From the NCBI RefSeq assembly GCF_026151205.1, contig NC_087081.1:11845113-11905112 (forward strand): 60,000 bases of DNA, given 5' to 3'. The stretch is from Bolinopsis microptera (Eukaryota > Ctenophora > Tentaculata > Lobata > Bolinopsidae). This document shows positions 1-60,000 of this stretch, piece after piece (within the stretch, counting starts at the first letter, position 1; every line of letters begins with the position of its first letter). Made by a program: the position numbers and the translations under genes. The notes under the pieces are model-generated. The model was not told the origin of the DNA. It made no database searches and was given only the letters and a program-made list of their open reading frames with translations.

Positions 1-132
1 TTCAAATCCGTCAGATCTTCATCCTTCTTCAAGACATCTATAATAAAGCGCCAAATAGTGAGATTAATAATTTTCCATAGGACTCTATTATGATTTCATC
101 CGTATTCAGTATTGTTTGTTGTTTTGTTTTAG

Positions 133-225
133 GTACTGTCTATCGAACTTATTACATTTGCAAAACACTATAATGCATTCCTGCAGACTGCAAACCTCAT
201 TGTCCAGAGAACAACAAATGTCCAG
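133..225 (+). CDS. Candidate isolated internal exon, unknown gene
   Basis: A T-rich tract ending in ttttag precedes this segment and a gtaaca donor follows it. In phase 0 the 93 bases are open for 31 codons, containing the stretch IELITFAKHYNAFLQTANL. The other two frames are less convincing (one has a stop). The composition looks like a real helical protein segment, but I do not recognise a family. No partner exon is visible within the window: DNA to the right is retroelement-derived, so the gene would have to lie mostly to the left. It could also be a chance open frame. Confidence 0.28.
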
Positions 226-348
226 GTAACAACAATTCTAACTGCTCTCTACTTTATGAAAAATCCATCTGTATGATAAATGGATGCCACATATTTTCAT
301 AATCTATACTTACTTACTTTGTTACTTTGTAGGGCTTCATAGAATCCT

Positions 349-2291
349 CTATCGGGCCATCGAAAAAGTCGCCCCCCCGGACAGTGTAGAAACTGTTTTA
401 TCACCACTCCAATCCAGCAAGGAGTTTCCATTCCGACGGCTGTATCCCGGAGCTGGAGGCTCGTCCAGAAATGACTTCACGAAGTTCGTTAAAGCTGCTT
501 TGAATTGCATAGGATCCTCGATGGTGTGCATATGTGTTGGGATTACATTCCATAATCGAGGTCCAGTGACTGCAAATGAGTTGTCTGTAGTGCTTGATTA
601 CGTTGACTGTTGGACTTAGCTATCATGGGCACAACTGCTTTTTGACCATGTCTGAGAGTCACCGAGAACTGGATACCAATATCGTTAGGGCACTTGCAAA
701 TTGCAATGCAGAACTTTCCACATGTTGATGATTAAATACCGTTCTCTTCTTCTTTGCAATGACATCAGATCTAGGGCCTTTAATCTCTGCCAGTAGTTAA
801 GGTGATCTATTTTCGATGTAAACGTACGCTGAATCCCTTCTAGCTGTTGGATGTCCTTGTTCTTAGAGCAATTCCACAGAGGACAGCAATACCTACTCCA
901 GATGGCTTCTAACGAGAGACTTGTACAGAGTCATCATGGTGGCTTTGTCTCTCGTTTTGAACGCACTTAGCACCCAAGAAGCAACTTTTCCTGCACGTTC
1001 AGCTATCCTGTTGACGTGTGGGGTCCAGGACAAATCAGTGGAAACTGTCACTCCTAGAACTTTCACCGTTTGAGTGGGGTACAGCATGTTTCCGTTAGAC
1101 ACTTCATAACGGGTGATGACTAAAAAATGGGACTTTTTTCAAGGGTCTTTTTAGTGTCGATAAAACTATTTTTGGTTCAAACCAATGAAACAGCGTTGTA
1201 AAACGGGCAATTTTGAACGAGTATGGTCAATGACAAGCGCCCATGAGCCCATTTTGATTGGTTCAGGAGGGCTTCTTTCATCAAGCTCAAAAATCCGTCT
1301 GTACAGTTGGGCCTAAAATCGTGTTGGCGCAGTCTCTTCTTTTGTGCCCTAAGGCCCATGTATGCTTGTAAGCCATATTCCGGGCATGTACATGTGTTGC
1401 CAGGACTCTAAAGAAGTCCTCTATGGGTTGAGATTGTCAAAATTTACTTTGGTCGATAACTTTTGGGACGAAATTGCCCTTATGGCAAATAAAGATGTGG
1501 TTTTCCCAGAAAAATACGATCTAGCCCCATCCTAACGAACCACCTTCCACCCTTTGGGGATATTTTCTTGTAGGAACAACACCTGGCAAGGCTTCAAGCA
1601 CTTTGATTTTTACGTGGTACCATTATAGACCATGCTAAAGCCGATAGTTGACCTAGCCTCGATCTTTCACACCATAAAATTTTACCCCTCAGGTGGTTTT
1701 GAGCTCAAATATCTTCTTACTGGTTTTAGCTACGCTGATGGGTGTTGAACCCTCGTCTTAAGCATAACATTCGGCATACTCTCTGCTAAATATTTTTTGG
1801 TATGGAAGCTTTAGGTAACTACCTGTGAGGCGACTTCTGTGAACAGAGCTTTACTGTAAAGTTTTTATAGGACCCCTCCCCTAGTTCGAGACCATTATCG
1901 GGGACAAAGATCAACCAATTTTATCAAATGGGGGTGGAAACTGTTCGAGTATCGTTCAGAGTAACTGGTGGTTGTGGTAAAATATCAAAATTTTGTTCAG
2001 GTGGAATCTGAGGGCTAAAAAACATGTAGTCCCATTTTTTATTCATCACCCGTTATGTTTGAGCTTGGACGGCGAATGGATGATCAAACAAGGAATTCTT
2101 TGGACAATGCTTGTGAACAAGAAGCTCGAACTTATCCTCATGAAGGGCCATATGTTGTTGCACTTAGCCCAATTAACAACAGAGTTGAGATCATCCTGCA
2201 GGACATCTTTGTCGGCCAAACTGTAGATATGCTTAAGAATCCTAGTGTCATCCGCAAAGAATCTGATGACAGACCCTTTAACACATAGCAT
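349..2291 (-). pseudogene. Decayed non-LTR retrotransposon (LINE) reverse transcriptase, C-terminal part
   Basis: On the minus strand, 2291-2046 encodes a polymerase core with the FADDT catalytic motif followed by a DLNSVVNWAKCNN segment, as in CR1/Jockey-type LINE reverse transcriptases. After an interruption the reading continues at 1102-893 with VKVLGVTVSTDLSWTPHV and SLVRSHLE, the usual post-catalytic region. A frameshift at about 893 moves the YCCPLWNCS part to another frame, and 531-349 carries the last recognisable piece (HTIEDPMQFKAALTNFVKSF), preceded in frame by the typical SFAVTGPRLWN motif. The N-terminal polymerase and endonuclease are absent. A 0.95-kb inverted-repeat element splits the two halves. 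Not functional. Confidence 0.8.
1107..2055. mobile_element. Non-autonomous TIR transposon inserted in the LINE remnant
   Basis: The left end begins TAACGGGTGATGACTAAAAA and the right end is its near-perfect reverse complement ending CACCCGTTA, giving about 27-bp terminal inverted repeats. The LINE protein is interrupted exactly at these ends. TA at both ends suggests a TA target duplication as in Tc1/mariner-type elements, though the family is not certain. The ~950-bp interior has no convincing coding region. The first bases (TAACGGGTGAT) are shared with the ends of the larger element at 32636-34332, so the two may use the same transposase. Confidence 0.7.
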
Positions 2292-3310
2292 ACACTGTTG
2301 GCATTATATGTACAGTACGTGAACAACCAGTAATTAATGGAGGGAAAATATTTGTCAAACTTTAGTACGCTATCTGGACTCTAGTTCGACAAGCACCGAA
2401 ATCGACAGCTGGGCGATTTCTGGCTAACTTTATTTGTCGAACTTCTGTGCGTGTCGAACCACAGTACGTGAATCGATATTAATTAAAGCTCAATATCAGT
2501 CGTATTACTCTTAAAATCTCCTGAAATCTCTACCAATCCTACTCATGAGAATATTTATCTTATTACTTTTGGCATGGTCATTCGAACTATATTATAAATA
2601 ATTTGAACGCAAATAACGGAAGCTTGTAAACTTTTGTAGTTCGTTTATTCATAAAAGAGCGAAAGACCAAGACTTTTTGTGGTATTGTTTGTTTGTTTGT
2701 TCATAGAACCCGTCACCAATCTCGTTTTGGAAAATGATCCAACTCAATTCTGAGTGTAAATATGGATGGTACCTGAAAAATGGAAGGGTAGTGACTAGTG
2801 GTACTAGAAGGACATAAATCAATTATACCAAATTACAATTGGTTTAGCAATTTTATATTTCAGCTTTTCACGAATTTGTAGATCAAAATTGTCGTCTATA
2901 AGGTGTATATATTTGGGGAAATTTATATACTCTTTTTCATCATTACATTATAGTTCAGATATAAATATTTTGATCTCATCAGACAGACCTTAGCTTATCA
3001 TTGATGAAACTGAAAGGAAACTAAAAGAAACCAGATAAACAACAGCGCCCAGATCATTGTGCACGAGGAAATGTTACACCGCGTGGAAATTGAAACTTTC
3101 ACTCACTTTCAGAATATTTTTGTTACATTCCCCCAAGATAGCGATATCCCATGAAAATAATCTGGTTCCGATACACTCGACATTTAGATCGCTGGAAGCT
3201 AGGAAGTTCAATGGTGTGGATCTAATCAAGCTTCCAGATATAGTAATGATAGTAGACAAAGATAAAAATATAACGGCCCGTATCCCACTGTCTAAATTTT
3301 TATTTCTTGC
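2292..3310. other. AT-rich intergenic DNA, no gene seen
   Basis: No coding region, RNA gene or splice-bounded exon could be supported. It contains a short dispersed repeat at 2695-2782. The open frame at 3057-3374 runs into the MITE at its right end and resembles nothing I know. Confidence 0.5.
2695..2782 (+). repeat. Dispersed repeat, copy A
   Basis: The sequence from the tgtttgttcatagaaccc region through to tatggatggtacctg closely matches 39872-39955 (shared blocks include tagaacccgtc, ccaatctcgt, aggaaaatgatcc-like and ttctgagtgta). It marks an unclassified dispersed repeat family of at least 85 bp. Ends and target duplications are not resolved. Confidence 0.6.
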
Positions 3311-3694
3311 GAGCGTGCTAAATCACTCTACAGTCGATCTTCGAGATTGTTCTAAAAGGGTCCCCGACAGTTGAAACCAACTTCAATCGATGTATTTTCG
3401 GACGCTGATTCCGAATCACCCCCCATGACATAGGGTTAAAATGCTCTCCTGACGAGATATTGGCGAAAAACTGTCTTGATCACGTGATATGACCGTATAA
3501 GGAAGTTAGTCTAATTTCTCGATAGGGTTAGGGTTTCAGTATATGCTTTTGTTAAGGATTGGGTTAGGGTTAGGGTTGGGATCAGATTACAGGGTTAGAG
3601 TTTCGAATAGTCGTTCAGGACCAGCTAGAGAAGGGGTTGAAAAAGTCACGTGACAGTCGAGTGTAGAGTGATTAATCATCATCCTATTTCTTGA
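3311..3694. mobile_element. MITE carrying telomere-like TTAGGG repeats, copy 1
   Basis: Subterminal inverted repeats AATCACTCTACAGTCGA (3321-3337) and TCGAGTGTAGAGTGATT (3657-3673) bound about 350 bp that includes the block gctgattccgaatcacccc and several gggttagggttaggg tracts (3525-3590). The whole length matches 27871-28250 and, more distantly, 31715-32190. No coding capacity. Its exact outer limits are uncertain by about ten bases. Confidence 0.75.
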
Positions 3695-4061
3695 CGTAGC
3701 ATGGAATCCAATTCTTTTCAAACTGTTTGCAGCCATAAGTGGCGTACCACTATAAACACAGTTTGCTCTCTCAACAGAATTTATTAAGTTGCGCGTACGC
3801 CGTACCTAGTTTATTGACTTGATTTAATGGCCAGATTTACATTGAATTTTTGCTGTATTCCACAACTTAGCTTCCGTGAAGATTAAATCTGGGATTGTTT
3901 CTATCTAATTGTTTCTATCATCATCATATCATATCATTTTATCAGGAGTATCAAAAAACAATCAATATCCATTATCCCCGACAACTAAGAACCTTTGGAG
4001 ATACTTTAAACATTCAGTGCAGATGTCCAACGATTTCACAGCTGTGCTGTGCATAAGTTGA

Positions 4062-4268
4062 TTAAATTTCTATTATTTCTTTGAGTATGTCATTAATGCC
4101 GGGATGTACATATATTAGTTGAGGCTTCTTTGTTGATATGTGGCTCCCCATATTTTCTCCGATCAGTGATTCACTACATGTAAAGTCAATTCTTTTAAAA
4201 TTCATCCTATATTTTCTAAATTCATTGATGTGTCTCATAATTGAATCGGTAACAAGCCAAACTTTCAT
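4062..4268 (-). pseudogene. SGNH/esterase-like fragment, probably retroelement-derived
   Basis: The 68-residue open frame has VWLVTDSIMRHI near its N-terminus and PQLIYVHPGINDILK near its C-terminus. These resemble the block I (GDS-like) and block III (GxND) motifs of SGNH hydrolase-like domains, which occur in ORF1 of some CR1-type LINEs and in stray retroelement fragments of invertebrate genomes. It is far too short to be a complete enzyme and has no flanking exons. The assignment rests on motif resemblance only. Confidence 0.4.
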
Positions 4269-4420
4269 GAGTTAAGCACTTACGACCATGATTTTGAGGG
4301 AGGGCTGATCAAGTCTCGTACTTGTGATTCATGTATGCCTCGTATCACTCCCCTTGCATGCCGTTCGCACACGTACGGCTTACGTCCTCGGATCCGAGAA
4401 CCAGCCCCTTTCAGACCCGT

Positions 4421-4438
4421 CCCCCCCCCCCCCCCCCG
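4421..4438 (+). repeat. Poly-C run
   Basis: About 17 consecutive C residues follow gacccgt. A simple mononucleotide tract, prone to sequencing or assembly error. Confidence 0.85.
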
Positions 4439-6082
4439 ACTCACGTCTATCGGTCTTTTATGTGATCACATGCCGACAGCTTGAACACTGTGCACTTCTA
4501 AATAGGTACTTCTTAATACACAACTTCTTGCTACCCTGTCATGTGAACCCTACCCAATACCAAGGTTTTTGGTTCTCGGACTGTTAGAATTCTCGGACTA
4601 TTAGAATATGAATCAGATCACAAATGATACGTCACTGATTGGGCCATGTGATTTGATACCTGCATGGGAGCCCGCAATGAGAAGTTCTTAGTTGTCGGTA
4701 ACCAAAAAAACTTATTAAATATTTTTATTTGTTCACTTATTTGATTAGGTCTCCTTAATCATTCGAGTGACCTGCACTAATGAGCTCCCGTTGGCCGTTT
4801 GTGTCGTATCATCTCCCTTCTTTTTCAGAGTACATTTTTCAGAGTACAGCGATAAATCATCATTAAATAGAACCGTTCGAAAATGTTGCCCCTTCCATAG
4901 CATGCTCAGTCTGATTTGAAAAGACTAGTTGACACAATCTGTTTTACCTTTAAAGATAGTCCATTCCACAGTAAATGGGTTCTGTAGACAAATTAATATA
5001 TGATCAACGAATACTTTACCTGACACCCCTCCAAGAAGTCTAATTTAGTCAAGTATGAATGCTTTTTGTACAAACTATCACCAATCAAATTTCATCGCCC
5101 GTTTTGCATAAAATGGATCATTTACAAGGGTCTTATCGAGGTTAACTGGATTACGACACCGAATACTTAATACTTCAATAATCATCAGCCGTCCCCCATG
5201 ACGATTGACGATCTGTAACTGTGCAACGAAACTCAATAATTGTTTGAACTCTGACAGCTTCGACACAATTAAATCTTAATTTGACTATGTGCATAAATTT
5301 CTGGATGTGTCCCCCGGGAATTGAAAATTTTATTTAACTATTGAGAAATTACAGTCACTTTTACTTTTAAGTTATTTTATATTTATAGTATGTGAAAATA
5401 TCATATATTCGCTGTGGATGGTTCAAACATGTTTATCACAAACCACACTGTATTCTTAATTTTTTACTTCAAAGGGACCACGATTTGCAAGCTTAGATTA
5501 ATGCGTTACAATTTCGTATTTTGGTTATCACCCGTCGCAATTTATAGACGATATCATAATTTTGATCGTGTTAATTTCTTCAACATTGCTGTGTATAAAG
5601 TTTGAAAAAGATTTTCGATTAGAAAATCGAGAATATTTTATCTGTAAAAAGATATAACGTCTTTTTCACCTTTAGTGACTTATTCTTAATTTCATTTCAG
5701 AGCATGAAATGACTGACGTTAATTTGCAAGGTCGTTAATATAATAGCTCATCTAAATCTTTTATAAGCTATATCAATTAGTAATCACTAGCATTTGCTAT
5801 ATTCATGTACATTTGACTGACGGTGTCACACAATTATAGGTACTCACTCAGAAATAAAGATCCAGTGTAAGTATTTTTACGATAAAGCTATAAAGTACCA
5901 ACATTGTATGCATTTTTGAATGACATATGTATTGTATCCTCCCAATCCAATTATATATCGTAAGGCCGCCATAGTTGATACAAGTTCCTAACATAATTCA
6001 TATTTAAAACTATCGGATCTGCAGACAGTTACACCGGGGAACTCCTCGATTCCAGAATCTCCACTTTATGCATCACATACTA

Positions 6083-6232
6083 TGTTTTTTCTAAAATCAA
6101 ATCTTAGTATGTATATGACTATATGTGATTCACATAGTTTCTCTCGTACTACTTCGGTAGTGCATATACTAAAATTGGAACGATAAAGAGAAGATTCACA
6201 TAGTCATACTTTGATTGGATTTTAGAAAATTG
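6083..6232. mobile_element. Short hairpin MITE
   Basis: The left arm ttttctaaaatcaaatctta and the right arm ending gattggattttagaaaa are inverted repeats, and inner segments (tatgactatatgtgattcac / gattcacatagtcata) also pair, so the whole ~150 bp can fold back. No coding capacity; family unknown. Confidence 0.55.
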
Positions 6233-7731
6233 AATTTTTATTGTTGATGTAACAGTCCTTGCCTGAATAGATATCTTGCAAAGTAACCTTGCTCCGCACC
6301 CTGTCTAGATTTACAGCTTCCTGCAGGCTGCCACTAAAATTGTTCTTCCTGATTTTTTCTGTTAGACCCTAGCGTCTCCTATAAGTTTTAATATAACAAC
6401 CCAACCCACTGCCAATTATATTAATCATACCATCATAATTATATTATCCTATGTGATTTTTTATTTTATCCCTGATAAACCGAGAACCCATATCTGAGAG
6501 AGCGTTTTCTCCCCGAATTTTAGGTCGTTTTTAACGAAAAAACGACAAATTATTAATTAACGTCAATAATTCGGTAATAAATACCACGCTTATCTTACAA
6601 ATATCGGCTTTGATCCGCGGCTGGATAGAAATATCGATATCATATCATTGTATGAATATCCTTAAGGTTAACAACTTCACTAAGATTTATTCAGTTGATA
6701 GTTTTTTTGGAAAGTTTGCAAAAATGTTGCAACATAGAGATGATAATGATCTGCACTAGAGACGATAAAGATTTAAAAAATAATCAAATATATCAATAAA
6801 CTAAGTAATAAATTTTACCATATTGCGGTTCCGCAGCTCCCCCTAATGCTGTACGCAGTATACGTGTACGCGAAATTTATTAATTTTTTCAGTAGATTGC
6901 CCATCTCCCAACATACTGAACATTCGATCCAAATTGGCCCGCAAACGTTTAGGTTATTTAATTATATAGGACGCACTCTCATCCTCCGCTCTTGTGTGTA
7001 CCGCCATTGTGTCTTCCACCCTCATGTCTGGTTCCCGACGTTGCATGCCAGGTAAAGTCCACACTCAAATTTCACATTTCCAAAGAAGGTGAAGCGATTT
7101 AATACGCATAATTTTCCTCTCCCACCTTCCTCCAGCTGCTGCACCCCATCCCGTAAGGTCCAAACATGTCCATTAATTGGACAATGACTTGCGGAGGATT
7201 AGGTACCAAGAAACTGTAAAAGTTGCAGGTTTGTTGAAACTAACACAAAAAAGGAATTAATCATGTTAATCCAGCCACCTCACCAAAAAGCTCATGATCA
7301 GCTTGTCGTTTATTTAGTTGGAATTTAGTTTTTCCAAAAAAATTACGACGAGTGACTAGAGAAACAATTTGATAAATTAAAATGTTGCAACTTTATGAAG
7401 TGAAAACGTTGTGAAACTAGCTTTATATGATTTACAAAGACAGACTTAAAATGTACAAAACTAGACGTAGACAGTACAAATACAATTAAAAACTGATTCA
7501 TATTAGAACTATGATGAAACCATGGCATTAGATTTCTCTGCGTCATTAAATGATGGTGAGTGTTAACTTATAATCTCAAAAAATTGTCGGTGCGTTAGTT
7601 AACTGAACAACCTAAGGTAAACGCACTCCATTGTTCATCAACGTTCGCGTTGTTATTCAATCTTAAGCGAGAGGCTTTGTTGGAATTAATATCTTCATAA
7701 ACTAGGTAAATCACGTACTTTCACCACGATA

Positions 7732-7890
7732 TACGGTAAAACCCCGGTAAATCGGGGTTTTAATTGTAAACACTATGCATATTGTAAGCCCCAATTTGAA
7801 TTTTGAGGGAATGAAATGGCCGCAGTGAATATTTGGGTTTCCAGCAAATCGATTATCGAAGCGTGGTAAATGGTAATTTTACCGTAACGT
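7732..7890. mobile_element. Possible small inverted-repeat element
   Basis: The left side tacggtaaaa and the right side ttttaccgta are inverted. Next to the left one is a strong hairpin, AAAACCCCG and CGGGGTTTT around a 6-base loop (about 7738-7761). This is weaker evidence than for the other MITEs and may be a chance arrangement. Confidence 0.35.
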
Positions 7891-9566
7891 AAAACTCTTT
7901 ATTATCGTTATTCGAAGGCATTAAACTGTGGATTTTATATTGTTTTGGGGGATAGTTGAGGTTCATTACTTGATTATGTTTTATCAACCATTAGTACTTT
8001 TAATTGTTGGCAAAGCTTTACTGTCTTACTAAAAGTGTAACTTAAAATATTTTGTAACTTACCGTCTTTTCTTAAAAGTTTAACTTATGTAAATATGAAT
8101 AATCATTCAATTGTTCCGTTGGTATATTCGTAATTAAATTTTGAATTGAGACTGATGATTAGGTCATTAGATCTAATTTATAAAGGGCAGGATGTACTAT
8201 ATTAAAGAAGGTGTTTTCAATCCCTAAAATATTGGAGGAGATTAAATTTCAGTTAAAGTTCATCCGCATATTGATTGTTCAACTAAGCTTCACTTCGACT
8301 TGCACTTTTTTCATGATTTTTTACAGGGTGGGAATTGAAACAGTAGTCTCAGATTTGATAAGTTTTACTTTTTTTAAAGGATTGAAAGAAACATGCAGCT
8401 ATTTTTAACCGTGATTTTATTAATGACATCTTGATCTTCGTCGTCGGGGAGTTCGTTCAACGCGGTGAAACTATCGGCAGCATATAATATTTGCCACCCC
8501 GGTCCCTTCTAACAAAAATAAAATTCAGCTCTTAATCACAAATAAGGATTAAGGATCTGCAATATTTACAGCTCCATCCAGGCTCCTACCTTTTCGGTTT
8601 TCCGCATGCTCAACAACATCAAGATTTATTCAGTCTATCAGATTTATAAGATTCGTTTAAATTTGTTTTTAATGTAATGATGAGATTCCCGCGATTGAAT
8701 TAACTGCAAAAACTTTAGTTTATTTATTTTAAGGAATGCATTAGTTGTAGCTGGGTTTTCATTCCTCTGGTCCAATCTAGTGCGCATTTGTATGATAAGT
8801 AGTAGTGTCAATTATTTTTCGAATCGTCTGTTGGTTAATTAATCTCAGTGTTATCCATATAATTTTATGTTTGAATGGTATCATTGCTAGATGTTGGCTA
8901 TTTACGCGTACGAATTATCAACCTTGTCTCACTGTTGTAGGACCATTTTACTCATTAATTTGTGGCACAGTCAAACAATAGCACATTCAAACAGTAGCAG
9001 TATGAGATTTAAATCTAAGACGATTAGTCGCCATCTGAAACCAATTTTTCAAATGATTTATAACAGCAATGATAAGAAAATCAAACGATAAAATTTGTTT
9101 CAATCTATAAAATGATAGGCAAACCACATCACTATACTATTTTTGAATTAACCACAATGAACTTTGAATTGAGATTTCAGATTTCAGAATACTCCTTAGT
9201 CTTGCCTGTCTGGACCATTGTTCGCATATGATCCGATTTAATCTGATTTGCAGTCCTATACTGTTAAATGTTCATGCTCGTTCACTATAATAATAGCTTA
9301 AGTTTTAAGCTTTTAACTGTTCAGTAGCTCGATTATATCTTGAGCAGATCGAGCCACTCCTTTTCTCTGGGCTCGAAGCCTTTTCTTCAGACCTTTCAAA
9401 AGCAAGGGTGCTCTATGATATTGTTATAACTTAACTCACTCTGTTGAAAAGCATAGTGTGAGTGCAATGTTTAAGCAATGGTTAGACAAAAAAAAACATT
9501 ATTTACTTTACATCGAATTTTGGTCAAAATGCCGATCCTTCACAGCTTAACAATCATTATTGCCAG

Positions 9567-9590
9567 GGATGCGTTTATAGGACCTGAAAT
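9567..9590 (+). promoter_or_regulatory. Conserved 5' leader after an AG acceptor, first collagen gene
   Basis: Sequence just before the start codon (GGATGCgtttataggacctg) is shared with the second gene (GGATGCatcaataggccctg). In both genes the similarity begins immediately after an AG, preceded by tattgccag here. That pattern suggests a spliced 5' UTR exon or a spliced-leader trans-splice acceptor, rather than an unspliced transcription start. Confidence 0.45.
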
Positions 9591-10550
9591 ATGGCATCTC
9601 GAAAATTTCTTGGAGTAGTCCTGCTGTATGCGCTCTTTGTAGCGTGTGTTAAAGCGGATGCAGAGGCCGACGCTGAGGCTGATCCAGAAGCTGACCCGGC
9701 TGGCTGCTGTTCAAGACCCACAACATTTGTGAAAGGTAAAAATAAATACACTATCATTATTGGCCAGGGAATGCTACACAAAAAAATCCCTGTGCTCCAC
9801 TTATTTTAGCCATACGTATTAAACTGCTGAGCATTAATGAATATTCTTTGTTTCCTAGGTAGACAAGGACCCCAGGGAGTGCAAGGACCTGAGGGTGAAG
9901 AGGGTCTTGCTGGACCACCCGGATCCATTGGTCTTCAGGGAGACAACGGTCCATTCGGTCAGAAGGGAGAACGGGGTAACCCTGGTCTCGCTGGAATGAA
10001 GGGAGCTCGTGTAAGTTAATAGTTATATTATCAGCTTTCTGTCTCAGTGTCAAAATTAAGTTTTACAGATCCTCTTCGTAAGAAATTTACAAAATTTTCA
10101 TACTTTAAAACTTTCATTGTTCCATGTAGGGAGAAGCTGGTGAACGTGGCCACGCAGGACCTCCCGGAGTTGATGGAGTTGACGGTGTTGATGGATCGGA
10201 GGGTCTACCCGGACTTGATGGTTGCAACGGTACTGACGGAGAAAAAGGAGCTGCTGGAGAACCTGGAGGCCCCGGTTTACCGGTCAGTTGTGTTTGGCTA
10301 TCAAGAAGGAATAATACAATTGTCGCCATAAATATTAATTGAACAAGGTAATACTTTGGTGAAACCAATAACATTTCACCATTCGTTGAATGATTTCTCA
10401 TTTTAGGGAGATACGGCCGGTCTAGATGGTAGTGACGGAGAAGATGGAGCCCCCGGTGAACCTGGTGCACCTGGTAATGTAATCGAGGGAGATCAAGGAG
10501 AGCCCGGAGCACCCGGTGAACCTGGTGCACCTGGAGATCAGGGTCCCAAG
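9591..10550 (+). other. Collagen IV gene 1: signal peptide, acidic segment and 7S-like region (exons 1-4)
   Basis: The N-terminus has a basic start, a hydrophobic core ([13 protein letters not shown]) and a cleavage-like VKA site. An acidic alternating segment [17 protein letters not shown] follows, then the Cys pair CCSRPTT. Exon 3 ends its first half with [11 protein letters not shown], which matches the GCNGT N-glycosylation site of the vertebrate 7S domain (human Asn126; here Asn132). Vertebrate chains have four N-terminal cysteines; only two are seen here. Confidence 0.75.
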
Positions 10551-13500
10551 GTAATTTTCATTTCTCATCTTCGATATTATCTTCCTAATTCGATATAATT
10601 TTCCTAATTATAATTTTATCCCGGCCCCAAGAAATGGACTCTGGTTAAGCGAATGTAGGATTTAAATTGTTTGAAATATTCGTCACTAAAACCAATACAA
10701 GCTGTTTCTGATGAACTATACTTGCGTTTTTCCATAATATTGTTATTCACAGGGTGCCGAAGGAAAAGCTGGCTCGAATGGAATTCCTGGTGCTGATGGC
10801 CAACCAGGTGATGCTGGAGAAAAAGGTCCTGACGGAGAAGCCGGACCTCAAGGGCCAAATGGACCTGCAGGGGAACAAGGTGAACCTGGGGAACCTGGAA
10901 ACCCAGCAGGATCAGATGGCGTTGATAACTTTGTCAAGGGAGCTAAGGGTCCTCAAGGAGGTCAGGGAGAAAAGGGAGACGATGGTGTCGGCGAGACTGG
11001 TCCTGTTGGAATACTTGGAGTGCCCGGAGTAGCAGGTGCGAAAGGAGAAACTGGTTTGCCCGGTGAGTCACCGCAGGGAGCTCAAGGTGACCAGGGGGCC
11101 CAGGGAGGACAAGGAGAACCCGGAGATCAAGGACCTGACGGACCCCAGGGACCTGCAGGAGATGACGGCGAACCAGGAGCCGCTGGAGAACAGGGAGTAC
11201 AAGGAGAGCCTGGAGACGATGGTGCCAACGGAGCTGCTGGAGATCAGGGAGACGCCGGAGAACCTGGTGATGACGGTATAGACGGTAGACACGGTACTCC
11301 CGGTGTTCCCGGGGCCAAAGGAGACCCTGGTGAGACCAGAATCGCTCGAGGCCTCGATGAAATTGATGCACCTCCAGGTGAAGCTGGAGATGCTGGTGCC
11401 CCTGGTAAGTTGCGAATTTCTCAAACTCAATCTAATGATCATAGAACCCTTTACAAAGTTGCTAAAAATGTCAAAAATGACTTATTGTACACATTTCACA
11501 AGTTATCATCCGCACTTTTATTTGGCTGTTTACTCGTCATAACCCATTTGATGAATATGGAATTGAATTTTGTAAATTCTAAACTTTGACCAGAAAAATC
11601 GAACAGGTGAACCAGGCGCAGTCGGAGATCCGGGAGATGTTGGTGCCAAAGGTGAAGCTGGCGATGCTGGTGCCGATGGGAGTGATGGTATACCCGGAAT
11701 ACCCGGAACTGAAAAAGGAGCGAAAGGTGAACGTGGAGGACAAGGTCCACCCGATGGACAAAAAGGAGAACCAGGTGTAGAAGGACCTGGCGGAAGTCCT
11801 GGTAAATAAAAATAATAATGTTCCATTGACAGCTCCACAGTCAAGCATCTGTTAACTTTAGATTCTTTTTGTATGATAAATATTCTTTGTTAGTTGAATA
11901 ACCCATTATAACCATAAGGTGATCCTGGTGCCAATGGTGCAAATGGAGAAGATGGTGCACCAGGTGAAGCCGGTATTCCTGGAGATGCTATCGAGGGAGC
12001 AAAAGGACCGCAAGGAGATCTAGGAGACCAAGGAGATCAAGGAGCACAAGGTACTCCTGGAACACCTGGCGCATCAGTCGAAGGATTGGCTGGTCCTCCT
12101 GGATTACCCGGAGCCTCTGGAGATAAAGGAGATGCTGGTGCTGCTGGAGAGCCTGGAGACGAAGGACCACAAGGTTTGATATACCTTATCGGACACAATT
12201 GTCACGGACAAGTTTTTCAAGGACATAATTATTCATGCTCATGACTGTTTTACTCTTTTTCTGAATTCTAGAATCAAAGTCATAGTGATCATGGCGTTAT
12301 AACTTAAGTACTTTAACTTACTGTTATGTAAATTTGTGTATTTGTCCTAGTATACTAATAAGCTAATATAGTAATCGGCTACACAAGTATCTACGCTTCT
12401 ACGCATATTTAGGGACACACACAGTAAAGTTAATGGAAAAAATTACCGGACTTTATTATTCACGGACCTTAATGACACAGACATTATTTTCAAGGACATA
12501 ATTATTCATGCTAAGGTTTTCAGCGTAAAAGTAATGTCCGTGAAAATTATGCCCGATAAGGTAGAACCTTCTAGAACCCTTTAACTGTAGATTTATTTGT
12601 CGTACAGTATTAGCTGATACAATTTCAATGGAGGTCTTATTTCATTGAGTCACGGTGATTTTTAGCTGTGTTTACAATACGTCAAACGAATGCTCACTGT
12701 AATTGAATATCTTATCTCCAGGTAACCCAGGTTCTGATGGTGGGCCAGGCGAACCTGGTGCAGATGGCTCTAACGGAGCTAACGGTAAAGACGGAACGCC
12801 TGGAGATGACGGAGCAAAAGGAGAACAAGGAGAAACCGGTGATGCTGGAGAAGATGGCACACCAGGACAGCCCGGTACACCCGGTACTCCTGGAAACAAG
12901 GGACCATCTGGACCTCCCGGGGATCAACCGGGAATCAAAGGAGAACCTGGAGCGGAAGGTGATTAAGAAAAACTGTCGCAAGAATTATGTAATTAAATTG
13001 ATCAATGACTTGCTTATCCGCAGGCAGCAGATATTTCATTTTATGTTATATTATTTACAGGTTTACGCGGGCACTCTGGCAGTCAAGGAGACCAAGGAGC
13101 ACCCGGGGTGATTAAGGGAGAACCTGGTCAAGATGGATCTGATGGTGAGGATGGAGATGACGGTGCAGATGGAGAAGATGGATTGGATGGTGAGGATGGA
13201 GCAGTAGGAGCTCAGGGCCCAGACGGTGCACCTGGACCCAAAGGAGAGGAAGGTGAACCAGGTGATGTCGGCGGTCCGGGAGCCCCTGCCACAGCTGGAT
13301 CCAAGGGACAAAGTGGTGAGCCAGGAGTTCAAGGTGAGCCCGGTCCTGATGGACTTAACGGTACTCCTGGAGCAAATGGAGCTAATGGAATGCCAGGAGA
13401 ACGTGGAGAACCTGGTGCTGACGGACCCAGTGGAGAGCCTGGCAACCCAGGTACCAACGGAGCTGACGGTGCTGACGGATCCAACGGAGAACCTGGCGAT

Positions 13501-16500
13501 GCTGGAGCACAGGGAGAAGACGGACCACCAGGACTTGAAGGAAGCCAGGGGCCACCAGGAGAACCTGGTGTACCTGGTGTACCCGGAGTTCCAGGATCTG
13601 TCGTAGGAGCTCCAGGACCTAAAGGAGCAGCTGGTGAGCGAGGCGACCCAGGTGGTGCACAAGGTGATAAAGGACCTCAAGGAAACCCCGGTGAGGACGG
13701 TAAGGATGGGAAAGACGGAAACCCAGGACTAGACGGAAATTCAGGACAAGACGGTCAACCAGGAAAAGCAGGTGCCAAAGGTCCGAGAGGATTACGAGGA
13801 GACAATGGTGTTGACGGAGAACCTGGAGATGATGGACAGGATGGAGCAGATGGCAAGAATGGACCAGATGGAATTCCCGGAATTCCCGGAGGACCAGGTG
13901 AGTTATTATTGTTTATATCCATTAGAAATTTGTAGAATTTGTTACAAATATGATATAGCTTCAGACAAGAGATTCAGTTCATTTTATAAAACATTCTTAG
14001 TTATTGGTAAACCTCCCATAAATGCTATACATGTTATACTACTATGATTTACTAGGCCAATTAATGAAAATTGAAAAAATTTTTTTAGGAGCACCAGGAG
14101 AAAAGGGCCCACCTGGTCCAGACGGAGCAGATGGACCTGCCGGAGAGCAAGGACCTGCAGGAACAGAGCAGGGACCTCCAGGACCACCGGGTGACTCACC
14201 TCATGGAGAACCAGGACAGAAGGGAGAACCCGGCATTGGAACCCAGGGAGAGCCTGGAGACAAGGTAAGTTCAGTGCAAATATGTGGCAAATAGGTGGAA
14301 AATAGGTGGCAAATAGGTGGCAAATTTAATAGTGCCTGATAACCATTTAGTTTAGTTTATTTGTATGCTAAGCGATTTGAATTTGAAAACATAAACCTGA
14401 GTTTCATCTCATTGAGTAAATATAAAAATGAACTGTTTAAAAAAATTAGAATCCTAATTATCGAAAATTTTGAAGTTTTTTGTTAATAAATTCACAGTTA
14501 TAGTCCGTCTTCTCGGCTTGTATTTCTGTCAATCTGATATTTACAAAACTTTTCTAATCAGGGAGCAGCTGGAGGAAAAGGTAATCCTGGTGCAAGCCCA
14601 CAGGGAGAGGCTGGAGAAAAGGGCCCTCCTGGAGATGTCAAGGGACCAGCTGGAGATCCAGGTCCTCAGGGTGAATCCGGTAATCAAGGAGCACAGGGAA
14701 TGAATGGAGTACCTGGAGCCGATGGTGGACCTGGACCTCAGGGACCCACTGGTGAAGATGGAGCTCAGGGTGATAAGGGCCCACAGGGAGCCCCTGGAGC
14801 AGCAGGACCATCTGGTGAGTTTTAAAATTATTTGAACTGTCTTCAAATTGAAACTGCAGACCGCTGTGACCACAAGGAATTTCATTAACTTTCACGATAA
14901 AGCTGTCAAATAAAAACCGTGAAAAAAACAAAAATAATGGTCATTACCCTTAGGAGAAGATGGTAATGACGGATTAGATGGTGCAGCAGGAGCACCCGGT
15001 GCTGATGGCCCCCCAGGACCCCCGGGAGAGCCAGGAATGGAGCCAGGAGCCCCGGGAGCAAATGGACCCGACGGAGTACCAGGAGCGCAAGGTCCACAAG
15101 GAGAACCTGGAGCACAAGGTAAGCTCTTAATTGCCATTACTCACTTTTTGTCTACACTCAATCACATTTTTTGTTGACCGTATAATTTTCTGTTTATGCT
15201 TCGATCTAGAGATGATAAGCGAATTATCTGAACTATTATGTTTCTGGGATTTCTACCAAAATATTTTCAAAATATTTCCGAACATCAAATTGGAGCGACT
15301 TCAACACATTTTACATGAATCGTTTTAATAGGTGACCAAGGAGAGCCAGGAGAGCCAGGAAAAGATGGTATCGATGGATTCCCTGGAGGCGTCGGCTTCA
15401 AAGGAGGAAAAGGTCCAACTGGTGATTTAGGTAATCCTGGTGATGTTGGTGAACCGGGTGATCCATACGAAGGTCCAAATGCTCTTTCCCTCAAGGGTCA
15501 CAAGGGCGAAAAAGGAGATGCTCCACAGGTAATACTTTACATGATTTTATACGATTCTATTTAACAAGAATTACGCTTATTGTATTTTGTATGTTTAAGG
15601 AAAGGTTTTCAATTAGAAAACTTCGAATAAGATGAAACGATTTTTCACGCAGTTTGTCCATTGTAAACAATATGGTGAACTATCCAAATTCGACCTTCAG
15701 TAATCTTTGAAATAGTCCTTATTTCGAATATAGGTATACAGTTGAGGTGGAAATAAATCAGCCTAATGCTTATTCTAGGGTGAAGCCGGAGCTAAAGGAC
15801 AACCAGGAGACCCCGGAGCCGCTAACGACCTTCCAGGAGAACCAGGACCTCAGGGAGAACAAGGTGCTCCAGGAGAACCAGGTGCCGATGGGGAAGATGG
15901 AGAACAAGGAAGTGTTGGTGATGACGGAGACCAAGGTCTGCAGGGACCTCCAGGAGAACCTGGTGCTGATGGAGGAAAGGGCGATCAGGGCATGGTTGGT
16001 GCACCTGGACCAGTCGGTGAAGCAGGTCCTTCTGGACTTCAGGGCTTCAAGGGAGTCGTGGGACCAGGTGGTGCTCCCGGTAAGCTTCAACTTATTCTCA
16101 TGAATTAATCAATATAATCTTATATAATTTTACTCAAGATGCTCTAAAGCCAGTCCTAGGATGATGTAACTTGCACTCCCCTCATTGAAAAAACAACAGG
16201 TTTAAAGTTAACATTTCACTAATAAATTGTTTTCAGGAGACCAAGGTCCGAAAGGAGATCAAGGAGAAAACGGTCAGGACGGTAATAACGGACCTGATGG
16301 TATTCCTGCTGTAGCCACAGCATGTACTGGAGAACCGGTTAGTTCTTCTAATAGTTTAATTGTGGATTCACCAACATCATCAGGACACCTTATCATTACT
16401 ATGCATATAGTTTACGAGCGATTCAAATTACTCTCAAAATCTGCGAATATATTCTTTGCAAATACAATCCATTCTATCAGGGCGAGCCAGGGGCTCCAGG

Positions 16501-19232
16501 TGAGAAAGGACCACCGGGTGTTGAGCAAGGTGAAGTAGGACCGCCAGGAGGCAAAGGACCTACTGGACTGGAAGGAGAGAAAGGACCTGCTGGAGAACCC
16601 GGAGATAGCAGCGGACCATTAGGACCTCAGGGAGAAACTGGAGAACCAGGAGAGCCTGGAATAGACGGACCACCAGGACCACCAGGACCACCTGGCGAAG
16701 ATGGAGCTGATGGTGAACCTGGGGAACCCGGACTGGGAGTTCCAGGTAGATATTTCGCTCAAACTTAAAAGCGGAGTATGGCACTATTTCTCTCTCTTTT
16801 TTTCTAAATTAAATACTGATGGCCTTAATCTCAATGATGGCGGCTTACGAGTGTTCACATGATGTAATAGATATTGTGTAACATTAATAGATAAATAGCT
16901 AATCATGCTTATACTTCTAGGTAATCCTGGCGCCCATGGAATCAACGGAGCCGACGGAGCTCAAGGAGAACCAGGCGAAAACGCGGAGGCTGGATCACCT
17001 GGAGAGCCAGGAGCTCAAGGTGCAACAGGAGCCCCTGGAGCAGGTGGAGCTAAGGGTGCTGTGGGACCTGCAGGTCCTGCTGGGCCACAAGGAGAGTATG
17101 GTGAACCAGGAGAAGCGGGCGCCAAGGGTGCACCTGGAGCTGACGGTCAACAAGGAGATTCCGTAAGTTGAGCATTTAAATACAATATAACTTTATGTCG
17201 ACGACTGACCCACTTTCCCAGTAATATGAAAATACTCTTGATCGATTTAATTTGACAACTTAATAGTGGATACATTTTATAGGGCGATAATGGACCACAA
17301 GGAGAAAAAGGAACAGTTGGAGAGTTCGGTGAAGACGGAAATATTATGGTTATTGTTGATCCCGAGTCCGGTGAATTGACACAAGAATTCGTGTTCTGGA
17401 TCAACTTGATCAGCGAGATTTTGAACGTGACTCAAATTGCCGAGAAAGGACAACCCGGTGAACAGGTTAGTCACAATGAGTGATCAATGAAATTTTGAAC
17501 AGTTTTACGAAAAGAGACCCTTTAAAACAGTTAGCCGTATTAAAATGATCGTTATATGTACTACTGATAGAATGAAACATTCTGATCCTATCCTTGCAGG
17601 GGATGCATGGACCGGCCGGAGAAAATGGACCACCTGGAGCAAATGGATTAGATGGAGCCAATGGAGTTCCTGGTCTGGATGCAGCTTCTGATGGAGAAGA
17701 TGGAGTTACTGGACTGATCGGAGATCAAGGACCGGCCGGTGAACCTGGAGCTAAGGGAGAAACTGGTGCACCTGGTAATGATAACGAAGAGAGTGCACCA
17801 GCATCAAGTAAGTCAGCTTTAATCGTGGGAAAAGGATTCATAAATGTACAATTTCATGATTTTAAGTGTGACTCATCAGAGTTTGTGTTGTTTCTTATAT
17901 GATATAATATAATTGCTGTAAACCTGGTTAAATTAAGGTAATGAGAAAGGAGAGCCCGGCCAAAAGGGGCTAGCTGGAATCAGGGGACAAAAAGGAGAAC
18001 CAGGAATTGCTGGAGCTGATGGAGAACAAGGGCCTGAGGGAGTGTGTGAGCCGGTCGAGGTCGTCCCACGATGCAACTGTGATACCCACATTGTTGTCAG
18101 ACATTCTCAAACTACTAGTGTAAGAATGCTTAGAAATAACCTTCTGTTTCTACTTTCTTGAATTTTTCATTACGAGTTTGCTTTTTTAAATTGCCTAATG
18201 CTGATATCTTACTTATTCAGGCTCCTGAGTGTCCAACAGGATACATATCACAATGGACGGGATACTCTCTAGTGTTCTTCGAAGGCAATGGTGCCGGAGT
18301 CGAACAAGATCTTGGAACTACTGGTAAGTGCAAATATCGCTTCATAGCTTTTTTCAAAATTTATTAAATCACAAAGGTCAGTGATCCCAAAATGGTAGCT
18401 ATTCACAATAAGTTGGCTTTTAGAATTTTTGCTCAACCTAATAATTTTCAGGATCTTGTCTGGAGACATTCCAAGTGATGCCCTTCATGCAATGTTCCAG
18501 CCCTGATGTGTGTCAACAGGGACTCAGAACTGACAAGTCTTTCTGGCTGGGTGTTGACGCCGAGGCTGATTTCACCGTCAAACCAATGTCCAGCATCGAC
18601 GAAATTGACAATCACATTTCAAGATGTAATGTGTGTGTTGGTACAAGTGAAGTCCTCACCAGGCATTCCTTCTCCGGCTCCGCACCTAACTGTCCTAATA
18701 CTTACCATGAACTGTGGACTGGATACTCTTTCCTCATGGTATTTTCTTATTTATTTTTTAAAAACTTCTTTCTCTTCTTTCCGATCGCTCTAATTCTTGA
18801 TATAATTGGGTACAAATCAGATCGCTGCATTTCTATTATACGCTTGTTATTTGGATTTTAAAACTTCTGTCCAGCAATGAATAATAGAATCTATTAGCAT
18901 CTAAATTGCCACTATTTTGTTGAGCAATTCTCCAGCTTTGTGAGTCCACCATTCCATTCCTTCAGGTAAGCTCAAATGGTCCATCTGGTGGCAGCCAGGA
19001 CCTCGCATCTTCCGGCTCGTGCCTGGAGAACTTCTTCATTCCAACCTTCATCGAGTGTCTGGGACGAGGCACCTGTGCTTACTACATCACCAACTTGGAC
19101 TACTGGCTGGCTCAGAACCCTGATATCACGCAACCAGGCATGTGGGGTATGGGTAACGTGTACAGCGGTATCGACGACATTCTTGATAACGGAATTTCTA
19201 GGTGTACTGTATGCGCCAAGGATATCATGTAG
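9591..19232 (+). CDS. Collagen IV alpha chain, first of tandem pair (complete, 23 coding exons)
   Basis: Basement-membrane network collagen, predicted 1899 residues. Exons: 9591-9735, 9859-10010, 10130-10282, 10407-10550, 10753-11404, 11607-11801, 11919-12173, 12722-12958, 13061-13897, 14089-14264, 14562-14814, 14954-15118, 15332-15528, 15779-16079, 16237-16337, 16481-16745, 16921-17162, 17283-17465, 17600-17807, 17938-18119, 18221-18323, 18452-18738, 18966-19232; the sum is 5700 nt, divisible by three. Order: signal peptide (1-22), acidic Asp/Ala/Glu segment, Cys39-Cys40, an interrupted Gly-X-Y domain with the 7S sequon CNGT (Cys131, Asn132), a 36-residue hydrophobic interruption (about 1510-1545), three linker cysteines (1657, 1666, 1668) and a duplicated NC1 domain with 12 canonical cysteines. 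It is longer than human COL4A1 (1669 residues). The start was chosen because the second gene shares the same initial MASRKFLGV. Donors at 12174 (gtttga) and 12959 (gtgatt) are weak but required by frame. Confidence 0.93.
12182..12563. mobile_element. TIR element inside intron 7 of collagen IV gene 1
   Basis: The left end TACCTTATCGGACACAATT and the right end AATTATGCCCGATAAGGTA are inverted repeats. A block caaggacataattattcatg occurs twice inside (about 12218 and 12494). The terminal TA may be the target duplication. No coding capacity. It accounts for most of this unusually long intron and is absent from the matching intron of the second gene. Confidence 0.7.
14278..14325 (+). repeat. Short tandem repeat in intron 10
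   Basis: The unit aaataggtgg(c/a) is repeated about four times directly after the exon 10 donor. Non-coding. Confidence 0.7.
17283..17465 (+). other. Collagen IV gene 1 exon 18: conserved hydrophobic non-collagenous interruption
   Basis: This 61-codon exon starts and ends with Gly-X-Y triplets but has 36 residues without Gly-X-Y in its middle. It contains IMVIVD, then [15 protein letters not shown], an amphipathic hydrophobic stretch with an N-glycosylation sequon (NVT). The second gene has an exon of exactly the same size and layout at 26685-26867. It may be a trimer-registering or association segment; this is an inference from conservation. Confidence 0.8.
17938..19232 (+). other. Collagen IV gene 1: pre-NC1 cysteine linker and NC1 domain (exons 20-23)
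   Basis: After the last Gly-X-Y triplets come [15 protein letters not shown] and the NC1 start VVRHSQT. NC1 has the usual two homologous halves: [28 protein letters not shown] and SRCNVC in the first, and [32 protein letters not shown] and SRCTVC in the second. The 12 canonical cysteines are all present. In the second half, between DYWLAQ and SRC, there is no lysine, so the Hyl211 partner of the sulfilimine bond is missing. The stop is TAG at 19230-19232. Confidence 0.85.
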
Positions 19233-19738
19233 AGATCTTGAAGAATATTTGGCGCTATGCATATAATGAACTAGTGTGTCAACAATTTTAATGAACGAGA
19301 TATAAATTGCAGGATTTTGTACTTCAGTCCGATTTATTTTTGATATATCGCATTTTCATATTTTTACAGTTAGTTTGATAACGTAAGAGCGTTTAAACCT
19401 TTTACTTAAAACCTATTACCACATTACTATTATTTCTAGTCTTATAACTATAAATTACGACAACATTTATACAATCACTTTTGAATTTGAACCTTGTTAT
19501 ACCTCAGTACGTTTTACTACGTTTTGATTTGAAATGTAATATTTAAGTTCATATCATACTGTTCTGAGGGTGACTGGTCTGACACCGCAAATAAATTGTA
19601 TTATTGCTGTGTTACTTGCATATTTTTAACATCTAAACCTTGATCATAGTTATTGATGGACATAAATCTTACTTCTTAAACGTCCATATTACGCTGAAAA
19701 TAATTTATTTTATTTCACTAAGTTGCTAATCTCAATAG
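19233..19738 (+). other. Short intergenic space between the tandem collagen IV genes
   Basis: About 530 bp lies between the stop of gene 1 and the start codon of gene 2. It must hold the 3' UTR of the first gene and any promoter of the second. It is AT-rich with no recognisable core promoter. A T-rich tract ending ctaatctcaatag sits directly before the conserved leader of gene 2. Confidence 0.6.
19590..19595 (+). terminator. Polyadenylation signal candidate, collagen IV gene 1
   Basis: AATAAA about 360 bases after the stop codon, followed by a mixed T/G-rich stretch (attattgctgtgtt). Confidence 0.45.
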
Positions 19739-19762
19739 GGATGCATCAATAGGCCCTGAAGG
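19739..19762 (+). promoter_or_regulatory. Conserved 5' leader after an AG acceptor, second collagen gene
   Basis: A pyrimidine-rich tract and ctcaatag precede GGATGCatcaataggccctg, the counterpart of the leader at 9567. The distance to the start codon is 24 bases in both genes. It is compatible with a 5' UTR splice acceptor or a trans-splice site serving a downstream gene of a closely spaced pair. Confidence 0.45.
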
Positions 19763-20707
19763 ATGGCATCTCGAAAATTTCTGGGAGTGCTCCTCCTCTG
19801 TGGGGTTCTGGTAGCGTTTGTAGAGGCGGATGCTGACGCCGATGCTTGGGCTGACGCTTGGGCTGAGGCCGGTCCTGATCCTGGCAGTTGCTGTTCTAGA
19901 CCAACAACATTCGTTAAAGGTACGTTGATCAGGGAATTATGTACACTATATGAGAGTTAACGTCATTGAAGTAATTTATAGTGCGGTTTGAAAATGAAAT
20001 ATCCTCTGAATGATTGATTGATATCGTAATCTTTCTTTGTTTGCAGGTAGACAAGGTCCTCAAGGTATTATAGGTCCAATGGGCCCAACTGGTGCCGCTG
20101 GTCCACCTGGTGCCGTTGGAGAAATTGGACAACCGGGACCACCTGGTCCAAAGGGAGGAACTGGTAACCCTGGTATTGTGGGTGTCAAAGGCTTCCGTGT
20201 AAGTAAAACTATGCATATACGCCAAAAACAAATTTCGGAATGATACATATTTCTATGTTTCTATGATAGACATTAATTGAAATTTGCTCTAAAACAACTG
20301 AATCCAGGGAGAACTTGGAGATCAAGGACCCCCAGGACCCCCTGGTGAGGATGGATCTGACGGTATTGATGGTGCTGACGGAACTCCTGGAACGGACGGT
20401 TGCAATGGTACTGAAGGAGAACCAGGAGACCTTGGTCCAGCTGGACCTCCCGGCGCACCTGTGAGTAATATTAGTTTGATATAAATCGCGACGAATAATT
20501 AAAAACAATTTATGATAGAAACCGTGTATGGTTTTGTCACTCGACTTCTAATTCAAAATTTAGTTTCATGTAGCTGGAAAGGACGGTACCCCTGGAACCC
20601 CTGGAGCTAAAGGAGAAGCAGGACCCGATGCTGTGCTTGAAGAGGGTGCGCAAGGACCTGACGGAGAGGCCGGACCTGATGGTGCAGCTGGACCCAACGG
20701 TGAAATT
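19763..20707 (+). other. Collagen IV gene 2: signal peptide, acidic segment and 7S-like region (exons 1-4)
   Basis: The secretion signal ([17 protein letters not shown]) is followed by [20 protein letters not shown], an acidic repeat that differs from gene 1 in carrying two tryptophans. [11 protein letters not shown] is identical to gene 1. Exon 3 carries [11 protein letters not shown], the 7S glycosylation sequon at residue 136. Exon 4 opens with FHVAGKDG where gene 1 has GDTAGLDG, so a triplet glycine is lost in this chain. Confidence 0.7.
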
Positions 20708-23700
20708 GTAAGATTGGATAATAATTTACCACAATCACTGTTTAGATTCAACTAATCAAATAGCCGACAGAATTACAATATCAAGTGCCGAAAACAAATC
20801 TCAGTGAAGTTATTCGAAAACAATTTTAGATGCGTGACTCCTTTGTAAAGTTAGTTACCAATCATATTTCAGGGATCTCCTGGAGATAATGGAGCAGACG
20901 GAATAGATGGAGATGCAGGAGAGGTGGGAGCTGCCGGTGAAAAAGGATCACAAGGAGACAAAGGACCCCCTGGTGAAGTCGGAGGACCAGGAGACCAAGG
21001 TCCTGATGGTGAACCAGGCGCACCTGGAGACAATGGACAAGACGGTGCTATTGGACAAAAGGGAGAGCCTGGAGAGCCAGGAACTATGAAAGGAGAGCCT
21101 GGTGAGGATAGAGTCGGAGATCCTGGAGCCCAAGGAGAAACCGGCCCCCAAGGTATCACAGGCAAACCTGGTGATATTGGGTCACCTGGAGAAAATGGTG
21201 TCAAGGGAGAGCCTGGTTTGGAAGGTGAGACTGGAGAACCTGGAGAAGAAGGTCCTGCTGGAGCCCCAGGCTCTGCTGGTATTGCCGGTAACCAAGGACC
21301 AGAAGGAGAGAAAGGACCTTTAGGTGCTGCTGGTGAGCCAGGTGAAGCTGGAGATCCCGGTGTTGCTGGAGCTGTTGGAGATGATGGTGCACGTGGTAAC
21401 AATGGAGTTAACGGAGAGCATGGAATGAAAGGAGCAGAAGGCGAAAAAGGAGAACCATCTGTGGTCGATGTCAAAGGAGAACCGGGTGAACCGGGTGCCG
21501 CAGGAGCTCAAGGTTAATTTTTGATCAATGATAAGTTGTCTCGCGGCCATTCTAAAATTCTCTTATCAAAGGGTTTACTCAAAAGCACATATTTTGCAGA
21601 AATTGATTATCTAATCCTAAACTTTGTTACCAACAGGAGAACCTGGCACCGTCCAAGGATCTAAGGGAGAACAAGGTGAACAAGGTGACACGGGCCCAGC
21701 GGGAGCTGACGGAGTAGATGGGGATGATGGGGATGACGGTGAGGAGGGAGAGGAGGGAGACAAAGGACCTATGGGTCTTCCCGGACAGCATGGTTTTAAG
21801 GGAGAAGCTGGTGATGCCGGTCCTCAAGGAGAAACTGGAGATCAAGGTCAGTCATTTAACTAACTACATAATTCATTTTTAGGATGTCAATACGTTTAAC
21901 CTAGTTTGGTGTAATTGTATCTAAGAAGTAACAATTTTGGTTCATAGAGAACATTAGCTGAATAATCATCTATACTTGTTGTTCTCTTCAGGTGCTAATG
22001 GAGTAGATGGCGAAAATGGTGCTGACGGAGCCGCTGGACCCCAAGGTGAACCAGGTGAAAGCATCATGGGAGAGAATGGAGATGCTGGAGCGCAGGGAGA
22101 CCAAGGACAAAAGGGCGCTCCAGGGGATGCCGGAGCTGATGGTGAAGCGATAAAGGGACAGCCTGGTCCTGATGGACCTATTGGAATGGACGGAGCTCCT
22201 GGTGTCAAAGGAGAAGCTGGAGAATCTGGACCACCAGGACCTCACGGTAAAACAATTTCTATGTTCATCAAGTGATTAAAAGCGTCCTTCTTCCATACTT
22301 TCAGTGGTCTGCCGTCTGTGATTAAAGTCTTTTGTCTATTTCATTCATAGAATATGATCGTCAATCTTGACTTAGAATTGAAACTGCACCATGATTTTTG
22401 TCAAAAGCTGCTAACTGCAGCTCACTGGTATATCAGGGAAGTAACATATTATCCTCTGCCAGGTGAACCTGGTGCCAATGGGCCCGCTGGAGAACCAGGT
22501 AATCCAGGACAAGACGGACTTGACGGAAGTGACGCCATTTCTGGAGGAGTTGGAGAACCTGGAGATCAAGGAGCCAAAGGTGCTAGTGGACAAGATGGAA
22601 ACGATGGGGACGATGGTGACGATGGTGCCGACGGGGAAAGCGGTGACCAAGGGCAACAAGGCGAACAAGGAGCTCCTGGGGAACCGGGTCCAGAAGGTAA
22701 TAACACTTCAATAGATCACAACATCTTATTTTAAAATAAGTTGTTGTTGTTTGTTGTTTTTGATGAAAGCATAATTTGAACTAATCCTGCCGACAAATGA
22801 TTTGTTTAATTTTCAGGACCTAAGGGAATAACTGGACAAAAGGGAGAGCCTGGAACATTGGGAGAAACAGGAGAGGCCGGTGTTTCCGGAGACACAGGAT
22901 TGGATGGTAACCCAGGTAACCCTGGCAACCCTGGCAACCCTGGAGAGGATGGTGCACCTGGAGAACCAGGCAAAGCTGGGGAGAAGGGACCAGAGGGAGA
23001 CCAAGGAGCACGAGGTAGTCCTGGGCCCCCAGGATTGGAGATGAGGGAGCCTAGGGAGCTGTTGGGTGACCAGGGAGATGTTGGTGAAGATGGCGGCCCT
23101 GGAGAGGCAGGTAAGCCAGGAGTTGATGGAGCCGACGGGGACAAAGGACCTAACGGTGTTGCAGGCGCTACTGGTGACAAAGGAAGGACTGGACCCGTGG
23201 GAGACCATGGAATTGACGGCATTAATGGCAAAGATGGTTCACCCGGAGAGGATGGTATCGATGGTGAACAAGGGCCACAGGGTAATCCAGGTGCAGGACC
23301 AGGGCCAGATGGACAACAAGGAGAGCCTGGAGAAGATGGTCTTGATGGTGAGCATGGATACGGACCACAGGGTGAAAAAGGAGAAGCTGGTGACGTAGGA
23401 GAAATGGGAGTAAACGAATTAGGTAAGCCGGGTGAAGTTGGAGACCAAGGAGAGCCTGGGAGTGACGGTAAAGATGGTACAGATGGATCCGATGGTGCAG
23501 ATGGTGCAGATGGTTCAGATGGACCCCAAGGACCACAAGGAGAGGCAGGTGATCCAGGACCAGCCGGTGATTCTGGAGCTCAGGGTCCTAATGGAAACCC
23601 TGGAGCAAATGGACAGCCTGGAAGTCCTGGAAATCCTGGGGCCCCCGCAAAAGATGTGCAGCAAGGTAATCCGCATAATAGCATCCTTAGTATTAATTTT

Positions 23701-26700
23701 GTTTGGTAATTCTACGTGCACAGTTCGTAATATCAAATATTAAATCTTTTTATGATTTCGCATTTCACGGTCATTTTTTAGAAATATCTTTTACATAAAA
23801 CTCAAAAATTAGACTGCTTGATAATAATCTGATCCTTAACTAAAAAGTTTTTGTATTGAGTTAAATGACAATAATTAATCAAATTTGATTTATAAAATCC
23901 ATCATGTCTAGTATAAAATAACGTTTAATTGATTATCACAGGACCTGGAGGAGAGCCTGGAGAGCCAGGTAATGATGGTGTAGCTGGAGCCACAGGAGCA
24001 CCAGGTATTCCTGGACCTGCTGGACCTCCAGGACCTGATGGTGAACCAGGTGCTGTTGGTGAACCAGGAGAAATTGGTGAACCAGGAGAAACTATTCCTG
24101 GAGACCAAGGAGCTAAGGTAAACGACAAAATAATCTGCGTTTAAAAATAAATAAAATACATTTTAATATGGGATGTATTAAATTGAAAATCATCAATAAA
24201 TTAATACCTTAATCTCTTAATGCGGTAAATTTCACTTATCTCACTACAGGGTGAACCAGGAGTAGAAAAAGGTGAACCTGGAATCCCAGGACCTGATGGA
24301 GAAGCAGTGCAAGGTGACCCCGGTCAGAAGGGAGAACCTGGCGTGCCCGGAACTATCAAGGGTGAGGCAGGAGCCGCTGGTGAGCCTGGTAACCCTGGAG
24401 AATCTGGGGACATGGGTGCACCTGGAGAACAAGGACCTGCCGGCAACGCAGGAGGTGCTGGTGACGCTGGTGATGCAGGAGAGCCTGGAGAAAAAGGCCC
24501 AAGCGGTTAGAGTCGTAATTCATATCTAAGACAGAACGCAACATTTCAAACAAGCATAAATCTTAATATAAAAACTTCGACTACGTTATTCAATGTCCAA
24601 CAATCGACTACTATTCAATGTGCAACATTGTCAGGTTCCTCTGGTAACGATGGAGCTGACGGAGCACCAGGAGCTCCAGGAGCACAAGGACCTCCAGGAC
24701 TTGCAGGAGAGCCTGGTCCTCAGGGAGAGGCTGGAGTACCTGGCGAAGATAACAATGTGAAGGGCTCAAAAGGAGAACCTGGAGATGACGGAGCACAGGG
24801 TTTTTAATTAATTTATATTTTTGACAATGATTTATTTTTGTCATTCCAAATAACCACTTTTGATTTTTATTTGATCTTTAAAAATGTTGCAATTGTAAAT
24901 CAAATATAACTTCATATAGTTATTGTTTGTATTCTTCAGGAGATAAGGGCCCACAAGGACCAGCTGGTAGAGACGGTTTGGGTGCTGAAAAAGGTCCAGA
25001 TGGTATTATGGGTATCTCAGGAGACCCTGGACCTACAGGAGAACAGGGAGAAAAAGGACCACCAGGTGAACATGGTGGAGCAGACGAAGTAATCAAGGGA
25101 GAAAAGGGAGATCCTAATGGAGATACAGGGCCAAAGGTTAATTGATGAAATTACTTTTAGTTTTCCACTGTCATTCATCGTTATTTTTATTCATTCTATC
25201 AATTCAACCAAATTTTATTTCAAACAAAACCTGTGGGTTTACATTTTGCATATTCAGGGTGATACTGGAGCACCTGGTGAGGATGGTGCTGCCGGAGCTG
25301 ATGGTCCCCAAGGTGAACAAGGACCACCAGGAGAAGATGGTGCTCCAGGAGGCTTTGGAAATGATGGAGCAGATGGTTCTCCGGGAGAAGCAGGTGCTAC
25401 CGGACAACCAGGTCCTAAAGGTCCAAATGGAGAACCCGGCAACGCTGGAGCAGAGGGAGCATCAGGTGATAAAGGACCAGATGGAGAGAAAGGACCAGAT
25501 GGAGATCAGGGAGCACAGGGAGAACCTGGAGATGCAGGATACGAGGGCTCTAAAGGTGAGCTTTCTTCGTGTTAACGTTTAAGGTTGTAAAAATCCTATA
25601 AGGTTTAAACTCAGATTTAATTTTAAGATTCTTTGTTCTAACATAGTTGTCAACCTTCAGGTGGAATTGGTGGAAAAGGACATCCAGGTGTACCTGGATT
25701 TGACGGGTCTAAGGGACAACCTGGTCAAGACGCCAATCAAGGAGCTTGTCAAGGAGATAGTGTACGTTAAGATATAAGGGGCGATTTAATATGATATCTC
25801 AGATTGTAATACTAATATCCGTTAGATGAATATGATTATTATCTGTTTGATAGCACTGTTTTCATTTTTTTCTAATAGAAATTTTATCAGGGGGTAGCTG
25901 GAGAGCCAGGAGAACCAGGAGATCAAGCACCTCAAGGTGAAAAAGGACCTAACCTAATATCTGGCGGAGAAAAAGGAGACAAAGGACCAGCGGGCCCTCA
26001 AGGAGATCAAGGAGAGCCAGGCGCACAGGGTGCAACCGGAGAAGACGGCGCTCAAGGTCCAGATGGTCAACAAGGACCAGCAGGAGAAGACGGTCCACCC
26101 GGAGCTGATGGTGTAAGGGGTGCAAAGGGAGTCTCCGGAGTCAGTGAACCAGGTTAATTACTTAATAATTGTAGTTTAGATCGCACCGTTTTCAATCGAT
26201 TTTGTTACTTAATATTTCTAAACGTGTATTTATAAGATTTTAGATTATAAGATTAAATATAAAATTCATTTATCAGGTAGAAATGGTGATCATGGCTCTA
26301 ACGGAGCTGATGGTGCTCAAGGCGAGCCCGGTAAAGATGGTGCCGATGGTGACCAAGGAGAACAAGGTGAGACTGGAGCGAGTGGTGAACCAGGAAACCA
26401 AGGTGCTCCAGGCGAAGTTGGACCTGAAGGACCAATGGGTGATCAGGGTGATCAGGGAAGTTCTGGCGCTGTTGGACAAAAAGGAGAAGCTGGAGGCGAT
26501 GGATCCAAAGGAGAACCCGTAAGTTTTATTATATCATTGCAGTAAATGTATATTTCGACTTCCTTTTTTAGACATCACATTACTGGCATCATTTTATTAT
26601 TAATAAAAAGTAACTGATTATTTTTAATCTGTGAACGTCTGAAGAGTTGTACACTAATTGTTATAAACATATTTCTGATGCCAGGGAATGTCCGGAGAGA

Positions 26701-29022
26701 AGGGAGCAGAGGGAGACAAAGGAGGCCCGGGAATTGATGGCAACATCTTCCTCATCAAAGCCGAGATTGGAGATCCCATTCCACCTGAATACTATATCTG
26801 GATTGAGATCATCAACTCTGTCCTCAACAACACTGCATTTGGCGACAAAGGCGAACCAGGACCTCAGGTATGGATTTAATTTTCGGAGATTAATAACCTG
26901 AGTGTGAGACACTTGTTTATACCACAAGAAAAAAAAGTTATCGTACGCCCATCTGTTAGCTTCTTAGCATCTTGACAGTTATTAAATTTGATTATTCGAA
27001 CTTAATTTATCAGGGACCTGCTGGAGCTGACGGTGTTAAAGGAGAGCCAGGTCTGAACGGTAACCCTGGTATCGACGGAAACGACGGAGAGGACGGTATC
27101 GACGGAAACGACGGAGAAAAAGGTGCTCCAGGACCACCGGGTGTTGAAAAAGGTCCTCAGGGTGCTAAGGGTGATACCGGTGCACCAGGAAAAGATGGAC
27201 CCGATGGAGAGAATGGTATGTTATATTTGCAGAAACATTTTGGTTCTATCTACTGTTGTAGTATTGCTTGGAAATTTATCTTTGTAATTTTATTTCAACT
27301 TACAAAATTTAAATTTTTTCTTAATTTAAACAGGTAAAATAAGTTATTACTTCTGTTCCCAATCAGGCCCAGATGGAGAGCCAGGACAAAAGGGTCTGGC
27401 TGCAGTTGAGCCAGGAGAGATGGGAGAACCAGGTCTGGATGGAGCTAAGGGAGAAAAGGGACCTGATGGACTTTGTGAGCCAATCAACGCCCCCGCTTGT
27501 AACTGCGACACCCACACCCTTGTCATTCACTCTCAAACCGCAGATGTAAGACATCGTTTAAAAATCATTTACTTTCTTTTTTCCATTTCAAGACGAAATT
27601 TGAAAAAAAGTGTTTTAAAATTAGACAAATTTGCAAAACATTTCGTTAATTTTATAAACTGCTGGTCTATCTTTAATGGGTTATTATTTTAGCAACCAGA
27701 CTGTCCAGCAGACTTCATTTCTCTCTGGTCAGGATACTCTCTTTTGTTCTTCGAAGGAGAAGGTTACGGAAATACTCAAGATCTTGGACGTGCCGGTAAG
27801 TTAAATTTTAATTGTTGGCGACTAATTTATCATATACTGCGATAATTACATTTACATAATATGATGAAAACGAGCGGGCTAAATCACTCTATACTCGATA
27901 TTCGAAATTTTTCTAAGAGGGCCCCCGATAGTTGAAACCAACTTAAATCGATGTATTTTCGGAAACTGATTCCGAATCACACACCCCCAGGGTTAAAAGG
28001 GTTAAAATGCTCCCCTGGCAAGATATTGGCGAAAAACTGTCTCGATCACGTGATATGGAAGTTGGTCTAATTTCTCGTTAGGGTTAGGGTTTCAGCACAT
28101 GCTTTTGTTAGGGAATGGGATTGGGTTAGGGTTGGGGTCAGGTTAGAGCCTTAAAAGGCTGTGGTTTGGAATAGTCGTTCAGGGCCAGCTAGAGAAAGGG
28201 TTAAAAAGGCACGTGACAGTCGAGTGTAGAGTGATTAATCATCATCCTAACGAAAAGCTACAATTTTTTTATCTGATACTACTTTAAAATGTTCAGGTTC
28301 CTGCTTAGAAGAGTTCCAACTGGTGCCCTTCATGCAATGTGCTGGCAATGAAGTGTGCAGACACGGTGTACGAGCTGACAAGTCCTTCTGGTTAGCTGTC
28401 GAAGCCGAGGCTGACTACACAGTTAAGCCAATGTCCAGTATTGACGAGATCGTGCCACACATTTCGCGGTGCAGGGTTTGTTCTGGCACTCAGTTCATTC
28501 TGACCAGACATTCTTTTACTGCAGAAAGTCCTGAATGTCCTGACGATTTCACCCCACTGTGGGAAGGATATTCATATGCCATGGTAAGTTACAACTTTTT
28601 TTGATTCAACTATGCTCTAGGATTTTCTATCACTATTTTTCTTCATTCTTTATTCTTGCCAAACATTCAAAAACCTGCCTCTGTCTGTCTAATACGAACA
28701 TACAATGTTTGAGTCTTTACTTTAACTTTACTAAATCTCTGCATTCCAGGTTACCTCATCGGGCGTGTCTGGCGGAGGCCAGGACCTCGCCTCATCTGGA
28801 TCATGTCTCCAACAGTTCCACCTCCCAACCTTCATCGAATGTCTGGGCAGGGGTACATGCGCATACTATATCAACAACTTGGACTACTGGCTCGGCCAGA
28901 ATCCAGACATTACTCAGCCCGGCATGTGGGGTATGGGTAATGTCTACAGCGGTCTGGATGAAATCCTTGACCAAGGTGTGGCGAGGTGCACTGTTTGTAC
29001 CAGGAACGCCATTGAGGATTAA
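19763..29022 (+). CDS. Collagen IV alpha chain, second of tandem pair (complete, 23 coding exons)
   Basis: Predicted 1905 residues. Exons: 19763-19919, 20047-20198, 20308-20460, 20564-20707, 20873-21512, 21637-21846, 21992-22246, 22463-22696, 22817-23665, 23942-24117, 24250-24505, 24635-24799, 24940-25136, 25258-25555, 25661-25761, 25891-26152, 26277-26518, 26685-26867, 27014-27215, 27367-27545, 27693-27795, 28297-28583, 28750-29022; the sum is 5718 nt. Twelve of the 23 exons equal gene 1 in length and the rest differ by multiples of three, with the same phases. Layout as gene 1: signal peptide, acidic Asp/Ala/Trp segment, Cys43-Cys44, CNGT sequon (Asn136), interrupted Gly-X-Y domain, hydrophobic interruption (1517-1552), three linker cysteines and NC1. 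Exon 4 was anchored at 20564 by its 144-nt length; this replaces the first Gly triplet with FHVA. Donor 24800 (gttttt) is very weak but gives an exon of the expected 165 nt. Confidence 0.93.
26685..26867 (+). other. Collagen IV gene 2 exon 18: conserved hydrophobic non-collagenous interruption
   Basis: Same 183-nt size and same layout as gene 1 exon 18. The 36-residue interruption has IFLIKAEIG, then [18 protein letters not shown], with an Asn-X-Thr sequon aligned with that of gene 1. Hydrophobic spacing and sequon are kept although many residues differ, which points to selection on this segment. Confidence 0.8.
27367..29022 (+). other. Collagen IV gene 2: pre-NC1 cysteine linker and NC1 domain (exons 20-23)
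   Basis: The linker [15 protein letters not shown] keeps the three extra cysteines of gene 1. NC1 motifs are [73 protein letters not shown] and ARCTVC. All 12 canonical cysteines are present and no lysine lies in the cross-link loop ([16 protein letters not shown]). The stop is TAA at 29020-29022. Confidence 0.85.
27871..28250. mobile_element. TTAGGG-bearing MITE, copy 2, inside intron 21 of collagen IV gene 2
   Basis: It aligns over its full length with 3311-3694, including gctaaatcactct at the left, the gctgattccgaatcac block, gggttagggttt tracts and cgagtgtagagtgattaatc at the right. It makes intron 21 about 500 bp, compared with about 130 bp for the same intron in gene 1. No coding capacity. 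Confidence 0.8.
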
Positions 29023-29791
29023 TGTAACAGTTTTTGGAGCTTTATGAGACACTGTTAGCAGCTATTAACATTTTGATGATATACGTAATATATACGTTAT
29101 AGGATTTTTTATTTTTAGCTTAATTTTACGTTGATTTAATGAGCGTTCTTCTGATGATCGGGCATTTTTCACAATTCTATATCGTTATTGTTATATTATA
29201 CATTTTATGTGAAACATTTACTCGAAAACCGACAGTATTTACTATCTGCAGGTGCATATTTAGTTAACATTCATCTATTTTTAACTTACAGTTACAGTTA
29301 CGAATGACTTTTACAGTTTTACACAATATTTACACCATATTTTTATCATGTCTGTATAGTATATGCTGCCGATCATAAAATTTTGTTAACCGCATAACAA
29401 AAATGACTTGTCTATTGATTAACTTAAAATTGAATCAAATTTCAAAATTGAATCAAATAAACAATGAAAAGTAAAAGCGATATGAAATTTACGTCCCGTA
29501 GTCATTTGCAACTTGGCTCTAAAATAGTGACGTGGGCAATACAAATTATTGAGATCAGTTAATTAAAATTGATTTTTAAAGGAATCTCAAGAACGAAAAT
29601 AGTTTAGCTTTGATTTGACATTATAGTGTTCAGTTATATATAGGGCACTGGGCAGGCAGCATCACGAGTGAAACAAGGCAATTAACTGGTGAAAACTTTT
29701 TAAAATTATCGACGTTTTGGCACTCATTCACATTGGTCTTTTACTACTACTAGGATTACTGATTTGTGATTATAAATTGTAAGGGTCTTTG
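29023..29791. other. 3' flank of collagen IV gene 2, AT-rich
   Basis: Probably the 3' UTR followed by intergenic DNA. AATAAA at 29456-29461 is a possible polyadenylation signal. No gene seen. Confidence 0.45.
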
Positions 29792-30252
29792 TTTAAGAGG
29801 GGGGGGGTTCACCCTGATTTTTTTTGTGAAACTTGGTTTCGAGATAGCAGTTTGACCAACAAACTAGGACCGGTGACCGAACTTTTGAGGGGGTCCCGGA
29901 CCCCAACCGCCAAACGGTGCCCGCGGGGCAGCCACGCCCATATTTGGTCATATGGTTTTTGGCTCATAACTCAGTCATTTTTTGTCCAATCTTGATGAAA
30001 ATTCATATACGAGTTCAGGGGACCACTAGCTACAAGTAGAGCAAGTAACAAATAAATCTGGATTTTGGGCATGTTCAGGGTATTTGGCTAAATTGGGCCT
30101 AATTATAATTTATGGGCGTGGCTGCCCCGCGGGCACCATTTGGTGGTTGGGGTCCGGGACCCCCTCAAAAGTTCGGTCAACGGTCCTAGTTTGTTGGTCA
30201 ACTGCTATCTCGAAACAAAGTTTCACAAAAAATCAAGGTGAACCCCCCTTAA
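29792..30252. mobile_element. Short foldback element flanked by TTAA (deletion derivative)
   Basis: Both ends are TTAA followed by a G-run (C-run at the right) and long inverted arms with matching blocks such as gatagcagtttgaccaacaa, gagggggtcccggacccc and gcagccacgcccat. It matches the outer parts of the 1.37-kb palindrome at 44164-45532 but lacks most of the middle. No coding capacity: the open frames at 29789-29995 and 30084-30305 are the two arms read through. Confidence 0.8.
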
Positions 30253-30798
30253 GTAAGCGAGCCAAACTAAAAAACTACAGTTGGGCTCGCCCACTTTATC
30301 TATGATCAGTGCTCTTAGTGTATACTGTATATGTCGAAAGGTCGATTATTTTCGTTTAGTTTTCTCCAGTTATTTGCCTTTTTTCTCTTTATCTGTCGAG
30401 AGTCGAGATGCTCCCTTTTAAACACTGCAATGTTAAAAACTCGCGGCCGTCCTTACGAGATCTATAAATTTAACACCAATTTGTTGTGTGGCGACTGTTT
30501 GCCCTCTCATGTCTCAAACTTTGTAGGGCGATACAAAAGATAATATCGAAGAGAAATTAAAGCTTCTAAAGTTTAACCTTATACTATACTAATACATATT
30601 AGATTCATGATTTCAAATCTGTTTCGCTACTAGTATCACTTATTAATGTTTACGGTGTGATGCCTCAGCTCAATTTTTGTTAAAGCTGTTAATTATTTCC
30701 ATTCACACCCTTTTGTAAAAAGGCAATAGTGAAAGGTTACGAATGGAAGTTTTTCCAGAAAAACGTGGATTTTGGACATTGCGGTAAAGTATTGTCAA
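30253..30798. other. Intergenic DNA, nothing recognised
   Basis: No gene, RNA gene or repeat could be supported here. Confidence 0.4.
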
Positions 30799-30896
30799 TT
30801 GTCATACGTTGTATGACCCCCCCTGTATCGTAGAAACTCTACAGCTTCTACGCTTCACTATAGTGAAGCGACAGTGGGGGTCACCACGTGATACAA
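30799..30896. mobile_element. hAT-like MITE, copy 1
   Basis: It begins ttgtcatacgttgtatgacc and ends gggggtcaccacgtgatacaa, as in the copies at 31974-32081 (opposite orientation) and 55218-55317. The target duplication of this copy is not clear. Confidence 0.65.
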
Positions 30897-31714
30897 GTAT
30901 AGTAGTAGTTTTAGTAGTATATTATAGGTGGGTTTAGATTTCGTGTCTGTCTGTCACACTTTACCGCCGCGCATGACAACGATCAGAAAGACGCGCGCAG
31001 CGCGCGAGGGTTACTTGCGGAGATGTGATGTATATAATACAACCTGTAGTCAGTGTATGCGCGGCACGAGTTTACCTGGGGACCCCAGCCAGGCTATTAT
31101 ATTTATGTTTATAATCATAATAGAGATTCGGCGGAATGACAGGCTGAGCCCCGCCCAGTGAGTAAAGGCACGAGTGTATTTCAATGTATTACTATTATAT
31201 ATTAGGCAATAAGCTCAATTTGTATACTATAAGTACTTGCGTAGTGTACTATACAGCTGATGAGTACAACTTATAATTAAAATAAATAGTTACGCGGGCG
31301 CAATTTTTGTTATTTATTGTTTATTGGTCAAACTAAATGAGGTTTTATAAGAAACATAATTTAAAATTGGGCTGAAAAACGTAATAACAATTAATTGATC
31401 TCAGATGAATAACCAAAACTATATTGTACAATGTACATTAATCATTACAATACAATGGCCGTAATTGCCGATCATTGTATGTTAGAATTAAATAAATCAA
31501 ATAAAATTATGTTGTTCCCTTAAATGTTAAAATAATACTAATACCAATTTGCAGTACTTAAAATAAAAAACGAATTATGAATTAGCAAAATATCTCGCCG
31601 ATCTAGTATAGCGAAATGGTTGCGAGAATTAAGCATTATTGGATGCGCAGCGCGGCCCAGTAACGCTTCGCACTATAAGATGGTAACTCAAATTAGTTAA
31701 TTAGTACCGCTCCT

Positions 31715-32190
31715 ACTAAATCGCTCGCCCAAATTTTAAGAAAATCCTTGTGAAAAGGCCCTTTAGGCATGAAAGTGATCTAAATCGGTGTATTTTTGGA
31801 CGCTGATTCCGAATCACCCCCCATGACGTAGGGTTGAAATGCTTCCCTGGAGAGTTATGGGCAAAAAACCGTTTTGGTCACGTGACAGGCTAGTAAAACG
31901 TGAATTCGATTATTTAGGGCTCGGGTTAGGGTTAGGGTTGTGGTTAAAATTATGGATAGCTTCGGGGTTATGGTTGTATCACGTGGTGACCCCCACGGTC
32001 GCTTCACTATAGTAGAGTTTCGACGATACAGGGCCGGGGAGCCGCACACTCGTGCGCGGCGGGTCATACAACGTATGACAAGGTTATGGTTAGGGTTAGG
32101 GTTGGGATTAGGGTTTATGTAAAACCGTTCTGTACGGCTGCAAAACCAAAAAACCAAAGTCACGTGAAATTTTTGGGCGAGCGATTTAGT
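31715..32190. mobile_element. TTAGGG-bearing MITE, copy 3 (diverged)
   Basis: Ends are ACTAAATCGCTCGCCCAAA and its reverse complement. Internal blocks ggacgctgattccgaatcac and catgacgtagggttgaaatg match copies 1 and 2, as do the gggttagggttaggg tracts (about 31921-31945 and 32090-32115). A 108-bp hAT-like MITE is inserted at 31974-32081. Confidence 0.75.
31974..32081. mobile_element. hAT-like MITE, copy 2, nested in a TTAGGG-bearing MITE
   Basis: It begins ttgtatcacgtggtgacccc and ends gtcatacaacgtatgacaa, the inverse orientation of copies 1 and 3. It is flanked by a perfect 8-bp direct repeat GGTTATGG (31966-31973 and 32082-32089), the duplication length typical of hAT transposons. The interior has a GC-rich hairpin (gccgcacactcgtgcgcggc). 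Confidence 0.85.
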
Positions 32191-32409
32191 AAAAGCCAAT
32201 TAGTACACATAACAGATTTGTCAAGGAAAGATTTTTAAATGACTAATCATTCAGTAATATAAGTAAATACGTACTAATGATGCTCAAATAAAAAACGACG
32301 AAAGAATACAATTAGATTTGAAAGTTTTTAAATGTTAAGTGTCGTAAAAATTACATATTATTGATCCAAGTACGGAAAAAATGTTAAATGTATGCGCGCG
32401 CCATTTGCA

Positions 32410-32551
32410 GCTGTTAGCAGCCGTTAGCAGTAGTTTATAGCAGTAGTTTATAGCAGTAGTTTATAGCAGTAGTTTATAAGAAGTCAGCAGCAGTTACGTA
32501 CTAGCTAGTCAGCAGCAGTTAGCAGCAGTTAGCAGCAGTTAGCAGCAGTTT
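32410..32551 (+). repeat. AGCAGT-based minisatellite
   Basis: Four to five tandem copies of agcagtagtttat are followed by several of agcagcagtt. Non-coding. Confidence 0.85.
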
Positions 32552-32635
32552 CTCTACTGGGCCGCGCTCAGCCTGTCATTCCGCCGAATCTTTATTCTAT
32601 TCTATTGTTTATGAACATGATAGCCTGAGGTCCCT

Positions 32636-34332
32636 TAACGGGTGATACTCGTAAAATATCTGTTCCATATATTCCAGGACCGTCGACGAGTCCAACTAGA
32701 CTCGGCGGGCGTCCTGGTAGGTTGTAAACCTACAAGAGGTCCCCAGTAACAGGTAACAGTTTCTTTGCATGCACTTTGGTCCGTCCTCCTGTGATGAGTC
32801 TACACGTACTGCGTGACTACTGGTCGTGCGCTACTGCCATGTTCACCTAACCATGTGCTTTCGCGCCACTGCGGGCGCGCGCCACTGCAAGCGCAAGGGC
32901 TCTGCATGGATAGAGCAAACTGCCATGCAACAAGTGAGAGGGCTTTGGTTAGAGCAATACGGCTCCCAGCCGTGTATCGTAAAAACTATAGCGAAATTAC
33001 GACAATGTGAAACAAGCGCGTCACGCAGTACGCGTATACACATGGCTATGTGAAGGGTCACGACGTGATACAAAGTGCAGTTGCATCGGTTGACCATTGT
33101 TAATGATCTGGCCCGGCGCGCGCTACTTCGTAGCTCTTGCCATCGGGCCAGAGAAGAAAGCGGCGCGCGCTACTTCGAAGAAACTTAGACGAGTAACATC
33201 CGTCAATTGCATCGGGCTACTATTTATACGAGTAGAAAGCGGCGCGCGCTACTTCAAAGAAATTTAGACGATCAGTATTACACCTAACCATGTGCTTTTG
33301 CGCCAATTCGGGCGCGCTTGTTTCACAAGTCAAGAGGCGCGCGCTACTGCAAGCGCAAGGACTCTAAATAGAGCAAATCAGTATCATCCGTCAAAACTTG
33401 CTAATTTATGACTTGATTTTTACGATTGACGATAGCCTTGATTGTTAACGGGTGATACTCGTAAAATATTTGACGGATGTTACTCGTCTAAATTTCTTCG
33501 AAGTAGCGCGCGCCGCTTTCTTCTCGATGGCAAGAGCTACGAAGTAGCGCGCGCCGGGCCAGATCATTAACAATGGTCAAGTAAAATATCTGTTCCATAT
33601 ATTGGACCGTCGACGAGTCCAACTCGCCGCGCGTCTTGACCATTGTTAATGATCTGGCCCGGCGTGCGCTACTTCGTAGCTCGTGCCGCGTCGGGCCATT
33701 TCGAGAAGAAAGCGGCGCGCGCTACTTTGTTGTAGGGTCATTTTGGCATTTTCCAAAATAACTATTTTGATCATAATCTAACCCTTTATTACAACAATGA
33801 ATAGAAAGGACCGAAAAGAAGGAAGTGGAGAGAGGAGAATACAGAGATAAGACAAAGGGACGCGCAGAGGAGATCGCGAGAAGTGGAGCCCTAATGACAA
33901 GGAACTCGATGGACGGTTTAGATTCTTATATAGATTGGCGTTGGGTTTTATATTTTAAGTTTATATGCATTTTTCCCTTGTCACCTTGCAGAACAAAATA
34001 TAAAGGAAAAGAGCCTTTTATCAACTTCTAAGAAATTTAGACTAGTAACATCCGTCAAGTTTGCGCGGCGCGTCGAAGCGGCGAAGTCCTCCAACGATAG
34101 CTTAGCTGTTGCAACGTGAAAAGAGTTCTACCTAAGCCGCGCGGAAAAAATTATTGACATTAAGTAAATTAAAAGTAAAGTACAATTTTGCAAATGAAGA
34201 AGTTGTAGGTTTATGACCTACCAAAACGCGCGCCGAGTTGGACTCGTCGAGGGTCCAGTTTTATATTTGAAACAAAATGCAAATATTTGAAACAAATATT
34301 TGAAAAAAATATTTTACGAGTATCACCCATTA
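32636..34332. mobile_element. CpG-rich mosaic TIR element
   Basis: The left end TAACGGGTGATACTCGTAAA and the right end TTTACGAGTATCACCCATTA are about 24-bp inverted repeats bounded by TA. A third copy of the terminal sequence sits inside at 33446-33469. The interior is a patchwork of GGCGCGCGCTACTTCG-type blocks in both orientations, gttccatatatt and gtcgacgagtccaact blocks, and a degenerate relative of the hAT-like MITE near 33050-33078 (acgtgatacaa). No convincing coding region. The CpG density is far above that of the surrounding DNA. Confidence 0.65.
33091..33579. repeat. Large imperfect inverted repeat of the GGCGCGCGCTACTT block
   Basis: 33091-33206 (tgaccattgttaatgatctg ... gagtaacatccgtcaa) and 33471-33579 (tgacggatgttactcgtc ... 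cattaacaatggtca) are reverse complements over about 110 bp. A further direct partial copy starts near 33637. The arms could extrude as a hairpin with a ~265-bp loop. Confidence 0.8.
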
Positions 34333-34905
34333 AATGAAGAAGTGGAACAACAAACAAATTTTCGCAAAGGAAATAGCACGCCAAGTAATAAAACTGTTTA
34401 TGACAACCTTTGCGACAGAAGCACATGAGTTAACTTATTTGAAACAATTTAGTTCGATAGAAACTGAAGTTCAGCAAAAGTTTCAATTTTATGCCACTTA
34501 TTACAGTCAAAATTGGATTTAAAATAGCCCTATTCGATCTTTAAAAGGAGTACTTTAACTTTGGCAGCACTTTAATTTTGGGCTAGGACTCAGGCTGATG
34601 ATGAAGCATGGTTCTGGTGAGACCTTGAGTCCTCTCTCTTCAAAAAAAGCAAGCCTGATCACTGATGCATAGTTTGGTTGTCACTCTTTAACTAATTTAT
34701 ATATATAGGTTAACGGGACAAAGGTGCTTGCTGTGTGCAATCGCTCTCTGAAACTTAGTAATACTTGTACATGAATAATACTAGTATAGTATAGTATCAG
34801 CAGTATTCGGATTTTCATTGTATTCAAGGGAGTAGATTGTAAATTTTGTAGATATTTTACTGTACTATTTTATATTGTATACAATTTTACTGACGAAATG
34901 TTCTT
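34333..34905. other. Intergenic DNA, nothing recognised
   Basis: The 62-codon open frame at 34334-34522 begins directly beside the transposon end and resembles no family I know. Nothing else could be supported. Confidence 0.4.
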
Positions 34906-35022
34906 AGGGGGGACTCCCAACCCACCGCTTCGGCGGGTAGTTGATGCACCGTTCACAAGCAAGAGCCACTTTGGTCTACTTGCTGTGAGGTGTCTCAGCT
35001 ACATGGGTTGGGGGTCCCCCCT
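34906..35022. mobile_element. Tiny TIR element (~117 bp)
   Basis: The left end aggggggactcccaaccca and the right end tgggttgggggtcccccct are inverted repeats of 19 bp with one mismatch. The interior includes a short hairpin, ccgcttcggcgg. The target duplication is unclear. Confidence 0.65.
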
Positions 35023-35942
35023 TTTTTTCAATGGAGTAGAACCTGTGGGGTTAGCCATTAATAGGGTGAATGACAGCCTTCTATATTTCTTTTTATTATT
35101 AATGATAATATTTTTAAACTTTCGTGCAGCGAATCCCTATTTACTTTGGAGAAAGGGGAAACTGACGCATGGTAGATCAGGGTTTGTCACAAACCGTTTG
35201 TGGTGAATCAGGGTTTTGATTTGGGGTCCTAAATTGGTCAGCAATGGGTGGACAAGGCCAAACATCCATACGAGCAATATTTGTATGTAAATGAGCGAGA
35301 AGTGGTATAGTATAGTAGTCCAGATGATGTTGCCGAACAATCAGAGAAACAACTGTTTATCAAACTTTATATCTTTACTTACCCAATTTGTAACGAATTT
35401 CGCATTTCAAGGTATATAACCTTAAAAATCGTTGTCCCTTTAAAACCCTTAAATTGTCGGAAATATAAAATATAAATAAAGTTTCACTGTTTAATTGTTG
35501 TGGCACACCAACTGCATAAATGCACAGTGTGCCACGAAAACAGTACAGGATACAATTAAAAACTGCTAAAACAATCCACATCGAGATATTAAGCTATGCA
35601 AAATTGAAAAGATTCAATATAATACTAAAATACAAACCCCGAAAAGAGGCAGGTCCTTCAGAAATTTACAAGGAGTCAATATTTATCATAAGTACGTTAG
35701 AAAAAGTTTTCAGATTCACATAGTCCAGTGATGTGCAAGTCTTAATTTCCAAAGACAAAACTATCAACACAGGAGCTTATGAATTTTTTAAATTATTTGA
35801 TTGTAAATTTAAAGATAAGAATTTAAAAATTGTTCCACTTAAAATCCAGAGTTGTATTTGAATGGATATAATGCTGAATTTGTAGACTCAATTACTCATT
35901 CTTTTACTCATTTTAGCAGGTCCTAAGTAACAATCCGAAAGA
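35023..35942. other. Intergenic DNA and likely 5' flank of the cyclin gene
   Basis: AT-rich with no recognisable gene. A tract ttttactcattttagcag ends about 24 bases before the cyclin start codon and could be a 5' UTR splice acceptor. The stop at 35928-35930 lies in frame upstream of the start. Confidence 0.45.
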
Positions 35943-38900
35943 ATGCCTGAAATGAAGTGTCACAGAGAAGTCAAAGGGAGGGAAGCTCTATACAAGAAAC
36001 TTGAAGCAAAAATACAAGAAGAAAAACATTGGATTCCCAGCAAAAGGCGATTTCTTTCCATGGGAAACGTAAGTTCTTCTCTATTGATTATTTAATAATG
36101 ACGCAATCCCATGCCCATTTATTCATCAAATATTTATCAAATGGGCATTATGGGTTAGCCATAAAAATAGCTCACAGAAATTACCCAGAATACAGGCCTA
36201 TATTTAGCAGCTATTTGCCTGTTTGATTGTTAATTATAGACCTATATTATAAACATTGTAGAAAGCTAAAGGTCGACTGCCATTGGCCAGGAATAGAAAG
36301 GTAGGCATGCCATGCAATGTAAAATGCAAGAATTAAGTTAGGTATGTGGCACCTCTCAGATCACAGTTATTCTGTCACACACTAGACAATTTAGTGGATG
36401 TAAAAGTTAAACGTCAAAACTTTCCTCAATTAAAGACATATTCAGAGAGTTGTATGTAGTTTACTCTGGATAATATTCTGATGTCTCACTGACATGTTAT
36501 GTTAATCATGTTCTCACTCTTTTCCTGTGCTAATTTTCACATTTTGTTGACAAATCAGGGCAACTATTTATCGTAATGTTGTTGAAGTTATTAAAACTTG
36601 AAATAACTTAAAATTATTGGAGCTTTCTGGATCATCCAGCTAGAAAAGAAATTGGAAGGTCTTTTTATGTTGACTCTAGGCAGAGATGAATTTAGAGAAA
36701 ATTAAGAGTTAACTAACCGTTAATTAAGAGCTAACAAAGAGTAAACTAAGAGTTAAAACTAAGACTTAACTAAGAGTAAATTAAGAATTATTTCAGGGCG
36801 AAGTCTCCTTCCTGGAGCGTGACCACGCTGTCAGGGGTATCCTAAATCTCACCAAGATGTTCAAAATGTTCCCTGAAACCTACGCTATGGCTGTCAACTT
36901 CATGGATAGGTTCCTCGCTCGCCTCAAGGTAAGAACTTAATCGGTTGGTAATTGAATAATCGTGTGAATGAGAAATGTTTTGTTGTGTTTGATTTTTGAC
37001 TGGGTCTCGATTTGTTTTGATGTTTTTTTGGGTTTGATCCAATGTTTGTGTGACTGTGCGAGAGCACCTACAAATGTTTTGTGACTGTCGTTGGTTGAAA
37101 TATTTTCCTCATTTCTTGCTAATTGCTTTATTGCCACTTTCCCCAAACTAAACTTCACATAATGTCACACCAACTCTTGAAGTAGTGATTATAGGCAAAC
37201 TTAGAACTGTGTTTATAGATGTCAAAATACGGATAGAATTTGTCATAAATGACAGATTTTATCCGTATTTTGAGTTACTTCAACCAAAATGAAACCTGTC
37301 AAATGTTCACTGTCAGACAAGGGACTGGATATATTATGGGTTTAAATTTTACCAACAATTAGACATTTTAAACGTGCTAATTCGTTAACATCGCAACACT
37401 GGGAAAACGTCTGGTCCTGGCGCCGTCTAAGTGTCAGCATATTCACTTATTCAGCATAAACCGCATTTTATGCAAATTTTTGTCGCAAAGTGTAATGTAG
37501 TGAGAAGTCTCTCTTTTATAACATAGCCTCTCTTTTTCAGTGTAAACTACACTGTAAAACACACCAATATAATGTAGATCATCACATGTTATAGTATGTA
37601 ATAACACACTCTCTGTCAGTGCTCAACTACAGATTACACTATCTTGTAATATGTCTGATAAGAACATGTACTGGTTATCAGTGATCTAGCTAGTATGTCT
37701 GGGGTGTGCAGCTACTGATGAGTTGAACAGTCACCAGCTATTGGGAATTTGTAGAATGTGGGGTGCAGCTGATGACTTGTCTGTTCACGTATTGGATCAT
37801 CCTAGTGACGTACTACTTACAGTAGTAACTCAATCTGTGCCTCCTAATGACGTAGCAGTAACTCTACCTGATCTTCAGTCTCGGTCATGTGCTACGAGTT
37901 ATTGAAGCAAAACTAAAGCTCGGAAAAGCTTTTGTATTATTAGAGTAATAAAAGGAGTCACCTTACTGGTCGTGTTTACGTGTAATCACATAGAATTAAC
38001 GTTCGAGTATTAGATTATATTCTACAGAAATGATGTTAGCTTAATATAGATGTCTAAATGATAATTACACTATCTAAGAGTACATTACATAAATGGTAAC
38101 GGTTTAGGATAAAGTTAATAATTTCAGGTTAGGCCAGTCCACCTACATTGTGTGTCGATCACGTGCGTCTACATCGCCGTCAAGCTACAGGAAGAACAAC
38201 AGGTACATAATTAGTAATTAGTTATTACTATTTAACTAGTTACTCTACTTTATATTGTTTAAATTTAATACTGAAACAAATGTTATCTTTGATAACACCC
38301 AAAGCTCATATGACCTAGGAATTAGGATTTCATACACCACGGCTGATAAAACCTATTTTATAAACTTTACGCTGAATATTTTTCTTCGCGTGGTGGTACG
38401 ACTTCGTCAGTCGAGACTTCCAATTTTTCTAATGAAAGGTTTCTATCAAAATTTCACGTACCGATCATTTACAAAGCACATTTTGGGTTTCCACGACTGG
38501 TCAATAAATATGTAATTTAATATTCCTTGATAAGGTTGGGAAGGTTAGGATGCTAACTTATCAATTAATTTACGTACTCCAAATTTCCATCGAGTTGGAA
38601 GACATCTGTCATAATTTGGGTTTCGTGACTCTTGTCTCATCTTTACTTGTAGTGTTGATGATTGGGTGAATTCTAAGACTAAATGTTAATAGATACTCTG
38701 GCCAATCGATTAATAAGTTAATTGATAGCTTAATAAGTTAATTGATAGCACTGACTTCCGTGATTGTAATCAAAGTATAAATGAGGGTGAATGAGATTTA
38801 AATATCATGATTATTGATAACGTTAATGGGTTGTAAATTCGTTTCAAATACTCATCAGTTCTCTAATCAACTAGAACTCTTATCATTTTTAAATGATGGT

Positions 38901-41900
38901 TCGAATTGCACTCATAAATCTTCAATATTTGACATTTCCCATGACATTCGATGCCGGATGATAATCTAATTTATGATAACCTAAGAACCAGACTGATATG
39001 TAATTAGATTAATTGCAATTATATATTGTTTTTACTCTTGTTTGTCTGTCTTCACTCTTCATATATCACTACAATACTGCAGAAAAGTAAGGTTTCACGA
39101 GAACGTTCAGACACTTTCTTAAACACAGTGCCCTACACACTTCCTAGTTTCTATACAGTATACACTTCATTGGAGTACCTTGTTAAGTACATAGAGTACG
39201 CTTATATATACTTATTACATACAGAAAGCCATGCAAGGTTACATTAGTCAAGCTATTCTTAGCTTTAGGGAGTGGCTGCTTTATAACTTCATAGCAAACT
39301 ATACAAGTAATAGTGATAAATTACCGGAGGCGGTTATGCTAATGACTTATTATATTTATTCATTTAATCAAATTATGCTTTTCTTTAGAGTAAATAATTT
39401 TATCTAATAAATATGCATTGTAATGAAATAAACCATTAGTCGTATGGATGTAAATGTTATATCCAAAGGGGTTTACACTCCAATTGTGGGTTTGACGGAG
39501 CTTACTAAAGAATATTATATCTGTATTTCTGCAGTTCACCACAGTAATGTAATAGTAATAGTATACCACAGTAATGTGTATTGTTTGGGAGATAAGTCAA
39601 CAGATAAACGTGCTAACAGTGAAAGCCGTCAACACGAGAGAATTTAACAGATTTTAACTCTAAAATCATAGATATATAATATGGTTATATTGGCGAATTT
39701 TAACGAACTGATTGTTGATTTGCAGTTCACAGTTGATGACATATTTGAGCTGGACATGAACCCAATCAGAGTTTAAACTTTCCGGCTAACTGTTAATAAT
39801 TTGTCGAGTGTTACTCGTGTGGATACCTCATCGCCATCAACTATCAATATACATTCTACATGTTTGTTGGTTATAGAACCCGTCCCCAATCTCGTATAGG
39901 AAAATGATCCTACTCTATTCTGAGTGTATATATAGTAAATACGGGTGGTACCTGCGTCCTGCAAGCCGCAAGGGTATTTATTAAGGATTTAGTTCTGTAC
40001 ATTCTACATTACACTAATATAGTAACTGTAATGTAGTTTACTGTTCTTAGCCTCACTACACAGTTATTACACATGTTATTGTTCAAGTAGCCTCGTTACG
40101 AGCTTACACAATAATTACGCGCTCTTGTTGCTCACATTCCAACATATTTCCCTTACACAACTGTCTTTGCATCTCCATACCTCAATATACCTGTGCCTCA
40201 ACATTCTCAACATTCTATCATGATCTCTGTATACACGATCACACAACAAAACTTAAGCACCGTTATTTACAATCTATTTATAGCTCACAACAAGACATTA
40301 TGAGATGTAACATGTAAGATGTGTTTCGACGGAATATCTTGTGTTTCCATGGCGCCTTTTCTCAGAATTTCCGCAGCTCTCACGTGGTTTTAACTACACC
40401 ACTGTTTTGTGTATGATGAGTGTTAAAAGCACATGTACGATTCGTTTTATCATGAAGTCTTTAAACAGTGGAGTGTTGTCTACGTTATTATAGGTGATCT
40501 GATTTAAACTGTTGTTGATGCTCTGGAAAAGAAAATGTCAGAGTTGCCGGACATTTCTGAATATTAATAAATATACAGAATTGTTCGTTATGTGATATGG
40601 TTGTTAATTATGATGATTTATAAATAACTGTTGATGATTGACTTATATTTAAATAGATTAATGCATTAGTCCTTAAAGATAAGGTCAATAAATAGCGACC
40701 ACTAACATGGAAGTATAAGAGCTGCCAAAGAAATTTCCGTTATCTTATCCCAAAAATTTGATCATCACAGAAATTTGAGTGGGTTCTGGATAAATGTTTG
40801 ATTGTTCCAATACTGGCGAATGACGGTCTCCTTGTACAAAAATACCATTAAGTTGATCATGCTTATTCATGCGTTCAAGCTGTCCCATAGTTCTGACACA
40901 ATGACTCAAGCGAGTCTCTTCTTGGCCACCTTGTACAATAGAACATTGTCATTAAGTGAACCACTGCATTCTTTCAAGCTGTCCCACAGTTAATTACCTT
41001 GAGACATAATGACTTCAGCGAGCTGGCATTGTGAACCTCATTAGTTATTAGGCTACTACCCCACTATTTAGGGAAGCTTGGTCTCTCTATTTATAAGTTT
41101 GGGGGTCTAAGTGCCAGCACTTAATCAAAGGAGACAGTCATTGTTGGCAAGTTGCCCACGATTAATGCACTGCTCGGGCATAGTGGGTTAGATGTCCAAT
41201 CGCAAATTCTCAAATTCCCACGGAAAAAACGCAATCCTCAATAAATGCTACATACGGCCAAGTTTTTTCTTACCCTTTAGAAAAAAAAGGTCAAGATTTT
41301 GGAAATGCAAAATTGATGAATTATTCAGTTGTCACTCAATTAACCAATTAGATAATCAACTAATGGCCCACTTTTCAGTACATCCCGGATCTGGACGGCC
41401 TGATGAGCTCCTCAGTAAAAACAGAGTTACGTGCCCCGTGCTACAACCCTACTGACTGTCTAAGGATGGAGAGGAAGGTTCTGGACAAGCTGGAGTGGGA
41501 TTTGAACCCTGTTACTCCCCTTACTTTACTGGAAATGGTTAGTTAATTTATTAGTAATTAGTTAATAGTTAGTGATTTAACTATTAATTACTATTTAATA
41601 TAAGCCATCTCTATAACAGGGCACATTGATAATTGAAAATATTTTACTTATACTTATAGTAACGATGGAAACAATAGCTGTGAAATAATTGTAGTGGTTA
41701 GTAGGGAGCATCTACATGTAATGAAACAAAACGTTCGATTTGTACTTTCTAATTCTATTGCGCTTTAAAACTTTAAAAGCGATTATTTCACCGTAACCAC
41801 AATCTATTGAGCCGCTATGCACTATCGCTATGTGCGGGCACTTTCTCTAAGTGCAACACATATCGTAAATGATTCTAATCGAATGTGGTTAAAAGCTATT

Positions 41901-44900
41901 CGAGCTTATACATGTAATTATCCCTTATAATTAGGCCCTGATGAGTGGCTAGGAAGTTTGGAACAAAAGTATTTCCGTCACAGTTCCACATAATGTCCTT
42001 GTCTTCAGGATCTTCCATTAGAAGCAGTAAGCACGTTAATATAACTCGGGGAAATGGGGACGCCCCAAGCTGCCCCACATGCACTGATTAATTAGAGTCT
42101 CGTAGGAGCGAGGGGGTAATTAGTGGGATCACGGAACACAGGGGGGCCAATTAGTCAAACGTCGGCTGGGCGGGACAAGAACTAGCACGTTAAAGTACTT
42201 TGGGCACCCTCGCATGAAACATTAGACTATTGACCACGTTGCCCATATTAGGGCTTATTGGCGCTGGAAGAGCCTTCAAGATCAACTCCCTCTTAGTTTC
42301 TAGTTGAAGGCATGTCTGCTATGAGCTTTCTAGAATATAGATGTTCTGCAATCCTTTTACATGCCCCACAATCCTTCAAATAGATGTACTGTAATCCTTC
42401 TAGAAACTCAATTATTCTTATAGAACCTTCTAGTCTAGATGCTCCATCATCCTTCTAGAATCTAGATGTTATATAATAGGTTTATGTGGTTTCCGAAATG
42501 GCTCGGCTCGTCTCTTACAACATTAGTACAATATAAGTATTTAAAAGGTAATTACTGAGAGCTATAACGCTGCTTTAGAATAGTTCTAAAATCTAAATAC
42601 ATAGTATAATGAATTGTAGGTTTAAAAGGATTAATGCTCTACCAATAATAAATTCTATGTACCGCAAATTTGTCAGTCGGTTAAATCAATAAGTCTAGAA
42701 GCTAAAATATTGAAGATATTCCCAGACTCTCGTTCTAGATCCTATTTTATTGGGTGATATAATAATTAAATAAGCTATTTTAAATATTTGTAAAGTGAGT
42801 AATCTCTGTAAAGTGAGTAATCTCTGTAAAGTGAGTAAAATGGGAGTCCTCTTGGCTCTTTCTTACTTTATTTATAAAACTAACACCATATAACGTTATA
42901 TAACATTAGTTAACAAATGTGTAAATATATAAATAAATATAATATACCAATTGTGCTACATTATATAAATGAGCCGAACGAAGTACGTGTAGTCGCTGAT
43001 AACCGGAGAATAGAATGTTCATGAGCCTCTTAGAAGCTGTAAAACTAACGAAACATTGTTGTCACAACAATGTTTCGTGAGTGTCGTAGGGTTAAACATA
43101 AAATGGGCACTTTGTTAGCCGGCCAATTGATTGGAATATTTCGAATGTTCTGGAAGGTTCTAGAAGAATGGAATATCAGGTGCGGGAATGTTTAAGAAAA
43201 TGATCACGAACACCTGGTTATAGAGATCACATTGTGATGTGATCTGTTGTAAAACTGAGATCGAGAGATAATACACCATCCTGTGTTGCAGCACTGTTTT
43301 TGTGAAAATGCGTGGAAATACCTGACGACCGACAGGACACCTCACGAATATGTGAAAAACGTCAAAGTATGCTAATTCTAAGCGTATAACTTCGCAAGCA
43401 TGCCATCAAAACAGCCGGGAAGGATATGTTGTGATAATCACAGTACACAGATCATGCTTGCTGCACGGAATTTGAATACAGACACGATCATTGCAAAGTA
43501 TCTGCTGCATGTATGGAACTTCAAACGGCTTAATAACTTTTAAACCACAGTTTGCTTAGTTGATTTAATTAATTGGAAGATGAGAAAGCAAAGACCGGCA
43601 TGCTTTCGCAAGTCTTCAAAGAAAATCAGTGTGCTTAATTTAAAACATGCACTAAAAAGCTGCTTTTGATGGAATTTAAAAGCAGCTTTGACTGAATTTT
43701 AGTATGCTGAAAACACTCAAATTTGTCCCTTTTTATTTCATTGATTGGTCTAAAGGCAAGTATGAGATCTTCAATGAGAGGGACCATGTTTTCACTGATA
43801 TGTCAGTACTATTGTTCACTTAAATACGTTATCTCAGTCTAAAGCTAGCCGTTATCCAATGGGCCTATATGATATTTAGAGTAGATTTATAAATAAATAA
43901 AGTTATTACTTGTTCACATTATAAAGGGGTATGAGGCTAAAATATATGTAATGGTCCAATAATATAATTGAAGTAATTGTATAAATAAATATAGTAATTA
44001 CTGTTCACATTATAAGGCTGAGCTGCTGTACCTATTGGTAGTTTAACATCTGAAAACTGAGGACTTTTAAACATCAGGCGTGCTGTTACACCCTATACAC
44101 CAGTCTACAAATTTGATAAAGCATAATAGCCGGTTATGTGAAGATTCAATCATCATTATCACCTTAAGGGGGGGGGCCAATGGGTATTTTTTTGTGAAAC
44201 TTGATTTCGAGATAGCAGTTGACCAACAAACTAAGACCAGTGACCGAACTTTTGAGGGGGTCCCGGACCCCAACCGCCAAACGGTGCGCGCAGGGCAGCC
44301 ACGCCCATATTTGGTCCAAATTAGGCCCAATTTAGCCAAATACCCTTAACTTGCCCAAAACCCAGGTTTATGGTGCTCTACTTGTAGCTAGTGATCTCCT
44401 GAACTCGTATATGAAATTTCATCAAGATTGGACAAAAAATGACTGAGTTATGAGCCAAAAACCATATGCCCATATTTGGGCATACGCACCAAATTTGGTA
44501 GATTTCGTCCCATAAATTGGTTAAATATCAATATTTTTGAATGAAACTTACTTTATATGAAAGGTAAGCCTAAACTACATATTCTCTGTAAGTTATAGCT
44601 TTATATCTGTTTAAATGAGGATACTAAAGCGAAAAAACCACAAAAATTGAACTAAATTGCCCATATCTCGGTTCGTAATATTCGCGGAATTGATCTCATT
44701 AAAATTGTAACAACTCAATCAGTTTTCAAAATTTTTGCATGAAATTTTTGGAATCGACTCGAAATCGCATTTCGACCTTATTTTAAGAACGGATTTTTGA
44801 TTTAGGCCTCAAAAAAAATTTGGCAGCCAAATTCTGAATTTCTGTAATATAATTTTGGAATTTGGCCGCCAAATTTTTTTTGAGGCCTAAATCAAAAATC

Positions 44901-47900
44901 CGTTCTTAAAATAAGGTCGAAATGCAATTTCAAGTCGATTCCAAAAATTTCATGCAAAAATTTTGAAAACTGATTGAGTTGTTACAATTTTAATGAGATC
45001 AATTCCGCGAATATTGCGAACCGAGATATGGGCAATTTAGTTCAATTTTTGTGGTTTTTTCGCCTTAGTATCCTCATTTAAACAGATATAAAGCTATAAC
45101 TTACAGAGAATACGTAGTTTAGGCTTACCTTTCATATAAAGTAAGTTTCATTCAAAAATATTGATATTTGACCAATTTATGGGACGAAATCTACCAAATT
45201 TGGTGCGTATGCCCAAATATGGGCATATGGTTTTTGGCTCATAACTCAGTCATTTTTTGTCCAATCTTGATAAAACTTCATATACGAGTTTAGGAGACCA
45301 CTAGCTACAAGTAGAGCACCATAAACATGGTTTTGGGCATGTTCAGGGCATTTGGCTAAATTGGGCCTAATTTGGACCAAATATGGGCGTGGCTGCCCTG
45401 CGCGCACCGTTTGGCGGTTGGGGTCCGGGACCCCCTCAAAAGTTCGGTCACTGGTCTTAGTTTGTTGGTCAACTGCTATCTCGAAATCAAGTTTCACAAA
45501 AAAATACCCATTGGCCCCCCCCCCCCCCTTAATAACACCAGAATGTGTGTGTGTGTGTGTGTCTGTCTGTCTGTCTGTCCGTGTGTAATTTCCGGTCGGT
45601 TATACAAAAAAAAACGGTAAGAGTTACGGGACTGATTTTTTCGGTATAGTGTCGACAAAACTCTGATGAAGCCCATAGGAAATTTTTTTTTAAATCGGCC
45701 GATGGTAAGTGGTTTAATTGATGGTTTTGTACCACAAATGTTACATAAAATTGCGTGAGCAGAACGGCAAGAGTTACGGGACTTGCTCTCTCTCTCTCAT
45801 TACTGTGTAATATGTTATAGCTGCATTTAAGTAGCGTCATAATTGGATTAGCCTGGAAGATTTGCTGTAATGTTATACCTTAAGCTTATTAGGGGAGGGG
45901 GGACTGTTAGTGTTTGGGGTCTGTTTGGACTGCAGAGAGAGAGAGAGAGAGAGAGAGTTCATACGACAATGTTATGCGTGTTTTCAAATATAATATGTGG
46001 GTGTGGTGCGGAGTTAACAAGGGTTAATTTCTATAACGATTTAAATAAAAATAGAAAGCGGTTCAAGACGGGAGTGATGAGGTGTAATAATCGGTGTTCA
46101 GACCTTATGATCATGGAGTGTGGTGCCTCATGGCTAATAATGACTTAATTATCCACAAGAAATAACTGATTATGAGATTATTGTTTAAGAAACTATTGGG
46201 TCACCTAATGCGGGTTTTGACTCTGCGGGTAATTACTCCTACCCTTTTTAACTGCGGCAGTGAAATCCCGGCCGTAGGCCGGGTTACACTAGTAATATCA
46301 TAATTCCATCACCACCATGTCTAGATTCGGTAATTTCTTGACCATACCTCTGTATGACTAACCAAATAAACTGTTTCAGTATTTCTTAGCGGCGGTATTA
46401 GAAGGGTGCCTTACACCTGACGAGAACCCTAACGATGAGTTATCTCTGTTAACCGAACAATTGGAGATAGCCCTCACATACTCTTCAATCGCCGTACAAA
46501 CAGTAAGTTATTTATATCATCATTTTAAAAACTTTCGTAAACATTCATCAAATTATTTATAGCTGTTATGTGTTCGGTGTTTTGCTGAAGTACGTGTTTT
46601 GTAGTATGTTATGTGAATTAAAGAATTTATAAGTTATAAATATAACATAACACAGAGCACAGTGTAATACTCTTTGTAGGTTTCATATTATCTGACAACT
46701 TGGCTAACATTCCCAGGAAAACAATTTATCAGAAATATTTTCATATCAGTGTACACATTGTAAATAAAAACGTCCATAATATATAACAGCATTAACCCCA
46801 AGTCTTTACGTCATATGGTATTGGTTTTCGTAAAGATAAAAAGGTTCCCTCTCGTTCAAATGCGAATACAATTCTTCAGAATACTGTCCAATTCATACCC
46901 TGCATATTATTGTTTCTGGGTTTATTAGCGGCATAATTGTTTACTAGAGCTTATCTTTACAACGGGTCTCATGCCCGGACGCCTTATACCCAGCCAGTCA
47001 TTAAATCGGTGTCCAATTCTCACAAGGTTTTCAAAGTGGTTTCCAAATTACCTTATCTTGGCTTTATTCAAGATCAAACTGGAAGAATCTTGTCTTATTC
47101 CATGAAATTAAGAAACCACTGGTTGAAAAAGCACGTACTTCTGAGAAAACGAATTTTGCTAGATTTTATTGCATGGTTAAGTCTGGTTGCACAAGCTGGA
47201 TATTTCGAAATTTTCTACTGAATCCGCAAACTTGCATATCTAACATGTGTATTGGCCGCCGCAATACACCGAAATAAGATCGGGTTGCGAGAAGCCCATC
47301 GTTGCTGAAACCTGTTATTAAGTTTAAAACCTGGCTTTTGTCCACATGTTATGTCGTCTGATGGGGTGTTAGAAAGAAGCTGATTTAAAAAACTTACCTG
47401 TCAGCTTGACAGTCATCTGACAAATCTGCTGAGGGCGTCGCCTTTTGTCTTTTTGTCGGAGCTGCAAATCTGCAGTCTGTACCGATTATTCCATTTTGGA
47501 ATGCGATCAGAAGTTCAATTTCCCTAGGACTCTCACAAATCTGATTTTCTTATCGTAATTAGATTTTCTTGCTCGTTGCTATGTTTATTCACATCTTGGA
47601 ATTCCAAATTAATGTCGTAAATGGAACGCGCGAACGAAATAGTCTGATTGAACATCTGAGGTTGTTAACCAAGGTTGCGCGGCTCAATGGTTTGAATCTG
47701 TACCTCCAAATCTATTTATAGACTGATCGAGGAAGTCGAAGGTTCTCGAGCCGATACACTCCCATGTAAACAAGTCAACAAGAGTCCCGCTAATTAGATT
47801 ACACACTTCCTTAAGAATTGTGGCTGGTGGCTATACTAGTGTACCACTAGGATCACTGGTGCAGTACAATCTGATCAGACAAATTGCATCTCAACTGTTA

Positions 47901-48676
47901 AGTTAATTTCCCTAGACTGAGAACAATGGCACTCTTCCAATCACGAGTGCCCATCCCTCATCCCTGTTAAATATATTGCCTCAACATGCTACCTAAGCCC
48001 GTCCAACAAATTCATTAAAACCATTTTTATCAGATGACAGATCCCTAAATGTGACCGACTTAGCCACCAACTTAGAATCCCCTTTACTGTAGACTGTAGC
48101 CACTTATCAGCGTTCCACATATCGATAAAACCAAGAAACTCGTATACAATATGGCACTCAGTATACACAACACAGTATTCAGCAATATTAACACTCTTCT
48201 ATTTTCAGTCGTCGATCATAGCGTTATCTCTGATAACAGTCAGACTCTCTGACTGCCCAGTTTGGTCAGAGAAACTCCTCCCTCTCTTCATGGACAAGAG
48301 CAAATCCTCCCACGAGGATTTCTACAACTGTGAAGAGTTAGTGGAGGAGATGTTATACAGTATGAACAGCTTCGACATGGAGAGCAACCTCAACGCTTGT
48401 AAGTTCAAATCTAAGCTCTGTAATTGTCAAACGATCATCGCAAAATATCACAATTTACCCCCCACTCGACCACTCGACCAGACTAACCAAGACTTAATTT
48501 CAGTACCAGTGATGTACCGGAGGGACCACTCAGTGACCTTCGCTCCCATGTCCCTCTCCCAATCAGACCTATCCGCCTCAGATAACGACACTTGCACACC
48601 TCCCTCTAAGAAACCAACCTACGCGTCCGTCCTGACTCGCAGCCTCAACGACTCCATGATGTCCATGTCTATGTGA
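35943..48676 (+). CDS. Cyclin G/cyclin I family protein (8 coding exons)
   Basis: Predicted 340 residues. Exons: 35943-36068, 36797-36928, 38128-38202, 39726-39770, 41379-41537, 46380-46502, 48209-48398, 48504-48676; the sum is 1023 nt. The first cyclin box runs from GEVSFLERDHAVRGIL through FPETYAMAVNFMDRFLARLK, VRPVHLHCVSITCVYIAVK and LRMERKVLDKLEWDLNPVTP. The second region (LSLLTEQLEIALTY ... SIIALSLITVRL) follows. Segment for segment this resembles human cyclin I and cyclin G2, and the length is close to theirs (377 and 344). These are atypical cyclins linked to cell-cycle arrest and stress rather than S or M entry. The start is the first in-frame Met after an upstream stop; Met at 35952 is an alternative. 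The exon 4 donor (gtttaa) is weak. The last intron is only 105 bp and stays open if retained. Confidence 0.82.
38709..38746 (+). repeat. Two tandem copies of an 18-bp unit in cyclin intron 3
   Basis: Unit taataagttaattgatag, repeated twice. Non-coding. Confidence 0.75.
39872..39955 (+). repeat. Dispersed repeat, copy B, in cyclin intron 4
   Basis: Matches 2695-2782 in the same orientation (tagaacccgtccccaatctc, aggaaaatgatcc, ttctgagtgta, ggtggtacctg). It starts about 100 bases after exon 4. Confidence 0.6.
42791..42838 (+). repeat. Three tandem copies of an 18-bp unit
   Basis: Unit taaagtgagtaatctctg, the last copy partial. Non-coding. Confidence 0.8.
43048..43078. repeat. Perfect short palindrome
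   Basis: ACGAAACATTGTTGT and ACAACAATGTTTCGT flank a single C, so 15-bp arms are perfectly complementary. It may be a MITE core or a hairpin in the cyclin pre-mRNA. No function can be assigned. Confidence 0.85.
44164..45532. mobile_element. 1.37-kb near-perfect palindromic foldback element
   Basis: Bounded by TTAA on both sides, then a G-run (C-run at the right). The two arms of about 670 bp are near-identical inverted copies meeting at a short centre near 44850 (gaatttctgtaatataattttgg). Examples of paired blocks are gagggggtcccggacccc, ttggacaaaaaatgactgag and ttaggcctcaaaaaaaattt. No transposase is encoded: the 83-90 codon open frames in the arms are mirror images of each other. TTAA flanks suggest a piggyBac-like target choice, but the G-run ends are not the usual piggyBac ends. 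A shortened relative is at 29792-30252. Confidence 0.88.
45546..45584 (+). repeat. GT/CTGT microsatellite
   Basis: A (GT)n run is followed by several TCTG units. It directly abuts the right end of the palindrome. Confidence 0.9.
45935..45957 (+). repeat. (GA)n microsatellite
   Basis: About eleven GA units after ctgca. Confidence 0.9.
46268..46296 (+). mobile_element. Possible Helitron-type 3' terminus
   Basis: A perfect hairpin CCCGGCC-GTA-GGCCGGG is followed eight or so bases later by CTAG and then T. Helitron 3' ends have a short GC-rich hairpin, a CTRR end and insertion before T. No 5' TC end could be fixed and no Rep/helicase is encoded, so at best it is a non-autonomous copy. Two copies of a gtaagagttacgggact-like block (about 45617 and 45762) may belong to it. 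Confidence 0.35.
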
Positions 48677-48693
48677 GGGTTGGGTATGAGATG

Positions 48694-48956
48694 ATATGTA
48701 CTGGTGGCATGATGTACTGGTGGTATGATGTACTGGTGGTATGATGTAGTATGTACTGGTGGTATGTACTGGTGGTATGTACTGGTGGTATGTACTGGTG
48801 GTATGTACTGGTGGTATGTACTGGTGGTATGTACTGCTGGTATGTACTGCTGGTATGTACTGCTGGTATGTACTGCTGGTATGTACTGCTGGTATGTACT
48901 GCTGGTATGTACTGCTGGTATGTACTGCTGGTATGTACTGCTGGTATGTGCTGCTG
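48694..48956 (+). repeat. 13-bp minisatellite just after the cyclin stop codon
   Basis: The unit is TGTACTGGTGGTA, about 16 regular copies after a few irregular ones. The first half of the array has the GGT variant and the second half the GCT variant (TGTACTGCTGGTA), so it grew by two expansions. It starts about 18 bases after the stop and would lie in the 3' UTR. The unit has no stop in any forward frame, which produces long false open frames. Confidence 0.92.
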
Positions 48957-49722
48957 GGTCAGGTTTAGACTAGGGGAGGAAAGGTGTGCTTCTTGGTGGG
49001 AGGCTCCGTGTTATAATTGTTTTCGTGTTTTTGATTTCTTTACGATGCGTTCAGCGTGAATCGTTTGAAAGAGTTACAGTTTGTTTCCCAATTTCATCTA
49101 TTAATTTCAAAGCATGTCAGAAATGCACAAGATATTTCTCGACAGAAAATGTTGTAAATAGTTGCATGCCAAAAATTGTAAATCGAGCTTTGCGTTTCTG
49201 ATCTGCAATTTCTATTATAGTATACTTTGTTTAAATTTTGATTTTTGCAGCTTAGAAATATTAGTGACACACCCTGGTGTTATTTTAGATTTGGTGCCCA
49301 TTAATTAAGCAATTTAATTAATTAAGCAATTTGATTAATTAAGCAATTTGATTAATTAAGCAATGGATACTTTTCGCAGTAAGTCATTCTTTGCCCAGGT
49401 CGCCCGACGTAAAGTTTGTCAAATTTCGAGCATAATGATAGAATATTCCCTATTCTAAATAAAAAATGTATAAAAGTATAAAACTTAACTTTTCGTTGGG
49501 CTGATCTTATTCTATCGATGATAATAATATCTTGAAAACTTCAAAAAGATTTTAAACATAATATATTTTGGATGATGATCATGCTAGGTACCTTATACTA
49601 AGCCAAACCAAACAAATCCTGCCATATTATCCGAAATGCACGATCATCATCATTATTTTTGACCTCGACAGCCGATTATATTCGAGCGGCTGCAGTTGTC
49701 ATCAACCTTGTAGTATGATTAC
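48957..49722. other. AT-rich flank of the cyclin gene
   Basis: Contains a 17-bp tandem repeat (unit caatttgattaattaag, about four copies, 49305-49365). No gene seen. Confidence 0.5.
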
Positions 49723-49893
49723 ATAAGGGGTCGTTCACATATTACGTAATAACTTTTTGACCAATTTCGAACCCCCCCCCCCTCCGTAATGAGTTTTACG
49801 CATAGCTATGTGTTAAAATTACACTAGCGTAATCATTTAAAACCCCCCCCCCCCCCCCTCGGCTGATTACGTAATATGTGAACGACCCATAAG
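49723..49893. mobile_element. MITE with 5-bp target duplication and C-runs
   Basis: TIRs GGGTCGTTCACATATTACGT and its reverse complement (49728 and 49888 outer ends) are flanked by the direct repeat ATAAG (49723-49727, 49889-49893). Two C-runs of 13-16 bases lie inside. No coding capacity. Confidence 0.8.
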
Positions 49894-52800
49894 CTCTGTG
49901 CAAGTATTTTTGGCCCAATATCCGGGCTCTTATAATATTCAATTTTAAGTATAAATATGGGACGATAACAACTTTTGAGACCATGAATCCTGGTTTTCAT
50001 GGTAATTGTGGTAAGATATAACTCAGCCTTGGTCACAGTGATGACCGGCTGAAAGTTCTGGATGCTTCCAGTTTTATCCGAAAAAATGTATAAATATGTA
50101 TGTAGAATACTTGTGGGAGACTCTCTCAAACATTTGGTAGATGGTAGAATTCTCAATCCGTGTTACCGTCCCAGATTTAATAATAATACATTGTTGATAT
50201 TAAAAACAAAAAAATTATAAACTTTTTAAATGTTATTATAAAGCCAAAAAAAGTTTAAAATTGACAAAAATCGGATTTGATATAAGTTTGAGTCATGGAA
50301 TTTTTCGGTATGTTAGGAGTGGGTTAACTTTTAGTTAATTAACTAATTGATTGGTCTGCTTCGTTTACTGCTCAGGCTCGCTGGTAAATTGTGATTATAT
50401 TTTTGTACCTAAAAATTGTCAGTTAGAGAAATGTGTATTGGTTTGAGGATGATGTAAAGGGTTATCATTAATTGTAGTATAGATGTGCATTATCATTTTG
50501 GAGCAAATTATTTTGCGTAATGCCCCAAATATTAAGTCTTTAGTAGGTATGATGATGTTTTTGATCTGTTCAGTTTATTACTCTAATTAAATAATAACCA
50601 TATATTTCTAATCAGATTCTCGAGAGTAATAATAATAATTGTCACCCCTTACTGATTAGTGATTATGTTGGAATTCTGCTTTATTTTGATTAATTAATTT
50701 CTCCATGAATTTTCTTGGTTCCCGTTTGAATTTCGATTGATAGTAGTGTTTAAGTTGATGTTGAAGTTGATACTGATGTTGAAGTTGATACTGGACGGAG
50801 AGTGGCTGATTTTCTATCCCATGTCACCACTCCACCGCATTTATGTGTGAATTATTTTTGTCAGCTGAATTGGGCTTACATTTACTAGGACAGATTTGAG
50901 CCCCAGTATTCCTGTAGTTCTGATTACCAGTCTTATTAATTAATTAATTAGTAATTGATAACAAAGAAAACTTAGCTCGTTCTCGTTACCCAATACGAGT
51001 TTATTCGGTTATCTTTCAAGACTTAAGTGCATTCAGGTACAGACTACTGTGGTGAATATTCTATCCTAGTTCTTGTGAAAGCTCAACATTTTCTTCACAC
51101 AAAGTGCGAGGCTTTTTAAATATGTAAATAAACAATGATATTATATACTGATTTGAAATGTGGCAATGTGTCAGCCAACTCTAAAACTTCCCTCTTTTTA
51201 TCTGTATGATGAGGATTGTTTTGAATTTGTGGAGGGGAGTTGACTTGAGCTTGATGCATTGCTAAATATTTCCCATGAATATTATTTGTATCATATAAAG
51301 ATGTGTAAAAACTATAAAAATTATATATTTGTTGCAAATGTATAAATTAAAATTTTCCAAAACTGTCGTTTGATTTGTCATGTTATATCAAGTACCAGTA
51401 AACTGGTGATTTTCAATTTGGCAAACCTTGTCTGGGAGTTTCACTTACATAGTTACATTATATAACTATTATAAACATTATTATATAACTAACTAATATT
51501 GCTTCATAAGTTGTATATAAATGTGACTTTTGCGGTTATTTTAAGCTAAAATTCAAGTTTCTGGGAGCCAGTTTCTACGACCTTCCTAGCTCAAGTTACC
51601 AAAATCCAGTATAATTTCACCTATGGAGTATGGTTCTCCCTGATTTCGTTGTTTAGGTTACCCCAGCCAATATTGGTGTATATCAGGCCAGGTGTAAAGT
51701 ATTCTTGTTTAGTAATAATTATATAAAATACTCTTGTAATAATATAATAAATACTCTTGTTGCTAATTCACGGCTTACGAATTGTAATAAAGCTTATTAA
51801 ATGGGAAAAGCGAGCGACCGATTTCATTCTCGGTATCAATTTGCATTTGCGGACGGTTCCTCAAATTAATATCATTTTCTTTTGTTTGGAAAAGAGAGAC
51901 ACTGGCAGCGGTTCACTCTACCCATGATTATGGGTTTTGGTCAAATATCATCTCTTTTTGATTATAATGTCAGGATAATTTACACAGTCGAAACTTCATT
52001 AATAAGGAGATAATTTCAACGATTTCGAAATTCTGCCTTTGAAAACGTTTCCTTGTGTTTAGGTAGGTATATCTGTCGATAACCGACTGAATATGGCACT
52101 TTTTACTCATTCAAGTTGGCATTAAATTCATATATAATGCCATTTAAATATCGTGAAAAGCAGAATATATTCGAAATCACGAATAAGCAAAATTCTCACC
52201 TTTCGCACGTGCAAACTTTGAGCGGACGTTACGTGCGTATACAATATTGAATCAACGTAAATTTTTGCATGGTGGTATTTAATATACAGTTTGATAAGCA
52301 TGCAAAGTTTCAGAAGATTTCAAAAAGTACTTGGATCACAACGGGACTCCAAAGTTGATAAAAATCGTGAAAATCAAAAGTTTTAGTGATTTTAGCTATT
52401 TTAAATCAATTTGGGCGAGTCCCCACGTGTGCAACTTTTCGATTTTTAACTTTAAAACTAGCCTTTAACACAATTTACACCTTTAAAAAGCAAAATTGAG
52501 CTCCACAACCCAAGGGATGGCCCAACACCAGAGAATACTACTTCACAACTTTTGTGTTTTTATAAAATTATTCTTCAAAAAAGCACTAACTTCAATAGCA
52601 AATATCTTTATGAAGGAGCAAGCTAGAAAAACTTTCCGGTAGATTTTGAGAATGCTTGAATAATTATCTAAGCTATAAATGCCCTCAGATTTTGAATAAA
52701 ATTACTCCTCAATGGTGTAAAATTGATTTGAAAAGTTGTTACTTTGTCAAAATCAAGTTTTAAAAACACTTAATTTGATGACGTCATCAAGTGATGATGA

Positions 52801-54357
52801 TGACGTTGAATTATTTTTTAATACAATGAAAACTGAAGTACAAACAATTATCTTCAAGACCTGCGGTTCAAAATGACTGTATCTTTTATACTTTTGAATC
52901 TACTGACACTTGAATTTAGGTTATAGCTACAATTGACTGCCAATTGACTGCCAAAGCGTCTAGCTATAGATAGATATACTTCACGACAATCTGTTGTAAA
53001 ACAGGGTTTCCAGAAAACCCACTTGCCGATACTGCTGAAACATGAAATTTTGTTTACAGTCGATTTGGACAAGGTCTAGACGCCCTGCAAAGATCTCTAA
53101 CTCAATTTTAACATGGTTTTTAAGGCACCTGAATATGGCGATTTTGGGTTTTTTACCTAATTTCGTATAACATGCTGGCGCGTATTTTGCGCAAATTTCT
53201 TAAAATTAAAAACCTCCACATAACTATTTCTTATTCCTGTCATCTTTAACATTGAATTAGAATGTTTTGAACTTAAATATACCTGCTGAACTACTTTCGA
53301 TGAGTCTTAATGCCTGGAAAACAATAAAGGGGATATATTATATTTTTTATAGTATAGGGGGTAAATAGTGTTGTGAATATAATGGCAACGGTTATGCTTG
53401 CCAGCATTGTGATATTATATTAATGAAGGAAAACAATACCTGATTTTGGTTTTTGAGTTTGGTCATACTTATTTTGATTGTGTTTCATTAATATTTCTCT
53501 TTTTTCAGATAATAGCAATAATTTAAGTATTGACTGTATCTCTTATTGTGATATTCGAAATATGTAATCCTCAAATTACTGTAATAAGTTTAAACCCTCT
53601 TATTAAAATGTGTTGTACGGCTTCGCATGCACCCCTCCGCCGGGCCGGCTAATATCATTGCTATGTGACATAGCAAAGACACAACAACTAGTTCATAGTT
53701 ACCATACCAATACCTTACACCATTGTTATTCGATGAACTTCACACTTCACATGTCGTGAGCTCAACTAACCACCTCATTAACCGATTCTCGGTACCCAGC
53801 TGCTTGCTACCGAGTCAGCTCTGTTACTTCTCATCAATTGTTCCCAATCAGCACATGAAATTAGTTGTTGCTTATTTATATTACAGCTACACTACTCATG
53901 TTCAGATATTGAGTAGGTTATCCGAGCTCGGCAGACAGTGAGACAGCATCACACGATCTTCGATTTGAGACCAAGACCAAGCCAATAGTATACAAAATGA
54001 GGGAGATATTGGACACTTTGTGAAAATGCTTTACGAAGCTGCCACGCCCTACACAAATGAACTACTACTAAATGTCCGATCTAGTAAACTCCAGACTCCA
54101 GAGTGCCCACAGCCCAGGTTATACTCTTTAATTTTATAGCCCCTGTAAGTGATATATTAAAGTCATTATTGTAACGGTATATTTAATTAATTTTAATTAG
54201 AACGGTATTTATGACGTTCTCAAAGATTTCTTGAGTAATAAACTCTGATCACTTGATTACCTTTTTTTCGTTCAGTATTACACTAATTGCATACGTTGCT
54301 CTTTTCTTACTCTCTTATCTTAGTGCTTATCTCTGTTGATTGTAACGTGCAGCTACA
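49894..54357. other. Intergenic DNA, no gene recognised
   Basis: 4.4 kb of AT-rich sequence with no splice-bounded exon or recognisable protein. Short repeats only (for example gttgatactgatgttgaa near 50755-50790 and gatgatgatgacgt near 52790). The last few hundred bases may already be LINE 5' sequence. Confidence 0.45.
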
Positions 54358-55383
54358 GTGGTTTGTGTATCACCGTGTTACACGACCATGACCATCCCGC
54401 CCAGCGAGTATGGTGAAAAGGAGATCAACATGTTAAGGGGTGACTCAGTTGAACTTCTCAGCAAGGCTATGAACGAGATGGAGATCACAGCAATTGGGCA
54501 ACTATCCCCTTCGCGCGTGAAGAAGATGAACAAGGACACTGCGTGTGCCTTGTTGCACGAGGCATTAAGATATTTGGAGGAGTTCACTGGTGTCGTATCC
54601 ACGGACAACAAGATGGCCTCAAACTCAGTTAAACATCTTATGTTCGAGACACAGGAGACCATCATTAAGCTGCAGTCAGAACTACTAGCCTGCAAAAATG
54701 AACAGTTGGAATCGTTGCAGACGTCAGTTAAATCGTCAGTCGGAGAGTCTGTCAAGGCTGAATTCCAATCCTTCAGCTCGGTATTACAGGCGAATTGTCC
54801 AGAATCTCAGAAGCCTGTCAGTTCTGAAATGATCAAGAAAGCTGTGAAAACTGTGGTACAGGAGGAAGACCGAAACAAAAATCTGATGATTTTTGGTTTA
54901 TCGGAGCAGGACAATGAGGAGCTCAGCACCGTGGTCAGTGAAGTGTTCTCAGCAATCGGAGAAAAACCCAGAATCGAAGCTAGTAGAGTCGGAAAGCTCA
55001 AACCTGGCAAGGCTGTGTGACCAGTTAAAGTGACTGCGGCAAGTGCAACAATTGTTAATCAGATTCTCGCTAAATCGAGAAACCTGCGAGCAACGGAAAA
55101 GTTTGAAACTGTTTTTATCAGCCCAGGTCGATCTCCAGAACAGAGAGCCAAGCAAAGAGAACTCGTCAGGGACATGAAAAGACTGGTAACTGAGCAGCCT
55201 GATAAGCTACACTTTATTTGTCATACGTTGTATGACCCGCCGCGCACGAAGTGCGCGGCTCCCCCTGTATCGTCAGGACGATAGTGAAACGACCGTGGGG
55301 GTCGCAACGTGATACAACACTTTATCAGAAACGGTGCTATAAAGAGTACTGATATTGATAAGACTAATAAGACTGCAGAATGA
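54358..55383 (+). pseudogene. LINE ORF1-type protein, broken
   Basis: The open frame to 55020 ends with NLMIFGLSEQDNEELSTVV and IEASRVGKLKPGKAV. The same frame continues past an in-frame TGA (55018-55020) with PVKVTAASATIVNQILAKSR, FETVFISPGRSPEQRAKQR and an LHF segment. This is the conserved RNA-binding region of ORF1 proteins of invertebrate LINEs, preceded by a probable coiled coil (residues about 90-130). A 100-bp MITE interrupts it at 55218-55317, and the end of the frame (GAIKST, stop at 55381-55383) resumes after it. Met at 54388 is an alternative start. A reverse transcriptase is not seen downstream. Two independent disruptions make it inactive. Confidence 0.78.
55218..55317. mobile_element. 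hAT-like MITE, copy 3, inside LINE ORF1
   Basis: Begins ttgtcatacgttgtatgacc and ends gggggtcgcaacgtgatacaa, flanked by a perfect 8-bp direct repeat CACTTTAT (55210-55217 and 55318-55325). The interior contains the hairpin gccgcgcacgaagtgcgcggc-like core. Removing it with one target copy would keep the ORF1 frame, which confirms the boundaries. Confidence 0.88.
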
Positions 55384-56409
55384 GCTTGTGTGTTTTTAAT
55401 AATTGATTATTATTAGTGTATTCAAGTTTTTGTTGTGTGGAGGATGTTTTAACTCACTCTTGTGTGCCCAGTCTTGCACTGTCAGTATTTCTCGACACTT
55501 TGAGCACACAAAACTGTCAGTTTTCGCGACAATTGTCAGATTTCGTTTTCAGTTCTGTCAATTTCAAGCGCTACTAGCTCTACTACTAGTAGTCTACTTC
55601 AGCTCACATTAAAGGGAGTTTTCGTCGTGCGTGTAGCGCCCTTCAAGTTTAACTTGGACGGATAGGATTTATAAAACTTCTGATTATAATATTTATACTA
55701 TATTGTATTTTGTATTTATGTATTTTAGTAAATGGTCATTAGAACCACCGGCACCGTCCGGGCCCAAACAGGACACCCTGTAGCTGTTTAATGTAAGTTA
55801 AACTATAACAATGATATAATTATAACGGTTTACTTTGCGAGACCTCAGACCCCTGTACCATGTATCCAAAGATACTGACATGGTAATTGTAATAATATGC
55901 CCTATGAACGAATATAAATGAAACGAGCTGCATTGTTATAAACAATTTAGATGGGTTGTAAATTAACTTAATAAAGTTTTATTATACTGGATAACGAGAT
56001 TTTAAAATAGCTTCCTACACACGTGTAACTATAGTGTAAGAATTTAATCACGCCCGGCCGGCTGCGATACAAAAAACACAGTTATTAATATACCTATATA
56101 AAAAATAAATTCAAAATTGAAAAACTAAAAAATCCATTATAAATTTATTGATAGTAAAAAATATAAAACAGTGGAAAGCTTCATAGCATATATATTTGAA
56201 TTTTAGCACAATAACTAGCTGGTTTTATTCATCAATCCTCGTATTATAAACATCAACGTTCTCAAATCTCATGCTCGAATCGCTGTTGCTATTTAGGTGG
56301 CTACGTTATCTCTACACACAGTTTATTGTGCGTGAAGACACATCTCAAAGCAACTTCTAGTTAATGGATATCATGGTTGGTGACGTCACGGTCAGTCTTG
56401 AATGATTTT
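55384..56409. other. Region between the LINE remnant and the minus-strand gene
   Basis: AT-rich, no gene recognised. It should contain the 3' UTR of the minus-strand gene: minus-strand AATAAA occurs at 56229-56224 and 56149-56144. Confidence 0.5.
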
Positions 56410-57105
56410 TTAAAACTGCTCGTCTCCGAAGACTAGATCCCATTTCTGGTTACCTTTGTTGGTTTCTTTATAACCGGTAAGTTCCTCTGGAAACGGTTGT
56501 AAGTTTTAATTATGTGCATGGGTTATATAAAATATATCACAAATATTCACTGATTTGATTTTGAATAAAATATGACAGATAGCACTGAAAGTTGTTTCTT
56601 TGACTGACCAAGACTTGAACTGAATTGTTGTTCAAAGTATAGATTAGATTATAAGCAAATGTACGATATCACTATATCAAGCAGCAAATCTTACGTTTGA
56701 AGTAGTCGAGATAGTACGGAGTTGGAGCCTTGCCCTTCTTTCCGGGTCTCAGAACGTAGAATCTGGGGTCACCAGCTGCGTCGTTGTCTTGATACCATGT
56801 TTGGGTAGGGTTACCTGACCGAGGGGTAAATTTAATAAATAAATTAAGTTTAAAATAAGTTAATTAAGTTAAGATGAGACCACTTAAACCACGGGAAATG
56901 AGAATATGAGTAGTGGCAGACACAAAGTCAAATATACATGTGGTAAACTTGAGGCAAATAAATGGTTTATTTATTATTTTTCTCGGAAAGACACGACTAC
57001 AAATACAAATAAAAAGTTAATTACAAACCTTTGCATTCCTTGAGTCGGATAACAATGGTTCCTCCATCAATAGTTTGAGCAAGACACTGATCGAAAGCTA
57101 AACTC
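56410..57105 (-). other. C-terminal ricin-B-like region (tentative)
   Basis: The last three exons encode LAFDQCLAQTIDGGTIVIRL, KECKGNPTQTWYQDNDAAGD, RFYVLRP and NKGNQKWDLVFG before the stop. The CL...C.G...QTW and NQKWDL elements resemble QxW repeats of ricin-type beta-trefoil lectins. The region is too short for a complete three-lobed trefoil, so it may be partial or a different fold. Confidence 0.45.
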
Positions 57106-60000
57106 CTGAAAGTGATGGTAGATTTAGGTAAAATTAGATTAAAACCTGCCTCTAAATAATTATTCCATACTGAAAAACTAATGGTTAAAATTCAATTGAA
57201 TCTAAAAAAATCTTGCAATGAACTTTTAACAGCACACAATTGCCAATCGGTTTCAAACCTTAAGTGCAAATAAACAGCGAGTGCAACCAACCATGATCGT
57301 CACTATTTAACAAAGTAATTTAATTTAGCAGTTTTAAAACCCACCTGATTGTTTTATCCTCCATCATTTCAAACATAGCGTTTTCATCGTCAGCTTCTAC
57401 GTCTTTTCTAACGTTGACAGATTCAGGTGCCTGTGCGTATACGAATCCTGGAGGAAAACACATTAGAAGCATGAGGTAAAAATAACTTTTGAAACAACAG
57501 CTCTATCGTACAGAAGATCTAACTAAACCGGGTAATCCTCAAAATATATAATAAAGTTCTGCTACTAGAAAATATAATACATTTTCATATTTTTCTACGA
57601 GTATTTTGAAAGCTATTTATATTTTCTTGGTTTTAAAACTTATTTAGTTTTAATTGTGAAAGACTCAATAATATTTTGTACCTCGCTTTTCGTTGTATAT
57701 TCTCATATACTCGACAGTTTCTTGTGGGGTTGTGGTAGGCGCTGGTCGGGTGGTGCTCTCTGGGGTTGTGGTAGCTGGTCGGGTGGTGCTCTCTGGGGTT
57801 GTGGTAGCTGGCCGGGTGGTGCTCTCTGGGGTTGTGGTTTCAGGCTGGGTTGTTTTCACTGGTGTTGTGATAGCTGGGGTGGTAGCTGCCGGGGTAGTTG
57901 GAGCAGGTGTAGTTGGTTCCTCTGAAGAGTTTGAGGATTAAAACTTCTATTTTTTAAGTAAGTAAACTCGTGTTTAGTCCGACAGTAAAGTACCTGACAC
58001 TGTTTTTAAATGGTGTGTCGCAATTTGGTATAGACTGGTTACGCCTAAATGTAGGCGCACCGCTCTAGGCCCTACTCTCTACAGCGTCCATGTCAATTAA
58101 TTTCACCATTGCAACTACTTAACAAACACAATCGAAACCTCACAACTAATATATTTGTCGAAACTGACCTGAAAAGACCATGATATCTCTAATGATAGAT
58201 CCCTCGTTCTTTCTTGAGACACAAGCAAACCGAGCTCCATCCATCTCCATAGACAGTGAAGACTGGACGGACAGAGTTGTCCTCACTGTACCGTTAGCGA
58301 AGGTCTCAGAAGATTCTTCCACTTCAGCGTCTCCCCAGATCTCCATATCACGAGCTTCGTAGCGTGCACTATCGAACAGCATTTCGAATGTTTCGTCAAC
58401 GTAGGAAGCATAAACTGAGCAAGTGATGCTAGCAGATGATCCTTCAATAGCGTTGTCTCCCTTAGGAGCGTAGAAAGTAAAAGTAACGTCTCCACACTCC
58501 CGCATCTCTGCTGTGGCATGAGCTGAACCCAACTTGTGGTCTCCGTTGTGATTCAGACAGAAACAACCAATACGGCCATTGTCTGTGCATTGTCGTTTGG
58601 CGAAGGTACCGTCGTCGTTGCACTGTTCAGTGTAACTGCCAATTCCTTCCAGAGCTTCAGAGATCTGTCTTTCGACCACACACTCGGACCCTGAGAAACT
58701 ATCACGGATTTCATCTCGTTCTTCCTCGAAACAGGCGTGTTCACTAATGTGATGACGTTCTGTTCCCTCAAGATGATCTCCCCATTTGTCGACACAGATA
58801 CAGGTTTCTTCCTCTGACTTGCTGTAGCCCATACACTGCTGCACAAAGTACATTCCATCATCGTTACACGCAACATCCTCATCACCTGACTCTTGAAGTT
58901 CAATACATCTGACGTAGGGTACCTCCACAGAGCCACACTTTCCTGCCTCAGAGACGGGGTGCTCTGTTCCCTCAATCTTCTCGCCAGTTTCTTGGTCGAC
59001 ACAATAGGCGATGCTTCCCTGGATCTGAGTCACGAAGTACACTCCGGTACGGACATCACAAACTACTACATTGCCGAAGCCTTCACTTTCCGATTGAGCT
59101 TGGTAACAGGCAGAATTGTCGTGAATTTCTCTGAGTTCTTGACAGTACTGAGCTCCAGTAACTCCTCCTTCAGTTTCGATCAGTTCTTTTCCATTCTTAT
59201 CAGCACAGTAGTACCTGGAGCCCATAGACTGCAGAGACAGGTACCTACCAAAGTCATCACACTCTGGACGAACCCATCCAGGGGTTGCACTAGGAACTAT
59301 CATTTTCTGGTAACAGTCTGATCCCTCGTACATATCCCTCCTCTCCAAACAGTACTCTTCAGCTACAACATCTCCGCCTCGTGGTACTTGGCTGTCTTCT
59401 AGCTCTCTGCCTGTCATGCTCTCAGCGCAGTAGCACATAGATCCGCGACACTGTGTGTGATGGTATTTACCGTCCAGTCCACACTCAACGATGAATACAC
59501 CAACCCTGCCAGATTCTCCCTGATCAGCAAGAGCCTCGTATCGCTCTACGTAGCAATCAGAGCCCAGCAGGAGGGTGACCTCACGCTCACAGTCAAAGTC
59601 GTCTCCTATGTTGTGACGAGTCTCGGGTAGTTCCTGACCACTCATTGGCTCAGCACAGTAGGATTCTGATCCCTCGGATTGGGTTGGCATATAGAAGCCA
59701 TCTACATCGCACTCAGGCACATATCCTCCCACCATCATATCAGGATCGTTGTCATCCATATCAATGGCCATTTTCCTCATTGATGGGCATCTTAAAGAGG
59801 CAGCCATCTCTCGTTTTCCCATACAGATCTTGTGGAGTTCCTCCATATCCAGCTGTCCTCTACCATATTCAGAATTAGAGAACTGCTCGCCATGCTCGTT
59901 GGCACAATACATGACTGAGCCTCTAGCTTGTACACTGTAATAATGTCCATCATCTTGGCAGTTAGGGACGAAAACACCCACCATCAGGTTATTACTGAAG
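56410..60000 (-). CDS. Secreted thyroglobulin type-1 repeat / Ig / mucin-stalk / lectin-like protein (3' part)
   Basis: Coding exons on the minus strand: about 59994 (or beyond) to 58169, 57921-57682, 57447-57345, 57105-57029, 56814-56695 and 56486-56410; all phases agree and the stop is TAA at 56412-56410. The large exon holds seven thyroglobulin type-1 repeats (the first cut by the window or by an acceptor at 59995-60000) and an Ig domain. It is followed by a Thr/Pro stalk, a short acidic linker and a C-terminal region with two QxW-type motifs. Tg1 domains often inhibit or resist proteases and bind matrix or growth factors; this combination with Ig and a lectin-like end is not one I recognise. 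No transmembrane segment is seen, so it is probably extracellular. The 5' end and signal peptide lie outside the window. Confidence 0.85.
57682..57921 (-). other. Thr/Pro-rich stalk exon with tandem repeats
   Basis: The exon encodes EPTTPAPTTPAATTP followed by about three copies of TTTPESTTRPA. Such segments are normally O-glycosylated and extended. The repeat units are near-identical at DNA level (ggttgtggtagctggtcggg type on the plus strand), so copy number is likely to vary between individuals. Confidence 0.85.
58169..58490 (-). other. Ig-like domain
   Basis: About 107 residues beginning DVTFTFYAPKGD. The cysteine pair SITC and MDGARFACVS lies 66 residues apart with the D-G-A-x-F-x-C signature before the second Cys. 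The exon ends just after it (MVFS, donor gtcagt). Confidence 0.75.
58491..59994 (-). other. Seven thyroglobulin type-1 repeats, four lacking one disulphide
   Basis: Each repeat has C...(V/E)C.DDG.Y...Q......YC or CxC, then G.E......C. Repeats 3, 6 and 7 keep the full pattern (HTQCRGSMCYCAES, QQCMGYSKSEEETCICVD, RQCTDNGRIGCFCLN). Repeats 1, 2, 4 and 5 have SVQARGSVMYCAN, TQSEGSESYCAEP, LQSMGSRYYCADK and TQIQGSIAYCVDQ, in which both the QC cysteine and the first cysteine of CWC are gone together. Confidence 0.85.

Follow-up and report, generated by a model that had tools for sequence, protein, structure and literature searches.

The two collagen IV genes that lie head-to-tail in the analysed window, a 60,000-nt stretch on contig C10 of the Bolinopsis microptera genome, very probably represent an old Group II tandem pair in which an A-type gene is followed by a B-type gene. 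The block would later have been copied whole between C10 and C13, and this reading takes in a common mRNA leader and the joint assembly of the two chains. The pair is not of a new kind: unidirectional ctenophore arrays have been published by Fidler 2017 (PMC5395295). What is added here is the age of the A-B unit, its copying as a block and a conserved leader. Beyond that paper, no publication on such arrays was apparent from titles and abstract openings in a search of mostly non-subscription literature.

Structure of the gene pair

Both genes are located on the plus strand and are predicted to run through 23 exons from ATG to stop, free of internal stops. Gene 1, the A-type chain, occupies 9591..19232 and encodes 1899 amino acids, while gene 2, the B-type chain, occupies 19763..29022 and encodes 1909; 530 bp separate the stop of the former from the ATG of the latter. 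The models were made by a Viterbi search of a hidden Markov model tuned to Gly-X-Y codons and GT/AG splice sites. Two exon ends of gene 1 were set by eye and were reproduced by spliced alignment of the gene 2 NC1. For neighbouring genes single-gene Viterbi runs were used, since a multi-gene run fused adjacent genes.

The exon plans of the two genes are closely matched. All 22 intron phases agree (10 in phase 0, 12 in phase 1 and none in phase 2), an outcome with a chance of about (1/3)^22 if phases are independent. Exon lengths are equal in 12 of 23 cases and differ by a multiple of three in the other 11. A glycine codon is split at 11 of the 12 phase-1 introns of gene 1 and at all 12 of gene 2. 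The first-pass annotation had described this arrangement of two same-strand collagen IV genes, with a gap of about 530 bp and a matching 23-exon structure, and both its outer ends and its exon counts were recovered exactly. It had also taken the matching plan as a sign of duplication; the plan is indeed shared, but it is not specific to the pair, as the single genes on C12 and C1 have it with small changes.

Domain composition

Both genes have the features of collagen IV, namely an NC1 of two C4 repeats and a long Gly-X-Y domain with many interruptions. The C-terminal pieces of the two genes each contain two stretches that match Pfam C4 (PF01413; E 5.5e-63 and 5e-64). The Gly-X-Y runs comprise 1476 residues in gene 1 and 1473 in gene 2, with 32 and 26 interruptions, respectively. 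At the N-terminus of each translation, a hydrophobic start and a CC motif were seen by eye.

To which group do these chains belong? In both chains, exon 18 contains the longest interruption, which resembles NC2 (17340..17447 in gene 1 and 26742..26849 in gene 2, both plus strand). At the widest cut it measures 36 residues, slightly less than the approximately 38-44 residues given for the NC2 of ctenophore Group II collagen IV in PMC5395295; the run rule yields 34 and 31 residues, and thus the border depends on the rule. A cysteine loop with three cysteines is found at 18045..18080 in gene 1 (12 residues, plus strand) and at 27474..27506 in gene 2 (11 residues, plus strand), and the published Group II loop has 11-13 residues with 3-4 cysteines and precedes NC1 (PMC5395295). 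Loop and NC1 together, with the two C4 repeats, cover 18045..19229 and 27474..29019 on the plus strand, within exons 20-23. According to the same paper, NC2 and the cysteine loop are features exclusive to ctenophore Group II. With a long NC2-like interruption, a cysteine loop and a unidirectional tandem layout, the predicted chains of gene 1 and gene 2 fit ctenophore Group II collagen IV. Once secreted, the A and B chains would be expected to assemble via NC1 into networks, with the cysteine loop providing the cross-links, as has been reported for ctenophore collagen IV.

Collagen IV genes elsewhere in the genome

A C4 domain search of the whole genome (264.65 Mb) returned 48 exon-level matches, which group by position into about 16-17 genes; published numbers range from 4 to 20 collagen IV genes per ctenophore species (PMC5395295). 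Besides the two in the C10 window, C13 has five or six at 11.33-11.42 Mb, including one nested inside another, three at 12.41-12.475 Mb and another three elsewhere; the remainder are a single gene on C12 and two on C1. Four related genes outside the window have the C10 exon plan with small changes. Two of them form a second A-B unit on the minus strand of C13: A13 (C13:11424851-11410150, predicted, 23 exons, 1885 amino acids) is followed, after 643 bp, by B13 (C13:11409506-11400505, predicted, 22 exons). A 375-nt exon of B13 equals the 199 and 176 nt of A13 exons 19 and 20, the length that clean loss of an intron would give. B13 exons 9 and 10 were modelled as 841 and 169 nt against 837 and 176 in A13 and were handled as one block. 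The nested exons on C13 offer a lead, in that they could be an alternative 3' half of A13. A third gene, E13, lies 1170 bp past B13 and is more divergent, with a 29-exon model.

The C12 gene has 24 exons, exon 22 being split. In the C1 gene exons 4-23 were found, and exons 1-3 were not found in its model; model exons 1-2 are spurious, running into a reverse-transcriptase-like frame, and were excluded from the site counts. A thyroglobulin-repeat frame at 58-60 kb of the window has 16 matches in the genome including itself, none of them on C13.

A different layout is encountered at 12.432/12.434 Mb of C13, where N-terminal Gly-X-Y exons on the minus strand reach 12,432,181 and others on the plus strand begin at 12,434,452, about 2.3 kb apart. 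On the grounds that the adjacent NC1s have no cysteine loop, these apparently head-to-head genes are assigned to Group I. The genome therefore seems to contain both head-to-head and unidirectional layouts, like that of Mnemiopsis.

The spacer and the conserved leader

The A-B spacer of C10 (19233..19762, plus strand, 530 bp) presumably comprises the 3' UTR of gene 1 and the leader of gene 2. It can be aligned with the 643-bp spacer of C13 in three pieces (84.5% of 71, 75% of 61 and 68% of 132 bp). The C10 spacer contains a single AATAAA, at spacer position 358, and no ATTAAA; a putative acceptor for the leader follows at position 506, 148 nt past the AATAAA. The C13 spacer has two AATAAA signals, 388 and 212 nt before the acceptor.

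Directly before the start codon of each gene lies a conserved leader of 24 nt, at 9567..9590 in gene 1 and at 19739..19762 in gene 2 (both plus strand), preceded by an acceptor-like AG at 9565-9566 and 19737-19738, respectively. A mini-uORF is present in the leader of each of the four A/B genes; it reads ATG CGT TTA TAG in gene 1 and ATG CAT CAA TAG in gene 2. The main frame is closed by a TGA two codons upstream of the ATG. Among the four genes the leaders differ at 0 to 6 of 24 positions and the first 18 coding bases at 0 or 1, whereas 19 to 30 of the 36 nt upstream of the leader differ in ungapped comparison. Further upstream, only gene 2 and B13 can be aligned (84.5% over 71 bp). Leader likeness was set against fourfold-site divergence in four of the six gene pairs, which are not independent of each other, giving P values of 2e-8 for A13-B13, 0.003 for gene 2-B13, 0.004 for gene 1-gene 2 and a borderline 0.055 for gene 1-A13. 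A genome-wide search with the leader pattern, allowing up to two mismatches, found four matches, which are the four A/B genes; the reversed control found none.

The simplest reading of the AG and the leader is a putative 3' splice site, in cis or in trans, directly before the start codon. Alternatively, the likeness of the leaders may reflect gene conversion, or the leader may be an element acting at the DNA level. A hairpin across the start codon, pairing GATGC with GCATC, was also considered and was rejected: in none of six genes did the region fold better than 300 mononucleotide shuffles (z +0.38 to +1.25).

Possible trans-splicing and the operon model

In the ctenophore Hormiphora, 56% of Iso-Seq reads carry a spliced leader (PMC8527503). 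By means of the Hormiphora leader, a spliced-leader-like motif ending in TGAG was found in 1,397 genome copies (653 + 744) with at most three mismatches, against none for the control; no copy lies inside the window. Each gene most likely gives rise to its own mature mRNA, given the acceptor-like AG that stands 24 nt before the ATG. In view of how widespread spliced leaders are in Hormiphora, such a leader is probably joined at this AG. Coordination of the A and B chains would then come from their neighbourhood and their common mRNA leader, and not from a bidirectional promoter. Co-regulation of the two genes, trans-splicing and an operon are all possible. The first-pass annotation had deduced a different mode of co-regulation from the layout; the sequence adds to this the 24-nt leader common to both genes.

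Are A and B cistrons of a single operon? Transcription would start from a promoter before A, the pre-mRNA would be cut, A would be polyadenylated and B would be given a spliced leader at the AG. The spacer has been held at 530 and 643 bp at two loci; for operons of Trichuris muris the median is 517 bp (PMC7986045). Within the C10 spacer the AATAAA is followed by the leader acceptor, with conserved sequence starting right behind the AG, and the spliced-leader-like motif is abundant in the genome. However, gene A is preceded by a like leader and acceptor, which are thus not peculiar to downstream genes, and the AATAAA signals of C13 stand 388 and 212 nt ahead of the acceptor. Moreover, no operon had been reported in ctenophores according to PMC7986045 (2021). 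On balance, an operon is unlikely, though it is the strongest of the alternatives to separate mRNAs from an old, block-copied pair. If real, it would be without precedent in ctenophores, to judge from PMC7986045 and the literature search, and would provide a unidirectional solution where most animals rely on divergent collagen IV pairs; in that case the 24-nt leader would tune the A and B chains post-transcriptionally.

Age of the A/B split and probable copying of the block

Did the pair arise at C10, or is it older than the locus? Sites were counted for the quartet of gene 1, gene 2, A13 and B13 in the gap-free columns of 12 exon blocks; the collagen repeats align loosely. At the nucleotide level, 483 sites pair the two A genes and the two B genes, against 147 that group the genes by contig and 102 that support the cross arrangement. 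The corresponding numbers of amino-acid sites are 97, 20 and 6. Among the topologies compared, the AU test rejects the by-contig grouping and also the cross tree, with p = 2e-49 and 3e-47, respectively, in exons 1-20 and p = 0.014 and 1e-12 in exons 21-23. Divergence at fourfold sites is 0.38 between gene 1 and A13 and 0.41 between gene 2 and B13, compared with 0.54 between gene 1 and gene 2 and 0.52 between A13 and B13. Since divergence across contigs is lower than within each locus, the A/B split predates the copying. The gene 1-A13 and gene 2-B13 splits look about equally old, as copying of a single block would predict.

The exception is found at the 3' end. When exons 21-23 are analysed alone, A13 groups with the B genes, with support of 93.3/96 in a six-gene tree and 74.2/58 in an NC1 tree of 18 sequences; this best topology lies outside the set that was put to the AU test. 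The NC1s of A13 and B13 are 87% identical. The NC1 exons on C13 may have undergone partial gene conversion or may evolve slowly, either of which could account for this placement.

The reading of an old, block-copied pair implies the following history. An ancestral gene of about 23 exons would have been duplicated head-to-tail to give an A chain and a B chain, a step supported by the trees. The block of A, spacer and B would then have been copied whole between C10 and C13, with its order and orientation retained and its spacer still about 0.5-0.65 kb long, as the trees, the site counts and the homology of the spacers suggest. The A-like genes on C12 and C1 probably descend from the A side, where they branch with A13 with moderate support (77/76). 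The window flanks share a single 43-bp match with 43 kb of C13, and thus no other gene was seen to have been copied with the A-B block in the flanks compared. A tblastn search of both window flanks for relics of E13 or of the nested gene, with 15 NC1 models, gene 1, E13 and the nested-gene model as queries, found none at E 0.01.

By contrast, a recent tandem duplication confined to C10 is highly improbable. Every intron position and phase is common to the two genes, as such an event would leave them, but the AU test and the 483 against 147 nucleotide sites speak against grouping by contig, and none of the introns of the five genes compared can be aligned at E 1e-4. Of the tandem duplication inferred in the first-pass annotation, the tandem origin therefore stands; its restriction to C10 does not, given the trees and the fourfold divergence. 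That the layout is an inverted head-to-head pair, through assembly error or evolution, is scarcely credible: outside ctenophores the genes are usually arranged head-to-head (PMC5395295), and opposite-strand N-terminal exons do occur at 12.43 Mb of C13, but the second A-B unit repeats this order and orientation and has a spacer that is homologous in part, the window contains no N, and Mnemiopsis Group II genes are likewise single or unidirectional (PMC5395295).

The production of collagen IV chains must be coordinated, and in most animals studied their genes form divergent pairs. The copying of the A-B unit as a whole, with order and short spacer kept at two loci, suggests that another arrangement based on linkage works in ctenophores. 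The presence of two A-B loci in one genome means that RNA sequencing could separate an operon, a shared enhancer and control through the mRNA leader, and the conservation of the leader makes common control at the mRNA level testable.

Relation to other collagen gene pairs

Does the A/B pair correspond to the alpha1 and alpha2 chains of Bilateria, as could be asked of an NC1 phylogeny? The tree of 18 sequences comprised 11 of 15 NC1 models, several of them partial, together with gene 1, gene 2, three human and two fly chains; the half-domains at 11.345 and 11.332 Mb of C13, a near-copy at 4.516 Mb of C13 and the model at 19.76 Mb of C1 were left out. The human and fly NC1s form one clade (94.9/91), separate from gene 1 and gene 2. 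Several deeper nodes are weak, and the ctenophore sequences come from this genome only. On present evidence, the pair does not correspond to bilaterian alpha1/alpha2 and would have arisen separately, contrary to an alpha1/alpha2-type identity.

PMC5395295 bears out the contrast that the first-pass annotation drew with the head-to-head pairs found in most animals. Like the C10 genes, COL4A1/COL4A2-type pairs of Bilateria, Cnidaria and Placozoa consist of adjacent, non-identical collagen IV chains with the same domain plan. They differ in orientation: their members are opposed, whereas both C10 genes are on the plus strand. A different analogy is offered by a 5' stem-loop that vertebrate mRNAs for type I and III collagens carry at the start codon; it is bound by LARP6 and, according to the review in which it is described, is absent from all other collagen mRNAs (PMC4813270). 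Like the C10/C13 leader, it is a short conserved element at the start codon that is common to partner collagen chains. The likeness is an analogy only; no relation in sequence is claimed, and the A/B leader has no stable predicted fold.

The closest known counterparts are found in Mnemiopsis leidyi, which has 11 collagen IV genes, those of Group I being head-to-head and those of Group II single or in unidirectional arrays (PMC5395295). Like the C10 pair, its Group II genes have NC2, a cysteine loop before NC1, split glycine codons and two C4 repeats. The A/B pairing, the block copy and the leader are not described in the sections of that paper on collagen IV genes. Seven Group II genes are named there, including ML034334a/36a/37a and ML18197a/98a, and the consecutive names suggest a set of three and a pair. 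By names and counts only, this trio and pair resemble A13-B13-E13 and gene 1-gene 2.

Collagen IV sequence within an intron of A13

Intron 10 of A13, the 23-exon A-type collagen IV gene on contig C13 of the same genome, is 5371 bp long and houses a further collagen IV stretch (locus L015, 11416593-11419534), which lies on the minus strand, as A13 does. As modelled, this stretch consists of three long exons of 1158, 258 and 1227 nt encoding 880 aa, and it terminates in an NC1 domain that scores slightly higher against human NC1s than does that of gene 2, the B-type gene of the window. An N-terminal region was not found. Since its acceptor is in phase 0 with a Gly-X-Y register matching A13 exon 10, and its length comes close to that of A13 exons 11-23 (904 aa), the stretch could either be a gene nested within A13 or supply an alternative 3' half for it.

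Other collagen IV loci on C13

A head-to-head arrangement occurs at 12.4267-12.4357 Mb (L017 and L018), where about 2.3 kb separates collagen IV N-terminal exons of one strand from those of the other. These exons probably belong to Group I of the ctenophore collagens IV, and an additional minus-strand copy adjoins them at 12.413-12.420 Mb. Near-identical NC1 exons are found on opposite strands at 12474751-12475812 (L019) and 4515195-4516551 (L024), with 8 Mb between them; this likeness may reflect either recent duplication or assembly redundancy. In contrast to the many-exon collagen IV genes elsewhere in the genome, a collagen IV-like gene at 4152-4160.5 kb (L023) is notable for the great length of its open frames, 1709 and 1746 aa around two matches from the genome search for C4 repeats, and Gly-X-Y runs are present.

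A genome-wide motif and other features of the window

The spliced-leader-like motif CACTACTATATAACAAATAATTTGAGG and its variants (up to 3 mismatches) occur in 1,397 copies across the genome (653 + 744); the reversed control gave 0, and no copies lie within the window. On the minus strand, an open frame at 58146-59999 contains six thyroglobulin type-1 stretches by profile match (PF00086) and runs open at the window end; the genome's other matches to this frame share 27-36% identity, over parts only.

Comparison by eye of the frames at 30030-30305, 44067-44349 and 45246-45599 revealed common coding-like motifs, for example GVPDPNRQTVRAGQPRPYLVQIRPNLAK, found in two of the three; the frames are probably copies of one interspersed repeat. 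Another frame, at 893-1138 on the minus strand, resembles, by eye, a reverse-transcriptase fragment. At 48578-49010, the minus-strand frames of a repeat stretch translate as short QYIPAVHTSSTY-like peptide repeats.
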